A DNA stretch of 56,949 bases from the IMG/VR virus record IMGVR_UViG_3300044568_000318, positions 1 through 56,949 of that record, one strand, 5' to 3'. Under the pieces are notes generated by a model, which was not told the origin of the DNA, ran no database searches, and saw only the letters and a program-made list of their open reading frames with translations. Of the stretch, positions 1 to 56,949 are shown one piece after another. Position 1 is the stretch's first letter. Each line of letters opens with the position of its first letter. Position numbers and translations under genes: made by a program. The DNA comes from a virus.

Positions 1-10
1 TGTACGCCTT
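1..10. other. Probable fold-back artefact at contig start
   Basis: These ten bases are the exact reverse complement of bases 31-40. They do not match what precedes the same sequence in the copy at the right end (56814-56823). The giant reading frame runs correctly through the right-end copy. This looks like a snap-back or mis-assembled tip rather than phage sequence. Confidence 0.75.
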
Positions 11-136
11 CCAAGGACAGCCCAGAGTGGAAGGCGTACATCGTCACCCGTGAGGCCATGCGTGATGTGGAGCTTGAGCTTCTTCGTGCACGGTACCTGT
101 CGTTCACTCAGGAGCGCGACTTCGCCTTCCGCGAGA
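11..136. repeat. Terminal redundancy, left copy (circular genome join)
   Basis: These 126 bases are identical to 56824-56949. One reading frame continues from the right end into this copy without interruption, as expected for an assembly of a circularly permuted or circular molecule. Removing one copy and the first ten bases gives a unit of about 56,813 bp. Because the overlap lies inside a coding sequence, it is more likely an assembly overlap than a genuine packaging repeat. Confidence 0.9.
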
Positions 137-2970
137 TCGGTGAGGTTACGCAGAACGGTAAGCTGACCACGGCTGAACGCAAGTTCTTCTCCGATGCGTA
201 CCGGCGCTACAAGGAGTTCTGGACCGAGAACCCGATCATCGATGAGAAGAACCGCGTCTCTCCGAATCAGAAGTCGATGGAGAAGGCCAACGAGTTCCTG
301 GCTGCGTTCAACAAGGCACTCATTGCTGAACAAAAGGAAGCCACTGACGCAGTAGCCAAGGAGCGCAACGACAAGTTGCGTGCGTTCCTGGAAGGTCCTG
401 CTGACGACTTCATCCTCTCCCTGGAAGCGTTCAAGGATCGGCTGGTCCGTAGCGAGGAGAACAAGTTCATCGTCCAGAACCGGATGAAGGATCTCATCGC
501 TTCCGATGTGTCCAACGATGGGGCCGATGTTGCCATCCGTCGCAACTTGGCCGGTGGTTACACGCCGATCCTGCGCCGTGGTGGGTTCCAGCTACGCATC
601 GCCGCCACGGTGGGCGGCAAGACTGTTCGCCTGAAGCAGGACTACAAGGACCAACTGGTCTACTCTCAGTTCGAGACCAGGGATGAAGCTGTCGAGTTGT
701 CCAAGCGGATCAACGCCGCGCTGTTCCAGGAAGGCGGGCAGCCCAAGACGTACAAGGTCGAGGCGTTCAACGAAGAGACGATGCAGTACGAGTTGATGGA
801 TGTGCAACTCACCGCAATCCCTGGTACTGCCCTCGATGGTATAGCCGCACCACCTGAGTTGAACCTCAACGAGTTCATACGTGGGCTCCGGCACTTCAGC
901 ATCGCCCTGCCACCCAAGAAGTTGGAGCAGGTCATCGTTGCCCTGACTGCACAGAACGACCGTGCCCGTCAGCGGCTGGAGCGCAACTTCGTGCCCGGTG
1001 GTAGCACTGACGCAGGGCGTGCCGTTGCCGAGCACATCGAAGCACGGGCGTCCACCATCGCCAAGATCATCATGCGCCCGAAGTTGGCCGAGTTGACCAA
1101 CCTCAACATGCGCAGTACCCGCTCACTGTGGTACGGCGATGAGAACCGCCTGCGGCTGCTGAAGGAAGCCGTCGAGCAAGCAACCCCCGAATCCCGTGGG
1201 GCCGCGCAGCGCGAGTATGAGTTCTATGCGTACCAGTACAACAAGACCAATCCAATGGTCAAGGGTGTACGTGTAGAGCGTGGAGCACAGTACTTCAACG
1301 AGGCTGCAAGTGCTCTTCAGTTCCTGGAGCAGAACCGCAACGTCGATGAGTCTGACTTCGCTTCGGGCAAGGTTGCCTCGCAGGTCCGTGCTGCCACGAG
1401 CTACATGCAGTTGGGCGGGTCTGTTGCCACGGGTGCGCTGAACTACATCGGTGCTCTGACCAACAGCCTTGCGTACATGGCGACGTACAACCCGAAGACT
1501 GCCTTCGGTGGGGGTCTCGGACTCGGCAAGTCTGTTGCGGAGTTCAGCAGGGCACTGAACCAAGTAGGGTTGCGCAGGGCTGTCGGCGCACGCCTGGGTA
1601 GAGAGGAAGACCTCAACACCGCTGAGTTCTACACCAGGGTGGCTGCAAGTCCGGAGCTTCAGAAACGGTATGGACTGACCAAGGATGAAGCAGAGTTCCT
1701 GGCTTTCGAGATCCGCGAAGGCGAGATGGTGCCAGCACTGTCCAACGCCACGACCAACACCGCCCGTGGCCGGGTCAGTAGCGGTGCGGCACAGAAGTTC
1801 CTGGACGGATGGATGTGGACGTTCAACTCCACGGAACAAGCTGTGCGTCGTGCTGTGGGTCTGGCGATGTACCGCATGGAGTTCGCACGTGCCAGGGGGG
1901 CAGGACTCGCAGACGCTGACGCACGCAAGCTGGCGCAGGAGTCGGCGGTCAACGCACTGCGCTTCACGCTCGGTGACTACTCGGTCTTGAACCGCCCGCC
2001 GATGTGGCGCAGCGGAGTGCTGTCGTTCGTCTACATCTACAAGACGTTCCCGACGATGAGCATCCAGTTGTTCAAGCGGCTACCCTGGAAGGGGCGGATG
2101 TACATGCTGGCCGCGCTGTTTGTGTTGGGCGGTATCACTGCGTTCCCGTTCGCTGAGGACATCGAAGACCTTATCGACACCATCGCGCAAGGACTCGGAC
2201 TCAAACAAGCCAGCGTCCGCTACGAGATCGCCAAGGTCCTGGACGAACTCGCCCCCGGTGTGTCGCCCTATGTCCTGCGGGGCTTCGCCAACGCCTACTT
2301 CCCCGGCAACACGGCTGATCGCATCAGTCTTGGCAACTTTCTTCCTGGTACGGGTGTCCTACTCGCAGGGGCCAACATCTCCAAGGAAGTTACCGACATG
2401 GCAGGACCTGCTGTGTCGATGCTTCTGGGGACTGCATCCACGATGGTCGATGTGGTCCGTGCGCCGTTCACGGAGCGCGTCTCCTGGGTGGACATCCTGC
2501 GGGAGTCTCCGGTGACAATGCTCCGGGCTTTTGGTGACTCCGTGGCCTACACGCAGTCAGGGGCCATCGTGGACAAGCGCGGGTACGTGGTGTCGGAAGA
2601 TCTCGGTGTATCGACACTGGCTGTGCGGTTGCTCGGGTTCTACCCGGCTGCGGCTACCGAGCAGTACGACGTGATCCGCGTCGCCAAGCGGATGACCGAC
2701 TACCAGAAAGAAGTTGTGGCGGGCTTCCGGCAGGCGTGGATCAAGGCCAAGATCCAAGGTGACGAGGATCAGGCGCAGCAGGTCGTGGACTCTGTGAATG
2801 CATGGAACGAAGGTGCACGCGGCACCGCCCTGGAGATCCGCAACTTCCTACCCAACGCAACCAAGGCGCTGCGAGAAGCACAGCGTCCTGCTGGCGAGCG
2901 GTTCCTCAAGTCGGCACCTCGTGCCGCACGAGAGGACATCGAGACCGTGGCAGATCTGCTGGGATACTAG
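13..2970 (+). CDS. Giant polyvalent virion protein, C-terminal third (continues from 50754..56949)
   Basis: This is the C-terminal part of a protein of about 3,009 residues whose start is at 50754. The codon at the join encodes residue 2024, and the ATG at 58 is an internal methionine (residue 2040), not the start. The part begins with charged, probably helical sequence. A Gly/Ala-rich hydrophobic stretch lies near 1400-1530, and a membrane-like segment (MLAALFVLGGITAFPF) near 2104-2151. The last 200 residues are charged and helical. Position after the other internal virion proteins, huge size and hydrophobic patches fit a protein ejected with the DNA, like the large internal or polyvalent proteins of podoviruses; that function is inferred. 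The TAG stop overlaps the TAG of the convergent primase gene. Confidence 0.88.
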   Translation, partial: KDSPEWKAYIVTREAMRDVELELLRARYLSFTQERDFAFREIGEVTQNGKLTTAERKFFSDAYRRYKEFWTENPIIDEKNRVSPNQKSMEKANEFLAAFNKALIAEQKEATDAVAKERNDKLRAFLEGPADDFILSLEAFKDRLVRSEENKFIVQNRMKDLIASDVSNDGADVAIRRNLAGGYTPILRRGGFQLRIAATVGGKTVRLKQDYKDQLVYSQFETRDEAVELSKRINAALFQEGGQPKTYKVEAFNEETMQYELMDVQLTAIPGTALDGIAAPPELNLNEFIRGLRHFSIALPPKKLEQVIVALTAQNDRARQRLERNFVPGGSTDAGRAVAEHIEARASTIAKIIMRPKLAELTNLNMRSTRSLWYGDENRLRLLKEAVEQATPESRGAAQREYEFYAYQYNKTNPMVKGVRVERGAQYFNEAASALQFLEQNRNVDESDFASGKVASQVRAATSYMQLGGSVATGALNYIGALTNSLAYMATYNPKTAFGGGLGLGKSVAEFSRALNQVGLRRAVGARLGREEDLNTAEFYTRVAASPELQKRYGLTKDEAEFLAFEIREGEMVPALSNATTNTARGRVSSGAAQKFLDGWMWTFNSTEQAVRRAVGLAMYRMEFARARGAGLADADARKLAQESAVNALRFTLGDYSVLNRPPMWRSGVLSFVYIYKTFPTMSIQLFKRLPWKGRMYMLAALFVLGGITAFPFAEDIEDLIDTIAQGLGLKQASVRYEIAKVLDELAPGVSPYVLRGFANAYFPGNTADRISLGNFLPGTGVLLAGANISKEVTDMAGPAVSMLLGTASTMVDVVRAPFTERVSWVDILRESPVTMLRAFGDSVAYTQSGAIVDKRGYVVSEDLGVSTLAVRLLGFYPAAATEQYDVIRVAKRMTDYQKEVVAGFRQAWIKAKIQGDEDQAQQVVDSVNAWNEGARGTALEIRNFLPNATKALREAQRPAGERFLKSAPRAAREDIETVADLLGY

Positions 2971-5840
2971 ACAGCCTTGAGTTGGCCGAAGGCCATGTTC
3001 TCGTAGGACTGGTCTGCTTCGTCAAGGATACCCTGCAAGCGTGGGTGGTTCAGGTTCACGCCGATCACGTAGACCTGACCGAGCTTGGCCGGGGTGTCCT
3101 TGCCGAGGTACGCCTTCTTCGACGAAGGTGTGGCAATCGCAGACTCCTCAGTAAGTTCCTGGATGAAGGTCTTGTAGTCGGCGCCTCGCTGTGACAGCCA
3201 GCGCCGGAAGTGCGCCCGGTCGAGGAAGACCGTGCCGTAGTTGAACGCCTCGGCGGCACTCTTGCGGTACACGTCGAACCGCACACGGATGTCGTTGCGT
3301 GGCATACGGCTGAAGTCCACGGTGGGCTTCTGCGTGCCGGTGTGCATGACGGTGACGGCTGTGTCCGCGCAGTCGTTGAGGTAGTCCGACAGCATGTCGA
3401 ACGCATCGAGCTTGCTCTCCTGCACGGTACGCCTGATGGCACCCACCTGGGCCAGGGTCCACTCCACGCCGGGGCGCGGGTCGTGCTGTATCAGGCCCCA
3501 GTCCTTCGCCATCGTGGAGGCAAGGTCGGCCATGATGATGGCTTGCTCCCAGAACCGCTCCTCGCCTGCGAACTTGCACTGGTACCGCTTGTTGAACGTG
3601 GCCGTCGCTTCTGCGATGGCGGCCTTGCATCCGTCAGGACCGAGTTCCAGCAACTTGCTGATGAATGCGCGTCCGATGTGGCCGTAGTTGCCCATGAGGA
3701 ACTGGTATATCCGCCGTCCTGCCATGCTGTCCTTGGTGAACATGGGGTGCGAAGGCACGCTGACTTCCAGGATCCGGGCCATCTGTGCATCCGTGTCGAG
3801 GCCGGAGGCGATGAGCTTGGACTGCATGGACTTGTTGGTGGACACCACGACAGGCATAGCCCAGGTACGTGCGTCTCGCTCCTCAGCGTTGCGGGTCATC
3901 CGCGCCTTGTCCCGGCCCTGCGATACCCAGTAGGCGAAGTCTCCGACCTCCTTGTCGTCCATCATGGTGACTTCATCGATGGTCATGGGCATGTGGCAGT
4001 ACAGGCCCATGCGGCTGAACAAGGAGTTCTGCGTGAACTTGGCTGCGAAGTGCAGCTTGTCCGGGTTGCCGTAGATCGACTGCACCCAGTACTGGGCCAG
4101 CGTCTTACCACCACCCGTGGGGCCATACAGCGACACGGTGAGACCCTTGAGGCCGGTGAACGCATACAGCGGAGCCGACAGGCCCACACCCAGGGCGAAG
4201 GAGTGCGCGTGCAGTCCGGTGCGGTCGATGAGGCGGGTGAAGTCCACCCACTCGCTGAGTTCCCCTGAGGTGCCGTACAACTCGTGGCCCAGACGGGCGC
4301 TGCCAGCAGACAGGCTCACATCTTCAGAGATGACGGTGCCGTCCTCGGTACGGCGCAGGATCGTGTCACCAATGACGAACTGAGAGAAGTTGTCCTTCCA
4401 CCCCATCGTGGAGTACAGGTTCGTCATGGCACGCTTCTGCCGTAGTTCATCCATGTACGAGCGCAGCATGAGTTGAAAGTACTCCGTTTGTCGAACGCCA
4501 GCAAGCACGATGCCCTGGTCGGCTATCTCGGTAGTGAAGTCCTTGATGCGGGGGACCGTGAGGTACGCCTGCCGTAGCGACAGTTCGGTCCATCCTGAGT
4601 GTGGGCGCTTCCAGCAGTAGCGCACGGTCTCGTAGCCCAGCCCTTCGTCCTTGCCATAGGCCACGGGGTAGATGTCGAACTTGCACACGTCGATGTCGGT
4701 GTCATCGATCACAGCCTTCAGCCCATCCACAGTGCGCTTGAACGGACGCGGCAGCGGTACATCCGTCGAGACGAATGCGGGCACATCCGTGCTGGGCTTG
4801 ACCTCTTGGTACTGCACACCCAGGCGGGCGGGTGAGCCGATCTTGTCTCTGAACTTGCAGCCTTTGCAGCCGCCCGGTCTGTCAGTCTCAAACTTGCTGC
4901 ACGTCGTTGGTCCGGTGGTAGAGTTGCGCCAGTGCTCCAACTTGTGGAGCGTGACCTGTGCGTTGAAGTCCGGGTGCTGGTCGCTCCATGCGATGGCCGT
5001 AGCCTCAGGCTCCGTGCAGTGCGCAGCCACACCAATCAGGTCGTACCACAGGGGCTCAGGCACCTCGGCCTGATTCTTCACCGCCCAGTTGATCTGCTGG
5101 CACTTGGCGTATACCACGCCTGCGATGGCAGGAGGGAAGTCCTGCTTGACCTGCAACGCACTGGTCAACGTGCTGGTGGATGTGTGCTGCACCGTCGCCG
5201 GCGTAACGCTGGGAACACCCAGCTTCGTCCTGGCTGCGAACGGTGCCAGTGCTGCGGTGATGGTGCTCAGGTCGTAGTCAGGCGCATCGGCCAGTAGCGT
5301 GACCTGTGTGCTGCTCTTCGGGTTGGTCGTCCCTACAGGTCGCAGTACGCGGGCACTGTCGCCGGGTACTGCTGGGTCGATGTGGAACTCCCTGTCCTGG
5401 CACGCAGCCTTGAGCGCAAGTGCCACGGGCTTCCACTGCTCGAGCGAGACATCCTCCGTCAGGCACCAGTAAACATGTAGTCCGTTGCCTGAGTCCACGA
5501 TCATCGGCCGTGGTAGACGTGTGTCCTTGAGGAACTTCGCCAGTGCAGCGACACCGTCCCTCTTCGTCGCGTATGGCTTGTTCGGTCCACAGTCCACATC
5601 GAGCGCCAGCACCTTGACTGCCCGTGCGTTGTCCTGTGTTCGCCGTCCCTTCTCAGCGAACGCTGAGATGGCGTAGTACGTGTTGTTGCCGCGTTTGTCG
5701 GAAGCGGTCACCGCCCGTGTGAGGTCCTCTACCGTCGAGAAGAATCCATGCCTTGCACCTTCACCAGTGTTGATGACGGCTGTGACGTAGAAACCCGATG
5801 ACGGAAGAACCCGCTGAAGGAAATTCAACGTGTCCATCAT
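2967..5840 (-). CDS. Primase-helicase: AEP-type primase fused to DUF927-like ATPase
   Basis: A 957-residue replication protein. The N-terminal half has the archaeo-eukaryotic primase signature: LALDVDCG (about residues 78-85) supplies the DxD metal site, and DSGNGLHVYW (116-125) the sxH-type motif. A cysteine cluster (C314, C325, C328) may bind metal. The C-terminal half is a P-loop ATPase of the DUF927 type, with Walker A GPTGGGKT (573-580) and Walker B MTIDEV (about 619-624). It probably primes and unwinds DNA at the phage fork together with the polymerase at 12128-14848. It is the last gene of the leftward operon and ends tail to tail with the giant virion gene, sharing CTAG at 2967-2970. 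Domain identity is confident; direction of unwinding and primer type cannot be read from the sequence. Confidence 0.93.
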   Translation of the reverse strand: MMDTLNFLQRVLPSSGFYVTAVINTGEGARHGFFSTVEDLTRAVTASDKRGNNTYYAISAFAEKGRRTQDNARAVKVLALDVDCGPNKPYATKRDGVAALAKFLKDTRLPRPMIVDSGNGLHVYWCLTEDVSLEQWKPVALALKAACQDREFHIDPAVPGDSARVLRPVGTTNPKSSTQVTLLADAPDYDLSTITAALAPFAARTKLGVPSVTPATVQHTSTSTLTSALQVKQDFPPAIAGVVYAKCQQINWAVKNQAEVPEPLWYDLIGVAAHCTEPEATAIAWSDQHPDFNAQVTLHKLEHWRNSTTGPTTCSKFETDRPGGCKGCKFRDKIGSPARLGVQYQEVKPSTDVPAFVSTDVPLPRPFKRTVDGLKAVIDDTDIDVCKFDIYPVAYGKDEGLGYETVRYCWKRPHSGWTELSLRQAYLTVPRIKDFTTEIADQGIVLAGVRQTEYFQLMLRSYMDELRQKRAMTNLYSTMGWKDNFSQFVIGDTILRRTEDGTVISEDVSLSAGSARLGHELYGTSGELSEWVDFTRLIDRTGLHAHSFALGVGLSAPLYAFTGLKGLTVSLYGPTGGGKTLAQYWVQSIYGNPDKLHFAAKFTQNSLFSRMGLYCHMPMTIDEVTMMDDKEVGDFAYWVSQGRDKARMTRNAEERDARTWAMPVVVSTNKSMQSKLIASGLDTDAQMARILEVSVPSHPMFTKDSMAGRRIYQFLMGNYGHIGRAFISKLLELGPDGCKAAIAEATATFNKRYQCKFAGEERFWEQAIIMADLASTMAKDWGLIQHDPRPGVEWTLAQVGAIRRTVQESKLDAFDMLSDYLNDCADTAVTVMHTGTQKPTVDFSRMPRNDIRVRFDVYRKSAAEAFNYGTVFLDRAHFRRWLSQRGADYKTFIQELTEESAIATPSSKKAYLGKDTPAKLGQVYVIGVNLNHPRLQGILDEADQSYENMAFGQLKAV

Positions 5841-5878
5841 GCCCCTGCGAAAGTGAGGGGATTGCTCCCCTCACTGCC

Positions 5879-6163
5879 CTACTTATCACCGTCCAGGATC
5901 TGCTTCAGCCGAGCGAACCGTTGTGGTTGGCCTGCGGCAATGACTTCGGGCATGGGCCATGCGTGGTCGGTCATGACTGCCAGAAGCCTGCGAAGCATAG
6001 TGCGGACGGTCTCGTCGTTGCTCTTGCGCAGGGCCTTCCCCCTGACCCAGCCATAGTACGTCATCCGGGACACACCAAGCAACTTGGACATGTCCGTTGT
6101 CGTCAGTAGCATGTGCTTGCGCAGAGCCTCGACCTTGGCGAAGTCGATGGGCTTAGGCGTCAT
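5879..6163 (-). CDS. Small helix-turn-helix DNA-binding protein
   Basis: A 94-residue protein. Residues about 20-45 read like a Cro/XRE-type helix-turn-helix (TTTDMSKLLGVSRMTYYGWV), followed by a basic helix. It overlaps the 3' end of the SSB-like gene by 11 bases and lies just upstream of the primase gene, so all are probably co-transcribed. It could be a regulator acting on the dyads at 24.1-24.6 kb or a replication accessory factor. No ligand-binding domain is visible. The family call is good; the target is unknown. Confidence 0.8.
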   Translation of the reverse strand: MTPKPIDFAKVEALRKHMLLTTTDMSKLLGVSRMTYYGWVRGKALRKSNDETVRTMLRRLLAVMTDHAWPMPEVIAAGQPQRFARLKQILDGDK

Positions 6164-7154
6164 CTGCCGCTACCTCACCGACGAGCGCGGCGATCTCATC
6201 GGCCAGCGAACTCGCTGCCGCAGCAGGAGCCGCAGCCGGTGCAGGAGCCGCTGCCTTCACGGGCTTCGCCGCCACAGGCGCAGGGGCCGGAGCCGCTGCC
6301 TTGGGTGCACCGAAACCACGCTTCGCAGCCACCGGAGCCGCTGCCGGTGCAGGGGCGGGTGCAGGGGTAGGAGCCGGGGCGGGAGCAGCCACGACAGCGG
6401 GTTTCGATGCAGCCTTCGGTGCCGCGATCTTCGGCACCTCAACCGGTTGGCGGGGAACTTCGCCAGTGATCTCACGCACTTGGTCGGAGCCGAAGAGTGC
6501 GTCAACAACTTGCTGCGTCTCTGCATCCATGAAGCCGCCGAAGCCGAAGGCCAGCTTCGGGAACGAGGCGCTGGGATCGAAGGATACCTTGGTCTTCACC
6601 ACCTCGGCAGGGATGCCGCGCATACGCAGTTCGTTCTGGTACTGGTTCAGCCCCTTGAGCGCAGCCGGGGTGACTTCCAGCAGGTACACCGGGCCGGACG
6701 GATCGTCCGCTGCCACCACAGCCAGACGCTTGCGGTCGCTGCACGCCTTGAGTTGCTGGCCGGACGGACCGATCTTGGAGCCCCATGCGTTGTGCGGGCA
6801 GGACGCACACAGTTCGTTCTGCGGCTCGGTGGACTGCGGGTCAGGGCTCACACCATCCAGCGAGAAGCACTCGGGTGCCTGCGGCTCAGAGTCCTGGGAC
6901 CATGCCTTGGCGTACCACGTCTTCGACAGTTTGGGGTTGGCACCGACGATGACCACATCCAGGGTCAGCGTGTCGAGCACGGTCTCGGTGTCGCCCTCCT
7001 GGATACGGAAGCGGCTGGACTTGATGGAGATCTTGGGGAAGCCGCCACCTTGGGACAGGCCACCGGCCAGGGACTGCGTCAGCGTAGACGGGGCACCGAT
7101 GCGGGCAGCGAGGTGGGCGGGGATCTGGATGTTCACGGGGACGATGTTGCTCAT
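6153..7154 (-). CDS. Putative single-stranded-DNA-binding protein with Pro/Ala linker and acidic tail
   Basis: A 333-residue protein. The N-terminal ~220 residues form a globular domain with cysteines that could hold zinc (ECFSLDG, CASCPHN, CSDRK). Then comes a low-complexity Pro/Ala/Lys linker of about 80 residues with repeated PAPAPA. The C-terminus is short and acidic (EVAADDA). A globular domain, a flexible linker and an acidic tip is the layout of phage ssDNA-binding proteins such as T7 gp2.5 or T4 gp32, and the neighbours (helicase, primase, nucleases) support that role. The start at 7154 follows an AAGGAA ribosome site. No clear OB-fold motif can be seen by eye, so the function is inferred. 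Confidence 0.7.
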   Translation of the reverse strand: MSNIVPVNIQIPAHLAARIGAPSTLTQSLAGGLSQGGGFPKISIKSSRFRIQEGDTETVLDTLTLDVVIVGANPKLSKTWYAKAWSQDSEPQAPECFSLDGVSPDPQSTEPQNELCASCPHNAWGSKIGPSGQQLKACSDRKRLAVVAADDPSGPVYLLEVTPAALKGLNQYQNELRMRGIPAEVVKTKVSFDPSASFPKLAFGFGGFMDAETQQVVDALFGSDQVREITGEVPRQPVEVPKIAAPKAASKPAVVAAPAPAPTPAPAPAPAAAPVAAKRGFGAPKAAAPAPAPVAAKPVKAAAPAPAAAPAAAASSLADEIAALVGEVAADDA

Positions 7155-7163
7155 GTGGGTTCC

Positions 7164-7502
7164 TTAGAAGGATGAGTTGGCGGACTTCTGGGCAGCGTAC
7201 GCCTGTGCTGCATGATGTTTTTTGATGTCGCTGCCGGACATCATGGCTTCCCTCGCAGTGACCGTTGCGATGAAGTCTGCGATGGCCTGCGTGTCAGCGC
7301 AGTAGCGGAAGGTTCCGGCTCGGTCCGAGTACGGGCTACCTCGTTGCATGGCGATGTAGCCGTTCTCGATCTTCCACGCCACGACCGCAGCCTGGGTCTC
7401 GGACACCATGTTCATGAACCCGTGTCCGAAGTTAGATGGTTGCTCCGGTGGCGGGACGGTGTCGCTGTGCAGCCACCTGCGGATCATGTTCTTCAGTCCC
7501 AT
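7164..7502 (-). CDS. Hypothetical protein in replication operon
   Basis: A 112-residue soluble protein between the SSB-like gene and the 150-residue gene, with 9 and 2 base gaps. The N-terminus (MGLKNMIRRWLHSD) is a short amphipathic helix. The remainder is mixed, with an Ala/Gln-rich C-terminus. I do not recognise the family. Co-transcription with the replication genes is likely from the spacing. Confidence 0.75.
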   Translation of the reverse strand: MGLKNMIRRWLHSDTVPPPEQPSNFGHGFMNMVSETQAAVVAWKIENGYIAMQRGSPYSDRAGTFRYCADTQAIADFIATVTAREAMMSGSDIKKHHAAQAYAAQKSANSSF

Positions 7503-7504
7503 GT

Positions 7505-7957
7505 CTACTCCTCTGCCTTGGCACCGGGCTTGCGAATGTTCACCTCCAGCTTGGTGCCGTAGTTCACACCGGGGGGAACGGTCTTGTTCTGCTGGATGTA
7601 GCCACGCACAGCCACCTTGCTGATGCGCTTCTCCAGCATGTCGTACGCTTCGTTCGTACGGATGAAGTCCAGCACGGCATCCCAGTCAGCCACGTTCGCG
7701 TAGTCGGTGGTCGTCAGGAACGCAGTGCCGAAGTCGGATTTGAAGGATGTGACTCCCTGTTCGTCCGCCTTCTCCTTGATCCACGCTTCCAGCTTCGCCA
7801 TGTTGGCCTTGATGCCGTCCACGCGGGACTTCATCTCTGCCTCGATGGCATCCTTCTGGCTGCGCAGGGCCATGTACGTACGGATGACATCCCCGATGTT
7901 GGGGACGCCTATCCTCTGCCTCGCGTCGGAGGCAACCTCTTGCTCGCTCATGATCAC
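7505..7957 (-). CDS. Coiled-coil protein, Gam/Gp157-like layout
   Basis: About 150 residues. A GTG at 7957 overlaps the helicase stop (GTGA), while an ATG at 7951 has a GGAAG site in front and is the likelier start. Residues about 30-70 form a charged helix rich in Lys/Glu, followed by a segment FKSDFGTAFLTTTDYANV. A long helix followed by a beta-hairpin resembles the arrangement of Mu Gam or siphovirus Gp157 proteins that protect DNA ends or modulate nucleases. That comparison is of layout only. It sits next to helicase and nuclease genes. Confidence 0.75.
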   Translation of the reverse strand: MIMSEQEVASDARQRIGVPNIGDVIRTYMALRSQKDAIEAEMKSRVDGIKANMAKLEAWIKEKADEQGVTSFKSDFGTAFLTTTDYANVADWDAVLDFIRTNEAYDMLEKRISKVAVRGYIQQNKTVPPGVNYGTKLEVNIRKPGAKAEE

Positions 7958-9507
7958 TTCCTTGTCTGTTCTTGGATGAGGTCCAGCAGCAGACCCTGGA
8001 GCTTCTGCTTGTTGCGCAGACGTTCGTACATCTTGTGCTCAAGGTCGGTGGCTTCGATGTGGATGACGTTGGACACCCGCTTCTTGCCGATGCGCTCGAT
8101 ACGCCCGTTGGCCTGGACGTACACCTCGTTGCTGTTGATCGGACCGTACCAGATGATGGTCGATGCTGTCGTCAGGGTTAGCCCGTGGGCCATCGTCCCG
8201 GGGTGAGCGATGAGAACCTGTGGGTCCCTGCCGTGCTGGAAGTCGTGGAAGATCTTGTTGCGCTGTGATGCGCTGACCTCTCCGTTGACCACGCCAACGG
8301 TGAAGTGCTTGGCAAGTTCCTTCTCCAGCATGTGCAGTGTGCCGGTCAGCGGCACGAAGACGATGACTTTCTCTCCTGCTTCTTCGATCACCTCCTTTAC
8401 CAAGTTGATGCGTGGTGTGCAGTCGATCTCGATGTTCTGACCGTCATCGCCATACGCCACGCCGCAGGCGATCTGCACTAACTTCTGGATCTTCACCGCC
8501 TCGTTGACTGCGGTGATGGTCCCCTCCGCAGCCGCTTCGGTCACGAAGTGGCGCAACATCTGGGTGAAGTGCTTCCTCTGTTCGGTGGTCAGTTCCACCT
8601 GCCGGGTCTGCACGATCGTCTCGGGCAGGTCGAAGCACTCATCCCGTGTGTACCGCACAGCCGGTTGCAGGATGTGCTTGACGATGTCCACGGACTCAGG
8701 GCGCGGGACGAACTTCCACTGCCCGATCTTCATCATCACCTGTTCACGGAAGGCAGTGAACGTCTTGGTGCAGTACGGACTGTTGACCAGCTTCGCCAGT
8801 GCCCATGCGTCTGTCGGGTCGTTAGGGGTCGGCGTGCCGGTCATCAACCACAAACGTGCTGTGGTGTTCTGGTCCATCCATTTGCGGAACAGCTTGAACC
8901 TCTGCGTCTGCGGGTTGCGGTACACCGCAGCCTCGTCCACGATGATGAGGTCGAACATCCCGATGGCCTTGTCCGCGATGATGGGGAAGCCGTCGTGGTT
9001 GCAGATGTAGAAGTCCACGTCGGTGGACAGCCGCTTGAGTCGCTTCTCAGCGGTGCCGTGCAGCACGGCGAACTTGCGGTGGATCAGCCCCTTGAAGATA
9101 CCGTCCGCCCACACACGCTCCAACGTACTGAGGGGTGAGAGGATGAGTACCTTACTGACTTGCCGGGTCTTGATCAGATAGTCCGCAGCCCACAGCGCAG
9201 ACTGCGTCTTGCCGGTGCCGATCTCGTTGAGCACAAGGGCACGTTGGTTCAGCGTGAGGAACGCTGCCGTCTCCCGCTGGTGGTCGTATGGGGTGAGCCC
9301 ACCGGGCCAGTCGTAGTAGTGCAGGATGGGGCTCGGTGCCTTGATCCCCAGGTTGCGCAGCACGCGCACCTCGTCCAGTCTGTGTGGTGCCACCACGATG
9401 GGCACGCCGCGCACCTCGTAAGGTCGGGCTGTGGGTATGGCACTGAGCACCCGCTCGGGGTTGTTCAGCTTCAGCGCCAGGGCCTTGGCTCGTTCAACTA
9501 CCAGCAT
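7954..9507 (-). CDS. SNF2-family DEAD-like helicase
   Basis: A 517-residue ATPase of superfamily 2. Motif I is NEIGTGKT (about residues 95-102), motif II is DEAA, motif III is MTGTPTPN, and motif VI is QANGRIERIGKK near the C-terminus, the usual SNF2/Rad54-like set. Length matches the compact phage SNF2 helicases that lack extra domains. It overlaps the VRR-NUC gene by 14 bases upstream and the coiled-coil gene by 4 bases downstream. Pairing with a VRR-NUC nuclease is common in phages and points to a role in replication-linked DNA remodelling or recombination. Confidence 0.93.
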   Translation of the reverse strand: MLVVERAKALALKLNNPERVLSAIPTARPYEVRGVPIVVAPHRLDEVRVLRNLGIKAPSPILHYYDWPGGLTPYDHQRETAAFLTLNQRALVLNEIGTGKTQSALWAADYLIKTRQVSKVLILSPLSTLERVWADGIFKGLIHRKFAVLHGTAEKRLKRLSTDVDFYICNHDGFPIIADKAIGMFDLIIVDEAAVYRNPQTQRFKLFRKWMDQNTTARLWLMTGTPTPNDPTDAWALAKLVNSPYCTKTFTAFREQVMMKIGQWKFVPRPESVDIVKHILQPAVRYTRDECFDLPETIVQTRQVELTTEQRKHFTQMLRHFVTEAAAEGTITAVNEAVKIQKLVQIACGVAYGDDGQNIEIDCTPRINLVKEVIEEAGEKVIVFVPLTGTLHMLEKELAKHFTVGVVNGEVSASQRNKIFHDFQHGRDPQVLIAHPGTMAHGLTLTTASTIIWYGPINSNEVYVQANGRIERIGKKRVSNVIHIEATDLEHKMYERLRNKQKLQGLLLDLIQEQTRK

Positions 9508-9802
9508 CTTGTCCCAACCACTTGTCTAGTTCTGCTACGTCTTCTTCGCACCGCACCAGGAACCACCGGCCCCCAGCAAGTACGATCTGTTCGCCCGTTG
9601 CCACTTGCAGGGCAGTGGGCTTCTTGGTCTTGTCAGCCTTGCACTCGATACCTACGAACCCGCCATCCACGATGCACACGAAGTCTGGGATGCCTGACTT
9701 GCCGAAGCCGTTGTTCCCCGGCAGGAAGTACCAGATCTTGTGTGCCTGCAAGACCTCGCGCACTCGGCGTTTGATCTTGCCCTCGGGTGTAAGAGCCGCC
9801 AT
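9494..9802 (-). CDS. VRR-NUC domain nuclease
   Basis: A 102-residue protein starting at the ATG at 9802, 22 bases after the preceding gene. An upstream-extended frame exists, but it would overlap the neighbour and is low-complexity. The catalytic pattern GIPDFVCIVDGGFVGIECK contains the PD...ExK residues of the stand-alone viral VRR-NUC fold of the PD-(D/E)XK superfamily. Such proteins cleave branched DNA such as Holliday junctions. It is translationally coupled to the SNF2 helicase, so the two probably work together. Confidence 0.92.
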   Translation of the reverse strand: MAALTPEGKIKRRVREVLQAHKIWYFLPGNNGFGKSGIPDFVCIVDGGFVGIECKADKTKKPTALQVATGEQIVLAGGRWFLVRCEEDVAELDKWLGQDAGS

Positions 9803-9824
9803 GATACACAGCCTTACGTTCGTG

Positions 9825-10475
9825 TCAAGCAAATTCGCAAGTGTCCCGCGCAGGGCAGAACTTGCACAGTCCACTCGGTCGCGCAGGCCAGTTGTCGTTG
9901 GTGTAGGCGTCGTGGATGCGCTGGATGCGAGCCATGATCTCAGCCCAGGCTGAGTTGATGTTGACACGTGTGTACATCTCTGTGTCCATCTCCAGGGTCT
10001 TCAGCCACACCAGTGAGGTCCGCACCCGGTGCACATCCGGGTAGTGCTTGAACACCTGGGCAGCGAAGATCTGCATCTGGAAGAAGTCCGGGTTGCGCTT
10101 GCCGGTCTTCCAGTCCATCACCACAGCGTCAGGACCACGCAGCACCAGCACGTCGAGCTTGCTGCGTAGCCATGCGTCAGGCTCCCACCACCCGGTGGGG
10201 TGCAGGTTCTCGTTCAGCACAAGTTCCTTCTCGATGTGAAGCTCCCCTTCTCGTGCCAACTTCTCGACGGAAGCACACAACGGGTCGTACGCCACAACTT
10301 CTTGGTCGATCTCTGACCCCTTCAGCCTGGCCTCCAGCAGAGCATGTATCCGCTCGCCATACTTCGATGCCTCCCCGCCCTGGTCGCTGACATCCTTGCG
10401 GATACGCTGCCGGTAGTACCGCAGGGGGCAGTTCTCAAACAGCTTGATGGATGAGTAGGAATGCGTCAGGCGCAT
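9825..10475 (-). CDS. Cas4/AddB-like PD-(D/E)XK exonuclease with iron-sulphur cysteines
   Basis: A 216-residue nuclease. N-terminal SYSSIKLFENCPLRYY provides the first cysteine. The core has SKLDVLVL and VMDWKTGK, the D...DxK metal site. The C-terminus CKFCPARDTCEF supplies three more cysteines. One plus three cysteines around a RecB-type core is the hallmark of the AddB/Cas4 group, in which they hold a 4Fe-4S cluster. It likely resects DNA ends in phage replication or recombination. There is no CRISPR array nearby, so a Cas4 role in adaptation is not suggested. Confidence 0.92.
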   Translation of the reverse strand: MRLTHSYSSIKLFENCPLRYYRQRIRKDVSDQGGEASKYGERIHALLEARLKGSEIDQEVVAYDPLCASVEKLAREGELHIEKELVLNENLHPTGWWEPDAWLRSKLDVLVLRGPDAVVMDWKTGKRNPDFFQMQIFAAQVFKHYPDVHRVRTSLVWLKTLEMDTEMYTRVNINSAWAEIMARIQRIHDAYTNDNWPARPSGLCKFCPARDTCEFA

Positions 10476-10529
10476 GGCAGTACGCCACGGGGGTGGTCCG
10501 TGGCAGTGTGTTGTGGCCCTGTCGGTATA

Positions 10530-10775
10530 TCACACAGCGGCAGGTTTGTACAAGCGTGCTTCGGGGCCGCACGGGCCCTCTTCGTCTCGGGCGTCGATGC
10601 AGTACCCTGCCCCACCCGCGCCGCCTTGGCGCAGCATCTTGCACCGCATCACACCTTCGCCCTCGTACCCTTCACGCAAGGTGCAGTGCTGGCATCGCTC
10701 ACACTGCTCGCGCTGCTGCCACCACAGGGCCGTTGCCGGGTGGACTCGGAGGAACTCAGAAAGAAGGGTTGCCAT
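10530..10775 (-). CDS. Small cysteine-rich protein
   Basis: An 81-residue protein starting at the ATG at 10775 and overlapping the gene before it by 20 bases. Cysteine pairs (CERCQHC, then single cysteines at the MRCKM and GYCID positions) suggest a small zinc ribbon. It begins the 10.5-12.1 kb set of small accessory genes. Other frames of this stretch are also open because of high GC; this one is chosen for its spacing and cysteine pattern. Function unknown. Confidence 0.65.
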   Translation of the reverse strand: MATLLSEFLRVHPATALWWQQREQCERCQHCTLREGYEGEGVMRCKMLRQGGAGGAGYCIDARDEEGPCGPEARLYKPAAV

Positions 10776-11043
10776 ACTCTTCGTCCTCGTCGGGAAGCTG
10801 GATGCCGTGGCGGGCTAGCCGGTCCCTGGCCCACTCGTTGAGATGCGTGACCTTGGGGTCGGGCTGGCCTCGGGCGCACTGACGCCAGCCGTCAGCGATC
10901 ATGCGGTTGCGCTCGGCTGCGGCGACGAGGGCGGCGAAGCGGGTCAGCGCGGGGGTTATCTCCCACTGATCCACCCAGATCATGTCGCGCTTGGTTTCAA
11001 ACCCAGCTTTGCTGGCGACTTCGATGATGTCGTCTCTGGTCAT
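10756..11043 (-). CDS. Hypothetical accessory protein
   Basis: A 95-residue protein (from MTRDDIIEVASKAGF) starting at the ATG at 11043, inside an ATGA overlap with the membrane-protein gene before it. The N-terminal pattern of a short helix followed by a Trp-containing segment is typical of small phage proteins found in Burkholderiales prophages. The acidic tail (LPDEDEEYGNP) is notable. Function unknown. Confidence 0.75.
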   Translation of the reverse strand: MTRDDIIEVASKAGFETKRDMIWVDQWEITPALTRFAALVAAAERNRMIADGWRQCARGQPDPKVTHLNEWARDRLARHGIQLPDEDEEYGNPSF

Positions 11044-11246
11044 GTCTTGCCCCTCAACCACGCATTCCACACGATGCAGCCGATGGTCCACAGCACAGAC
11101 GCTGCGAATGCGCAGGCTGACGCCAAGAAAACCCATTCGTACTCAGGCTTGCGGGTGGCCAGCACTTCGGTGATTGCCTGCACGACGAACACCATGCCTG
11201 TGACCTGTACCGCTGTGCGCGGCCAGAAATAGTCGATCCTTTTCAT
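11040..11246 (-). CDS. Small membrane protein, two transmembrane segments
   Basis: A 68-residue protein with two hydrophobic stretches, about residues 11-28 and 38-60 (WVFLASACAFAASVLWTIGC), and a basic C-terminal tail. It has four-base overlaps with the genes on both sides. It may sit in the host inner membrane. An accessory or exclusion role is possible, but nothing in the sequence decides it. Confidence 0.75.
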   Translation of the reverse strand: MKRIDYFWPRTAVQVTGMVFVVQAITEVLATRKPEYEWVFLASACAFAASVLWTIGCIVWNAWLRGKT

Positions 11247-11536
11247 GTCTTGCTCCTCCCAATCTCAGCCGCAGCCCTGACGATTGCGCGGCGGGTGGCG
11301 GCGTAGGGGTCGGTGCCGTAGGGTTCGATCTCCCAGCGCGCCCCGTCTGTCTGCATCGCCTGCGCAGTACCGTTCTCAATGCCGTCAAAGTCAACTGCGA
11401 TCTTCAACTTCACCGCCAGCCGCAAAGCGTCGGCATCAGAGGTGAGGGGGTTCCAGTTGTAGGACGCAGCAGGGTGGAAGTTCACGCGCAGCCCAGCCGC
11501 CTTCGCAGCGGCCTCAAGCAGTTCGCGGTCGGTCAT
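11243..11536 (-). CDS. Hypothetical accessory protein
   Basis: A 97-residue protein starting MTDRELLEAAAKAAG at the ATG at 11536, within an ATGA overlap. It shares the style of the gene at 10756-11043: a short N-terminal helix, then an aromatic segment, then an Arg/Ala helix. Proteins of this type are widespread in phages and prophages of Burkholderiales; none has a function I can assign. Confidence 0.78.
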   Translation of the reverse strand: MTDRELLEAAAKAAGLRVNFHPAASYNWNPLTSDADALRLAVKLKIAVDFDGIENGTAQAMQTDGARWEIEPYGTDPYAATRRAIVRAAAEIGRSKT

Positions 11537-11934
11537 GTGTTTCGCTCCTTGCAAGCCTGCTCGATGGCGCGGGCAATGTCGGCAAGCGTAGAGCCGAACT
11601 CGATGATCTTGACCCGCTCCTCCTCCGTCAGGCTCACCCACTCGCGGCGGGGTGGGTGGGCTGTAAACCGCTCCAGCGCCTCTCGATCCCACGCACCGAC
11701 CCAACCGGCTGGCGTTTCCGCAAGCCAGCGAACAATGCACTGGGTTGCCCCTTCTGGATTCGGCGGCTTGATCTCTACCGGCTCCTGCTCCTGCTGCTGC
11801 GCCAGCGCGGCGCGGAGGGCTTCAATTGCTTGCCATCGTTCAGGTCTGTTTGCCTTTTGCGTAAACCCCCATTGGTCTGCCATGAACTCCAACGCCTCCA
11901 GCGCCTGCTGGGCGGCTTTCTTCAAGTCGCTCAT
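11533..11934 (-). CDS. Hypothetical accessory protein
   Basis: A 133-residue protein beginning MSDLKKAAQQALEALEFM, an amphipathic helix seen at the N-terminus of many small phage-encoded proteins. A Gln-rich stretch follows, and the C-terminal half reads like a small helical domain. It is coupled to both neighbours by four-base overlaps. Function unknown. It belongs to the same imported-looking cassette as the surrounding small genes. Confidence 0.8.
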   Translation of the reverse strand: MSDLKKAAQQALEALEFMADQWGFTQKANRPERWQAIEALRAALAQQQEQEPVEIKPPNPEGATQCIVRWLAETPAGWVGAWDREALERFTAHPPRREWVSLTEEERVKIIEFGSTLADIARAIEQACKERNT

Positions 11935-12128
11935 ACCAACCCCGCCGCTGTCAGCACAACCACGCAGATCGCAGCGATCCCGGCCAGGGCGAGAAGCACA
12001 TCGTCAATCACAATGCGCAGCATGTCGTGATCAGGCTCCTCGGGTTCCCCGATGCCGAGATCAGTCGCCGCTTCGGCGGCTTCGGGATGCCTGCCCTGCT
12101 GGTCAAGTCCTTTCGGTATCCTGCTCAT
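11931..12128 (-). CDS. Small single-pass membrane protein
   Basis: A 65-residue protein with a hydrophilic N-terminal half and one long hydrophobic segment at the C-terminus (DVLLALAGIAAICVVVLTAA). The ATG at 12128 overlaps the polymerase stop codon by one base; a GTG three bases upstream (12131) would give GTGA coupling. Either start works. It is the first gene after the DNA polymerase. Function unknown. Confidence 0.75.
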   Translation of the reverse strand: MSRIPKGLDQQGRHPEAAEAATDLGIGEPEEPDHDMLRIVIDDVLLALAGIAAICVVVLTAAGLV

Positions 12129-14848
12129 CACGTATCTCCGTAGTTGTCAGCCATACCGGACTCACATGCAACCGGCAGGTCGGGTGCCCACTTGGGCGGG
12201 GTTGACATCACAGCAACAAGTTGCTGCTCTGCCGCTGCTGCGTCTTCCTTCTTCGCAGTGATGATGATCTCGTCGTGCACCTGGAACGCTGCGCGGTAGT
12301 GCTGCCCGATGGTCGCCATCTGCTCACGGATGACGATGGCTGCGAGTGCCTGGATGCAGTTCTCCACCACCTTGCCTCCGTAGATCTTCGTCCACGGGAT
12401 GTCCTCGATGTCACCGCCAGTGACACGTTCCTTGAGCGCCTTGCGGTATGCCCGTGCGTCCGAGATGTACTCGAAACCGCTGCCGTTCTGACGCAGTGCA
12501 GGATATTGGACCTTGAACCTGCTCGGCAGGTGGATGCCGTCCTTGTCGTAGGGCAACAGCGGGTGGATCTCGCCACCAGTGCCGAAGACCATGTTGCTCA
12601 GGGCGTTGCCGCACCGCTGCCACAACTGCACGATCTTCCAGTTCTCCTGTCGGTACAGCCTGACGATCCGTTCGGCTTCGTGGATGTCGATCACCACGTT
12701 CACTCCACCCTGTCCGATCTCCAGGGTGCGCCGGAACTTCTCGGCACCCATGCCGTAGCCCAGGCCGAGGATGCAGTTGTGGACAATGACTGGTCCTGCC
12801 TCAGTCAGTATCGTGAACCTGTTGCGAGAGCCGCAGTTCAAGATGTCGTATACGTTCCTCCAAGTCAGCCACCTTACGCTTGTTGCGGAGGTTATCGCTG
12901 CGCGATACGAAGCGGATGTTCCCTGGCGCATAAGGGCCGTCCACGTCGACGCGATCCATCTCGAAATCAGGTCGGTCCCAGCCTTCAAGGGTCTGAACGT
13001 ATCGAAGGAAGGACGCTCTATCCCTGCGCCATTCGGGGTGCACATGGATACCACGTCCGCCGTAGTGCTTGAACACACGACAAGTTGGTGTGTGGCATCG
13101 AGTGATTGCCGAAGCGAGGCGATTGAGTAGGCGAGCCCGGTGCTCATCATCTGCCATTGCTTCGCTGTACACCCAATACCGTTTCGCAGCCGCCGAAGTC
13201 TTGGCGCAAAGAGGGCACCGAGTGCTGCGGAAGTCCTTGAAGTTATGGTTGTCAACCAAGTATTCGGCCTCGTTACAGTCACAGCGGACGATGAGTGCAG
13301 CCACTCCTCTTCGGGGGCCAGCCACATAGCCTGTGACGGTAAGTTTTCCGCTCCGGTGTCCAACGCTTGGTAGAGGGTACCTTCGTCGGCTACCACTGAC
13401 TGCGCTTCCAGCCATTGCATCCCTGACCACACTTGGTGATCCGGAGTCAACCAAGCTCCGCACAGACTCAATGTTGGCTTGATGCCGTTGTTCAGTAGTC
13501 CTTGATGGCATACCCACTCCTCTCCATCCCACAGCTTGTCTTCGGTGGTTACCGATTCGATAGGCTTCCACCCGCTGTCGGATAGTACGAGAGTTCCCTC
13601 GGCAATACAAGTCTTGCCTACGAACCGTTCGATCTTGTCCTTCTTCGTGATGTCCCGTCCGTACACCTTGGATGCGAACTCCGAGTACACGTCACGCTTC
13701 TCACGGAACGCTTGCAGGAGGTCCTCCTGTCCTGCGATGTACGCCACCATGCGAGCCTCGATCTGCGAGGAATCACAGGCAATGATCTTGTGGTCCGGTG
13801 GTGCCTTCAGTGCACGGCGGATCGTCGTGTTGCCACGGCTCGGCAGGTTCTGGAGGTTGAGCTTGTCGCCACCACTGAACCGACCCGTGTGGGCACCGTA
13901 GTAGTTCAGCATGATGGGCAGTCGACCACGCCCAGCCACACCGATGAGGGCTTCGGTCCGAGTCTCTTCGATGGTGGACTTGACCCCGAGGCGAGCAGCC
14001 ACTACGTTCTGCACACGCTCGTCAGGATGTTCCAGCAAGTCGGTCATGCCCTTGTCCGTCTTCGCCAGTGCCCATGTCTCCTTACCCGTGGTGCGGCTGA
14101 TCTTCCTCGGTGGGTCCACACCAAGGTTCCCCAGCATCTGAGCGAATGCGTCGTTGCTCATCAGCGCACGGGACATGGGCAGCGTCCCATCCCCATACAC
14201 CACCAACTTGTCCAGCAGTGCTTGCTTGCGTGCACGCACCTCCTTCAGGTGGTCCTCCAGCAGGGGCACGTCGAGTTCGATCACCGGCTCGGTGTACATG
14301 CGCAGCGTCTGGTCGATGACCAGCAACTCACTGGCGGGGAAGCCCACCTTGAGCTTGTCGAACAACTGCTTGGTCATGTTCACGTCGTTGATGCAGTACT
14401 GTCCGTACTGATCAAGGTCACGCTCGGTGAAGTCCGCACGCCGCTTACCCTTGGCAGCGACGACCTCATCCCCCTTCTTGCCGATGCCGTAGTACGCAGT
14501 GAGCGCAGCGAGACTGCCACCCACAGTGATGTTGTGGTTCGGGCGTGCCATGCTGAGGGTGTCGAGCCACAGCCTGGGCTTGATGCCGAAGTGCCACGAG
14601 AGGATGGCACCATCGAACGCTGTGTTGTGGCACAGGATCGCCCGCTTGCGGTAGTCCAGACCCTTGAGGAACTTGCCGATGGCAGCGTGGTCCCCGGTGA
14701 ACCAGTCGGTGGGGTAGTCGTTGACCTTGATCCCCACACCGATGATCTCGAAACGCGGGTCACGGACGTACGCCTCGGTGGTCATCTTCGACAGGCTGTA
14801 CTCATCGTCGTAGTACGTCTCCATGTCTATTGCCACGATGTCCATCAC
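12128..14848 (-). CDS. Family A DNA polymerase with an in-frame intein
   Basis: A 906-residue precursor; the polymerase without intein is 628 residues, normal for T7/PolA-type phage enzymes. The 3'-5' exonuclease has VAIDMETYYDD (Exo I), CHNTAFD (Exo II) and YCINDVNM (Exo III). Polymerase motif A is ACDSSQIEARM (about 357-367), and motif C is FQVHDEIII (about 855-863). Motif B (KTCILGLGYGMG) is split: residues 414-691 are a protein-splicing element placed between T413 and C692. Excision is required to rebuild the fingers helix. The ATG at 14848 overlaps the preceding gene (ATGA). The central part of the intein in this frame is an out-of-frame reading of an HNH gene (see 12801..13511), so about 160 residues are probably filler. 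Confidence 0.95.
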   Translation of the reverse strand: MMDIVAIDMETYYDDEYSLSKMTTEAYVRDPRFEIIGVGIKVNDYPTDWFTGDHAAIGKFLKGLDYRKRAILCHNTAFDGAILSWHFGIKPRLWLDTLSMARPNHNITVGGSLAALTAYYGIGKKGDEVVAAKGKRRADFTERDLDQYGQYCINDVNMTKQLFDKLKVGFPASELLVIDQTLRMYTEPVIELDVPLLEDHLKEVRARKQALLDKLVVYGDGTLPMSRALMSNDAFAQMLGNLGVDPPRKISRTTGKETWALAKTDKGMTDLLEHPDERVQNVVAARLGVKSTIEETRTEALIGVAGRGRLPIMLNYYGAHTGRFSGGDKLNLQNLPSRGNTTIRRALKAPPDHKIIACDSSQIEARMVAYIAGQEDLLQAFREKRDVYSEFASKVYGRDITKKDKIERFVGKTCIAEGTLVLSDSGWKPIESVTTEDKLWDGEEWVCHQGLLNNGIKPTLSLCGAWLTPDHQVWSGMQWLEAQSVVADEGTLYQALDTGAENLPSQAMWLAPEEEWLHSSSAVTVTRPNTWLTTITSRTSAALGALFAPRLRRLRNGIGCTAKQWQMMSTGLAYSIASLRQSLDATHQLVVCSSTTADVVSMCTPNGAGIERPSFDTFRPLKAGTDLISRWIASTWTALMRQGTSASYRAAITSATSVRWLTWRNVYDILNCGSRNRFTILTEAGPVIVHNCILGLGYGMGAEKFRRTLEIGQGGVNVVIDIHEAERIVRLYRQENWKIVQLWQRCGNALSNMVFGTGGEIHPLLPYDKDGIHLPSRFKVQYPALRQNGSGFEYISDARAYRKALKERVTGGDIEDIPWTKIYGGKVVENCIQALAAIVIREQMATIGQHYRAAFQVHDEIIITAKKEDAAAAEQQLVAVMSTPPKWAPDLPVACESGMADNYGDT
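12776..13609 (-). other. Intein (Hint splicing domain) within DNA polymerase
   Basis: Residues 414-691 of the polymerase frame. The N-terminal block begins C-I-A-E-G-T-L, followed by a WDGEEWV segment and a TPDHQVW block. These are the conserved intein blocks A and B with the TxxH residues. The C-terminal part contains VYDILNCGSRNRF (block F) and ends VIVHN before the +1 Cys of the extein (block G). Recognisable splicing sequence covers only about residues 414-499 and 661-691, the size of a mini-intein. The middle shows no LAGLIDADG or HNH domain in this frame; an HNH domain is present in another frame of the same strand. Confidence 0.92.
12801..13511 (-). CDS. HNH homing endonuclease nested out of frame inside the intein
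   Basis: A 236-residue reading if the ATG at 13511 is used. It is preceded five bases upstream by a strong GGAGAGGAG site that is itself part of the intein WDGEEWV codons. An ATG at 13415 (204 residues) has a weaker site. The recognisable domain starts at SGKLTVTGY. Zinc cysteines are C77/C79 and C99/C102. The HNH core has YGGRGIHV (150-157), EMDRVDVDG, YAPGNIRF and NLRNKR, all intact and in normal order for this family of phage HNH homing enzymes. A charged helix forms the C-terminus. The stop codon lies inside the DNA for the intein C-terminal block. It probably cuts intein-less polymerase genes to spread the element; activity is inferred. Confidence 0.85.
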   Translation of the reverse strand: MPSRTTEQRHQANIESVRSLVDSGSPSVVRDAMAGSAVSGSRRRYPLPSVGHRSGKLTVTGYVAGPRRGVAALIVRCDCNEAEYLVDNHNFKDFRSTRCPLCAKTSAAAKRYWVYSEAMADDEHRARLLNRLASAITRCHTPTCRVFKHYGGRGIHVHPEWRRDRASFLRYVQTLEGWDRPDFEMDRVDVDGPYAPGNIRFVSRSDNLRNKRKVADLEERIRHLELRLSQQVHDTD

Positions 14849-15087
14849 GGCTTCTCCTTAGCGCCGAGGCGCTTCTTCGTGGCTTGCACCTGCTCAAACT
14901 GCTCCACGATCTCCGGGTAGTTGGTGGTCACAAACGTGTGTAGCGATGGGGTACGGTCCACTTTCGCTTCAAGATTGTTGATGCGCTCCATCAGCATCTT
15001 GATGTAGTACATGACCTCTCGGGGGTCTTGCTCCATACGCCGCATCATGTCCCTTTGGTAGTACGGGTCGTCGTTCCAAGGACTCAT
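14845..15087 (-). CDS. Small coiled-coil protein
   Basis: An 80-residue charged protein with a probable coiled coil in the middle (VMYYIKMLMERINNLEAKVD). It starts at 15087 and overlaps the next gene upstream and the polymerase downstream by four bases each. It has no enzymatic motif. Tight coupling to the polymerase gene suggests a replication accessory role, but that is a guess. Confidence 0.8.
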   Translation of the reverse strand: MSPWNDDPYYQRDMMRRMEQDPREVMYYIKMLMERINNLEAKVDRTPSLHTFVTTNYPEIVEQFEQVQATKKRLGAKEKP

Positions 15088-15260
15088 TTCCCCACCACCC
15101 CCAAGGTGTAGACCCGCAGCAGGCGTGCTTCCACTGCAAGCTCTTCGATGAGGGGCAGATTCTTGTCAGGCTCGCCTTCCAGGAAGTTGTTGTGGATCTC
15201 CCTGAGGAGACGTTCCATCTTGGTCATGATGGGTGCGTAGTCGAACAGTTCTTCGCTCAT
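15084..15260 (-). CDS. Small hypothetical protein
   Basis: A 58-residue protein from MSEELFDYAPIM at the ATG at 15260. It is acidic at the N-terminus and helical. It starts within an ATGA overlap with the upstream gene and ends in a four-base overlap with the coiled-coil gene. A longer upstream frame is out of register with the neighbour and is ignored. Function unknown. Confidence 0.75.
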   Translation of the reverse strand: MSEELFDYAPIMTKMERLLREIHNNFLEGEPDKNLPLIEELAVEARLLRVYTLGVVGK

Positions 15261-15484
15261 TCCAGTATCCGTTTCTGCGTCTTGTACGCGGTGAGGAGTT
15301 CTTTGAGGTGCGGGTCTGCGTTCACTACGAATCGCAGGAAGCCCATCATGTCGAGCAGGAAGGCGAGTTGTTCGCCGTCGAGTTCTACTCGTGTACCGTC
15401 TACATTGGTGAGAATGAGGCTGCTTCCGGCCTTCAGACCCGTTACTCCGAATGGACCACCACTGGACGTTGTGGTGTTGTTCAC
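15257..15484 (-). CDS. Small hypothetical protein (GTG start)
   Basis: A 75-residue protein with a GTG start at 15484 in a GTGA overlap with the stop of the DUF3310-like gene. The first half is Ser/Thr/Gly-rich (TTTSSGGPFGVTGLK), then comes a beta-like stretch with VDGTRVELDGEQ, then a helix. The pattern of overlapping GTGA/ATGA junctions through this operon supports the start. Function unknown. Confidence 0.75.
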   Translation of the reverse strand: MNNTTTSSGGPFGVTGLKAGSSLILTNVDGTRVELDGEQLAFLLDMMGFLRFVVNADPHLKELLTAYKTQKRILE

Positions 15485-15702
15485 GAGATCTCCAGCTCGA
15501 TGAGCTTGTCGAGGTAGTGCCTCGCCTTGCGTAGGTCCTCCACCCCTCCCTTCTCCACGTATCGGGCAACGTACTTGATGACGTTGCCCTGCATGAATCC
15601 CTTGACCCGTTCGGGTGACATCCATGCCTGCATCGCATCCCACGGCTGGATCGTCTTGCTCCGATAGTGGTCACCACCCACTTGCACATCGTTCGCACTC
15701 AC
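15481..15702 (-). CDS. DUF3310-like protein
   Basis: A 73-residue protein starting at the GTG at 15702 (VSANDVQVGGDHY), coupled by GTGA to the upstream gene. The motif VGGDHYRSKTIQPWDAM, followed by GNVIKYVARY and KARHYLDKLIE, is the DUF3310 signature, sometimes annotated as a nucleotide-kinase-related phage protein though no activity is established. It is full length for the family. It probably acts in nucleotide metabolism or DNA synthesis, given its place next to the polymerase. Confidence 0.9.
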   Translation of the reverse strand: MSANDVQVGGDHYRSKTIQPWDAMQAWMSPERVKGFMQGNVIKYVARYVEKGGVEDLRKARHYLDKLIELEIS

Positions 15703-15869
15703 ATCAGGGCCTCCTCGCCTTGGCCTCGGGCCTTGGCGTCTTTGCGTTTGAACCATCGAGCCACAACCTCCCGTTGTGCGTCGGTCTTGAACGGCCATAG
15801 CCACTCAGCCAACGTCATTCCGGGAGGTCGTGCCTCGTCCTTTGTATCGTCCTCAGGTCCTGCGTTCAC
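15699..15869 (-). CDS. Small hypothetical protein, uncertain start
   Basis: The frame reads TLAEWLWPFKTDAQREVVAR and a basic C-terminus. No start is clearly best: GTG codons at 15869, 15878 and 15899 overlap the upstream gene by 17-47 bases, and the only ATG (15818) lies 34 bases past the upstream stop without a good ribosome site. I take 15869 as the least overlapping GTG. The stop TGA at 15699 overlaps the next GTG. Function unknown. Confidence 0.55.
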   Translation of the reverse strand: MNAGPEDDTKDEARPPGMTLAEWLWPFKTDAQREVVARWFKRKDAKARGQGEEALM

Positions 15870-16620
15870 GCAGTACACCAAACATCTTGCGCAGCGCACG
15901 GCTCTGCTCGTCGCACACTGAGTTCACGGCAGACACGATCTTCTGTCCGTCCACCTTCACCTTGCTACCCCAGAAGGGCCACGGTGAGGCAGTGGCAGCG
16001 AACCCCTCGAGGATCGTGTTGTCCACAGTGTTGTTCCGGATGCAGTCGTACAGTTTCTCCCGCCATGCGAGGGAATCCCATTCGGGTTTCTCTGTAATCG
16101 GCATGGGCAGTGAGGCACAGAAGGTGTCCAGTGCACCGATCTTCTCTCGTGTGCGGATGTTGTGCTTGAACTGACGCAGACACGCAAGCCACAACTTCTT
16201 GCGCTCCGGGTCCTCCTCGTACACCAAGGGGTTGAGGCACACACGGGTGTTCAAGTTGAACTTGAGTCCAGGGAAGTACTCGTACCTCTCCCTCGGGTTG
16301 CCATATCGCTCCCCCAGGGCAAGCGGAACGCAGGCATACCGACCCTTCGATAGGCGCTCGAAAGTGAACCGCATGATCCTGGGCAAGGTGGAGCCCACCG
16401 TCACGATGCGGGCTCGCAGTGTGGCAACCGAGGCAACGAACTCCACCGTGTCATCAGGGTAGATGCGGCACAGGGCATTCCCCTTGTGGGATGGGGTGGC
16501 GAAGTAGATGGTGGGGATGCCATCTTCCACGAACATCCTGAGGTAGGAGGTCAGTTGCTTGCCCCTCTCGGGGTTGCGGGGGGTGAACCACTTGGTAACG
16601 TCAGCGTAACTGTGGAACAT
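15853..16620 (-). CDS. Hypothetical protein (255 aa)
   Basis: A 255-residue soluble protein starting at 16620 behind a strong GAGGAGG site. It is rich in Arg and aromatic residues (TKWFTPRNPERGKQ, RYEYFPGLKFNL). No catalytic motif is recognised. It follows the 218-residue gene by 9 bases and lies downstream of the VWA/MoxR module in the same operon. It may belong to that conserved block. Confidence 0.82.
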   Translation of the reverse strand: MFHSYADVTKWFTPRNPERGKQLTSYLRMFVEDGIPTIYFATPSHKGNALCRIYPDDTVEFVASVATLRARIVTVGSTLPRIMRFTFERLSKGRYACVPLALGERYGNPRERYEYFPGLKFNLNTRVCLNPLVYEEDPERKKLWLACLRQFKHNIRTREKIGALDTFCASLPMPITEKPEWDSLAWREKLYDCIRNNTVDNTILEGFAATASPWPFWGSKVKVDGQKIVSAVNSVCDEQSRALRKMFGVLRERRT

Positions 16621-16629
16621 AGCCCCTCC

Positions 16630-17286
16630 TCAGCGGATCATCTTGGCCTGGGTAGCCAGGGCCGTGAGCTTGTTGAGGTCCACCCCGGACAGGTCAGCGG
16701 AGGACTTCTCCCTGGACACCACGGTGCGGTGCCGCTCCTTGTCCTTCTCCGGCACAAGATCCCACAGGGCAGGCCACGCCTTGAGGGCAGGAGCCAGCGT
16801 GGTGAACTGACCGAGGATGGTCTTGACGGACTCCATGAAGTCGGACTGCCGCTTCAGCGTAGCGGTCTTCTTCTCGTGCCACGCAATGGCCAGGGCGCGC
16901 ATCTCATCCCAGAACGGATCCAGCGTTGCATGGAACGTCGGGGAGTAGCCGGACTGTACCCCCTGGATGTTGTTGGACTGCGAATCGTAGGGCACACGTC
17001 GCTTGCCGCTGAGGGGGAAGTCCTTGTGCAGGATGATGCTGCCGGAACTGGAGGTCATGATGCGAGTGATCTTGACCTTCTCCACCTCCTTGAAGTACCC
17101 AACGGGCAACAAGTTCATGCGCTCCAGGTTCTCCGGTCCGATGTACGCATCGAGGATGCGATCACCAGTCATCACCTCAGGCGGGCACTGGAACGCAGCC
17201 ACTGCGTCCACCTGGGGCTGGAAGGATCGCCGTGCATTGGCGATGATGTCGTCCTTCAGGGAGTCAGAGATTCGTACGACTGCCAT
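16630..17286 (-). CDS. Hypothetical protein (218 aa)
   Basis: Starts at the ATG at 17286 (MAVVRISDSLKDDIIANAR) after an AGGAG site; an upstream extension is discarded because it overlaps the preceding gene. The N-terminal 30 residues look like a helix that begins several phage nucleotide-modification-associated proteins, but the match is too short to assign. It is part of the block of genes behind the MoxR ATPase. Confidence 0.82.
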   Translation of the reverse strand: MAVVRISDSLKDDIIANARRSFQPQVDAVAAFQCPPEVMTGDRILDAYIGPENLERMNLLPVGYFKEVEKVKITRIMTSSSGSIILHKDFPLSGKRRVPYDSQSNNIQGVQSGYSPTFHATLDPFWDEMRALAIAWHEKKTATLKRQSDFMESVKTILGQFTTLAPALKAWPALWDLVPEKDKERHRTVVSREKSSADLSGVDLNKLTALATQAKMIR

Positions 17287-17294
17287 GTTCACTC

Positions 17295-17531
17295 CTAGTT
17301 GTGTCTGATCGAGGTCGAGGGATCGTCGGCCATCTTGAGTACGTCCCAGATGTCCGAGCACTGTTGTGTCACCTTGCCGAGGAACTCCTCCTTGGTACTG
17401 CCTGAGTTGAGCCCACCGTGCACGATGAGGTACACGAGGGCATTCATGACGGCATCGAAGTCTCCGCCGTCGATCACTTCGCCAATGTCGTTGGCGAGGC
17501 TCATCACGTCATCACCGATGTCCAGCATCAC
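17295..17531 (-). CDS. Small acidic protein
   Basis: A 78-residue acidic, helical protein (GDDVMSLANDIGEVIDGGDF). Start is GTG at 17531 (GTGA overlap with the VWA gene stop) or ATG at 17528. It is translationally coupled to the VWA-metallopeptidase, so it may be a partner of it. No motif is recognised. Confidence 0.8.
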   Translation of the reverse strand: MMLDIGDDVMSLANDIGEVIDGGDFDAVMNALVYLIVHGGLNSGSTKEEFLGKVTQQCSDIWDVLKMADDPSTSIRHN

Positions 17532-18676
17532 ATCTCCACCACTTCACCGAAGGGTGCCTTGCCCGGTTCCGTGGTGACCCACAGGACGGGAGCCGCAGGC
17601 TGGATGCCGAAGCTGTTGCAGCACAGGTCGGTGAGGAACGCAATGGCAACGGGCTCGATGCCCTGCTCCACGATGTGAGCGAACACCGGAGCGAAGTCGG
17701 TCCCTCCACCACCGTGGGGCTTGATGTCCAGCGGATCGTCCGGACCGTACTGCTCGGCGTGGCACACCTCACTGTCGAAGTACACCACGTGGATGCACTC
17801 GGGGTTGAGATCCTCCTTGACCACACGGATCTCGGCAGCGAACTGGGCGATCTCCGCATCACCGATGGACCCTGAGCAGTCCACAGCGAAGACGATGGGA
17901 CCCATGCGCTCACCACTGGCAGTGGGCAGGTACAGACCCTGCGGCAGGAAGCGTCGGTTGAACCGAGCCCAGGACCGAGAGTCATCCTTGCACTTCACGA
18001 GGAAGCGTTGCAGCACGTCTCGCCAGTCCACCTTGGGCTGCAACACCTCACCGACCACACGCTCCATGTTGGCCGACATCTTGCCCATCATCCGGGCAGC
18101 CTGTGCAGCCTGAGCCACGCGGACCTTCCACTCCGCAGCCTGTTGCGCTTGGTCAGCAGGAGTGCCCTCGGCATCCTCGCAGTCATCGAGAGGGCCGGGT
18201 CCTTGCCCGTCGCCCTGATCTTCGGGCAGGATGTTGTAGATCCCGTCCGAGGTGCCGTGCCCTGCGGTGTAGATGTTCTTGTCCAGCAGTCCCATGCTGG
18301 GCATCTTGCCGATCTTCTCGTCGGTCAGCAGTTGGTTGATCACGTAGTCAGCGGCACGGTTCCACTTCTTGTGGTCCCGGCCATGTCGCCGGTAGTTGTG
18401 CTCCAGCATGGGATGGAAGCACTCGTGGGCCACGAGGAACTTGAGTTCCTCATCCGACAACTTGTCGATGAACTCCGGGTTGAACAGCACACGCTTGCCG
18501 TTCGTCGCTGCCGTGGGGATGTCGAACGACAGGGTGAAGGGCATGGACAGGGCCACCGTGCCGACGAAGGGATGCTCAAGGATGAGAGCAGTCTTCGCCT
18601 TGGCAAGGCGGGTCTTGAGGACGGACTCCTTGCGGGGGTCCAGGGTCTTGGGCTTGGTTGCTACTACGCTTGTCAT
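17528..18676 (-). CDS. DUF2201-type putative metallopeptidase with VWA domain
   Basis: A 382-residue protein. The N-terminal half has AHECFHPMLEH, an HExxH zinc site at residues 84-88, followed by a helix with AADYVIN that can supply a further ligand. An acidic Gly/Asp-rich linker sits near 150-180. The C-terminal half is a von Willebrand A-like domain with an intact MIDAS motif DCSGS (266-270), a later Thr (GGGGTDFAP) and LTDL. This is the DUF2201/VWA-like architecture that works with MoxR-type AAA+ ATPases in bacteria. The MoxR gene lies three genes upstream. Probable role: metal-dependent remodelling or maturation of a protein complex; the substrate is unknown. Confidence 0.9.
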   Translation of the reverse strand: MTSVVATKPKTLDPRKESVLKTRLAKAKTALILEHPFVGTVALSMPFTLSFDIPTAATNGKRVLFNPEFIDKLSDEELKFLVAHECFHPMLEHNYRRHGRDHKKWNRAADYVINQLLTDEKIGKMPSMGLLDKNIYTAGHGTSDGIYNILPEDQGDGQGPGPLDDCEDAEGTPADQAQQAAEWKVRVAQAAQAARMMGKMSANMERVVGEVLQPKVDWRDVLQRFLVKCKDDSRSWARFNRRFLPQGLYLPTASGERMGPIVFAVDCSGSIGDAEIAQFAAEIRVVKEDLNPECIHVVYFDSEVCHAEQYGPDDPLDIKPHGGGGTDFAPVFAHIVEQGIEPVAIAFLTDLCCNSFGIQPAAPVLWVTTEPGKAPFGEVVEM

Positions 18677-18679
18677 GTG

Positions 18680-19048
18680 TCACTCCATGCGAAGAAACTC
18701 GACCACATTCCGGGTCTTGTCGGATCGGCTGATGAACGTCTTGCGTCCCCAGGTCTTGCCTGCCCAGGCAGTCATGGACCCACGCAGGGACTCGATGTCG
18801 AACTTACCCGCAGGCACCTCCACTGCGTCACCGGGCCTGAGGGCATCCAGCATGGGCTGGAAGTAGTTCTGCAACGCACCGATGGGGTAGGGGCTGGGCT
18901 TGCGCTTGCGCTTCTTCTCCTCCACCTTGGGGGCGACGACGAGGTCACCGTACTCCGTGCCATCCGGCAGGATGATCTTGTACTGGGCACCGAGCCCGCT
19001 GAGGATGATGAGGGCACGCTTGAGCCCTTCCTTCTGCACTTCCAGCAT
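18680..19048 (-). CDS. Hypothetical protein of the MoxR-VWA block
   Basis: A 122-residue basic protein starting MLEVQKEGLKRAL at the ATG at 19048, one base before the stop of the 286-residue gene upstream. The middle holds a KKRKRK basic patch that may bind nucleic acid. The C-terminus (TWGRKTFISRSD) is beta-like. It is always read with the VWA gene that follows by 3 bases. No known domain is recognised. Confidence 0.8.
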   Translation of the reverse strand: MLEVQKEGLKRALIILSGLGAQYKIILPDGTEYGDLVVAPKVEEKKRKRKPSPYPIGALQNYFQPMLDALRPGDAVEVPAGKFDIESLRGSMTAWAGKTWGRKTFISRSDKTRNVVEFLRME

Positions 19049-19049
19049 T

Positions 19050-19910
19050 TCACTTGACTCCCATGAAGATGGACATCTTGTCCATGATTGCCTTCGCTTC
19101 AGCAGCAGTGTCCCGACGCAGGTCGGGGTCGTTACGCAGGGCATCCGGATGCTTGAGCAGGGATGCCTCCACTTGTGTCCGCATTTCCTCCAGGTGCGGA
19201 TCGTCAGAGAAGTTGAGCCTTGGTAGGAGGGCACAGATCTCCCGTGCGTTCTCCACCATCGAGTCGCGGAAGATCGCCTTGGGGTCGGCCAGTTTCTCCG
19301 CCATGTGCTTGACCCGGTCGAACAGGCGCTGCCACACCTCCTGCATGGCTTGCTGCTGTGCCTGCTGCACTCGACGCTCGACATCCTGCTGGATGCGAGA
19401 CATCTCGTCGCTGCCGATGCTCACCCGGAAGTCCGACGACGGCACAGGGAACACAGCCATGTCGATGTTGAACTTGCACCGGATCTCGGCCACCGAGGGG
19501 TAGTCAGCCGGGTCGTACAGGTTGCCCAGGGTGCGTTGCAGGATGTGCTTGTCGTGCACCACAAGCTGCTCGTAGTTGAGCACGAAGTCGTTGACCAACC
19601 TGTTCCACTCATCACGCTCCTTGCGGAAGTCCGTCATGAAGTTGAGGTAGTTGGCCGAGGGCAGCATCTGCGTGCCCTCCATGCCCCAGGGCAGGGTGTT
19701 GGCGTAGAACTTCGTCCGGATGTACGTAGTCTTCTTGTGCACATGGTCGAGGGCATCGTTCATGGGCAGCAGGGACTTGTTGTACCGTCCGGCAGACATC
19801 GACGCACTGTTGGCATCGGCCACCTCCTTGGTGGCACGCTTGTCGTACTTGCGTGCAGTCCACTGGCTGACGCTCAGTTGCACCAGCAGGGCTCGTTCCG
19901 AAAGATTCAT
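19050..19910 (-). CDS. Hypothetical helical protein between MoxR and VWA genes
   Basis: A 286-residue protein starting at the ATG at 19910 (MNLSERALLVQLSVSQW). It is mostly helical, with a Gln-rich coiled-coil stretch near residues 180-215 (DVERRVQQAQQQAMQEV). It lies 28 bases after the MoxR ATPase and before the VWA gene. In this position it is a candidate substrate or adaptor of the ATPase. No catalytic motif seen. Confidence 0.85.
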   Translation of the reverse strand: MNLSERALLVQLSVSQWTARKYDKRATKEVADANSASMSAGRYNKSLLPMNDALDHVHKKTTYIRTKFYANTLPWGMEGTQMLPSANYLNFMTDFRKERDEWNRLVNDFVLNYEQLVVHDKHILQRTLGNLYDPADYPSVAEIRCKFNIDMAVFPVPSSDFRVSIGSDEMSRIQQDVERRVQQAQQQAMQEVWQRLFDRVKHMAEKLADPKAIFRDSMVENAREICALLPRLNFSDDPHLEEMRTQVEASLLKHPDALRNDPDLRRDTAAEAKAIMDKMSIFMGVK

Positions 19911-19938
19911 CGCTTGTACTCCTCTTGGTTGTGGGTTG

Positions 19939-20970
19939 TCAGAACAGAACATCCTGGTGGTTGACCGACCACCGGGTGAACGCTGCCGTGTTGCACAGGT
20001 CCGGGTCACGACGGCAGGCCATGCTCATCGAGAGCACCGAGAACTCCTTGGGCATCCGCTCGATGTAGTCGTTGAACCGCTCCATGTTCGCCTCCGTAGC
20101 CCGTGTCGCCAGGGCACCGCTGAGAGCGTAGAGAGTCGCCGGGTCACTGGGCACGTCGCTCGTCTTGGGGTTGAGCAGCACACCGTCCGGGTTGGGCAGC
20201 TTGCGGAAGATCTTGAGGAACCCCACGAACTCAGCCGCTGCACCCTCACCGACCGTGCCCTTGAAGCACTCGTACTCAGCCTCGGCAGGCACCGTGCCAA
20301 GCACATCGCTCACACCCTCAACCCATGCCCTGGGAGTGGGGTTGCTGTCACGCTGCGGGTCGTAGTCATGCAGCAGACCGGGACGGAAGGAGATGAACGA
20401 GATCACCTCGGCACGAACACCGTGATTGATCGCCCATCCACGGAAGTCATCGAGGTGGGTTTCGAGTTCGATGACCGTCTCGCGGTTACGCAGATGGCCC
20501 AGCACCCGGTTGGCACCAGCACGGTCGGACTGCCTGTTGCCAGTGGAGATCACCATCCACCCATCGGGCATGGACACACCGTGCAAGTTGCGTGCTTGGC
20601 AGATGTTAGCCAGCACCTTCTGCAAGTCAGCAGACGCTTGGTTGCGGTCATCGAAGCACAGGATGCCAGCCTCCGGTGCCTTGCCCTTGACGGGGAACCA
20701 GTCGGGCAACTTGTAGGCCAGCGTCGAGTCGCCGCCCGACACGGGCAACCCATTCCCCTGCTTCGCAGGGTCACTCGTTCCAGGGAACAAGATGCCGAAG
20801 TCCTCCACCAGCATGGTGGGCATGTGCCGTTCGATGTAGGGCACACCGAGTTCGGCTGCAACTTCTTGCACGATGGTGGTCTTGCCGCCACCGGGGCTGC
20901 CCTCGATGCACAGGGTACGCTTGATGGGGAACAGGGACTTGATGGTCTCTTTCAGCAGGGATGCACGCAT
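19939..20970 (-). CDS. MoxR-like AAA+ ATPase
   Basis: A 343-residue ATPase. Walker A is GSPGGGKTT (residues 24-32) and Walker B is ILCFDDRNQA (about 103-112). A sensor/arginine region follows (VISTGNRQSDRAGANRV). This is the MoxR/CbbQ style of AAA+ proteins that act as chaperones and pair with VWA proteins. The VWA-metallopeptidase at 17528-18676 in the same operon fits as partner. Cytoplasmic. The phage process it serves cannot be read from the sequence; assembly or remodelling of a metal-containing or multi-subunit complex is the usual theme of the family. Confidence 0.9.
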   Translation of the reverse strand: MRASLLKETIKSLFPIKRTLCIEGSPGGGKTTIVQEVAAELGVPYIERHMPTMLVEDFGILFPGTSDPAKQGNGLPVSGGDSTLAYKLPDWFPVKGKAPEAGILCFDDRNQASADLQKVLANICQARNLHGVSMPDGWMVISTGNRQSDRAGANRVLGHLRNRETVIELETHLDDFRGWAINHGVRAEVISFISFRPGLLHDYDPQRDSNPTPRAWVEGVSDVLGTVPAEAEYECFKGTVGEGAAAEFVGFLKIFRKLPNPDGVLLNPKTSDVPSDPATLYALSGALATRATEANMERFNDYIERMPKEFSVLSMSMACRRDPDLCNTAAFTRWSVNHQDVLF

Positions 20971-20971
20971 T

Positions 20972-21139
20972 TCAGACTCCGTTCTTGTTGAACTTCACAT
21001 GGTCAGGGCCGAAGGACACGACGGTGTTGCCACCGATCTCATCCCGAGCCTTCTTCGCTTCGGGCTTGGCGCTGAAGTACAGCACCAGCCCGCTGATTGG
21101 CCCCTTCACAGGGGCTCCGCCTTTGCCGCTTCGCAGCAT
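20972..21139 (-). CDS. Small basic protein
   Basis: A 55-residue protein from MLRSGKGGAPVKGPISG at the ATG at 21139; a GTG at 21187 would overlap the preceding gene by 37 bases and is less likely. It is Lys/Gly-rich with a VVSFGPDHVKF segment. It is encoded directly before the MoxR gene (1-base gap). Function unknown. Confidence 0.7.
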   Translation of the reverse strand: MLRSGKGGAPVKGPISGLVLYFSAKPEAKKARDEIGGNTVVSFGPDHVKFNKNGV

Positions 21140-21150
21140 GAACAAACGCT

Positions 21151-21327
21151 TCACTTCTTCTCCGTTGGTTGGGGGATAACTACACACTCATACGCATGAC
21201 GCTCCCCCTTTGCGTCTACGTACGTCTCGCCACAGCCTGCGATCCACTCGATGAAGATCACCATCAAACCGGCTGCAATGACGAGGGATCCGATGAGGTT
21301 GAGCATGAACTTGAGGAGCGATCTCAC
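21151..21327 (-). CDS. Small membrane protein
   Basis: A 58-residue protein starting at the GTG at 21327 in a GTGA overlap; an internal ATG at 21306 is the alternative. One hydrophobic segment (LIGSLVIAAGLMVIFIEWIA) is followed by a soluble tail with two cysteines. It probably sits in the inner membrane. Function unknown. Confidence 0.75.
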   Translation of the reverse strand: MRSLLKFMLNLIGSLVIAAGLMVIFIEWIAGCGETYVDAKGERHAYECVVIPQPTEKK

Positions 21328-21530
21328 TGGGTCACTCCTGTGAACATCTTGCGGGTGTACTCGGCCTTGGCCTCCGGGGTGTCTTCGATGTAGATGATCC
21401 TCATGTCGAGGTTGCACTCCGGGATGTCTTTGCGCTCCCGGTTACAGCCCACAAAGAAGGGATTCGCTTTCCGGAACACACACCCATAGCAGTCTGCGTA
21501 CTTCAACTCACGAACCTTGATGACTTTCAT
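21324..21530 (-). CDS. Cysteine-rich small protein, paralog 1
   Basis: A 68-residue protein from MKVIKVRELKYADCYGC at the ATG at 21530. Cysteines occur as CYGC, C and C (GCNRERKDIPECN), followed by MRIIYIEDTPEAKAEYTRKM. The order of a CxxC pair, one Cys, P-x-C, a beta strand, then T-x-E...K matches the two genes upstream, so the three form a small family. They are probably zinc-binding. Coupled by ATGA overlap. Confidence 0.8.
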   Translation of the reverse strand: MKVIKVRELKYADCYGCVFRKANPFFVGCNRERKDIPECNLDMRIIYIEDTPEAKAEYTRKMFTGVTQ

Positions 21531-21790
21531 CGGTCCACCTTTCCAAGGATCAGAGCCTTGGCGACGTTCGCCCTGGTCTCCTGTGTGTTGAGTGCGAATG
21601 TCATCCCAGCACATGCTGGTAGGAATCCACAATCCAGCTTCGTCGGGTATCTGTGTCTGACACAGTGCTTGCACCCAAGTGCCGTATCCGGCACTGGCAG
21701 CATCTCCACCCTCCCTTCGATCATGCTGAATGGGGCGTAAAGAGTCATGCAGCCGTAGAGACCGTGGGGTAGTTTGGGTAGTTCCTTCAT
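21527..21790 (-). CDS. Cysteine-rich small protein, paralog 2
   Basis: An 87-residue protein starting MKELPKLPHGLYGCM at the ATG at 21790. Cysteine pattern GCKHC...DC...PAC, then MTFALNTQETRANVAKAL. The NTQET segment and the V-x-K-A ending are shared with the next gene upstream (21787-22050), which shows recent common origin. A zinc-binding fold is likely. Function unknown. Four-base overlaps on both sides. Confidence 0.82.
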   Translation of the reverse strand: MKELPKLPHGLYGCMTLYAPFSMIEGRVEMLPVPDTALGCKHCVRHRYPTKLDCGFLPACAGMTFALNTQETRANVAKALILGKVDR

Positions 21791-22050
21791 CCTCCGTACC
21801 TCCTGCCTGTGATCTTGGCCTTGACCACCTGGATCACGGTTTCCTGTGTGTTGGGCATGAACGTAAGGCTGTCGCAGTTGGGCATCTGTACGCAGGAGTT
21901 GACAACCACATCGGCGTCCACCACACAGGCCCCACATAAGGCGTAGTCGTGGTTCACGGCCACCACCTCCACCCTCTCGGGCAGGGTGGAGAACACAGCC
22001 CCTTCCGGGACCTTCGCGTCATCGGCCCATGAGAAGTCGATGTGCTTCAC
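21787..22050 (-). CDS. Cysteine-rich small protein, paralog 3
   Basis: An 87-residue protein with a GTG start at 22050 (GTGA overlap). Residues CGACVVDADVVVNSC, then MPNCDSLTFMPNTQET and VVKAKITG, parallel the downstream gene nearly position for position. An acidic N-terminal part differs. Two cysteine pairs suggest a zinc ribbon. Function unknown; the duplication hints at selection for variants, as is common for anti-host accessory proteins. Confidence 0.82.
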   Translation of the reverse strand: MKHIDFSWADDAKVPEGAVFSTLPERVEVVAVNHDYALCGACVVDADVVVNSCVQMPNCDSLTFMPNTQETVIQVVKAKITGRRYGG

Positions 22051-22271
22051 CTGTGCAACCCTCCCTTGTTGTTGATCCCCTTGAGATCCTCGGGGTCGGT
22101 GATGAGCATGTAGTTGCTCTTGTGCAGCGGCACCACGGTGCGCTTCACCTGCTTGGCTACCGCATCTCCACACCCCATGCACGTCGGCCTTGGGGCTCGT
22201 GCCCTGTGGGGCTCCACCCTCACTGCATAGCAGTGGGTGCAGATGGGGAGGTAGAGGTTCTTCTCAGTCAC
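22047..22271 (-). CDS. Small zinc-ribbon-like protein
   Basis: A 74-residue protein with a GTG start at 22271, overlapping the upstream gene by 8 bases. Two CxxC pairs, CTHC and CMGC, separated by about 17 residues, form a classic zinc-ribbon pattern. A basic region follows (AKQVKRTVVPLHKSN). It may bind nucleic acid or host polymerase; this is inference. Confidence 0.78.
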   Translation of the reverse strand: MTEKNLYLPICTHCYAVRVEPHRARAPRPTCMGCGDAVAKQVKRTVVPLHKSNYMLITDPEDLKGINNKGGLHR

Positions 22272-22464
22272 CGCGTGGCACTCCTGTCCAGTTGAGCTTG
22301 ACACTGTGCACCCAGTAGTCAGCCTGGGTACCACCGAAGTGGGGATGAGCGATGTAGTCGTGCACGGCTGCCCTGGCAGTCTGCTGGTCGGTGTGCACCG
22401 AGAGCAGTGTGGGGGTGTCATCCCCCAGGGACTCCACAACCCATACGTGGGTGAGATCAGTCAT
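22264..22464 (-). CDS. Small hypothetical protein
   Basis: A 66-residue protein starting MTDLTHVWVVESLGDD at the ATG at 22464, within an ATGA overlap. It has the feel of a small alpha/beta fold, with repeated Trp and His residues (HVWVVES, YWVHSVKLNW), as in many phage early proteins. Function unknown. Confidence 0.8.
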   Translation of the reverse strand: MTDLTHVWVVESLGDDTPTLLSVHTDQQTARAAVHDYIAHPHFGGTQADYWVHSVKLNWTGVPRGD

Positions 22465-22805
22465 TCCGTGATCCTCCGCTTGACGAGGGCTTTGTATCCA
22501 CTGGAGACCAGGAGGGTCATCTCATCCCTGGTGAGGGGTTGGGTCGGGACACCGGGCATGGTCTGCCGCCTATGCATGGCGGTGGTCTGGGAGTACCACT
22601 CCTTGTTCTCGAACCACACATCCTTGCCCTGAAGATGGATGCAGACGAACAGGGGCCAGTAGCCATAACTCTGCACGAGGTAACCGCTATCCCCAGGCTC
22701 GGTTGACGATGGGTTGGCACACCAGTAGGTGCCGCTGAGGTTGCTGGCGGTGAAGGGGTGTAGACGCTTGACGAAGACACGGGCATCGCGGTTGGCGATC
22801 TTCAC
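22461..22805 (-). CDS. Hypothetical early protein
   Basis: A 114-residue protein with a GTG start at 22805 (GTGA overlap with the DUF2591-like gene). It is rich in aromatic residues (SYGYWPLFVCIHLQGKDVWF) and ends in a basic helix. No domain is recognised. It belongs to the promoter-proximal part of the leftward operon, so early expression is expected. Confidence 0.78.
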   Translation of the reverse strand: MKIANRDARVFVKRLHPFTASNLSGTYWCANPSSTEPGDSGYLVQSYGYWPLFVCIHLQGKDVWFENKEWYSQTTAMHRRQTMPGVPTQPLTRDEMTLLVSSGYKALVKRRITE

Positions 22806-23176
22806 AGCAGTTCCTCCGGAATGTCCACCTCGTCACCGAGGCGGGATGCTACGAAGCAGCGCATGGCTGCTACCAGTGGAGTGGGGCCGACCTGCTTGTG
22901 CTTCCACTTGTAGACCGAGCCAACATTGGGCACTTCGGATGTGCCATCGTGTGCATAAGCACACCAGTTGGATGGGGTGCAAGTAACGGCAAGCCTCTCA
23001 CGCTCGATGATCGGGCCACCGTGGGCCCAGTTGGTGGAGGGGCTCCACTCCCATCGGTAATCGTGCCCGCCCTCAATGCCGTACCACAACCCCCGACCGT
23101 AGTAGGTCACGGTTTTTCCCTCACACTTCGCCACCGCCCAATCAAGGGCGGCTCCGATCAGCTCACTGGTCTTCAT
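22802..23176 (-). CDS. DUF2591 (NinX-like) phage protein
   Basis: A 124-residue protein from MKTSELIGAALDWAVAKCEG at the ATG at 23176. That N-terminus, the central WSPSTNWAHGGPIIERE and the C-terminal PLVAAMRCFVASRLGDEV match the DUF2591 family that includes NinX of lambdoid phages. It is full length. The family function is unknown. It overlaps both neighbours by four bases. Confidence 0.88.
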   Translation of the reverse strand: MKTSELIGAALDWAVAKCEGKTVTYYGRGLWYGIEGGHDYRWEWSPSTNWAHGGPIIERERLAVTCTPSNWCAYAHDGTSEVPNVGSVYKWKHKQVGPTPLVAAMRCFVASRLGDEVDIPEELL

Positions 23177-23424
23177 GAGTGGAACCCGTAGTGAGTACCG
23201 TGCCACACGGCACCGATGACGTAGTACAACTCACCATCCCCCTTGAGGTAGGTGGCGACCAAGTCGGTGTCGCCATCCCGGTGGATCCGGACGGTGGGAA
23301 CCTCCATGTTCCACGTGGAGAGGTAGCCGACAGCCTCCCACAGCTTGTCCCAGGAGCCGATGGCCTGGGCGATGGTGGTTAGATTCTCTGCTGTCAGCAG
23401 CAGTTCGACGGTACGTTTGTCCAT
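23173..23424 (-). CDS. Small hypothetical protein
   Basis: An 83-residue protein starting at the ATG at 23424 (MDKRTVELLLTAENL). Helical N-terminus, then beta-like sequence with EVPTVRIHRDGD and ELYYVIGAVWHG. It starts 38 bases after a stable intergenic hairpin and overlaps the DUF2591-like gene by ATGA. Function unknown. Confidence 0.78.
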   Translation of the reverse strand: MDKRTVELLLTAENLTTIAQAIGSWDKLWEAVGYLSTWNMEVPTVRIHRDGDTDLVATYLKGDGELYYVIGAVWHGTHYGFHS

Positions 23425-23461
23425 GAGTACTCTCACTTCATCGATGTGACGACCACATCCC

Positions 23462-23486
23462 ACAGGGCACCTTGTGGATGCCCTGT
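23462..23486 (-). promoter_or_regulatory. Intergenic hairpin (8-bp stem)
   Basis: ACAGGGCA and TGCCCTGT form a perfect 8-base-pair stem with a 9-base loop between two leftward genes. No run of T follows on the minus strand, so it is not a typical intrinsic terminator. It could be an mRNA stability or processing element. Confidence 0.6.
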
Positions 23487-23497
23487 AAGCCAGGGTC

Positions 23498-23692
23498 TCA
23501 CTTCATGCTGATGTGGGCATCGAAGCCCTGGTCGATGATCTTGTTGAGGAAGTTGACAGCCGCCGTATCACGACGGAACCAACGGAACTCCTTGGCTCCA
23601 CTGGTGTAGTTGGTATAGGCCACGCAGAAGCGCAGTGCCTCTTGACGACGGGTCTTGCGAGGGGCCTTGTAAGGCAGGGTGGTGATCTTCAT
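23498..23692 (-). CDS. Small basic protein
   Basis: A 64-residue, strongly basic protein (PYKAPRKTRRQEALRF) starting at the ATG at 23692. It lies between two intergenic hairpins and is not overlapped by its neighbours, unlike most of the operon. The charge suggests nucleic-acid or host-protein binding. Function unknown. Confidence 0.78.
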   Translation of the reverse strand: MKITTLPYKAPRKTRRQEALRFCVAYTNYTSGAKEFRWFRRDTAAVNFLNKIIDQGFDAHISMK

Positions 23693-23718
23693 GGTGAATA
23701 CTCCGATGAACCAGGGAT

Positions 23719-23740
23719 GGGGAGTGAGACGGCACTCCCC
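23719..23740 (-). promoter_or_regulatory. Intergenic hairpin (8-bp stem)
   Basis: GGGGAGTG and CACTCCCC pair perfectly around a 6-base loop, between the first and second genes of the leftward operon. There is no T tract on the minus strand. It is similar in size and position to the hairpin at 23462-23486. Possibly an RNA processing or partial termination site. Confidence 0.6.
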
Positions 23741-23749
23741 TGACCGATG

Positions 23750-24040
23750 TCAGAACAACTTGGTGATGACAGCCTTGGAGGGGGCCTTCTGGGGCTCCAG
23801 CAGAGCGAGGTAGGGCTTACCCCACTTGTCGGTGAGCAGCACCGGAGCGGTGCAGTTGGGCTTACCCTTGGGCTTGTAAAGCCGGATGGGCATCTTGTGC
23901 TCCTTGCTGTACGCCAGCATCTTTGCGTACAGTTCGTCCACGTTGGCAAACGTAAACTTGCCTTCAGTATCCGGCTTGACAGCCAGTTCGCCCTTCGAGT
24001 TGCTGTACACAGAGACGGGCAGTTTGTACATCATAGCCAT
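23750..24040 (-). CDS. First gene of leftward operon, hypothetical
   Basis: A 96-residue basic protein starting MAMMYKLPVSVYSNSKG at the ATG at 24040, with GGAG eight bases upstream. A longer upstream frame exists but runs into the regulatory region and lacks a ribosome site. It has a Lys-rich C-terminal half (RLYKPKGKPN). Being the first gene downstream of the putative leftward promoter, it is probably the earliest expressed of the operon. No family is recognised. Confidence 0.8.
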   Translation of the reverse strand: MAMMYKLPVSVYSNSKGELAVKPDTEGKFTFANVDELYAKMLAYSKEHKMPIRLYKPKGKPNCTAPVLLTDKWGKPYLALLEPQKAPSKAVITKLF

Positions 24041-24157
24041 CTTAGGCTCCTTACAGGTAAAGTTGATGGAGTGGCCGGGGCCAGGGCCAGGCTGACGCGG
24101 CCGGCCGAAAATGTCAAGTTGGCCCATGTAGCCTGTCCCATGAGGGTGCGCGCGCAT

Positions 24158-24179
24158 GTAAACAATCCATGTGGATTGT
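24158..24179. promoter_or_regulatory. Operator-like palindrome
   Basis: ACAATCC-ATGT-GGATTGT (24162-24179) is a perfect 7-bp dyad about 120 bases upstream of the first leftward gene. The overlapping 10-mer GTAAACAATC (24158-24167) recurs in inverted orientation as GATTGTTTAC at 24546-24555. The spacing and symmetry suit a dimeric DNA-binding protein, for example the HTH protein at 5879-6163; that link is untested. Confidence 0.55.
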
Positions 24180-24464
24180 AAGGTTGAGGTAGAAAAGGTA
24201 GGTGGGGAAACCTTACGTAGATCGTGCAAGTGGTTGATTCATAAGGGGTTTTCGGAAATGATCTAAAAAAGGTAGATTTTTGAGTGTAATGTTGAGATTT
24301 TGAGATGAGGGGGAGAGCGTTCCGCATTGTGAAATGTCAAGCGGGCGATGCGGGCTACTGAAAAGGGTATATAAAAAACACTACTTTTCTATCTTATATA
24401 GATTATATACCGGCCACTCCCCCGTGGCTCACCTCGGCTAAGTCCTTGATTTATAACGCTTTTC

Positions 24465-24493
24465 CTCATAACTTGACAGATGTAAAGTGTCAA
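24465..24493 (-). promoter_or_regulatory. Candidate sigma70 promoter, leftward
   Basis: On the minus strand, a perfect -35 TTGACA (24493-24488) is followed by a 17-base spacer and TATGAG (24470-24465) as a -10 with four of six consensus bases. Transcription would proceed to the leftward operon at 24040 with a leader of about 420 bases. A 9-bp inverted repeat overlaps the -35 and spacer, so binding there would compete with RNA polymerase. Confidence 0.55.
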
Positions 24494-24496
24494 GTT
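24470..24496. repeat. Perfect 9-bp inverted repeat AACTTGACA/TGTCAAGTT
   Basis: Two perfect 9-base arms separated by 9 bases, so the arm centres are 18 bp apart. Further copies of the arm, exact or with one change, occur across 24.1-25.6 kb. The arrangement looks like an operator overlapping the candidate leftward promoter. Confidence 0.7.
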
Positions 24497-24686
24497 GCAC
24501 AATGTGAAATGCTGCCTTGTTGTAGCGTTGTAAAGTTCTCAGATAGATTGTTTACAAGTTGACACATTGACCCCCCTAGAATGTATAGTTGTAGTACACG
24601 TCATGCGACAGAGCTACAAACCCCCGACGTATGGGGCTGTTTGTAGTAAGGCACCCACTGCCCCATCGTGGTGCGCTGTGCGTGGA

Positions 24687-24722
24687 CAAAAGAAAAGCCC
24701 GCTCACCTTGCGGTGGCGGGCT
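24687..24722 (-). terminator. Intrinsic terminator of the 55-aa gene
   Basis: Reading leftward, AGCCCGC-CACC, a GCAA tetraloop, then GGTG-A-GCGGGCT form an 11-bp stem with one bulged A, followed immediately by TTTCTTTT. It starts 5 bases past the stop of the 24727-24894 gene. A textbook rho-independent terminator. Confidence 0.9.
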
Positions 24723-24726
24723 CGGT

Positions 24727-24894
24727 TCACTTGAACCAGTACCGCATTGGAAGAGACCAGAAGAACCGCCAGCGAGCCCAGTTCTCCGTGTCTTGTCCAA
24801 CCCTTGCGGCGTCCAGAAAGGTCAGCCGCGTGTAGCGGCTGACACCTACAGCAACACGCCACATGGTGGGCGTGTGCACTCTGCTTAGCAGCAT
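24727..24894 (-). CDS. Small protein (55 aa), monocistronic
   Basis: Starts at the ATG at 24894 with an excellent TAAGGAG site six bases upstream and ends directly before an intrinsic terminator. Residues include SRYTRLTFLDAARVG and WARWRFFWSLPMRYWF; the C-terminus is rich in Trp, Arg and Phe and could bind a membrane or a protein partner. Longer overlapping frames on this strand lack a ribosome site. With a terminator on each side it is expressed separately from the main operon. Such early single-gene units often encode host-takeover proteins; the function here is unknown. Confidence 0.82.
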   Translation of the reverse strand: MLLSRVHTPTMWRVAVGVSRYTRLTFLDAARVGQDTENWARWRFFWSLPMRYWFK

Positions 24895-24908
24895 CGTTCA
24901 CTCCTTAG

Positions 24909-24948
24909 GAAAAGAAAGCCCGGTCGGCTTTACCGGCCGACCGGGGCT
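24909..24948 (-). terminator. Intrinsic terminator of the 94-aa gene
   Basis: Reading leftward, AGCCCCGGTCGGC, a short loop, then GCCGACCGGGCT give a 12-bp stem with one bulged C, followed by TTCTTTTCC. It lies just downstream of the gene at 24961-25245. Confidence 0.9.
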
Positions 24949-24960
24949 CATACCGCAGGC

Positions 24961-25245
24961 TCAGAAGAGCTTGCGGGGACCCTTCGCTACGTTCTCATCC
25001 TTGTCGATGATAGTCACGCCGTCGAGGGGCGATTCCCTATCCATGTCGAGTCGGACGTAGATCGCTCCACCGGCCATCGGAGGGCTCATCGCCAAGGCGT
25101 TGACCTTGGCGGGAGCCTTGATGAGCTTGACCGCTTGCAGTCCCGAGAAGGTACCCTTATCGGAAACGCGGGTTGCGGTAACCTCGACCACGAAGGTCAA
25201 GGGGCGGATGCTGCGCTTCGGCGCGGCTTCAGGCTTATCTGCCAT
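24961..25245 (-). CDS. Small protein (94 aa), monocistronic
   Basis: Starts at the ATG at 25245 (MADKPEAAPKRSIRPLTF) with GGAG upstream; a GTG four codons earlier is possible. The sequence looks like a compact beta-rich domain (TFVVEVTATRVSDKG, IYVRLDMDRESPLDGV), with a charged tail NVAKGPRKLF. It has its own terminator. It could be a DNA mimic, a capsid-decorating protein or an early regulator; none can be chosen from sequence. Confidence 0.78.
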   Translation of the reverse strand: MADKPEAAPKRSIRPLTFVVEVTATRVSDKGTFSGLQAVKLIKAPAKVNALAMSPPMAGGAIYVRLDMDRESPLDGVTIIDKDENVAKGPRKLF

Positions 25246-25632
25246 TTTCCACTCCACGAAACGCGGGTCCCGATAGATTGTGAAAGAGCGAGGGACTCGG
25301 GTCCCGCTTGGGATCCCTCGTTCCTGTCGACTGCGGTGTCCGCCGTCGACACATTCAGACTGGCAGAACCTTACAAAAACGTCAAGTTACCGAGGCAGGA
25401 ATACCCGACTGCGCCGCAGGGTTTTTGCCTGCGGCCGGTCGCGCCGCGCTGGCGAACGGGCGAGGGAGGGGGGTACATGGATCGGCAAAAACTACCCGCC
25501 CCCCATTTGTAGGCAACCTCTCAACCCAAGACCCGAAAAACCAGAGTGTAAAGTTAGCGCCTGGGGCGCACACCCAGTAAAGTTACGCCGCCCCAATTTG
25601 CACCAACCCCCCACTCCCCCTACACTCCCGTC
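25246..25632. promoter_or_regulatory. Structured intergenic region between divergent units (possible pac/promoter)
   Basis: No gene with support. Three strong hairpins occur in 150 bases: 25289-25320 (CGAGGGA/TCCCTCG), 25325-25351 (12-bp stem with TGT loop, one mismatch) and 25413-25435 (GCCGCAGG/CCTGCGGC, 7-base loop). Motifs related to TGTMAAGTT are at 25380, 25547 and 25576. It precedes the terminase genes and must contain the rightward late promoter, and possibly the packaging site; no consensus promoter is clear to me. Confidence 0.6.
25325..25351. repeat. Long hairpin TGTCGACTGCGG/CCGCCGTCGACA
   Basis: A near-perfect 12-bp inverted repeat (one A/C mismatch) closed by a three-base TGT loop, upstream of the small terminase gene. 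No T tract follows on either strand, so termination is unlikely. It could be a protein-binding site for packaging or regulation. Confidence 0.65.
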
Positions 25633-26124
25633 ATGGACAACCTCCCGCTGAACCTGACCAAGTGGAACGACAGGCTGGCGTTCGATGTGGCCCTCACCCT
25701 TGAGGGCAGTGGAGAGACGCTGAATGAGATCGTCGCCCGCCACAGGATCCAACCCGCCGACCTCCTCACGTTCAACCAGGACCCGCTCTTCCTCAAGAAG
25801 GTCGAGCACTACCGCAACGAGGTCAGGGACAAGGGGCTCACGTTCCGACTCAAGGCCCGCGCACAGGCCGAAGAACTCCTCACCACCTCGTGGCTCCTCA
25901 TCCACGATCCAGCGGTCTCCCCCACGGTCAAGGCCGACCTGATCAAGTCCACCGTCAAGTGGGGTGGCCTGGAACCGAAGGACACCGCCTCAGCTTCCGC
26001 TGAAGGTGGTGGTGTGAAGATCACCATCAACCTGGGCTCCAGCCCCCAGGATGCGCGTACCATCGAGGCAACCCAGGAGGTCGTGGATGTCCCTGCCGAC
26101 GAGTATTCAGAGTCTGTTCAGTGA
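25633..26124 (+). CDS. Putative terminase small subunit
   Basis: A 163-residue protein beginning MDNLPLNLTKWNDRLAFD. The N-terminal half is a helical domain (GETLNEIVARHRIQPADLL) of helix-turn-helix type, then a long helix. The C-terminal third is Gly/Ser-rich and acidic. First gene of the rightward unit and two genes before the large terminase, the normal place for the DNA-recognition subunit. Identity rests mainly on position and layout. Confidence 0.75.
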   Translation: MDNLPLNLTKWNDRLAFDVALTLEGSGETLNEIVARHRIQPADLLTFNQDPLFLKKVEHYRNEVRDKGLTFRLKARAQAEELLTTSWLLIHDPAVSPTVKADLIKSTVKWGGLEPKDTASASAEGGGVKITINLGSSPQDARTIEATQEVVDVPADEYSESVQ

Positions 26125-26296
26125 TACCTTCGAAGGTATGCCTGCGGCTCGGCTGAAGAGTTCCGTGGAGGTGCACAACCTCCAGACGGCCCTGAGGGAA
26201 CACCGCGTGTCGCACCTGACGAAGATCCTCAAGCGCAAGAAGCAGCGCGAGTTCGTGGTCATCCTGCCTACGCAGGCCCCAGCCCATGCCGCTTGA
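26087..26296 (+). CDS. Small overlapping protein between terminase genes
   Basis: A 69-residue basic protein starting at the ATG at 26087, six bases after AGGAGG. It overlaps the end of the small terminase gene by 38 bases and the start of the large terminase by 11. Helical and Lys/Arg-rich in the middle (SHLTKILKRKKQREF). The strong ribosome site and full use of the gap support it as real. Function unknown; perhaps a terminase accessory. Confidence 0.75.
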   Translation: MSLPTSIQSLFSDTFEGMPAARLKSSVEVHNLQTALREHRVSHLTKILKRKKQREFVVILPTQAPAHAA

Positions 26297-27674
26297 GATC
26301 AACTACACCCCGCCGCCCACAGGGGCGCGGTTCATGCAGAGCGATGCCAAGATGCGCGTTCTCATGGGCCCCGTGGGCTCGGGCAAGTCGGTGACGTGCT
26401 CCTTTGAGATCATCCGCAGGGCCAGTGCACAGGCACCTGACGCTCGTGGGAAGCGGCGCACCCGCTTCGCTGTGGTCCGTGAGACTGCGCGGCAGCTACA
26501 AGACACGACGATCAAGACGTTCCTGGATTGGTTCCCACCGGGGGACTGCGGGGACTACATGCGCACGACGAAGACCTACTTCTTCCGAGTGGGGGAGGTG
26601 GAGTCGGAGATCATGTTCCGGGCGCTGGATGACGCCGACGATGTGGCGAACCTCAACTCGCTGGAGTTGACAGGAGCGTGGTTCAACGAGTGCCGGGACA
26701 TCCACCCTGACATCGTGGACGCCATGTCCAAGCGGATCGGACGCTTCCCGTCGAAGAAGGACGGTGGGCCCACATGGCATGGGATGTGGGGGGATACGAA
26801 CCCACCCACGATGGATACGTGGTGGTACTATCAGCTTGAGCACCTCGACCCCAAGGACGGTGTGTCGCTCAACGACAACGGGTGGGAAGTGTTCAAGCAG
26901 CCCTCCGGGCGCAGTCCGTACGCCGAGAACGTGGAGAACCTGCCCGAGGGGTACTACGACACCCAGGGTCGCTCGGAGGAGTACATCCGGGTCTACATCG
27001 ACGGGGAGTACGGGCTGTCATCGGCGGGGATGCCGGTGTACAAGTACTTCCGGCCGGACTACCACATGGCCAAGGAGCGGCTGCGCTTCACGCTCAACGG
27101 GGTCAGGCCGGTGGTCATCGGGATGGACTTGGGTCTCACGCCTGCGGCTGTCATCGGGCAGCAGGACCCCAGGGGGCGGGCGCTCATACTTGACGAGTGT
27201 GTCTCGTTCGACATGGGGGTGCAGCGGTTCCTGCGGACGAAACTCAAGCCGTTGCTGTACGAGCGGTTTCCGGGGGCTCCGGTGCTCATCGTCGTTGACC
27301 CCGCAGGGGTACAACGCGCCCAGACCGACGAGCGCAGTGCGGTGGACATCATCAAGGCGGAGGGGATGCGGGTCATCCCGGCCAAGACCAACAGCATCTC
27401 GGCGCGGGTCAACGCGGTGGACGACTACCTCATGCGGCAGGTGGACGGGGACCCGGCGTTCCTGGTAGACCCCAGGTGCACGAGGCTCAAGGCGGCCATG
27501 ATGGGGGGCTATCGGTACAAACCCCGAGGGGATGGGCAGATCGACAAGAACTCCCACTCCCACATCGCGGAAGCCCTCCAGTACCTCATGTTGCACGTGG
27601 GCAACGCTGGCGAGGGACAGGCCATGTCCCAGCGGCGGGAGGTGAAAAAGGCACCGGCAATGGGTTGGACGTGA
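26286..27674 (+). CDS. terL: Terminase large subunit
   Basis: A 462-residue packaging ATPase-nuclease. Walker A GPVGSGKS lies at about residues 28-35. The ATPase region continues with RETARQLQDT and the coupling/Walker B-like stretch GAWFNECRDI (about 131-140). The nuclease domain begins GMDLGLTPAA (about 278), followed by IVVDPAG and a C-terminal DKNSHSHIAEALQY with acidic and His residues typical of the RNase H-like fold. Length is normal for podovirus enzymes. It binds the portal and drives DNA into the prohead. Starts within an 11-base overlap with the preceding small gene. Confidence 0.95.
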   Translation: MPLEINYTPPPTGARFMQSDAKMRVLMGPVGSGKSVTCSFEIIRRASAQAPDARGKRRTRFAVVRETARQLQDTTIKTFLDWFPPGDCGDYMRTTKTYFFRVGEVESEIMFRALDDADDVANLNSLELTGAWFNECRDIHPDIVDAMSKRIGRFPSKKDGGPTWHGMWGDTNPPTMDTWWYYQLEHLDPKDGVSLNDNGWEVFKQPSGRSPYAENVENLPEGYYDTQGRSEEYIRVYIDGEYGLSSAGMPVYKYFRPDYHMAKERLRFTLNGVRPVVIGMDLGLTPAAVIGQQDPRGRALILDECVSFDMGVQRFLRTKLKPLLYERFPGAPVLIVVDPAGVQRAQTDERSAVDIIKAEGMRVIPAKTNSISARVNAVDDYLMRQVDGDPAFLVDPRCTRLKAAMMGGYRYKPRGDGQIDKNSHSHIAEALQYLMLHVGNAGEGQAMSQRREVKKAPAMGWT

Positions 27675-27720
27675 TATGCTCCTGGCGTTCACTCCCTTGT
27701 CTCCTCCTCTGATCGAGGTT

Positions 27721-27753
27721 AGCCCTCCGGTAACACGGGGGGCTTTTTCTTTT
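27721..27753 (+). terminator. Intrinsic terminator after terL
   Basis: AGCCCTCCG-GTAACA-CGGGGGGCT, a 9-bp stem with one T-G pair, followed by TTTTCTTTT. It separates the terminase genes from the portal/capsid genes, so the latter need read-through or their own promoter near 27750-27790. Confidence 0.9.
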
Positions 27754-27797
27754 GCACAACACCTGTATACTTGTCGTGGGGCTACTGGAGATACTCC

Positions 27798-28037
27798 ATG
27801 AAGTGTGGTCAAGGTAAACCGTTCAAGTCCTACCAGATGGGTGGGCTTGTGACCAAGGGACCGGAGAAGGTCCCCCAGGACATCGACATGATCTCCTCGC
27901 TCAAGGGCAAGGAGCGTGCAGACGCTGAGAAGCGCATGGGGGTCAAGCCCCCGGCTCCTCGGGCTTCCGAGGCTGGTCTGACGGCTGAGCAGCGCAAGGC
28001 CATCATGCAGCGAGCTTCTGAAGCCAAGAAGAAGTGA
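27798..28037 (+). CDS. Small basic protein before portal
   Basis: A 79-residue Lys-rich protein from MKCGQGKPFKSYQMGG at the ATG at 27798, ending one base before the portal start. The N-terminal Cys/Gly/Lys stretch followed by a helical charged C-terminus (RKAIMQRASEAKKK) is common among small phage proteins that flank head genes. Function unknown. First gene after the terL terminator. Confidence 0.78.
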   Translation: MKCGQGKPFKSYQMGGLVTKGPEKVPQDIDMISSLKGKERADAEKRMGVKPPAPRASEAGLTAEQRKAIMQRASEAKKK

Positions 28038-28038
28038 C

Positions 28039-30096
28039 ATGGCCGGTCTGACATTCCTGCGGGTCGTCGGTAACGCTGAGCTTGCTCGTCAGGAGCAGGA
28101 GGCGGCGGACCGGGCGTTGCAGGCGCGTCAGAACCAGCCGGTCATCCTCGGACTGGCGTCGTACCTGCGGGGTTGCTGGGACCGGGCGCAGATTGCGAAG
28201 AAGCCCATCGAGAACGAGATGCTGCGTGCGCTGAGGCAGCGCAACGGTGAGTACGAGGCGGACAAGCTCAAGCAGATCCGCGATCAGGGTGGCTCGGAGA
28301 TCTACATGATGATCTCCGAGGTCAAGTGCCGTGCGGCTGAGTCGTGGCTGCGGGACATCCTGCTCGATACCGGCTCTCCCCCGTGGGACCTGGAGGCTAC
28401 GCCCATCCCCGACCTGTCGCCCACACAGTCCAGGGAGATCCAGTCCCAGTTCGCTGAGCGTGTGCTGCGCATGGTGCAGGAGTTCGGCAAGGCTCCCACC
28501 CAGGAGGAGATGGCCCAGATGCGCGAGATGGTCGCGCAGGACTACCGCTTCGCAGTGCTCCAGGGAGCACAGGTCCGGGCTGACCGGATGAAGCAGAAGA
28601 TCCAGGACCAGTTCGTCCAGGGCGGCTGGGAGTCAGCGTTCAACGACTTCATCACGGACCTCGTGACGTTCCCGGCTGCGTTCGTCAAGGGACCCGTCGT
28701 GCGCAGGCAGCGGGCCCTGGGGTGGAAGGTCGACGCCACGGGTCGCACCACGGTTGAGCCCATCGAGCGGCTGGCACCGGAGTACGAGCGGGTCGATCCG
28801 TTCTACATCTACCCCGAGCCGGGGATCAGCAACATCAACGAGGGCTACCTCTTCGAGTACCACCCGCTGTCGCGGATGCAGTTGTCCGACCTGATCGGCG
28901 TGCCTGGGTACGACGAAGATGCCATCCGCAAGCTGCTGGAGATCGGCAACGGGCAGTCGTGGATCAACGAGGATGTCGAGTTGATCAAGGACGAGGAGGA
29001 GCGCAAGTACTACTCCTACATGCGTCCGACCGACGTGTACGATGCCCTGGAGTTCTGGGGCAAGGTCAGCGGCAAGATGCTGCGGGAGTGGGGCATGTCC
29101 GAGGAGGACGTGCCGGACGACGCCCGTGAGTACGACGCCAACGTCTGGCTGGTGGGGAACTTCGTCATCAAGGCGGTGCTCAACTACGACCCGCTGGGCG
29201 AGAAGCCCTACACCAAGACTTCGTTCATCAAGTGCCCCGGTGCCTTCTGGGGCAAGGGCATCCCCAAGATCATCGAGGATCTGCAAGCCGTGTGCAACGC
29301 GGCGGCACGGGCGCTGGTGAACAACATGGGCATCAGCAGCGGACCCCAGGTCGAGGTCAACGTCGAGCGCATCCCGCCCAACGAGGACATCACTACGCTG
29401 TCCCCGTGGAAGATCTGGCAGACGATCAACGACCCCGTGGGGTCCAGTGCCCCGGCCATTCGCTTCACACAGCCTGAGTCGCGTGCGGCTGAGTTGATGG
29501 GGGTCTACGACAAGTTCAGCCGTCTGGCTGATGATCACTCGGGCATTCCGGCCTATGTGTATGGCGATCTGAACGTGCAGGGGGCTGGGCGTACGTCGTC
29601 CGGGCTGTCCATGCTCATGGGTGCTGCTGGCAAGGGCATCCGGCAAGTCGTCATGCACATAGACGCGGATGTGGTGAAGCCCATCGTCGAGCGGCAGTTC
29701 ATCTACAACATGCGCTACGACGACGATGAAGCCATCAAGGGCGACGTGCAAGTCATCGCCAAGGGCTCCATCAACCTCGCGGTCAAGGAGACCGTGAACA
29801 TCCGTCGAATCGAGTTCCTCAACGCAACCGCCAACCCCATCGATCTTGAGATCCTGGGCAAGGATGGACGCGCCACGATCCTCCGGGAGGTGGCGAAAGG
29901 GTTGCAGATGCCTGTGGAAGATGTTGTCCCGTCTCGGGAGAAGTCCGCGTACCAGGGCGGTATTCAGGCTAGGGCGATGGCGGCTGCGCAGGCGCAGCAA
30001 GCACAAGCCCCGGCACCAACTGGTCCCAGCGGCGAGCCCAAAGGTGGGATGGCAGCCAACACAGTGCAGAGTCGCATGAGCGGGAGGGCTGCATGA
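28039..30096 (+). CDS. Portal protein
   Basis: A 685-residue protein located after terL and before the scaffold and capsid genes. It has the look of podovirus-type portals: a long helical N-terminus, a central clip/stem region (YVYGDLNVQGAGRTSSG near 515-530), and a Gln/Ala/Pro-rich C-terminal tail of about 40 residues. It forms the ring through which DNA is packaged and ejected. The size is in the range of the large P22/T7-like portals. ATGA overlap with the next small gene. Confidence 0.9.
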   Translation: MAGLTFLRVVGNAELARQEQEAADRALQARQNQPVILGLASYLRGCWDRAQIAKKPIENEMLRALRQRNGEYEADKLKQIRDQGGSEIYMMISEVKCRAAESWLRDILLDTGSPPWDLEATPIPDLSPTQSREIQSQFAERVLRMVQEFGKAPTQEEMAQMREMVAQDYRFAVLQGAQVRADRMKQKIQDQFVQGGWESAFNDFITDLVTFPAAFVKGPVVRRQRALGWKVDATGRTTVEPIERLAPEYERVDPFYIYPEPGISNINEGYLFEYHPLSRMQLSDLIGVPGYDEDAIRKLLEIGNGQSWINEDVELIKDEEERKYYSYMRPTDVYDALEFWGKVSGKMLREWGMSEEDVPDDAREYDANVWLVGNFVIKAVLNYDPLGEKPYTKTSFIKCPGAFWGKGIPKIIEDLQAVCNAAARALVNNMGISSGPQVEVNVERIPPNEDITTLSPWKIWQTINDPVGSSAPAIRFTQPESRAAELMGVYDKFSRLADDHSGIPAYVYGDLNVQGAGRTSSGLSMLMGAAGKGIRQVVMHIDADVVKPIVERQFIYNMRYDDDEAIKGDVQVIAKGSINLAVKETVNIRRIEFLNATANPIDLEILGKDGRATILREVAKGLQMPVEDVVPSREKSAYQGGIQARAMAAAQAQQAQAPAPTGPSGEPKGGMAANTVQSRMSGRAA

Positions 30097-30308
30097 TCAA
30101 GCCCGGAACCCATGTGATCAAGTCGCTTGCCTCCGTGGCGCGTACGCACCCGGAGCTAGTGGAATGGCTTGAGGAGTGGCGCATGTCCGAACTGGAACGC
30201 CTACCCCAGGCCATTGCAAACCCGGCAGTCTTTCAGGGGCGCTGTCAGGTTCTCAACGAGGTTGTCGACCTCGTAAAGGCAGCCCCTGGTTTCGCGGCAA
30301 AGTTGTGA
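30093..30308 (+). CDS. Small helical protein after portal
   Basis: A 71-residue protein (MIKPGTHVIKSLASVARTHP...) coupled to the portal gene by an ATGA overlap. The middle, ELVEWLEEWRMSELERL, is a strong amphipathic helix, and the C-terminus repeats short helices. Proteins of this sort after the portal are often head-assembly accessories. Function not assigned. Confidence 0.82.
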   Translation: MIKPGTHVIKSLASVARTHPELVEWLEEWRMSELERLPQAIANPAVFQGRCQVLNEVVDLVKAAPGFAAKL

Positions 30309-30350
30309 TACTCGCCGTCTAGTCACGCACACCGATACGGAGCGTTCAAC

Positions 30351-31373
30351 ATGGCCCTTCCAGAGCAGATTCGCAAGCAGACCGAGGCAGTCCAGGAGTT
30401 GTACAAGCAACTCAACGCTGGGCAGGAATCAGGCGAGGAGACCCCTCAAGCCGATGAGCCTGTCACGCCCGTTGAGACCTCCGCCGCCGACGAGAATGCG
30501 CCGAATGACACTGCCGCTCCTTCACCCGCGCCTGAGCAGAAGACGGGTGATGACAAGGCCTCGGAAGATTTTGCCCAGAAGTACAAGACCCTTCAGGGTA
30601 TGTACAACGCTGAGGTTCCGCGTTTGCACCAGCGGATCCAGCAGATGGAGCAACTGCTCGCATCGCTGTCGTCGCAGCCCACCCCTGCTGCCTCTGCACC
30701 TGCCCCAGCACCGACGCTCACGAAGCTCGTGACTGAGAAAGATGTTGAGGAGTACGGTGACGCGATTGACATGATGCGCAAGGTTACCAAGGAGGAGATG
30801 AACGCTGTCATGCAGCGGATGTCTCAGCTTGAAAGTGTCTTGCAGCAGTTCCAGTCCAATGTCGTGCCGCAAGTTCAGGCGGTCGCTCAGAAGCAGGCGG
30901 TCACCGCCGAGCAACAGTTCTGGGCCGACCTGACCTCCGCAGTGTCGAACTGGCGTGAGGTCAACGACAACCAAGCCTTCCAGGCATGGCTGCTTGAGAT
31001 GGACCCGCTGACCGGGATCACTCGTCAGACGTATCTTGAAGACGCTCAGCGGGCGCTCGACGCCCGACGTGTCTCGGCGTTCTTCCGTACATGGCTGGAG
31101 TCCACTGGACAAGCCACCGTTGCTCAACCCCAAGGATCCTCATCCTCTACGGCGTCGAAGTCTGAGTTGGAGAAGCAGGTCACCCCCGGTCGCGCACGCA
31201 GCGCCGGAACCCCGCAAACCAACAAGGGCAAGGTCTATACTCCCGATGACATCAAGAAGTTCTTCAATGATGTCCGCTCGGGGAAGTACCGTGGCCGTGA
31301 GCAGGAGAGGGATCGTATCGAGCGCGATATCTTCAACGCCCAGCGTGAGAATCGCATCCAAATGACTGCATGA
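30351..31373 (+). CDS. Scaffold protein (putative)
   Basis: A 340-residue hydrophilic protein directly upstream of the major capsid gene. Asp/Glu/Pro-rich N-terminal 90 residues, a helical/coiled-coil core (YNAEVPRLHQRIQQMEQLLA; MQRMSQLESVLQQFQ), and a basic C-terminal end (RENRIQMTA). This composition and position fit the internal scaffold that is removed before or during packaging. No protease gene is seen nearby. Confidence 0.85.
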   Translation: MALPEQIRKQTEAVQELYKQLNAGQESGEETPQADEPVTPVETSAADENAPNDTAAPSPAPEQKTGDDKASEDFAQKYKTLQGMYNAEVPRLHQRIQQMEQLLASLSSQPTPAASAPAPAPTLTKLVTEKDVEEYGDAIDMMRKVTKEEMNAVMQRMSQLESVLQQFQSNVVPQVQAVAQKQAVTAEQQFWADLTSAVSNWREVNDNQAFQAWLLEMDPLTGITRQTYLEDAQRALDARRVSAFFRTWLESTGQATVAQPQGSSSSTASKSELEKQVTPGRARSAGTPQTNKGKVYTPDDIKKFFNDVRSGKYRGREQERDRIERDIFNAQRENRIQMTA

Positions 31374-31389
31374 TTCGAGGACACACATC

Positions 31390-32325
31390 ATGTCGTACCC
31401 TGTTTCCCCCGGCCGCCCGAACTACAGCGGCAACTTCATCCCCGAGATCTGGTCCGGGAAGCTCATCGAGAACTTCTACGACGCCACGGTGCTCGCGGCC
31501 ATCTCCAACACCGACTACGAAGGTGAGATTCGCCAGTACGGCGACACGGTGAACATCCGCACTACGCCGGAGATCACGATTCGTGACTACGTCAAGGGCC
31601 AGACCCTGACGGTCGAGAACCCGGACAAGCCGAAGATCCAGCTTCTGATCGACAAGGGCGAGTACTTCGCCTGCGTCGAGGACGATGTGGACAAGGTTCA
31701 GTCCGACATCAACCTGATGGACACGTGGTCGAAGGACGCCTCCGAGCGGATGAAGATCAAGATCGACCAGCGCGTTCTGACCGACATCCTTCCGGGTGTG
31801 GCGTCGACCAACAAGGGCGCGACGGCTGGCGCGATCTCGGCATCGTTCAACCTGGGCGTTACCACGTCCCCGTTGACCGTGACCAAGGACGGCGCTGGCA
31901 GCACGACGGCTGTGATCGATCTGCTGGTCGACCTCGGCACGGTGCTGGACGAGGCGAACTGCCCTGAGGACAACCGCTTCGTGGTCATCCCGGCCAAGAT
32001 GGCTGGCCTGATCAAGAAGTCGGAACTGAAGGACGCTTCGCTCACGGGCGACGGCACCTCCATCGTCCGCAATGGTCGCCTGGGCATGATCGACCGCTTC
32101 ACGGTCTACATGAGCCACAACCTGAAGAAGGCGTCGGTGGGCGGCGCTACCGAGTTCAGCCTCATCGCTGGGCACAAGATGGGCTTCACGTTCGCGTCCC
32201 AGATGACGAACATGGAAACCATCCGCTCGGAGTCGACCTTCGGCAACATCATCCGTGGCCTCCAGGTCTACGGGTACAAGGTCACCAAGGGCGAGGCCCT
32301 GGCGACCTCCGTCATCAAGTTCTGA
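31390..32325 (+). CDS. Major capsid protein
   Basis: A 311-residue protein with the features of an HK97-fold coat: N-terminal arm with few charges, then GEIRQYGDTVNIRTTPEIT (E-loop-like), a spine helix with DASERMKIKIDQRV, and a C-terminal A-domain ending FGNIIRGLQVYGYKV. It lies between the scaffold and the head-decoration-like genes. Length is typical for phage coats not requiring N-terminal processing. Strong AGGACACACATC leader ribosome site and a compact gap to the scaffold gene. Confidence 0.92.
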   Translation: MSYPVSPGRPNYSGNFIPEIWSGKLIENFYDATVLAAISNTDYEGEIRQYGDTVNIRTTPEITIRDYVKGQTLTVENPDKPKIQLLIDKGEYFACVEDDVDKVQSDINLMDTWSKDASERMKIKIDQRVLTDILPGVASTNKGATAGAISASFNLGVTTSPLTVTKDGAGSTTAVIDLLVDLGTVLDEANCPEDNRFVVIPAKMAGLIKKSELKDASLTGDGTSIVRNGRLGMIDRFTVYMSHNLKKASVGGATEFSLIAGHKMGFTFASQMTNMETIRSESTFGNIIRGLQVYGYKVTKGEALATSVIKF

Positions 32326-32340
32326 TAAGGAGCAACCATC

Positions 32341-32802
32341 ATGGCTGCATACACCGATTCTCTCGGGTTCAATCAGGGTACGGCTGCGTTCCCGGCGAAC
32401 GTCACCGAGATCTCCAAGTTCGAAGTCAAGCTCGATTTCGCGGAAATCATCGCTGCACGCTCTGCTGCTGGTGCTACGGCACTGGTGGCTGGCGACTCGA
32501 TGGAGATCGTGAAGCTCCCCGCTGGCTCCGTGGTCCTGTCCGCAGGCTGTCAGGTGACCAAGGTCGAGTCCACCAACACGACCGGGACGTTCAGTCTCGG
32601 CACGACTGGTGGCACGACCAACCTGTACACCAACGCGCTTGCCAACAACGCGCTGGCCTACGGCATCACCAATCTCGCCAACCCGGTCGTCTACGGCTCG
32701 GCAGACACCATTGATCTTCTGCTCAACACGGCAGTTCCGACCAATTGTGTGGTGAACGTGTTCGCCTTCGTGGCCAACGTCAAGGCCAGCTACGTGGCGT
32801 AA
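32341..32802 (+). CDS. Head-associated (decoration or completion) protein
   Basis: A 153-residue Gly/Ala/Thr-rich protein starting MAAYTDSLGFNQGTAAFP, 15 bases after the capsid gene behind AAGGAG. The sequence is beta-rich (MEIVKLPAGSVVLSAGCQV) as expected of a capsid decoration or stabilising protein. Its place after the coat gene supports this, though no signature is decisive. Confidence 0.78.
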   Translation: MAAYTDSLGFNQGTAAFPANVTEISKFEVKLDFAEIIAARSAAGATALVAGDSMEIVKLPAGSVVLSAGCQVTKVESTNTTGTFSLGTTGGTTNLYTNALANNALAYGITNLANPVVYGSADTIDLLLNTAVPTNCVVNVFAFVANVKASYVA

Positions 32803-32809
32803 CCTGATG

Positions 32810-32823
32810 GGGGCTTCGGCCCC
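32810..32823 (+). promoter_or_regulatory. UUCG-capped hairpin after head protein gene
   Basis: GGGGC-TTCG-GCCCC, a short stable hairpin with the favoured UUCG loop. It is followed by TGTCTCC rather than a T run, so it is more likely an mRNA stabiliser or leaky terminator than a full stop. It is the counterpart of the stronger one at 33416. Confidence 0.55.
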
Positions 32824-32845
32824 TGTCTCCTGAAAGGGGATCATC

Positions 32846-33412
32846 ATGGGTGTCTATCGCGGCATTACCCAAGACAATCTGACGATCAACAACGGGACGG
32901 CTTACAACCTGAACCTTGTGACCCCGTCGATTGGTGGGACTGCGGTTGCTGCTACGGCGGCTGAGATCAACGCTGCGGCGGACCTGTCCACTCGCCTTGT
33001 GGCTGCTACGGCAGCTACGTTGGCTGTGACGGTTGCTGACCACAGCGAGAAGGTCATCCTTCTCGACCGTGCGGCTGGGGTGACGGCGACGTTGCCTGCG
33101 GCTACGGGGTCGGGTGCGGTGTTCCGCTTCTCGGTCAAGACGGCAGTGACCAGCAACAACCACATCATCAAGGTGGCCGACAACACGGATGTGATGTCGG
33201 GGGCTCTGTTCGTCACCGATCAGGCTGCGGGTACGGGTACTGGGTTCAGTACCACGACGACCAGCGACACGATCACGATGAACGGCAGCACGACCGGTGG
33301 CCTTGCAGGCGGGCTGATCACGCTCGTCGACATCGCCACCAACCTCTACGCCATTGAGGGCAACATCGTTGCCACGGGCGTCGAGGTTACGCCGTTCAGC
33401 GCAACGGTGTGA
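32846..33412 (+). CDS. Head or fibre-like structural protein
   Basis: A 188-residue Thr/Ala/Gly-rich, beta-type protein (MGVYRGITQDNLTINNGTAY...). It contains repeated AAT/TAA-rich turns and a region AAGVTATLPAATGSGAVFRF common to phage fibre or capsid-fibre domains. Flanked by UUCG hairpins on both sides, it may be expressed at its own level. Probably a capsid or tail surface protein. Confidence 0.75.
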   Translation: MGVYRGITQDNLTINNGTAYNLNLVTPSIGGTAVAATAAEINAAADLSTRLVAATAATLAVTVADHSEKVILLDRAAGVTATLPAATGSGAVFRFSVKTAVTSNNHIIKVADNTDVMSGALFVTDQAAGTGTGFSTTTTSDTITMNGSTTGGLAGGLITLVDIATNLYAIEGNIVATGVEVTPFSATV

Positions 33413-33415
33413 TAG

Positions 33416-33440
33416 GCGGGGGCTTCGGCCCCCGCTCTTT
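33416..33440 (+). terminator. UUCG-capped terminator-like hairpin
   Basis: GCGGGGGC-TTCG-GCCCCCGC, a perfect 8-bp stem, followed by TCTTTCC. A probable, perhaps partial, intrinsic terminator between the 188-residue gene and the tail spike gene. Confidence 0.7.
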
Positions 33441-33453
33441 CCAAGGATGAGAC

Positions 33454-35382
33454 ATGGCAGCCAAGCGCATCCCTGACCTGACCGCTATCGCCGGTGCCAG
33501 CACCGCGAACGACGACAACCTCGTCATCTTCGACACGGATGCGAACGAGACGAAGCGGATCCTCAGGTCGCAACTTGCTGCTGGGCTCGTAGGGGACCTG
33601 CCCTACACGCCCTCAGGTGGTATTGCTGCTACCACGATCCCCACGGCCATTGCCGAACTCGACTCTGAGGCTGCAAAGTCTGCAACCCTTGCTGCCAGTG
33701 GAGGTGCCGCCCTGATCGGCTTCGCTCCTACGGGCGGTGTCGCTGCCAGCACGGTGCAGGCAGCCATTGCCGAGGTGGATACTGAGAAGGTTGCCTTCAC
33801 GCGCCTTGATGACAACGACGGCTCATCCCTCGTAGGCTTCATTCAAGCCGGCACCGGCGCTACCAGCCGCACGGTGCAAAGCAAGTTGCGGGATGTGGTC
33901 AATATCAACGACTACGCCACAAGCGGCAATTACGATACCGCTCGCGCCGCGCTGGCCGGACGCAATGATCTGGTGGTCAGGCCAACAAAAGAAACGACCG
34001 ATCTGCTGATAAGCGATGCTCTGGATCAAACGCGCGCCGCGCTTTTCCAAGGCCGCACCGCACCGCACTCCAACTTCACTTGGTTCACATCCGACTTCAC
34101 CGTCAATGGCTGTCGAGGTGTAGGACAAGCCAGCGTGGCGCAAGACATCCGCGATGTGTGGGATACAAAGTACAGCGGTTTTATGACCGGCGGCATTACC
34201 TATGTAGACGGCACGAACGGAAGCGATTCCAACGCTGGGACCATTACGCTTCCGTGGGCCACGATTGACAAGGCGCTGCGTACTAGCAACAGCGGCCTGA
34301 CCTACGTCATGCCCGGGACTTACGACAGCACGGGGTTCCGTTACACAGACACGCAGGGCGACAGGCCAAAAATGCTGATTGCACCCTACGGCGGTGTGAC
34401 TATCCGCGTCAGTGGCGATACGGTATCAAGCGCAACATTTACAGCAAACGGCACTTACGGCAACGTCTACGAGACGACGCTGGTTTCATCAAACTATGTC
34501 ATTCGCCTGTTGCGTTCAGACCGGCTTGACGCGCTCGGCCTTCCCACCCCGATGCCCAAGTACGGCAGCTTGGTCGATCTGAACAATGCCGGCTACGGCT
34601 GGTGGTACGAAAGCGCGACCAAGAAGCTGTACGTCAGGGACGGCACGCTCAACATCAACACCACGGTCAAGGCGAATCTGCAGGCGGTGTACGCAACTGG
34701 CGGGGACAACTCTTTGCTGGTTTATAGCGCCAAGCTGTACCTTGAGAACATCACGCTGCTGCGCTATCCATACGTGCTGAAAGAGGCGGGGCAAGCTGTT
34801 CCAGAGGTGTGGCTGAAAAACTGCGCCGTTCGGTACGCCGAAAGCGCAAGCCGCAATGTCCAAGGGGGTGGGTGCTATTCGCAGGGCTGCACCTACTATC
34901 GAAGTGCTGCCGATCACGCGAACTACACCAGCACGGCGGGTACGACATCTTATGGGGTCGAAATCAACGATTCGACCTTCTTCGCCGGGGATGTAGACAC
35001 GTTCTATGTCTCTGCTGGAGTACAACCGACCAACCCTATTTCTACGGCGCAGAACAAGAACAGCAGCAGTAACCACGACGGCTATGTGGTTCGCATCAAC
35101 GGCGCGCACACTGGCGCGTTTGGGCCCGTTCTTGCTGACACGAACAACAGCTACACCTGGAACCTGGGAGTGTCGGCCGGTTACAGCTTCGCCACAGGAT
35201 CAAGCAAGTACGGGTGGATTGTTCAGGGGTCAGGTGCGCGTGCATGGCTTGATGGGTGTTCTGTTGTCGGCGGCAACAGCGGTATCAACAGCGACACCAG
35301 CGCCGTGGTGAACTACTTCAACACCCTAGGCCCGCGTGTCACATCGAGCGGCGGCACGTTCAGCGCCTATTTGCCGTCGTGA
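33454..35382 (+). CDS. Tail spike protein 1
   Basis: A 642-residue protein. Residues 1-150 contain two similar segments (GGIAATTIPTAIAELDSEA and GGVAASTVQAAIAEVDTEK), then GAGTGATSRTVQSKLRDVVN, which is the usual virion-binding neck of podovirus tail spikes. The rest reads as a right-handed beta-helix with many short turns and DSNAGTITLPWATIDKAL (pectate-lyase-like). Codon use drifts to lower GC after about residue 150, a sign that the receptor-binding part was swapped. Probably binds and may degrade surface polysaccharide. Confidence 0.88.
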   Translation: MAAKRIPDLTAIAGASTANDDNLVIFDTDANETKRILRSQLAAGLVGDLPYTPSGGIAATTIPTAIAELDSEAAKSATLAASGGAALIGFAPTGGVAASTVQAAIAEVDTEKVAFTRLDDNDGSSLVGFIQAGTGATSRTVQSKLRDVVNINDYATSGNYDTARAALAGRNDLVVRPTKETTDLLISDALDQTRAALFQGRTAPHSNFTWFTSDFTVNGCRGVGQASVAQDIRDVWDTKYSGFMTGGITYVDGTNGSDSNAGTITLPWATIDKALRTSNSGLTYVMPGTYDSTGFRYTDTQGDRPKMLIAPYGGVTIRVSGDTVSSATFTANGTYGNVYETTLVSSNYVIRLLRSDRLDALGLPTPMPKYGSLVDLNNAGYGWWYESATKKLYVRDGTLNINTTVKANLQAVYATGGDNSLLVYSAKLYLENITLLRYPYVLKEAGQAVPEVWLKNCAVRYAESASRNVQGGGCYSQGCTYYRSAADHANYTSTAGTTSYGVEINDSTFFAGDVDTFYVSAGVQPTNPISTAQNKNSSSNHDGYVVRINGAHTGAFGPVLADTNNSYTWNLGVSAGYSFATGSSKYGWIVQGSGARAWLDGCSVVGGNSGINSDTSAVVNYFNTLGPRVTSSGGTFSAYLPS

Positions 35383-35384
35383 CC

Positions 35385-35630
35385 ATGCCCCGCGACAAAC
35401 TCCTCCACATCGCCCTCGGCGTGCTGGCCATCGTCTGCGCGCTGGGCGCGCTCTTCATCCACGACTGGTTCGGCCTGGGCGCGTGCCTGGCCTACACCAC
35501 GACCGCCGTGGGCGTGCTGTACGAGTGGCAGCAGTGGTATCGCAAGGAGGGCCAGCCCGACTTGCTGGACGCAATCGCAACCGCTGCGCCGGGATGGTTG
35601 GCGTGGCTTGTCTTGGAGATGATGAAGTGA
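35385..35630 (+). CDS. Small membrane protein, holin-like
   Basis: An 81-residue protein starting at the ATG at 35385 (a GTG at 35379 overlaps the tail-spike stop). Two hydrophobic stretches, about LLHIALGVLAIVCALGALFI and GLGACLAYTTTAVGVL, and a third amphipathic near the C-terminus. Hydrophobic small proteins after fibre genes are frequently holins or pinholins. A clearer holin gene exists at 42942-43343, so this could be an accessory membrane protein. Confidence 0.7.
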   Translation: MPRDKLLHIALGVLAIVCALGALFIHDWFGLGACLAYTTTAVGVLYEWQQWYRKEGQPDLLDAIATAAPGWLAWLVLEMMK

Positions 35631-35980
35631 GCCCACCCTACGACGGCCCTGAGCGGCGCACGGACACACTGACCGAGGACCGTGTGAAACTGATGATCGC
35701 GGACGCCGTTCAACAGGCGCTCACGACCCACGAGCAGCACCTGATGGCGCATATGGACAAGCAGTTCGCGGCGCTCCGGGCGTCGTTCGCTGAGGGGTTT
35801 CCTGGGGGGGATCCGCATGGACACCGTGTGGCTCATGAGCGGCTGATCGCCAACGCTTCCTGGTGGGACAAGACCAAGAGTGATGCGGCCAGCAAGGTAG
35901 CGGCTGGCGGATTCTGGATGGTGATGGGCTTCATTGCCTTCGCCGTGTGGGAACACTTCAAGAGCGAACTGCGGAAGTAA
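35627..35980 (+). CDS. Small protein with C-terminal membrane segment
   Basis: A 117-residue protein with a GTG start overlapping the previous stop (GTGA). The N-terminal part is hydrophilic and helical (DRVKLMIADAVQQALTTHEQ). A single hydrophobic segment near residues 92-108 (GGFWMVMGFIAFAVWEHF) precedes a basic tail. It could be a lysis regulator paired with the neighbouring membrane protein. Function not shown. Confidence 0.75.
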   Translation: MSPPYDGPERRTDTLTEDRVKLMIADAVQQALTTHEQHLMAHMDKQFAALRASFAEGFPGGDPHGHRVAHERLIANASWWDKTKSDAASKVAAGGFWMVMGFIAFAVWEHFKSELRK

Positions 35981-35990
35981 CGGAGCGGCT

Positions 35991-37097
35991 ATGCCTACCA
36001 ACCTCACCGGCAGCGCGATCAACGCAACGTACGATCAGTTGCTGCATGTCGATGACGGCCCGACCGCAACGGAGAAGGTCGTCTACAGTGGCACTGGGGT
36101 TGCTACGGCGCTCAAGGTCGGCACCACGTCGGTTGGGGTTGGCAACTTGAGTCTCGCCGGGAACACGCTTTCCAGCACCAACACCAACGGCAACCTCGTC
36201 CTCGCACCCAACGGCACCGGGTCGGTCGCTATCAGCAAGATCGCCCTGACGGGCGGCACGATCTCCGGCATCACGGACCTTGCTCTCGCTGACGGCGGCA
36301 CAGGTGCCTCAACCGCTGCGGATGCACGGACGAACCTGGGGCTCGGCAGCATCGCTACCCAGGCGTCCAACAACGTCTCCATCACGGGTGGCGCAATCTC
36401 CGGGGTCACGTTCACCGGTACCTTCTCCGGCATCACGGCCATCGAGTCCGGCACGTTCTCGACGAGCAATGCGACGACTGGAGTCACACTGACCAACAAC
36501 ACGTTGTCAGCAGACGGTACCGATACCAACATCGACATCAACGTCACGCCCAAGGGTACGGGCGAGGTGAACGTCACCAACATCGACGTGCTCAGCGGGA
36601 AGGTGCCGTTCGGGGTCATCACCAACCGGGCCTACGCTTCGTTCTCGGACATCACCGACCAGACGGGCAGCACGACTGCTGCAACGGCGGTGAAGTTCGG
36701 TACGACTGAGATCGCTGGTGCTGGTATCACGATGGTGACGGATGGGTCGAACCTGACTCGTCTGACGTTCACTGTGGCTGGCACCTACATGATTGCCCCC
36801 AACCTCCAGTTCGCAAACTCGGACTCCACTGATCACCCCGCGACAATCTGGCTGGCGCTTGATGGCACCAACATCGCTCGCTCGGCTACCAAGATCTCTG
36901 TCCCCAAGGCGGCTGACGGTGGTACGACGTTCTTTCAGATTGCCTTCTACGTTACGGTCACCGCAGGGCAGTATGTCCAGGTGTTGTGGTTGCCCGCGAA
37001 CGTCGCCGTGACACTTGACCACACGGCGGCTGCGGCAGGCCCGCCTGCGGTTCCGGCCATCCCTTCTGCCATCATCATTGCGGAGAGGGTCGCGTAA
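35991..37097 (+). CDS. Fibre-like structural protein with beta-sandwich C-terminus
   Basis: A 368-residue protein starting at the ATG at 35991. The N-terminal half has repeated beta turns (SLAGNTLSSTNTNGNLVLA) and LADGGTGASTAADARTNLGL, a fibre motif found widely in phages. The C-terminal ~140 residues resemble a C1q/TNF-like beta-sandwich (FTVAGTYMIAPNLQFANSD). Probably a head or tail fibre. Confidence 0.83.
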   Translation: MPTNLTGSAINATYDQLLHVDDGPTATEKVVYSGTGVATALKVGTTSVGVGNLSLAGNTLSSTNTNGNLVLAPNGTGSVAISKIALTGGTISGITDLALADGGTGASTAADARTNLGLGSIATQASNNVSITGGAISGVTFTGTFSGITAIESGTFSTSNATTGVTLTNNTLSADGTDTNIDINVTPKGTGEVNVTNIDVLSGKVPFGVITNRAYASFSDITDQTGSTTAATAVKFGTTEIAGAGITMVTDGSNLTRLTFTVAGTYMIAPNLQFANSDSTDHPATIWLALDGTNIARSATKISVPKAADGGTTFFQIAFYVTVTAGQYVQVLWLPANVAVTLDHTAAAAGPPAVPAIPSAIIIAERVA

Positions 37098-37351
37098 TGG
37101 CTAAGACACCTGCATGGCAGCGCAAGGAGGGGAAGGACCCCAAGGGCGGACTCAACGCCGCAGGGCGGGCGTCATACAACCGAGCAAATCCGGGAAAACC
37201 CGGACTGAAGCCTCCGCAGCCCGAAGGTGGCCCTCGGCGGGATTCATTCTGTGCCCGGATGGAAGGGATGAAGAAGAAGCTGACTTCGAAGAAGACGGCT
37301 AACGACCCCAACTCCCGGATCAATAAGAGCCTGCGGGCATGGAACTGCTGA
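37097..37351 (+). CDS. Small basic protein, DUF6321-like
   Basis: An 84-residue, strongly basic protein starting MAKTPAWQRKEGKDPKGGLN, followed by GRASYNRANPGKPGLKPP and CARMEGMKKKLTSKKT. This pattern matches the phage DUF6321 family. It overlaps the fibre gene stop by one base (TAATG). Function unknown; basic composition suggests DNA contact in the virion. Confidence 0.85.
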   Translation: MAKTPAWQRKEGKDPKGGLNAAGRASYNRANPGKPGLKPPQPEGGPRRDSFCARMEGMKKKLTSKKTANDPNSRINKSLRAWNC

Positions 37352-37352
37352 C

Positions 37353-37526
37353 ATGGCCGAGTCCAAGCCCAACAACCCCGCACTGTGGTCCCGCGTGAAG
37401 GCCGAGGCCAAGCGCAAGTTCGACGTGTACCCCAGCGCCTATGCCAACGCATGGGCTGCGAAGGAGTACAAGGCTCGTGGTGGCTCGTGGTCGGGTGCGG
37501 ACAACCGGGTGAAGAAGCGTGGCTAA
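37353..37526 (+). CDS. Small basic protein (57 aa)
   Basis: Reads MAESKPNNPALWSRVKAEAK..., then FDVYPSAYANAWAAKEYK, a segment found in several phage and giant-virus small proteins. ATG at 37353 one base after the previous stop; TAA at 37524. It overlaps the next gene by 8 bases. Function unknown. Highly basic like its neighbours. Confidence 0.82.
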   Translation: MAESKPNNPALWSRVKAEAKRKFDVYPSAYANAWAAKEYKARGGSWSGADNRVKKRG

Positions 37527-37752
37527 GGGTGGCCTCGGCAAGTGGTTCGGTGAGAAGTGGGTCGATGTCAAGACCGGGAAGGAGTGCGGGCGCTCAGGCG
37601 CGGAGAAGTCCAAGCGTGCGTATCCGGCGTGTCGCCCTCAGGCTGCGGCGCAGCGCATGACCTCCGCCGAGAAGCGCACGATCTCTGGTAAGAAGACCGG
37701 GCCTGCACGACAATCGTGGCCTGTGTCCCCCTCGGGGAAACGAAAGGACTGA
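37519..37752 (+). CDS. Small basic protein, DUF5872-like
   Basis: A 77-residue protein with a GTG start at 37519. The N-terminus GGLGKWFGEKWVDVKTGKECGR and later YPACRPQAAAQRMTSAEKR match the DUF5872 pattern (KWF.EKWVDV...CGR...YP.C.P). No function is known for the family. It belongs to the run of small basic proteins in the virion gene cluster. Confidence 0.8.
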   Translation: MAKGGLGKWFGEKWVDVKTGKECGRSGAEKSKRAYPACRPQAAAQRMTSAEKRTISGKKTGPARQSWPVSPSGKRKD

Positions 37753-37753
37753 C

Positions 37754-37930
37754 ATGGCAGAGAAGTGGATCAAGGGGGCTATCAAGAAGCCCGGTGCCCT
37801 GCGCGAAGCGATGGGCGTGAAGAAGGGCGAGACGATCCCTGCGGGTCGCCTTGCTGCTGCGGCAAAGAAGCCGGGGAAGATGGGCCAGCGTGCCCGTCTC
37901 GCGCAAACCTTGCGGAAGCTCGGCAAATGA
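37754..37930 (+). CDS. Small basic protein (58 aa)
   Basis: ATG at 37754, one base after the previous stop. Sequence MAEKWIKGAIKKPGALREAM..., then KKGETIPAGRLAAAAKK: a motif of small phage/viral proteins that ends in a Lys/Arg-rich helix. It ends in an ATGA overlap with the AT-hook-like gene. Probably nucleic-acid binding by charge. Confidence 0.8.
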   Translation: MAEKWIKGAIKKPGALREAMGVKKGETIPAGRLAAAAKKPGKMGQRARLAQTLRKLGK

Positions 37931-38289
37931 GTACGATGTGGATCCGTGTGAAGAAGGACGGGTTCCTCTACCCGTACGACGACATCCTCGCCAAGAACTC
38001 GGACTGCGAGGTCATCCCTGAGGAAGTCGCCTTTCCGCAGAAGTTCATCACTCCGGAAGTACAGGAGGCCATCGAGCGGTATGCTGTCGTGGACGACACC
38101 CCTGCACCTGCACCGGAACCGGAGCCCGCCCCCGAGCCGGAGCCAACCCCAGCCCCTGTTGCTGCCAAGCGCCCCCGTGGACGGCCCAAGAAGGCTGCCG
38201 CACTGGATCTCGGGACTGATGACATTCCTGAGCCGCCGCAGTACACTCCGCCCGAGTTGGCGGCAGAAGCTGCCCGAGGACTGCCGTGA
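37927..38289 (+). CDS. Protein with AT-hook-like motif
   Basis: A 120-residue protein starting MSTMWIRVKKDGFLYPYDD at the ATG at 37927. After a globular N-terminal half comes a Pro/Glu-rich repeat (PAPAPEPEPAPEPEPTPAP) and then KRPRGRPKKA, a canonical AT-hook that binds the minor groove of AT-rich DNA. The C-terminus is acidic. The position among virion genes is unusual for a regulatory DNA-binding protein; it may act in DNA packing or at the AT-rich region at 24.3 kb. Confidence 0.82.
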   Translation: MSTMWIRVKKDGFLYPYDDILAKNSDCEVIPEEVAFPQKFITPEVQEAIERYAVVDDTPAPAPEPEPAPEPEPTPAPVAAKRPRGRPKKAAALDLGTDDIPEPPQYTPPELAAEAARGLP

Positions 38290-38930
38290 CCCCCAACGAG
38301 ATCATCACCGAGGCACGTCGGCTGATCAGTGACACGAAGGTCACGTATCGGTATTCGGATGCCATCATGCTCGGGTGGGTCAACATGACCCTGCGGCGCA
38401 CTGCTGTGCTGCGCCCCGACTTGTTCGGTGTGATCGGGGACATCGCCACGACTCCCAACACGGTGCTGCAATCGACCCCGTCCGACTCGCTTCGGCTGAT
38501 CGAGATCTTCCAGGTCAAGAACGGGGATGCGGTCACCGAGTCTCGGCGGGAGACGCTGGATCAGATGTACCCGAACTGGGTGAACGAAGCAGCCAGTACG
38601 CCGGTCAACTTCATGCGCCACGTGCGCAACCCCAACAAGTTCTTCGTCTACCCCCGCCCCACGGCTGGAGTCATCCTCGTCGGTGAGTACGCTCAGGTTC
38701 CGCCGAACTACGCCCTGAACGATACGATCCTGCGCATCCCTGATGCGTTCTTCCCCGTCCTGGTGGACGGCGTCGTGTTCCTCGCGGAGTCGGTGGACAA
38801 CGAGCACGTGAACTCCGGACGGGCCAAGCTCTTCCAGGATGCGTACACCCAGGCGCTGGGTGTGTCGTTGCAGTCCAGGGTCGTCACGGACACTGAAGAA
38901 AGCGGCATGGACCCGAAGCAGGTGATCTGA
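38286..38930 (+). CDS. Head-tail adaptor, DUF6682-like
   Basis: A 214-residue protein with a GTG start at 38286 (GTGA overlap). The N-terminal helix MTPNEIITEARRLISDTKVT and the later FFVYPRPTAGVILVGEYAQV and MDEVA-like helical pattern correspond to phage adaptor proteins (DUF6682-like) that sit between portal and tail. Followed by the larger adaptor gene at 38930. Confidence 0.8.
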   Translation: MTPNEIITEARRLISDTKVTYRYSDAIMLGWVNMTLRRTAVLRPDLFGVIGDIATTPNTVLQSTPSDSLRLIEIFQVKNGDAVTESRRETLDQMYPNWVNEAASTPVNFMRHVRNPNKFFVYPRPTAGVILVGEYAQVPPNYALNDTILRIPDAFFPVLVDGVVFLAESVDNEHVNSGRAKLFQDAYTQALGVSLQSRVVTDTEESGMDPKQVI

Positions 38931-39703
38931 TGGCTGACCGCACCTTCGCCTCCCTCGTGCCTCGGCTGAACCCCAGCGTGCCTGGGTGCCCTCAGCAGAC
39001 GATGTTGCAGTACATCCGGGACGCTGCGATCCGGGCGTGTGAGCGTTCGCTCATGTGGCGCTACCAAGTGCCGCTGTTCAACCTCCTGCCTGGGGTGCAC
39101 GAGTACACCTACAACAAGCCCATGAGCGCGGATGTGCACGTGCTCTTCGAGGCGCTGATGAACGACGAACCGCTGCAACGGCTGACGCTGGAGCAGGCAA
39201 TCGTGCAGTTCCCGAAGTGGGCGGACCTGTACAGCGGGGAGGATCCCTCGGTTGTGTGGAGCCTGACGCCTCCTGGCGTGTTCAACGGGCAGCAGTACAA
39301 CGAGCAGTTGTTCAACGGCGGGTCAGGGTACGTCCTGCCGGACGCCATCGTCGCTGATGGTTCACAACCTCAGGCTGTCTGTCAGGTCAACCCGGACAAG
39401 TTCATCGTCCTGCCGTTGCCGGACGCGGAGCGCACCTACCGGATGCGCATGTTCGTGGCCCTCAAGCCCAAGCGCACGGCCACGGGGATGGATGAGGTGG
39501 CGTTCGGAGAACTGGAAGATGTCATCCTTCATGGTGCGCTGCAACATCTGCTGGTCCTTCCGAATGTTCATTGGTCGGATCGTGAGCTTGCTGCGTACCA
39601 CGCGAAGCAGTACACCTTCCACCTTGCCGAGCGCCGTGCCCGCGCCAACCTGGGCAACATGCGGGGTACCCTGCTTGCCCGATTCCCCGGATTCGGAGTG
39701 TGA
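38930..39703 (+). CDS. Tail/adaptor structural protein
   Basis: A 257-residue protein from MADRTFASLVPRLNPSVPGC. It has helical N-terminal repeats with CPQQTMLQYIRDAAIRACE, a beta-rich middle and a helical end (YHAKQYTFHLAERRARANL). The order after the DUF6682-like gene is conserved in podovirus-like genomes and fits a head-tail connector or tail-tube-base protein. The stop is followed one base later by the next start. Confidence 0.8.
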   Translation: MADRTFASLVPRLNPSVPGCPQQTMLQYIRDAAIRACERSLMWRYQVPLFNLLPGVHEYTYNKPMSADVHVLFEALMNDEPLQRLTLEQAIVQFPKWADLYSGEDPSVVWSLTPPGVFNGQQYNEQLFNGGSGYVLPDAIVADGSQPQAVCQVNPDKFIVLPLPDAERTYRMRMFVALKPKRTATGMDEVAFGELEDVILHGALQHLLVLPNVHWSDRELAAYHAKQYTFHLAERRARANLGNMRGTLLARFPGFGV

Positions 39704-39704
39704 G

Positions 39705-40025
39705 ATGGCCCTCAAGATCACCAACAACGCCTTTGCCACTGTCCCTGCGGCAGTGACGAGCATCCAGACCTCTCTCACGGTCACTACGGGCCAGGGTGCC
39801 CGGTTCCCGTCGCTCGGTGGGTCGGACTACTTCTATGCCACGCTGGTCGATGTCAGTGGCAACTACGAGATCGTCAAGGTCACGGCACGCACAGATGACG
39901 TGATGACCATCGTCCGAGGACAGGAGAGCACCCTGGCTATTCCGTTCCCCGCCAACAGCCGCCTTGAGTTGCGCGTCACGGCGGAGAACATCGACATCAA
40001 CAACCAGGACGTGCTGCTCCTATGA
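39705..40025 (+). CDS. Beta-rich virion protein, paralog A
   Basis: A 106-residue protein (MALKITNNAFATVPAAVTS...). The segment TTGQGARFPSLGGSDYFYAT, then VDVSGNYEIVKVTAR and MTIVRGQES, is repeated nearly the same in the next gene, so the two arose by tandem duplication. The pattern is typical of fibre-attachment or base proteins of podoviruses. ATGA overlap with the next gene. Confidence 0.82.
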   Translation: MALKITNNAFATVPAAVTSIQTSLTVTTGQGARFPSLGGSDYFYATLVDVSGNYEIVKVTARTDDVMTIVRGQESTLAIPFPANSRLELRVTAENIDINNQDVLLL

Positions 40026-40516
40026 CCGTCAAGCTCAAGAACAACGTCGTCGGCTACCTTGCCACGACGATCAACGCTTCCGACACCGGCATCGTCCTTC
40101 AGGCTGGCAACGGGGCGAACTTCCCGTCCCTTGGTGCGGGAGAGTACTTCTACGCCACGCTGGTGAGCACTGGCGGCACGCTTGAGGTCATCAAGGTCAC
40201 TGCCCGGGTGGGTGACACCATGACCGTCGTGCGAGCGCAGGAAGGCACCTCGGCAACGGGCTTCGCCGCTGGGTCGCGGCTGGAGCAGCGGGTCACTGCG
40301 CAGTCGGTCACAGACGCAATTCAGGACAACTACCGTAGTACGCCGTCTCCGTCTACCGGAACTGGCGCACAAACGGTGTTCTCGGTGGCGTCCCAGCCTG
40401 TCGCTGTGTTTGTCAACGGGGTCTATCAGAACCGGAATACCTATACCTATGCTTCCGGTGCTGTGACGTTCAGCCAAGCACCGCCAGTGACGGCTACCAT
40501 CGAGTTCGTCCTCTGA
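40022..40516 (+). CDS. Beta-rich virion protein, paralog B
   Basis: A 164-residue protein. Residues 1-95 parallel the previous gene (AGNGANFPSLGAGEYFYATL, then TLEVIKVTARVGDTMTVVRAQE). The C-terminal 65 residues add a fibre-like tail with QTVFSVASQPVAVFVNGVYQ. Likely a tail surface or adaptor protein for the spike that follows. Confidence 0.82.
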   Translation: MTVKLKNNVVGYLATTINASDTGIVLQAGNGANFPSLGAGEYFYATLVSTGGTLEVIKVTARVGDTMTVVRAQEGTSATGFAAGSRLEQRVTAQSVTDAIQDNYRSTPSPSTGTGAQTVFSVASQPVAVFVNGVYQNRNTYTYASGAVTFSQAPPVTATIEFVL

Positions 40517-40526
40517 GGAGTCTGAG

Positions 40527-41000
40527 ATGCTCAAGACTGTAGGCAATCCTTCTATTCGCGTTGGCGATCAGACGATCAACAACGGCGATCTCGTCATCGG
40601 GACGGCTGGGGACGGCGTCAACTTCACCGCCAACACCCCCGCAGCGGGGATGACGAGCCAGTTGCTGAACTGGTATGAGGAGGGGACTTGGACTGCCACA
40701 CTTGGGCCGGGGGTCACAGTCAATTCAGGTTCATGGGCTGCAACTGCGACTTACACGCGCATTGGTAGAACTGTGTTTTGGAATGTTGTGCAAACAAGCG
40801 GCAACATTTCTGCATCTGCGGGTGTGGAAATTTTTTCAGGGCTGCCCTTTGCTTCAGTTCGCGCATCGGCTTGCACATACACAAACTCCGCCGTCAGTTT
40901 AGCGGGTGTTGGATTAGCTGAAACAAACAGTAAAGTTTATGTTGCGGTTGCAATTACAAATCAAACCGCGTTGCGGTTCAGCGGCACCTACGAAGTTTAA
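40527..41000 (+). CDS. Fibre-like protein with mosaic composition
   Basis: A 157-residue protein. The N-terminal ~50 residues (MLKTVGNPSIRVGDQTINNG...) are GC-rich like the rest of the genome. From YEEGTWTATLGPG onward, codon use becomes AT-richer, and the sequence (YTRIGRTVFWNVVQTSGN) is the common C-terminal fibre domain. The join marks a recombination point. Probably a short fibre or spike chaperone. Confidence 0.8.
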   Translation: MLKTVGNPSIRVGDQTINNGDLVIGTAGDGVNFTANTPAAGMTSQLLNWYEEGTWTATLGPGVTVNSGSWAATATYTRIGRTVFWNVVQTSGNISASAGVEIFSGLPFASVRASACTYTNSAVSLAGVGLAETNSKVYVAVAITNQTALRFSGTYEV

Positions 41001-41009
41001 GGGGTCGTC

Positions 41010-42302
41010 ATGTCTCTGACAAAAGTAACATACTCAATGATTGATGCCAAGATCGCCAATGTGGTGGATTTTGGTGCTGATCCAACTGGTGTTGCCGATT
41101 CGACGGCAGCAATACAGGCCGCGCTAAACGCAGAACTGAACGTCTATATTCCGCCGTCAACCAGCGTTGCATTCAAAATCACTGCGCCTTTAACCATACG
41201 GAATGGCACTACCATTTACATGGACGGTGCACGAATCACCAGCACAGTTGCCGGAATTTTTCGTTTACCTTCTGGCGGCAGGTCAACCATTTACGCTGCG
41301 AATGCCGTGTTGCAAACCGACACAACAACCGCAGGCGCTGCAATTGCTTTGGCCAGCGGAGCGACAACCGTCACAGAATCAAGAATTTACGGATTTCCGC
41401 TAATCATTCAAGCAAACAATCTCGTAGATAATGCGTCCCGTGGTATTGACATGCGCGGGTTTTATCGCTCGTATTTAGAAGTTGCGGTAAGTAACTTTTA
41501 CTACGGCGTTTATGCAGATGGTGATGCCGGCGCTACGTTTGCCACATACTACAACGTGCTGATGAAGCCGGACATTCGGTGCGGTCAGCAAGGCTATGCT
41601 ATTTGGCTGACCAATCTATGCAATGCGTTCACAATTGTCGGTGTCAACATCAACGGTGGCGGCGTGGGGTACGGCGGCATCGTGATTGAGGATTCTGACG
41701 CTAACTCTATTGTTGGCGGGTATCTGGAGAATTTTGCCGCAAATGCCAGTTCGTTTGGTATTTCACTGATTGATTCTAGCGGCATAAACATTTCCGGTGT
41801 AACGTTGGATCAATCTGCTGGCGATCTTACGGCTAACTACGCTTTGAGGTTACTGGGTACAACTGGTGGTTGTTCAATCATCAACCCGCAATTTGCAGGC
41901 TCGTGGAATGACACAACTCGACTGCTACTGAACGCAGCGTCCGGAAAAAATTCGTTTATTGGCAACGGTTATACCAACGTGTTTGCGCTGGGGCAGACAG
42001 GCGCAAGTTTGACCAGCGAAGGGGCATTTCTTGGGCAAACAACCATCACTACAACTAGCGGTAGTACCACTTACCCGTCGGTCAAAACATTCCGCTCAAA
42101 TGAAGGGTTGCTGGTTGAAAACTATGTAGATGTTGGCGGCGCTTCTACGCTGTACCCCGGCATCTACATTGGCACAGGCTCCCCCGAAGGCGTGTATACC
42201 GCTGTTGCCGGCTCAATTTATTTGCGAAAAGATGGCGGTTCTGGCACGTCCTTTTACGTTAAGCAAACCGCGTCTGGTAACACAGGGTGGGCTGCCAAAT
42301 GA
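41010..42302 (+). CDS. Tail spike protein 2 (pectate-lyase-like beta-helix)
   Basis: A 430-residue protein starting MSLTKVTYSMIDAKIANVVD. VVDFGADPTGVADSTAAIQAA is the standard N-terminal motif of the right-handed beta-helix pectate-lyase-3 fold. Many short beta rungs with Asn/Gly turns follow. Compared with the genome it is rich in A/T codons (AAT, TTT, ATT), pointing to acquisition from another source. It probably binds host surface sugar, with possible depolymerase activity. Confidence 0.88.
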   Translation: MSLTKVTYSMIDAKIANVVDFGADPTGVADSTAAIQAALNAELNVYIPPSTSVAFKITAPLTIRNGTTIYMDGARITSTVAGIFRLPSGGRSTIYAANAVLQTDTTTAGAAIALASGATTVTESRIYGFPLIIQANNLVDNASRGIDMRGFYRSYLEVAVSNFYYGVYADGDAGATFATYYNVLMKPDIRCGQQGYAIWLTNLCNAFTIVGVNINGGGVGYGGIVIEDSDANSIVGGYLENFAANASSFGISLIDSSGINISGVTLDQSAGDLTANYALRLLGTTGGCSIINPQFAGSWNDTTRLLLNAASGKNSFIGNGYTNVFALGQTGASLTSEGAFLGQTTITTTSGSTTYPSVKTFRSNEGLLVENYVDVGGASTLYPGIYIGTGSPEGVYTAVAGSIYLRKDGGSGTSFYVKQTASGNTGWAAK

Positions 42303-42394
42303 TTGGCCCGCACCTTCTCAACACACAATCCCAAACCCGTACTGGCCCGGTAGACCAGTGCGCAACTTGAGCAACCAAACACCGGAACAAAATC

Positions 42395-42451
42395 ATGGCC
42401 ACCAACAGCCAAATCCCCTTCTCTCCCCAAGGCCCCACCATCGGAGACTGA
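42395..42451 (+). pseudogene. Truncated remnant of a phage structural gene
   Basis: An 18-codon frame (MATNSQIPFSPQGPTIGD) ending just before the start of the next gene. Its FSPQGPTI corresponds to FSPTGLTV at the start of the neighbouring protein, so it appears to be the left-over N-terminus of a homologous gene cut by the import of the upstream low-GC spike module. A functional leader peptide is the alternative. Confidence 0.55.
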
Positions 42452-42452
42452 G

Positions 42453-42785
42453 ATGGATGTCAATGCTTTCAGCCCCACCGGACTCACGGTGTCGTTCACT
42501 GCCGCCAACACTGTACCAACGTCGGCACAGGCAGCTTCGTCCGCGCCTACAACTCGTCCTGCACGGCAATACCGTGTGGTGAACTCCGGGGACGTGCTTG
42601 TCCTACTCGGAGTGGGTGTCGACGACACCGCTGCCAAGGCTGCCGCAGCATCTATTGCCGCAGGCGCAGTTCCTCTCGTCCCCGGAGCAGTCGAGATTCT
42701 CGGCTTCCCCGCTGGGTCTTTCTTCACCGGCAAGACTGCTTCCGGTACGTCGGTGGTGTACGTCACCCCCGGTGAAGGTCTGTAA
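42453..42785 (+). CDS. Small virion-associated protein
   Basis: A 110-residue Ala/Thr-rich protein from MDVNAFSPTGLTVSFTAAN. Beta-type sequence (ARQYRVVNSGDVLVLLGVG) and an ending TSVVYVTPGEGL, as in small structural proteins near tail genes. The start follows a GGAGACTGAG site. The preceding 18-codon frame looks like a broken copy of the same family. Confidence 0.78.
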   Translation: MDVNAFSPTGLTVSFTAANTVPTSAQAASSAPTTRPARQYRVVNSGDVLVLLGVGVDDTAAKAAAASIAAGAVPLVPGAVEILGFPAGSFFTGKTASGTSVVYVTPGEGL

Positions 42786-42804
42786 CCGCAACTAGGAGGC
42801 CACC

Positions 42805-42945
42805 ATGCCTGGAATGATGATGAAGCAAGCCAAGAAGCCCATGTCCTACCAGAAGGGTGGGCCCGTGTTCAAGCCGTGTCCGCAGTGCCCGAACGCTGCG
42901 AAGTGCAAGGCAATGGGCAAGTGCATGTTGAAGGCCAAGAAGTGA
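42805..42945 (+). CDS. Small cysteine-rich protein (46 aa)
   Basis: ATG at 42805 behind a perfect AGGAGG five bases upstream. The short basic protein ends with CPQCPNAAKCKAMGKC, four cysteines in a zinc-knuckle-like spacing, then Lys. The stop overlaps the holin GTG start. Function unknown; it may regulate the lysis genes that follow. Confidence 0.78.
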   Translation: MPGMMMKQAKKPMSYQKGGPVFKPCPQCPNAAKCKAMGKCMLKAKK

Positions 42946-43343
42946 ATCCCCTGCTTCTCGGTCCCATCCTGGAGGTCGGCAAGACCCTCCTGGATCGTTT
43001 CGTCCCTGACCCCGAGGCGAAGCGGCAGGCCGAGGCCGACTTCCTGCGCATGGCGATGGAGGGGGAACTCAAGCAGACCATCGCCCAGTTGGAAATCAAC
43101 GCCAAGGAAGCTGCGCACCCCAGTACCTGGGTGGCTGGCTGGCGTCCGTACTTCGGCTGGGTGGGCGGCACTGCCTTCGCCTACGCGGGTATCATCAAGC
43201 CCCTCTTGACCTGGGTGGCTGCGATCAAGGGCTGGCCTGCACCTCCTGACATCGACACGGATTTCTTGTGGGTGGTCGTTTCGGGCCTGCTGGGTATTAG
43301 TGGGTTCAGGACAATGGAGAAGTTCAAGGGAGTGACCAAGTGA
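42942..43343 (+). CDS. Holin-like membrane protein (3TM type)
   Basis: A 133-residue protein with a GTG start overlapping the previous stop. The N-terminal helix carries PLLLGPILEVGKTLLDRF, then a charged helix. Two or three hydrophobic segments follow (WRPYFGWVGGTAFAYAGI, LLTWVAAI, FLWVVVSGLLGISGF). The layout is that of the 3TM holin family (first seen in gene-transfer agents). It precedes the M15 peptidase, so together they make the lysis cassette. Confidence 0.85.
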   Translation: MNPLLLGPILEVGKTLLDRFVPDPEAKRQAEADFLRMAMEGELKQTIAQLEINAKEAAHPSTWVAGWRPYFGWVGGTAFAYAGIIKPLLTWVAAIKGWPAPPDIDTDFLWVVVSGLLGISGFRTMEKFKGVTK

Positions 43344-43702
43344 ACTGGTCCGACTACCCCAACTTCTCCGAGGTCGAGTTCCGTTGTCGGCACTGCGGCA
43401 AGGCGGAGATGAAGCCGGAGTTCCTTGCCAAGTTGCAGGAGCTTCGGCTTGCGTACGGGCGTCCCATGAATGTCTCTTCCGGCTACCGCTGCCCGGACCA
43501 CCCCATCGAGAAGGCCAAGCCTGAGCCCGGTATGCACTCCACGGGGCTGGCAGCAGACGTTGCCGTCCTGGGTACCGATGCCTTCGAGATCGTGCGCCTG
43601 GGGCTGCAACTGGGCTTCACGGGCCTGGGTGTGCAGCAGAAGGGCACCGGCAGGTTCATCCACCTGGACATCCGCAAGACGCCAATGGTCTGGAGCTACT
43701 GA
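43340..43702 (+). CDS. Endolysin, M15-family zinc D-Ala-D-Ala peptidase
   Basis: A 120-residue protein with a GTG start in a GTGA overlap with the holin. It contains MNVSSGYRCPDHP, the MHSTGLAADV motif (SxHxxGxAxD, zinc His and Asp) and FIHLDIR (second His). These are the ligands of the peptidase M15_3 family. It cuts the peptide cross-links of the peptidoglycan at the end of infection. N-terminal CRHCG is an extra cysteine pair. No signal peptide, so it needs the holin. Confidence 0.93.
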   Translation: MNWSDYPNFSEVEFRCRHCGKAEMKPEFLAKLQELRLAYGRPMNVSSGYRCPDHPIEKAKPEPGMHSTGLAADVAVLGTDAFEIVRLGLQLGFTGLGVQQKGTGRFIHLDIRKTPMVWSY

Positions 43703-46122
43703 TGGCTGGCGTCAAGATCACCACGTTCCTCGGTACTGCGCCGAAGATCTCCCCTGAGTTGCTGCCCAACACGGCAGCGCAGATCGCATCGAACTGCAAA
43801 CTGTACTCAGGTGACCTGATCCCCTATCCGCAGCCTGTGGTGACCGCCAACACGGGCCGTGTCGGCACGATCAAGACGCTGTACGCCCTGCGCAACCCGA
43901 ACAACTCTGCTGACCTGAAGTGGCTGTCCTGGCTGACGAACGTGGACATCGTCACGTCCATCGAGACCGATACGGAAGAGCAGCGGTTCTACTACACCGG
44001 GGACGGCGTGCCGAAGGTGAGCACGTACGCCCTGGCTACGGCGTCGGCTCCGTATCCTGCGGGATACTACGACCTTGGTCTGCCGCTTCCTCCGGAGTCC
44101 GCCACGCTCACGACGACTGCGGCTACGTTCACGCAGAAGACCTCAGCGAGCTTCGCCCGAGACACGAGCAACATCGCCACCCTTGTCACGGGCACGGCGC
44201 ATGGACTGCGCACGGGCAACTCGGTCACGGTATCGGGGTTCTCGTTTCGCACCGGCACATACAACCAAGCAGGCACGACCACCATCACGGTGACGATCAC
44301 TGGTCACGGTCTGTCGAACGGAGCTACTGTCTCGCTGGACTTCACGTCTGGCACGGCGAACGACGGCTCCTTCGTTGTTAGCAACGTCGCGCTCAACACG
44401 TTCGACGTTGTTGCTACAACATCGGCTACCACGAGTGGCGATGTCCGGATGGACATCCGGAGTTTCAATGCGACCAACGTGGAGTGCACGGTGGTCAATG
44501 CGACGACGTTCACCTACTTCAGCCCAGGTCCGTCTGTAGCGACAACCACGTCGACGGATGGCAAGGTGGACCTCGGGGGGCTCACGCAGGCGCGTTCGTA
44601 CGTCTTCACGTGGTATACCCCCTGGGATGAGGAGTCCGTGGCCTCCAAGCCCTCAGACAACCTCTTCATCAAAGAAGGCATCACGGTCACGGTGAGCAAC
44701 CTGCCCACTGCTGCTCCTTCCGGCAGCAACTTCATCCGTGGTGTGCGGCTGTATCGGACGCTGGCGTCCGCCTCCGGTACCGAGTACTTCCTCCTCAAGA
44801 CGCTGTGGTTTCCCACGGCGCTTGCCAACGTCCAGCGCACGAGCAACGTCTCCAGGGTGCAGTTGGCGTTCCCACACAACTTCGCCATCGGAGACCGGTT
44901 CAAGATCAGCGGCTGCTCGGTGGCGTCGTTCGACATCACGGGCGGCATCGTCACCGACATCATCGACGACAATACGTTCGAGTACGCCCAGGCGGCTGCT
45001 GATGTCGCCAGTACTGTGGCTACGGGTACGCTGTACCACGATGTCTCTCAGAACCCGCCCACGACTGCGGCTCGGTACTGGGGTGATGCGACGTACGATT
45101 TCACCGACGACTTCGACTCTACGCTTCTGCTGGACATCCTGGGGTCCGACGAGTACGACCCGCCGCCCGACGACCTCAAGGGGTTGACGGCTATCCAGAA
45201 TCAGGTCCTCTGCGGGTTCGTGGGCAACAAGCTGTACTTCTCGGAAGTCGGTCGCCCACATGCGTGGCCCATCGGCTACGCCCAGACCATCGAGCATCAG
45301 ATCGTGGGCATTGCGCCCCTGGGTGGCTCCGCGCTGGTGATGACCGATGGCTACCCTTACGTGGTGCAGGGCTCGGACCCGGCGTCGTTGTCCGTCGCTC
45401 GCGTGGACGTGCTGTACCCATGCCTGAACAGTCGCAGCATCGTGGCGATGAACTACGGCGTCGTGTACTCCACGCACGACGGGCTGGCCGTGGCTTCCCC
45501 CGGTGGTACCCAACTGATCACGCGGCTGCTGTACAACAACGACACGTGGCAGACTGAACTCAACCCCTCGACGATTGTGGCTGAGTACTACGGAGACGCC
45601 TACTTCGCCTCGCATTCGGCGGGGTCGTTCGTCTTCGAGCGTGATGAGCGCGTGGGCGGGTACTTCGTCGACACTCCATACATCTTCACCGCTTCCTGGT
45701 ACGACAGTGTCACGGGCAAGCTGTACTACGTCAGTGGGACCAACGGCGACATCTACGAGTGGGACAACCTCTCACAGCCTCCTGTCACGCAGGAGTGGAA
45801 GTCCAAGGTCATTGTCACTGCGAACATGATCAACCTGGGCGCAGCCCGCGTCATCGCTGACTACGCTGCCGAGACGGCTACCTGGGACTCGGTGTCCACG
45901 CAGTGGCAGAACACCACTGCGACGTGGAGCAGCGTCGACCCGGTGACGTTCAAGCTGTGGGTGGACAAGCAGCTTCTCTACACCACGACCGTGGCGGACA
46001 AGGACACGTTTCGCCTGCCCACCGGGTACCGGTCAGACACCTTCGAGGTGGGCGTGGAGAGCAACATCCGGGTGCGGGCAATTCACTTAGCTGAGACGGC
46101 CCTGGGTCTGCGGGAGGTCTGA
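43702..46122 (+). CDS. Large tail protein, nozzle/propeller type, with FCCH-like repeats
   Basis: An 806-residue protein starting at the ATG in TGATG with the endolysin stop. N-terminal LPNTAAQIASNCKLYSGDL is common to podovirus tail (gp10/gp12-like) proteins. Two or three repeats with TGTAHGLRTGNSVTVSG, ITGHGLSNGATVSL and FPHNFAIGDRFKISG resemble FCCH-type beta modules. The second half has propeller-like blades (QNQVLCGFVGNKLYFSEVG; SRSIVAMNYGVVYSTHDGL). It probably forms the tail nozzle or stabilises the portal exit. Function is inferred from architecture and position. Confidence 0.85.
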   Translation: MAGVKITTFLGTAPKISPELLPNTAAQIASNCKLYSGDLIPYPQPVVTANTGRVGTIKTLYALRNPNNSADLKWLSWLTNVDIVTSIETDTEEQRFYYTGDGVPKVSTYALATASAPYPAGYYDLGLPLPPESATLTTTAATFTQKTSASFARDTSNIATLVTGTAHGLRTGNSVTVSGFSFRTGTYNQAGTTTITVTITGHGLSNGATVSLDFTSGTANDGSFVVSNVALNTFDVVATTSATTSGDVRMDIRSFNATNVECTVVNATTFTYFSPGPSVATTTSTDGKVDLGGLTQARSYVFTWYTPWDEESVASKPSDNLFIKEGITVTVSNLPTAAPSGSNFIRGVRLYRTLASASGTEYFLLKTLWFPTALANVQRTSNVSRVQLAFPHNFAIGDRFKISGCSVASFDITGGIVTDIIDDNTFEYAQAAADVASTVATGTLYHDVSQNPPTTAARYWGDATYDFTDDFDSTLLLDILGSDEYDPPPDDLKGLTAIQNQVLCGFVGNKLYFSEVGRPHAWPIGYAQTIEHQIVGIAPLGGSALVMTDGYPYVVQGSDPASLSVARVDVLYPCLNSRSIVAMNYGVVYSTHDGLAVASPGGTQLITRLLYNNDTWQTELNPSTIVAEYYGDAYFASHSAGSFVFERDERVGGYFVDTPYIFTASWYDSVTGKLYYVSGTNGDIYEWDNLSQPPVTQEWKSKVIVTANMINLGAARVIADYAAETATWDSVSTQWQNTTATWSSVDPVTFKLWVDKQLLYTTTVADKDTFRLPTGYRSDTFEVGVESNIRVRAIHLAETALGLREV

Positions 46123-46472
46123 TGGCACGCCTGCCCAACTTCGCTGCGGTCCCCAACATCCCACTGAGTGACCTCAACAACTGGCAGTACTCCACGCTCA
46201 ACGCGCTCAAGGAGAACGTCGAACTGCTGACGGGTGCCCGGTCGGGTGGTGCACTGCGTGCGGTCACCAAGGCACAGATCACCGTGTCCGCCCCGGCTGC
46301 GCAGAACATGACGACCGTGACTGCGCAGGGGGTGGGGTATACCATCAGCGGTGTGAGTGTTCCGGCGCTTGACGACTACAACCAGCTTCTCTCCAACGTA
46401 CAGGTGCTTGCCAACGACGTGGCGTCCCTGCGGGCTACGGTCAACTCGCTCATCGCACAACTGAAGGCGTGA
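46122..46472 (+). CDS. Small tail-associated protein
   Basis: A 116-residue helical protein (MARLPNFAAVPNIPLSDLNN...) coupled by TGATG to the large tail gene. C-terminal heptad-like repeats (LLSNVQVLANDVASLRATVN) suggest a trimeric coiled coil, as in small fibre or tail-tip proteins. The N-terminal PLSDLNNWQYSTLNALKENV is a frequent motif in the same position in other podoviruses. Function not known. Confidence 0.8.
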   Translation: MARLPNFAAVPNIPLSDLNNWQYSTLNALKENVELLTGARSGGALRAVTKAQITVSAPAAQNMTTVTAQGVGYTISGVSVPALDDYNQLLSNVQVLANDVASLRATVNSLIAQLKA

Positions 46473-46474
46473 TC

Positions 46475-47242
46475 ATGAACTTCCTCACCCCCAACCCTGC
46501 GCCGACTACGTCGCTGGACCTGCCGCCCGCGCTTGCCAGCCTCATGTCGATGTCCACCACTCAGACGCCGGACATGACTGCCCAGGCTCCGATGACCCCT
46601 GTTGGGCTGAACACGGCCATGCCTGCACAACCCACGTTCATGCCGCAGTTCCAGGAGGGCGGCTCCGTGGAGCCCACGATGGCGGGACTGAACCCGCAGA
46701 TGCAGACCGGTGGCCCGATGGATGGGCAGATGCTGGAGATGCAGATCAACCAGTTCGCCAGTCAGCACCCGGAGCAGGTGCAGATGATGCAGCAGGCCAT
46801 CGCAGAGGTCATGCAGACCGGACAGTTGACCCCACAGGAACTCAACACTGTTGTCCAGTTGGCAACGGTCGCTGCGCAGAACCCGGAGATGTACCCCTAC
46901 GTACGCAAGTTCGCCATCCAGCAGGGCATCGCCACCGAGCAGGACCTACCCCCGCAGTACGACGAGGGGCTGGTGTTCATCCTGCTCCTGGTGGGGCGTG
47001 CAGTTCAGCGACAGATGGGTGGTGGTATGGGCGGCATGGAGCAGGAGGGCGAAGAGGACGATGAGTACGAACTCGAAGCCACTATCCCCACCATGAAGAA
47101 AGGCGGGGCGATGAAGAATCCTGACAGCAAGCCTGTACTTGCCATGCTGCATACGGGAGAATACGTCATCCCCGAACACATCGTCCGTGAAAAGGGGACC
47201 GCCTTCTTCGACCGCATGATCGGCAAGGATCAGATGAAATGA
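46475..47242 (+). CDS. Virion-associated protein, Met/Gln/Gly-rich
   Basis: A 255-residue protein from MNFLTPNPAPTTSLDLPPAL; a GTG at 46469 is an alternative. It is rich in Met, Gln and Pro, with an acidic middle (EQEGEEDDEYELE), and ends with VLAMLHTGEYVIPEHIVREK and FFDRMI, a motif found in phage proteins involved in virion or injection-complex assembly. Located at the start of the internal-virion-protein block. Confidence 0.78.
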   Translation: MNFLTPNPAPTTSLDLPPALASLMSMSTTQTPDMTAQAPMTPVGLNTAMPAQPTFMPQFQEGGSVEPTMAGLNPQMQTGGPMDGQMLEMQINQFASQHPEQVQMMQQAIAEVMQTGQLTPQELNTVVQLATVAAQNPEMYPYVRKFAIQQGIATEQDLPPQYDEGLVFILLLVGRAVQRQMGGGMGGMEQEGEEDDEYELEATIPTMKKGGAMKNPDSKPVLAMLHTGEYVIPEHIVREKGTAFFDRMIGKDQMK

Positions 47243-47664
47243 TGCAGATCGAGATGCTCACACCCGCACGGGTCACGGAGTTGTGGCCTGTGCTGGAGCC
47301 GTTGTTCACGGCTGCGTGTGAGGGCAACGAGATCGCCAAGGACGAACTCGAAGCAGGCGACATATACGTCCTTACACAAACTGACATGGCCGTTGTGTTC
47401 GTGGGCTTCGAAGGCGCTGACCCCGCCTGCATCATGGCGTTGCAGTTCAACACCACCAATGGTCGCAAGGGTGCGGACGTGATCGCTCTCGCAGGGCGCA
47501 ATCTCATGAAGTTCAAGGCTGCGTACTGGGATACGATCCTGGATTGGCTTCGTGCCAACGGTGTACAGTTCCTCGATGCCTACGCTCCTGATCGCCTTGC
47601 CCGCATCTACCGCAGCAAGTTCGGCTTCAACAAGTCCTGCTCGTACGTAAGGATGTCGCTATGA
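47239..47664 (+). CDS. GNAT-like (T7 gp13-like) internal protein
   Basis: A 141-residue protein (MMQIEMLTPARVTELWPVLE...). The sequence order of strand-helix, YVLTQTDMAVVFVGFEG and C-terminal YRSKFGFNKSC agrees with the GNAT acetyltransferase fold. In T7-like phages a GNAT-like protein (gp13) is an internal virion protein encoded before the ejection proteins, and the position here is the same. Enzyme activity is not certain; the acetyl-CoA loop is not clear. Confidence 0.8.
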   Translation: MMQIEMLTPARVTELWPVLEPLFTAACEGNEIAKDELEAGDIYVLTQTDMAVVFVGFEGADPACIMALQFNTTNGRKGADVIALAGRNLMKFKAAYWDTILDWLRANGVQFLDAYAPDRLARIYRSKFGFNKSCSYVRMSL

Positions 47665-48944
47665 GCAAAGCTCTCAAGACCGTTATCACGGTCGCAGTCG
47701 GGGTCGCAATCCCGTTCGTTGCGCCTATGATCGCAGGCTCTGCCGCACTGGCAGGCGTCGTCGGCACTATCGGAACTACCGCCACCTCCGCCCTTGTCGG
47801 TGCAGGCATCAACGCAGCCACAGCCGCAGCCCTAGGAGGGAACGTCGAACGAGCGGCGTTAACAGGGGGCATCGGCGGTGGGATGGGTGGCTACTTCAAC
47901 GCGCCGGGTATGCCTTCTGCCCCTTCTGCGCCAACGGCAACTGCGGCGTCGGGGGCGCCCATGAGTGTGCCTTCGCAGACCGTGTTCGACCCCACGTCTG
48001 GTGCATTCGTTCAGCAGGCTGTGCCGCAGATGAGTTACGCCCCCGGCACGGCCCCTGTCATGCTGTCGACCGGGAATCTTGCCCCGCAGATTCCGGGGCT
48101 TCTTGAGGCGCAGACTGCCACCGCTGGTTTGTCTGGCCTTTCGCAGGCTATGGCGGTGCCGACTACGGAGCAGCTTGCTGGTATGGGTGTATCCCCGGCA
48201 CGTCAGGCTGGGCTGGGCGTAACACCTACTGCACAACAAGTTCAGGCTGCCGCTCAAGCTCCAGTTGCAGGAGTCACGACCACGGGTGCCCCGCAGACCT
48301 TCACGGAAGCCGTACAGCGCATCCCAGGGGAGATCGCCGGTCGGTTCCGGGACCCCAAGGCCCTGGCTGACATGACGCTGCGTGCCGCTGGTGCGCTTGC
48401 GGGCTCTGCCTTGGCGGGTCAGGGGCTGTCTCCCGAAGAGAAGCGACTGCTGGACGAGCAGACGCAGGAACTGCGGCAACTGCGTGAGACGAACCTCAAC
48501 CTGTTCAACCAGCGCCTGGAGGCCGCACAAGGTCTGCTCGGTGAGGCCAAGTACTTCGACCCCGAGTACTTCGGTCTGCAACGTGCCCGCAAGGCACAGG
48601 TGGCGGGTGCTGTCGCCAAGCAGGCAGGACTGCGCGGACTTCGGGGTGAGCGTGCTGCTGCGGAAGCGCGGCGGTACGACATTGCCACCGGTCGCAACGT
48701 GGGTACTCAGTTCGACGTGGGCTACCAGACTGGCGTCCAGGGTCGCCTGGGTACGATGCAGGCTGGACTGACCGCCATGCCGGGGCCGATGAGCATGACT
48801 TCTGGATACGAGAGTATCCGTGGGGCGTACAACGAGGAAGAGCGCCGTCGCCGCCAGCGGGAGCAGGATATCGGATCCTTGTTCGGGTCGTTGACTGGTG
48901 GTAGCCAGTCTAAGTCGCCGGGGCTTCGACCCCCTGGTGGTTGA
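47661..48944 (+). CDS. Internal virion (ejection) protein 1
   Basis: A 427-residue protein with a very hydrophobic Ala/Gly N-terminus (about residues 10-75, VAVGVAIPFVAPMIAGSAAL). A Pro/Ala/Thr-rich middle follows, then a charged helical region (LLDEQTQELRQLRETNLNLF). The C-terminus is basic and Gly-rich. Hydrophobic start plus long helices matches podovirus ejection proteins that insert in the host envelope. ATGA overlap with the GNAT-like gene. Confidence 0.8.
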   Translation: MSKALKTVITVAVGVAIPFVAPMIAGSAALAGVVGTIGTTATSALVGAGINAATAAALGGNVERAALTGGIGGGMGGYFNAPGMPSAPSAPTATAASGAPMSVPSQTVFDPTSGAFVQQAVPQMSYAPGTAPVMLSTGNLAPQIPGLLEAQTATAGLSGLSQAMAVPTTEQLAGMGVSPARQAGLGVTPTAQQVQAAAQAPVAGVTTTGAPQTFTEAVQRIPGEIAGRFRDPKALADMTLRAAGALAGSALAGQGLSPEEKRLLDEQTQELRQLRETNLNLFNQRLEAAQGLLGEAKYFDPEYFGLQRARKAQVAGAVAKQAGLRGLRGERAAAEARRYDIATGRNVGTQFDVGYQTGVQGRLGTMQAGLTAMPGPMSMTSGYESIRGAYNEEERRRRQREQDIGSLFGSLTGGSQSKSPGLRPPGG

Positions 48945-48953
48945 GGAGAGATC

Positions 48954-50750
48954 ATGGCTCTGGGACGACTTCTTGGCGGGGCGGGTGTTGTCGCGTCTTC
49001 AATGCGGCAGGCCGAGGAGGCTGAGCGTGTCGCACGGCAGAATCAACTCAAGATCGAGGAGATGAACCGTATAGCGGCTCAGCAGGCCCCTGCTGGGCTT
49101 GCTGACATTCCGGCGACTGCGCCAAGCTACACATCCTTTCAGTTCCCAGGCGTCATGCCTATGGAGCAAGTTGCTCCTCCGGCTGCTCCGACTGCTCCTG
49201 CGGCTCCGGCTATGCCCGCTGCGCAGCCCATGTCGCGGGAACAGGCCGCGTTCATGGAGGCCAACGTCGAATACCCACCTGTGGGGTCAGGGCGGGAGGC
49301 ACCTATGCCTGCTGTTCCCACTGCACCTGGGGAGACCCCGACGCAGGCTTCGACAAGGACCCTGAGACAACTGCTGGATCAACAAGCCTCTCTGATGCAG
49401 GCGCTACGGGGGGCCAAGGGGGGTGGGCGCGAACGTGCTGCGATCTACGCGCAACTTCGTGAGTTGGAGCCACAGATTGCTGCGGCCCGTACCGCTATGC
49501 AGATGGGTGCTCGTGGGCTTGCTGTACCGACAGTCATGCCCGGTCCTGCGGCGGTTCCTCTACCCGCTGCTCCCGCCCCGGCTCCTACCCCTGCACCCGC
49601 ACCTGCCCCTGCCCCTGCTCCTGCCCCTGCTCCTGCTTTTGCTCCTGCGGCGGCTCCCATTCCCGCTGCTCCTGTTGCTGAAAGAGTCATAGCTCCGGAG
49701 GTTCAAGCTCAGCGAGACGCCGAAGCCGCTCGCATGGTGGCTGCTGAACTGGGTACGCTCGACCGCGCCGATGCACGTCTTCGAGAGATTGACGCTGAGA
49801 TCAAGCGGAACACGAACAACGAGGCCCGAGTCATTCTGCGGGCTGAGCGTGCTAGGGTAGATGCAGCCCGTCAACTGTTGTTGGGTGCTCCTGCCGCAGC
49901 CCCGACTCCTGCACCATCCATCCCGCCGCAGGCTACAGCATCCCCTGTCGCGCAGAACACGGCCAACGCGGTGCTGGCAGCTACGCCGATCCTCATTCAG
50001 ACCGATCCTGCACGCTTGTCGCAAGCCATGCAGGACACACAGGCGTTTGCTCAGCAGCAGCGGGCGCTGCTGGTTCGCCAGCGCAACGATCAGGCACAGC
50101 TTGCGCGGATGTACATGAACAGCGTCAGCGTTGGGCCGGAGGTGAAGCAGCGCCTCATGGCACAGGTCGGACAGGCCGACCTCGCGCTACAACAGTTCGA
50201 CATGCAGATGCGCGATGCCATGATCTACATGCAGGGGATGCAAGGACTGCAAGAGTTCGCCGCTACGAACAACCCGAGCCGTCTCGTCGGCGTGTGGAGT
50301 TACTTCACCGGAGCCCCCATCGGCGTGCAACCCCGTAGTGACGGGAAGTTCAACTTGTTCTATAACGGAGAGAAGTCCCAGGAAGGGCTGACCAAGCAAC
50401 AGGTTCAGGAATCTGCACAGGTTGCCATGTTTGAGTCGGCACGAAAAGCCATTGCTGAGTCCGCCGCGTTTGAGAACAAGTTGGCACTGGAAGCTAAGCA
50501 CGGACCTGCACGTATGAACGCCATGAAAGACATCTGGGTTGCCATCATCAACGGGCAAGCAGACCTCGCTAAGAAACAAGCGGAGGCGGCTCAGGGTAAG
50601 CTCACGGTGGACAGCGCAGGTAATGGTGCGTGGCTGGAGTACCCAACTGGAGTCTTCTGGGTATCACGGAATAACAAGCCGGTCGAAGTACCGGGCGTTG
50701 GAAGCGTCACGCCGGTCACTGCTCAGCGGATCACTGGCCTTGGAAGGTAA
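48954..50750 (+). CDS. Internal virion (ejection) protein 2
   Basis: A 598-residue protein starting MALGRLLGGAGVVASSMRQA. A helical N-terminus is followed by a long Pro/Ala repeat (PAPAPTPAPAPAPAP; about residues 200-240), coiled-coil segments (DARLREIDAEIKRNTNN; ARMYMNSVSVGPEVKQRLM) and a globular C-terminal domain. Order between ejection protein 1 and the giant protein supports a role in the internal core/ejectosome. Stop followed three bases later by the giant gene start. Confidence 0.8.
   Translation: MALGRLLGGAGVVASSMRQAEEAERVARQNQLKIEEMNRIAAQQAPAGLADIPATAPSYTSFQFPGVMPMEQVAPPAAPTAPAAPAMPAAQPMSREQAAFMEANVEYPPVGSGREAPMPAVPTAPGETPTQASTRTLRQLLDQQASLMQALRGAKGGGRERAAIYAQLRELEPQIAAARTAMQMGARGLAVPTVMPGPAAVPLPAAPAPAPTPAPAPAPAPAPAPAPAFAPAAAPIPAAPVAERVIAPEVQAQRDAEAARMVAAELGTLDRADARLREIDAEIKRNTNNEARVILRAERARVDAARQLLLGAPAAAPTPAPSIPPQATASPVAQNTANAVLAATPILIQTDPARLSQAMQDTQAFAQQQRALLVRQRNDQAQLARMYMNSVSVGPEVKQRLMAQVGQADLALQQFDMQMRDAMIYMQGMQGLQEFAATNNPSRLVGVWSYFTGAPIGVQPRSDGKFNLFYNGEKSQEGLTKQQVQESAQVAMFESARKAIAESAAFENKLALEAKHGPARMNAMKDIWVAIINGQADLAKKQAEAAQGKLTVDSAGNGAWLEYPTGVFWVSRNNKPVEVPGVGSVTPVTAQRITGLGR
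49556..49672 (+). repeat. Pro/Ala codon repeat (CCT/CCC-GCT/GCC)n
   Basis: A run of alternating Pro and Ala codons within the ejection-protein-2 gene, for example CCTGCCCCTGCTCCTGCC repeated with small changes. It encodes a flexible linker. Such repeats can slip during replication or assembly, so the exact copy number may vary between isolates. Confidence 0.75.
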
Positions 50751-50753
50751 CTC

Positions 50754-53700
50754 ATGGCAACCGCAGGTCTGTCGCTAGGAAGTTCGTTTCTTCCGGCGTC
50801 TGGCGAAGTCCCTTCGCCTGTTGTCAACCCATACGAACTGCGAGCTTCTGGGCTCAGCGGACTTGGGTCTAGCGCAGCCGACATTGCATCCCTGGGCGCA
50901 CAGGGTGTTGCGATGTTCTCGAACCGGCTGAAGCTGCCGGAAACGAAAGAACCGACGATTGCCTACAGTGGATCCAAGAAGCAGTTCTTCGTCCAGGGCA
51001 CGACGTTCGACGCTGATGATGCAGACGCGGCGCTTCGCTCCGAGCAACTTCTTGGTGGGGTACCCACGGGTTTACCCGAAGGTGACTGGATCCCGCTGAC
51101 TACCCAGCAGTACGGACAACTTCTTCAGTCGATTCGCCAGCCTGGGCTGGGCACCCTGGCGTCCAAGGGATTCGGGCGTGGGGTCGACATCAGCCAGATG
51201 CTGGTGGGCCGTGGCTTGCAGCTTGCCGGTGCCGAAGAGTTGGGTGGCCGCATCGTTGCCCAGCAGATGGAGGATCTGCGTAAGACCCAGCCGTACGAAC
51301 GACAGTTCACGGATGTCAAGTCTGGCGGGGACGCAGTTGACTGGCTGGTGGCGAACTTCGCCCAGCAAGGTCCGAACCTGATCGAGTCCATCGTCACGGC
51401 TGGCCTTGGCTTCCTGGCTGGTACTGCCTCTTCCGGTAATCCGTTGGGTGGGGCTGCGGCTTCGCTTGCCAGCGTCATCGGTAAGGAGACATGGAAGAAC
51501 TCGGTCAAGGACGCACTGAAGAAGCGTGCTGCTGGTGAGGCGTTGACCCCAGACGCAGAGAAGTTGTTGCGAACCGCCGCAGGCGTGGGGATGGCTACCG
51601 CCGTCACGTTCGGTCAGGGCATGGCTACTGGCGCTGCTGACATCTACGGTGAACTGCGTGAGCGCGGGGCCGATGCTGATGATGTAACCGCCCGGATGAC
51701 CGCCTTGAAGGGGTCTGTGCCGTACGCCTTGTTGGACATCCTGCCGGAGGCAGTGCTGTTCAGTCGCCTGCTGGGGCGTGGTGCACGTCCCGCGTTGGGC
51801 ACGCTGCCCACTGCTCGCGCCAAGGCCCTGGAGGTTGCACAGCGCGGGCTTGTCGGTGGTGCTGTGGGTGGCGCAGCCGGAGGCACTTCAGAACTGGGGC
51901 AGGAAGCACTGCTTCTCTATATGTCGGACCAGGAACTTGGTTCGCCTGAGAACGTCAAGCGGCTGATCAACTCCTTCGCCGCAGGTGCTGCGGTCAGTGG
52001 CCCCATCGGCGCTGGCGTCAACATCTTCAACCCGTCGAACCTACTGCAACCAGGCACCTCCACCGACCCCACGGGGACTCAGCAGCCGGTCACGCCGACG
52101 CTGCCTGCCAGCGCACCTCGCGGAACTCAGGGCGAGCTGTTCCCCATCGCTCCTGGGGAGATGGCAGGTCCTGCGTTCTCGCCGCTCCCTCCTCGACCCG
52201 CTCCGGGCGTCGTGCCTGCACAGCCTGGGCAGATGGCGCTGTTCGAACCGACTGCGCCCACGGTTGCGTCCAGGATGGAGCGCGGCATGATGCCGCCTGG
52301 GCCGATGGCGCAGGGTCAGTTGGCTCTGGTCGGTGGTCAGGTTGCGCCGGGATACGTGCCGCCGCAGGCGTTCGCTCCTGAGGTTCCAGCAGTCCCTGGC
52401 TTGTCTTCGCAAGAAGCCGCCGCACAAGGTGCGCTTCAGTTCGCTCCGCCTGCTCCTGAGGGTCGCCCGGTTGGCACTATGGCTAACCAACTCCAGGCCA
52501 TCGTGGACCGACAGCGCCGCGAGCGTGAGCTTGCCGCCATCGAGGCCCAGCAGGCCGCACAGCGTGAGGCAGACCTGGAACGACTGGCCGTTCAGGCTAC
52601 GAATCAGCGACTACTGGAACAAGCAGGACTTGCCGAAGCGCCTGCGCCCGCACCGGCCCTGCCGATGGTGCCCATCACCCCCCGTCAACCGCAGCAGTTG
52701 CCGCTGTTCACGCGCCGTCAGGCTCCGGTCCCGCCGAAGGCAGGGCAGTTGCGCCGTGGGCGCAAGATGCAGCCCGCTCCTGCTGCACAGCCCGACCGTG
52801 GCATCCGGCAGGCGACGTTGCAACTGCCGATGTTTACCGCTACGGGTGAGCCTTCGCTGCCCGCGCTCAAGGCTGCTGGTACCCGGAAGAAGGTCGCTGC
52901 TGCGCCCGCCCCTACACCTGCGAAGAATACTGCCGGTGCTCGTGGTCTGAAGAAGGGTGCCAAGGTCGCAGAGATCAATGTCGCAGAAGCTGAACGTCCT
53001 GAAGTTGCTACGCAACGAGCTACGCTAGAAAGATTGCTTCCCAAGGAAACTGGCAACTTGAAGTTGGAAAAAATTACTGCTTATGCTGGTAACTGGCGTG
53101 TGTCGTACATTACCGCCGATGGCCGTAGCGGTAACAGTATGCCAGTCAATGCTGAGGATTTGGTTGGGAAAACGGACGCTGAGATTAAAGTAATGCTGGC
53201 TGACCGTGCCCGAAAGAACGGATTAAAAGAAGTCGCAGATGCCATTGAAACAAGGAACCTCAAACAAGGTCGTGTCGCAAAACGTGCGGAAGATCGTACG
53301 GGAGTGGGAGCAGGGGGGAACGCTGGGCAACAGCCCCCGACCCAAGAGCAAGGCGCAGGCCGTCCGGCAGGCGGTCGCGGCGTCGCTCTCAAGCGCGGGA
53401 AGAAAGCAGAAGTAGCTCCAACAGCCAAGGTCATCCCGCTGAAGCGAAAAGAAACAGCACCTACTCCGGCAACGGTTGAGACTCTGGTTCGCTTCCGTTG
53501 GACAGACGGCACCCGTGGAGCGTATGTTGTGCTCAGCAACGGTAAGGTTGTTGAACTGTACGCATTCGACACCAACACGTGGACCTCACCTGCTGTAGCG
53601 GAGGACGTGACGTTGGGCACTACCCTGCAAGAGGCAGCCCAGGAGGTTGCTTCTCGGGAGGGTACTGCACAAGAAGTGCCCGCTGTCTCAGAGGCCCGCA

Positions 53701-56700
53701 AGACTGAGCTTCTGAAAGAGAAGCCGAAGACCCGCAAGGAACTGACGTTTGAAGAGCGTCGGACCATGCAGTTGGATGAGGAAGAGGACGCTGCCGAGGC
53801 AGTCCCACCGAAGAAGGAGCCCCCGCCCCCAAAAGGTGAGGCGGCGGTTACGCCGCCTGCTCCCGCACCCGGTGAAGGCTTCCTCGACTCCACGAAGTAC
53901 GTCTACCACGTAGTACGCAGTGATGCCGACATCCCCGGCATCATGAAAAGCGGGTTGCGTCCGGGCTCTAACGTCAGTTTCGACACCGATGGTCAGGCGT
54001 TCTCGGGCGAAGGCGACACGATTCTGGTCTTCCTCCGTGAAGCTGTTAGCCCCGACACCAAGGAGTACCAGGGCGATGGCGTAACGACCAAGGCCGCCAA
54101 GCCAGTGGCAATCCTGAAGGACACCTCGGTGGAAGCCGGAGGTGGGACCAAGCAGGACCTGGAAGAACAAGCTGCTACGGCGCAGGAAGAGTTCGACAAG
54201 CTTGTCGAGTACTCACAACGTGAGTACGGGCTCTCTCAAGGAGATGTCGAAGCATACGCCTGGGGCACCAAGAAGATCACGGCTGCACCGGCAGAAGCAC
54301 AGCCGTTGATGAAGCGACTGCGTGCGTTGTCTGCCCGAGTTGATAGGCTGCTCGAGGAAAGCGAGCGTGCACCGGACACCGCTGTTTCCGCAGAGACTGT
54401 GCTTGCTAAGTACACGCAGTACGACGTGCCGGTACAGCAGGTGGTGATCGAAGCGCAGGACGATGGGCAGCTAGTAACGCTAGGTGTGAAAGCTCCCACA
54501 CGCACAATCTCCGCTGAGGACCAGTGGAACGAAGAGCGACTGCCTGGGGATGTGGCTTTCGTCGATCTGCCGAAGTCTGCCAAGGACCGGTGGGAGGCGT
54601 CCGACCGCTCGGGTGCTGCGCAGGTTGTGATCCTGCAAGAAGTCGGTGACCAACTGTTGCCGATGACGCCGACTGAACGGCTGAACTACGCCATCGCAGC
54701 CGCCTCCGCTGCGATGGATGCGGCCAACATCGACGGCTTCACGAACACCATCGACACGATTGTCGAGGTGGCGTACTTCACCCCTGGAGACGACTACACC
54801 AAGGCGCAGCAGGCCGAGGCGCTTCAGTTCCTGTCTGACCCGGACGACTTCAACGGGGCAGAGCAGCAAGCGATCCAGGATTCCTTCGTGGTTGCCGCTG
54901 AAGGCAAGACGCTGGAGACCACCACCAAGAAGACCAAGACCGGAACCGGCGAGGCAGGTGCCTATCGCCCGTGGTACTCCTACGCCCTGGACACACCGGG
55001 CATGATCCAGCGGCTCTCCACCGTCAACGTGGTGTTCAGTTCGATACCGGAAGCCGAAGCCCGCAGACTCCTCAGTGACGGCTTGATCACACGGGCCAAC
55101 CTGCCTGTGTCTACGGCCAACAGGATCCTCGGCAAGGAAGTGACAGCCAAGGAGGACAGCGAAGCCAACCCACAGCGCAGTCCGCTGTTCTACCTGCTGG
55201 AGGAGATCACCAAGCTCAACAGCAGCACCGCACCGCTGAACGCTAAGGCTCAGAAGGCTGCCATTGAACGGTTGCGTGCGTACTACGCCGCTGCACTTGA
55301 GCAGGACCTCGACACGGCGCAGGTGGATCAGTACTTCCGCACCGATGGCACGCCCATCACAGCCAAGATTGATGATCTGTTCCGTGTTCTCAACGAAGAG
55401 GACTACAACAACCGTGGCGCACTGGAAGCGGCAAGCCGCGCAGAACGCAAGGCAGCAGATGCTGCCAAGCGTGGCCCCACGATCAGCACTTTCGATGACT
55501 GGGAAGAGGACGGACGGTTCTTCAGCGACGACAACGTGCCGCTCAAGCCGATGGGTGCCGGACGCATCCGGATGGCCGTTACCAAGTTCCTGAGCAAGCT
55601 CAAGATCAAGCCCACGGTTCACGTCTTCCGCAACCAGGAAGACCTCAAGGCCAGCAACCCCGAGTTGTACCGCCGCGCCGTGGCTGCACGCCCACAGGGT
55701 GACTTCGATCTCACGCCTGCTGCGGGCTACTCGTTCGGGCAGGACCAAGTCATCATCTTCTCTGACCGCATCCGTACCGAGAGACATCTGAACTTCGTCC
55801 TGGCGCACGAGACGCTGGGTCACTTCGGTCTGCGAAGCATCCTGCCGAAGGACAAGTTCAACGCGGTGATGGAGGACATCTACAACAGAAGCGACAACGT
55901 GCGCCTTGCGGTGGACGCCGCGATGGATGTCCGCGACATGCCGAAGGCTGAAGCAGTCGAGGAGTACCTCGCTGACTTCGCAGCCAACCTGGATGTCAGC
56001 CTCATCGCTCGTGTGTGGAACGCCATCAAGGACGCACTCAACGCACTGGGCATCCGGTTCGGTGACGAGGCTGCACGGTTCTGGGTGAGTCAGGCACGAC
56101 GTTATGTCCGCACTGGGCAGACCTCTTCGCTCTTCACCGTGCAAGATGTCATGGCGCGAGTGCAGGCTGTCGAGACGGCCGATGACCCTGACAATACGGG
56201 GCGCTTCGTCGTGGCTGGTGACTTGCGGATGGACAACATCCGCGCTGCCGACCTGATGCAGGACGTTGCCACCGGGTTCTCGAACATCACCGAAGCGACC
56301 AAGAGCCTCAAGGGTGTGCTCGGCAACACGCAGGAGAGCGTGGACAAGTTCCTGGCCCAGGTGTTCAGCCTGATGAACTTCCGCGCCCGTGAGAACGCAG
56401 GTGCCTACGAAGTGGATCGGGTGTTGCGCAGGGGCCGTGGCATTGCGATGGAGGTGCGCAACGCGCTCAACGAGAAGCTGGCACCCATGCTCAGCCGTGC
56501 GGTCGAGGTACCGTTCAGCAAGATCACGTTTGGTGGTATCACTGAAGTCCAGTACGAGCAGGCCAACCGCCTCCTGTACGCCGCACAGCGGCTGAAGTTC
56601 AGCACCATCCCGACGCCATCTGAACTGGGCCGCACCCCGCTGTATCGGGTGAACCCGGACACGGGCGAACTCATCCCCAACCAGACCGAGATCGACCGGC

Positions 56701-56949
56701 TCTACAACATGGGGCTGATAACGCTGGAGCAGGCCCGGGATGGATTCACGTACAAAGACACGTACATGGATGCCGGGGAGGAGAAGACCGAAACCGTTCG
56801 TGTTGCAGGTATCCCCGGGCTGACCAAGGACAGCCCAGAGTGGAAGGCGTACATCGTCACCCGTGAGGCCATGCGTGATGTGGAGCTTGAGCTTCTTCGT
56901 GCACGGTACCTGTCGTTCACTCAGGAGCGCGACTTCGCCTTCCGCGAGA
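50754..56949 (+). CDS. Giant polyvalent virion protein, N-terminal two thirds (continues at 13..2970)
   Basis: Starts at the ATG at 50754 (MATAGLSLGSSFLPASG) after a GGAAGGTAACTC site and stays open to the right end, then into the left end; total about 3,009 residues. N-terminal 430 residues are Gly/Ala-rich with repeated hydrophobic patches (GLGFLAGTASSGNPLGGAAA). A Pro-rich linker (about 440-1045) contains repeated L-x-LF motifs. Near 1048 a domain begins KYVYHVVRSDADIPGIMKSG, similar in outline to ADP-ribosyltransferase-type folds (weak). Residues 1685-1690, HETLGH, give an HExxGH zinc-peptidase motif with FGL after it, as in the metallopeptidase domain of phage polyvalent proteins, followed by EEYLADFAAN. 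Probably ejected into the cell; roles in the host are inferred. Confidence 0.9.
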   Translation, partial: MATAGLSLGSSFLPASGEVPSPVVNPYELRASGLSGLGSSAADIASLGAQGVAMFSNRLKLPETKEPTIAYSGSKKQFFVQGTTFDADDADAALRSEQLLGGVPTGLPEGDWIPLTTQQYGQLLQSIRQPGLGTLASKGFGRGVDISQMLVGRGLQLAGAEELGGRIVAQQMEDLRKTQPYERQFTDVKSGGDAVDWLVANFAQQGPNLIESIVTAGLGFLAGTASSGNPLGGAAASLASVIGKETWKNSVKDALKKRAAGEALTPDAEKLLRTAAGVGMATAVTFGQGMATGAADIYGELRERGADADDVTARMTALKGSVPYALLDILPEAVLFSRLLGRGARPALGTLPTARAKALEVAQRGLVGGAVGGAAGGTSELGQEALLLYMSDQELGSPENVKRLINSFAAGAAVSGPIGAGVNIFNPSNLLQPGTSTDPTGTQQPVTPTLPASAPRGTQGELFPIAPGEMAGPAFSPLPPRPAPGVVPAQPGQMALFEPTAPTVASRMERGMMPPGPMAQGQLALVGGQVAPGYVPPQAFAPEVPAVPGLSSQEAAAQGALQFAPPAPEGRPVGTMANQLQAIVDRQRRERELAAIEAQQAAQREADLERLAVQATNQRLLEQAGLAEAPAPAPALPMVPITPRQPQQLPLFTRRQAPVPPKAGQLRRGRKMQPAPAAQPDRGIRQATLQLPMFTATGEPSLPALKAAGTRKKVAAAPAPTPAKNTAGARGLKKGAKVAEINVAEAERPEVATQRATLERLLPKETGNLKLEKITAYAGNWRVSYITADGRSGNSMPVNAEDLVGKTDAEIKVMLADRARKNGLKEVADAIETRNLKQGRVAKRAEDRTGVGAGGNAGQQPPTQEQGAGRPAGGRGVALKRGKKAEVAPTAKVIPLKRKETAPTPATVETLVRFRWTDGTRGAYVVLSNGKVVELYAFDTNTWTSPAVAEDVTLGTTLQEAAQEVASREGTAQEVPAVSEARKTELLKEKPKTRKELTFEERRTMQLDEEEDAAEAVPPKKEPPPPKGEAAVTPPAPAPGEGFLDSTKYVYHVVRSDADIPGIMKSGLRPGSNVSFDTDGQAFSGEGDTILVFLREAVSPDTKEYQGDGVTTKAAKPVAILKDTSVEAGGGTKQDLEEQAATAQEEFDKLVEYSQREYGLSQGDVEAYAWGTKKITAAPAEAQPLMKRLRALSARVDRLLEESERAPDTAVSAETVLAKYTQYDVPVQQVVIEAQDDGQLVTLGVKAPTRTISAEDQWNEERLPGDVAFVDLPKSAKDRWEASDRSGAAQVVILQEVGDQLLPMTPTERLNYAIAAASAAMDAANIDGFTNTIDTIVEVAYFTPGDDYTKAQQAEALQFLSDPDDFNGAEQQAIQDSFVVAAEGKTLETTTKKTKTGTGEAGAYRPWYSYALDTPGMIQRLSTVNVVFSSIPEAEARRLLSDGLITRANLPVSTANRILGKEVTAKEDSEANPQRSPLFYLLEEITKLNSSTAPLNAKAQKAAIERLRAYYAAALEQDLDTAQVDQYFRTDGTPITAKIDDLFRVLNEEDYNNRGALEAASRAERKAADAAKRGPTISTFDDWEEDGRFFSDDNVPLKPMGAGRIRMAVTKFLSKLKIKPTVHVFRNQEDLKASNPELYRRAVAARPQGDFDLTPAAGYSFGQDQVIIFSDRIRTERHLNFVLAHETLGHFGLRSILPKDKFNAVMEDIYNRSDNVRLAVDAAMDVRDMPKAEAVEEYLADFAANLDVSLIARVWNAIKDALNALGIRFGDEAARFWVSQARRYVRTGQTSSLFTVQDVMARVQAVETADDPDNTGRFVVAGDLRMDNIRAADLMQDVATGFSNITEATKSLKGVLGNTQESVDKFLAQVFSLMNFRARENAGAYEVDRVLRRGRGIAMEVRNALNEKLAPMLSRAVEVPFSKITFGGITEVQYEQANRLLYAAQRLKFSTIPTPSELGRTPLYRVNPDTGELIPNQTEIDRLYNMGLITLEQARDGFTYKDTYMDAGEEKTETVRVAGIPGLTKDSPEWKAYIVTREAMRDVELELLRARYLSFTQERDFAFRE
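56824..56949. repeat. Terminal redundancy, right copy
   Basis: Identical to bases 11-136. Here the upstream sequence continues the giant reading frame (GIPGLTKDSPEWKAYIV), which shows that this copy has the true left flank and that the first ten bases of the window are aberrant. Confidence 0.9.

Follow-up and report, generated by a model that had tools for sequence, protein, structure and literature searches.

A 3,009-residue gene cut by the ends of an uncultured phage record encodes a probable giant ejection protein

The window analysed here is the whole of the virus record IMGVR_UViG_3300044568_000318, which is linear and 56,949 nt long. A giant gene occupies its right end and continues at its left end, with the following features at the two extremities:

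50754..56949, + strand: giant gene, first part; ATG start with AAGG upstream; runs off the right end after 2,065 codons plus one base
1..2970, + strand: giant gene, last part; open at the left end; stop at 2968-2970
11..136, unstranded: end redundancy, left copy; exact match to 56824-56949
56824..56949, unstranded: end redundancy, right copy; 126 nt, exact; single copy in L002
1..12, unstranded: probable fold-back assembly artefact; reverse complement of 29-40

Joined at the 126-nt redundancy, the two parts form a frame of 9,030 nt encoding 3,009 amino acids, with one terminal stop and residue 2066 specified by the codon at 136-138. By base composition alone, the chance of so long a frame is about 7e-43. 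A separate IMG/VR record, L002 (IMGVR_UViG_3300044858_000541, 19,863 nt), crosses the join with one 126-nt copy; it is identical to the window over 2,790 nt on the upstream side of the join and 9,814 nt on the downstream side, and the complete alignment contains a single mismatch. In two relatives, L004 and L005, both halves lie within one uninterrupted ORF. The giant gene is one gene, and because L002 spans the join with a single copy of the redundancy, it is cut solely by the break point of the record. A preliminary description of this DNA had proposed such a split and a protein of about 3,009 residues, and both points hold. It had also noted a 126-base redundancy, which was recovered at that length, except that the left copy begins at base 11 and not at base 13. 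Its expectation that linear annotation would miss the gene or call a 970-residue fragment alone needs correction: an open-end gene caller would give two partial genes, of 2,065 and 970-989 aa.

The 126 nt occur in single copy amid continuous sequence in L002, and we therefore infer that they reflect overlapping assembly of a map that is circular or permuted, as opposed to a physical repeat at the genome termini. The first 12 bases of the record (TGTACGCCTTCC) are probably a small fold-back artefact of assembly, which would mask the redundancy in a simple end-repeat test.

Along the joined protein, the following parts were delimited:

50754..52043, + strand: N-terminal module, residues 1-430, Gly/Ala-rich (hydropathy; 31-42% mean identity over residues 1-400)
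52044..53873, + strand: Pro/Ala-rich linker, about residues 431-1040, fast-evolving (composition; 5-23% mean identity)
53886..54488, + strand: ART-like segment, residues 1045-1245, YHVV...IPGIMKSGL, unconfirmed (alignments; model)
54489..55523, + strand: variable helical region, residues 1246-1590 (AlphaFold model, pLDDT mostly 80-90)
55536..56123, + strand: zincin-type metallopeptidase domain, residues 1595-1790, best conserved block (56-63% mean identity)
55806..55823, + strand: HETLGH predicted active-site motif, residues 1685-1690; invariant H1685, E1686, G1689 and H1690
55950..55970, + strand: EAVEEYL, residues 1733-1739, candidate third zinc ligand; invariant E1733/E1736/E1737
1369..2901, + strand: C-terminal PLxRFG domain, about residues 2477-2987 (NCBIfam NF032893; PHROG 11358, 21376)
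2098..2154, + strand: hydrophobic segment MYMLAALFVLGGITAFPFA, residues 2720-2738, within the PLxRFG domain (Kyte-Doolittle 1.85)

A search with the C-terminal alignment returned 42 viral loci carrying relatives, some of which are overlapping fetches of one contig (L005/L018; L006/L040); no relative was found in GTDB genome contigs (84,980 species). Twenty full-length relatives, 2,462-2,947 aa long, were compared with the window protein (this set includes L018, from the same contig as L005). Mean identity, computed per 100 residues, was 0.31-0.42 over residues 1-400, fell to 0.02-0.23 over residues 401-1600, rose to 0.56-0.63 over residues 1601-1800, and was 0.36-0.61 beyond residue 1800 up to 3000. 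Conservation thus divides the protein into three modules: the N-module, a middle that varies, and a zincin/C-module that is again well conserved. Separate ORFs encode the N-module and the zincin/C-module in L006/L040, which fits separable modules if the assembly is correct; the split gene in L040 may have arisen by an assembly join.

The best conserved block has the hallmarks of a zincin. The HExxGH and EAxEE residues were conserved in all 20 full-length relatives, and HExxGH was seen in each further locus covering that position. In the AlphaFold model, the segment is laid out as a helix, strands, the helix bearing HExxGH and, further on, a helix with the glutamates, which is the order of helix, strands, HExxH helix and Glu helix described for polyvalent-protein zincins (PMC5512222). 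An HExxH helix followed by a helix with conserved Glu marks the domain as zincin-type, and peptidase activity is predicted from these sequence motifs. Scanned alone against Pfam, the zincin segment matched no significant family up to E 10. The fold searches against the PDB used a multi-domain model, and their lists were filled by helical matches.

The C-terminus is long and mainly helical, and its last 510 residues score 133.8 bits against the curated NCBIfam model NF032893 (PLxRFG, tail-700), above the cut-off of 100, so that it belongs to the PLxRFG family. This domain, the strongest family assignment in the protein, was absent from the preliminary description. Most other parts listed there were recovered at the positions given above: Gly/Ala-rich hydrophobic stretches at the N-terminus, seen by hydropathy; a Pro-rich linker of some 600 residues, found as a Pro/Ala-rich stretch at about residues 430-1040; the HETLGH metallopeptidase motif, part of a set of residues shared by all 20 full-length relatives; and a membrane-like segment near the C-terminus, corresponding to the hydrophobic residues 2720-2738. 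The N-terminal hydropathy is modest, with hydrophobic segments near residues 209-227, 318-340 and 404-422.

For the variable helical region, structure searches returned helical-repeat-type matches alone, none significant. The first 2,065 aa matched nothing in PHROG, and tblastn at 1e-5 against 50,697 phage records, N4 among them, likewise gave no match; profile searches against the Protein Data Bank gave weak helical matches alone. No convincing match was obtained with Foldseek against the PDB for either of the multi-domain models, nor with VIA-align for the first of them. The match lists of this first model (the AlphaFold model has an overall pLDDT of 72) were mostly helical repeats, so that the zincin and ART parts were scarcely probed. 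As to the possible ART-like segment of the preliminary description, a YH motif and a strand pattern are indeed present, but the segment alone had no Pfam match up to E 10 and no tblastn match in phages, and its beta part is modelled with low confidence (pLDDT mostly 37-70). Among the relatives aligned, it occurs only in the window protein/L002 and in L017. Residues 1045-1245 are at most a possible ADP-ribosyltransferase (ART).

The gene has the following neighbours:

43702..46122, + strand: 806-aa virion protein, related to the PDB 8jov protein and PHROG 511
47661..48944, + strand: 427-aa neighbour; strong membrane segment at its N-terminus (hydropathy 2.19; synteny)
48954..50750, + strand: 598-aa neighbour, directly upstream of the giant gene; its L040 counterpart holds a GH108 muramidase domain
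2967..5840, - strand: primase/helicase-like gene, convergent right-hand neighbour, conserved beside the giant gene

Terminase, portal/adaptor and major head protein genes lie at 26286-32325. The 806-aa protein matched PDB 8jov (E 1.8e-63; named 'virion-associated phage protein' by the tool), which we take to come from the tail of the Ralstonia podophage GP4, and PHROG 511, annotated 'internal virion protein'. The order 806, 116, 257, 141, 427, 598, giant, convergent primase was found in most relatives with long flanks; in a few, some members of the cassette have diverged beyond recognition. The giant gene is the last of this conserved virion cassette, a late-gene context that agrees with the place among virion genes proposed previously. 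Its 427-aa neighbour is a candidate partner ejection protein, and a GH108 muramidase in the L040 counterpart of the 598-aa protein is as expected for wall crossing.

Several cultured phages encode proteins of the same kind. The PLxRFG domain was detected in F116, Rollin, RHph_TM27A and Mel-JY34 at 305-798 bits, and comparison of the window C-terminus with those of cultured phages gave an hhalign probability of 99.9, for about 25% identity limited to the C-terminus. One or two HExxH motifs precede the PLxRFG region in F116, 8P, Rollin, RHph_TM27A and Mel-JY34, with two each in the Pseudomonas phages F116 and 8P. With the window zincin profile, matches were obtained in Rollin (E 1e-7) and RHph_TM27A (E 2e-5) and none in F116, 8P or Mel-JY34. 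Pseudomonas phage Rollin, Rhizobium phage RHph_TM27A and Microcystis phage Mel-JY34 have Gly/Ala-rich N-terminal stretches like those of the window protein. F116 has a separate upstream protein of 2,129 aa annotated as a methyltransferase. In H66, Epa33 and 8P, the relative bears the annotation 'structural protein'. In one cultured phage, the giant protein of this kind is misannotated as an ABC transporter component.

These properties match a described group of proteins. Polyvalent proteins are very large and stand in a late-gene context, and the domain most frequent among them is a zincin-like MPTase (Iyer et al. 2017, PMC5512222); the window protein is alike in these respects. Searches of BFVD gave matches at E 1e-7 to 5e-4, for which the part of the model covered is not given; the names of the matched proteins include 'Large polyvalent protein associated domain-containing' and 'Phage MuF C-terminal'. 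Unlike polyvalent proteins, the window protein had no significant Pfam family in either half, and the domains recognised in it are the zincin and PLxRFG, next to an ART-like segment that matches no family. The term polyvalent virion protein, used in the preliminary description, thus fits by virtue of the zincin, the late-gene context and the structural matches to polyvalent-named viral proteins; a second effector activity is conjectural, and presence in the virion is presumed. The giant protein belongs to the described polyvalent / giant ejection-protein class.

A further comparison was made with the virion RNA polymerase of N4 (vRNAP, gp50, Schitoviridae), an ejected protein made of a membrane N-domain, a low-complexity linker, a cargo, an HExxH C1 domain and a long helical C2 domain (PMC12633501). 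The order of parts is alike in the two proteins, and gp50, like the giant gene of the window, is the last gene after smaller ejection-protein genes. However, no RNA polymerase domain was detected in the window protein (PHROG, tblastn 1e-5), and a comparison of sequence profiles, with N4 and nine other members of the Schitoviridae on one side, revealed no homology to its C-terminus (hhalign probability 0.2, E 0.33); PLxRFG is present in the window C-terminus and absent from that of N4. Since the order of parts is common, the C-termini are not homologous and no polymerase was found, the window protein most likely works like the N4 ejection protein, by analogy, without being a member of the N4 family.

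Taken together, the giant gene probably belongs to a short-tailed phage and encodes its giant internal (ejection) protein. This protein would be packed in the phage head and would exit with or before the DNA, along with the neighbouring smaller proteins. Its N-terminal part would lodge in the cell envelope as an anchor, the remainder entering the cytoplasm. The PLxRFG C-terminus would most likely serve encapsidation. The zincin would most likely cleave the disordered linker of its own protein, releasing the modules either before packaging or after entry. Such autoprocessing, proposed for zincins by Iyer et al. with reference to P1 DdrB (PMC5512222), appears about evenly balanced in our judgement, cleavage of host proteins being less likely than self-cleavage.

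The alternative that best withstands the data also has the giant protein ejected, the zincin acting after entry as an effector against host proteins, with no self-processing. Iyer et al. admit both roles, N4 vRNAP is packaged unprocessed despite its HExxH (PMC5512222), and a weak PADLOC match to CapP (E 0.026) covers the zincin region. Nevertheless, the zincin is the most conserved part of the protein while the adjacent putative cargo is exchanged, as would suit a housekeeping function, in processing or ejection, better than a weapon aimed at particular hosts, and we regard an effector role as rather unlikely. A quite improbable reading makes the protein the tape measure of a long-tailed phage, as its length, its hydrophobic Gly/Ala segments and the 'tail-700' in the NCBIfam model name might suggest. 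Among the phages with C-terminus relatives, two are named vB_PaeM and one vB_SbaS, but many have podovirus names (vB_PaeP_E220, vB_PalP_Y7). Moreover, no tail-tube or tail-terminator family was seen among the genes scanned (the small genes in part), the upstream 806-aa protein has the relationships to 8jov and PHROG 511 given above, and the middle shows unconstrained variation in both length and content from one relative to another, unlike a ruler. We considered this reading and set it aside, together with that of a false join between two genes whose 126-nt overlap would be an assembly coincidence, which is hardly conceivable: the record is a linear one whose first 10 bases are at odds with the join, but L002 passes through it and a single ORF covers both halves in relatives.

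Restoring the join recovers a gene of 3,009 residues that linear annotation would give as two fragments. Apart from its great size, the gene is an unremarkable representative of a class already described, and it links a family found at 42 loci of uncultured phages to cultured phages that have giant proteins of the same kind. A more tentative idea, on the doubtful side in our view, is that giant podovirus ejection proteins share a general chassis, made of a membrane N-module, a disordered linker, an exchangeable cargo slot, a zincin and a helical packaging C-terminus. If so, an RNA polymerase would occupy this slot in N4 and other cargo would do so in the phages of the window family, and the zincin would detach the cargo from the ejected polypeptide. 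With an invariant zincin motif next to a middle that changes fast, this family offers a testable case for the role of zincins in ejected phage proteins.

Two viral loci carry forms of the giant gene, one under a different annotation and one in separate pieces:

L057:15452-22006, Pseudomonas phage Rollin, giant protein with HEMGH and PLxRFG (365.8 bits)
L040:2230-14590, divided giant gene, also covered by L006, which is the same contig

The Rollin protein is annotated as the oligopeptide ABC transporter OppA. Despite this annotation, the presence of HEMGH and PLxRFG identifies it as a giant protein of the same kind as that of the window. In L040/L006, where the split could be an assembly join, the N-module is a 916-aa ORF and the zincin/C-module a separate ORF of 1,999 aa. 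Among the ORFs in the intervening ~3.6 kb is a fibre gene (PF23140) resembling GP4 gp80. An insertion resembling a twin-arginine signal, SRREFFKGLGAVVAAG, lies immediately N-terminal of the HExxGH region in this contig.

Among the upstream neighbours, the window's 598-aa protein lacks the GH108 muramidase domain found in its L040 counterpart (L040:355-2226). The 141-aa protein (window:47239-47664), without a match in Pfam, looks by eye like a GNAT acetyltransferase, and a gene close to the equivalent position in Rhizobium phage RHph_TM27A is annotated as an N-acyltransferase.

At the window start, nt 1–12 are the reverse complement of nt 29–40. The end repeat is undetectable from base 1 because the first bases mismatch.

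Three overlapping ORFs replace the single giant frame in another locus (L051:6208-14094), a breakage probably caused by sequencing frameshifts. Finally, the variable middle in L034:6107-9400 contains MORN repeats (E 6.8e-10), a further sign of exchangeable cargo.
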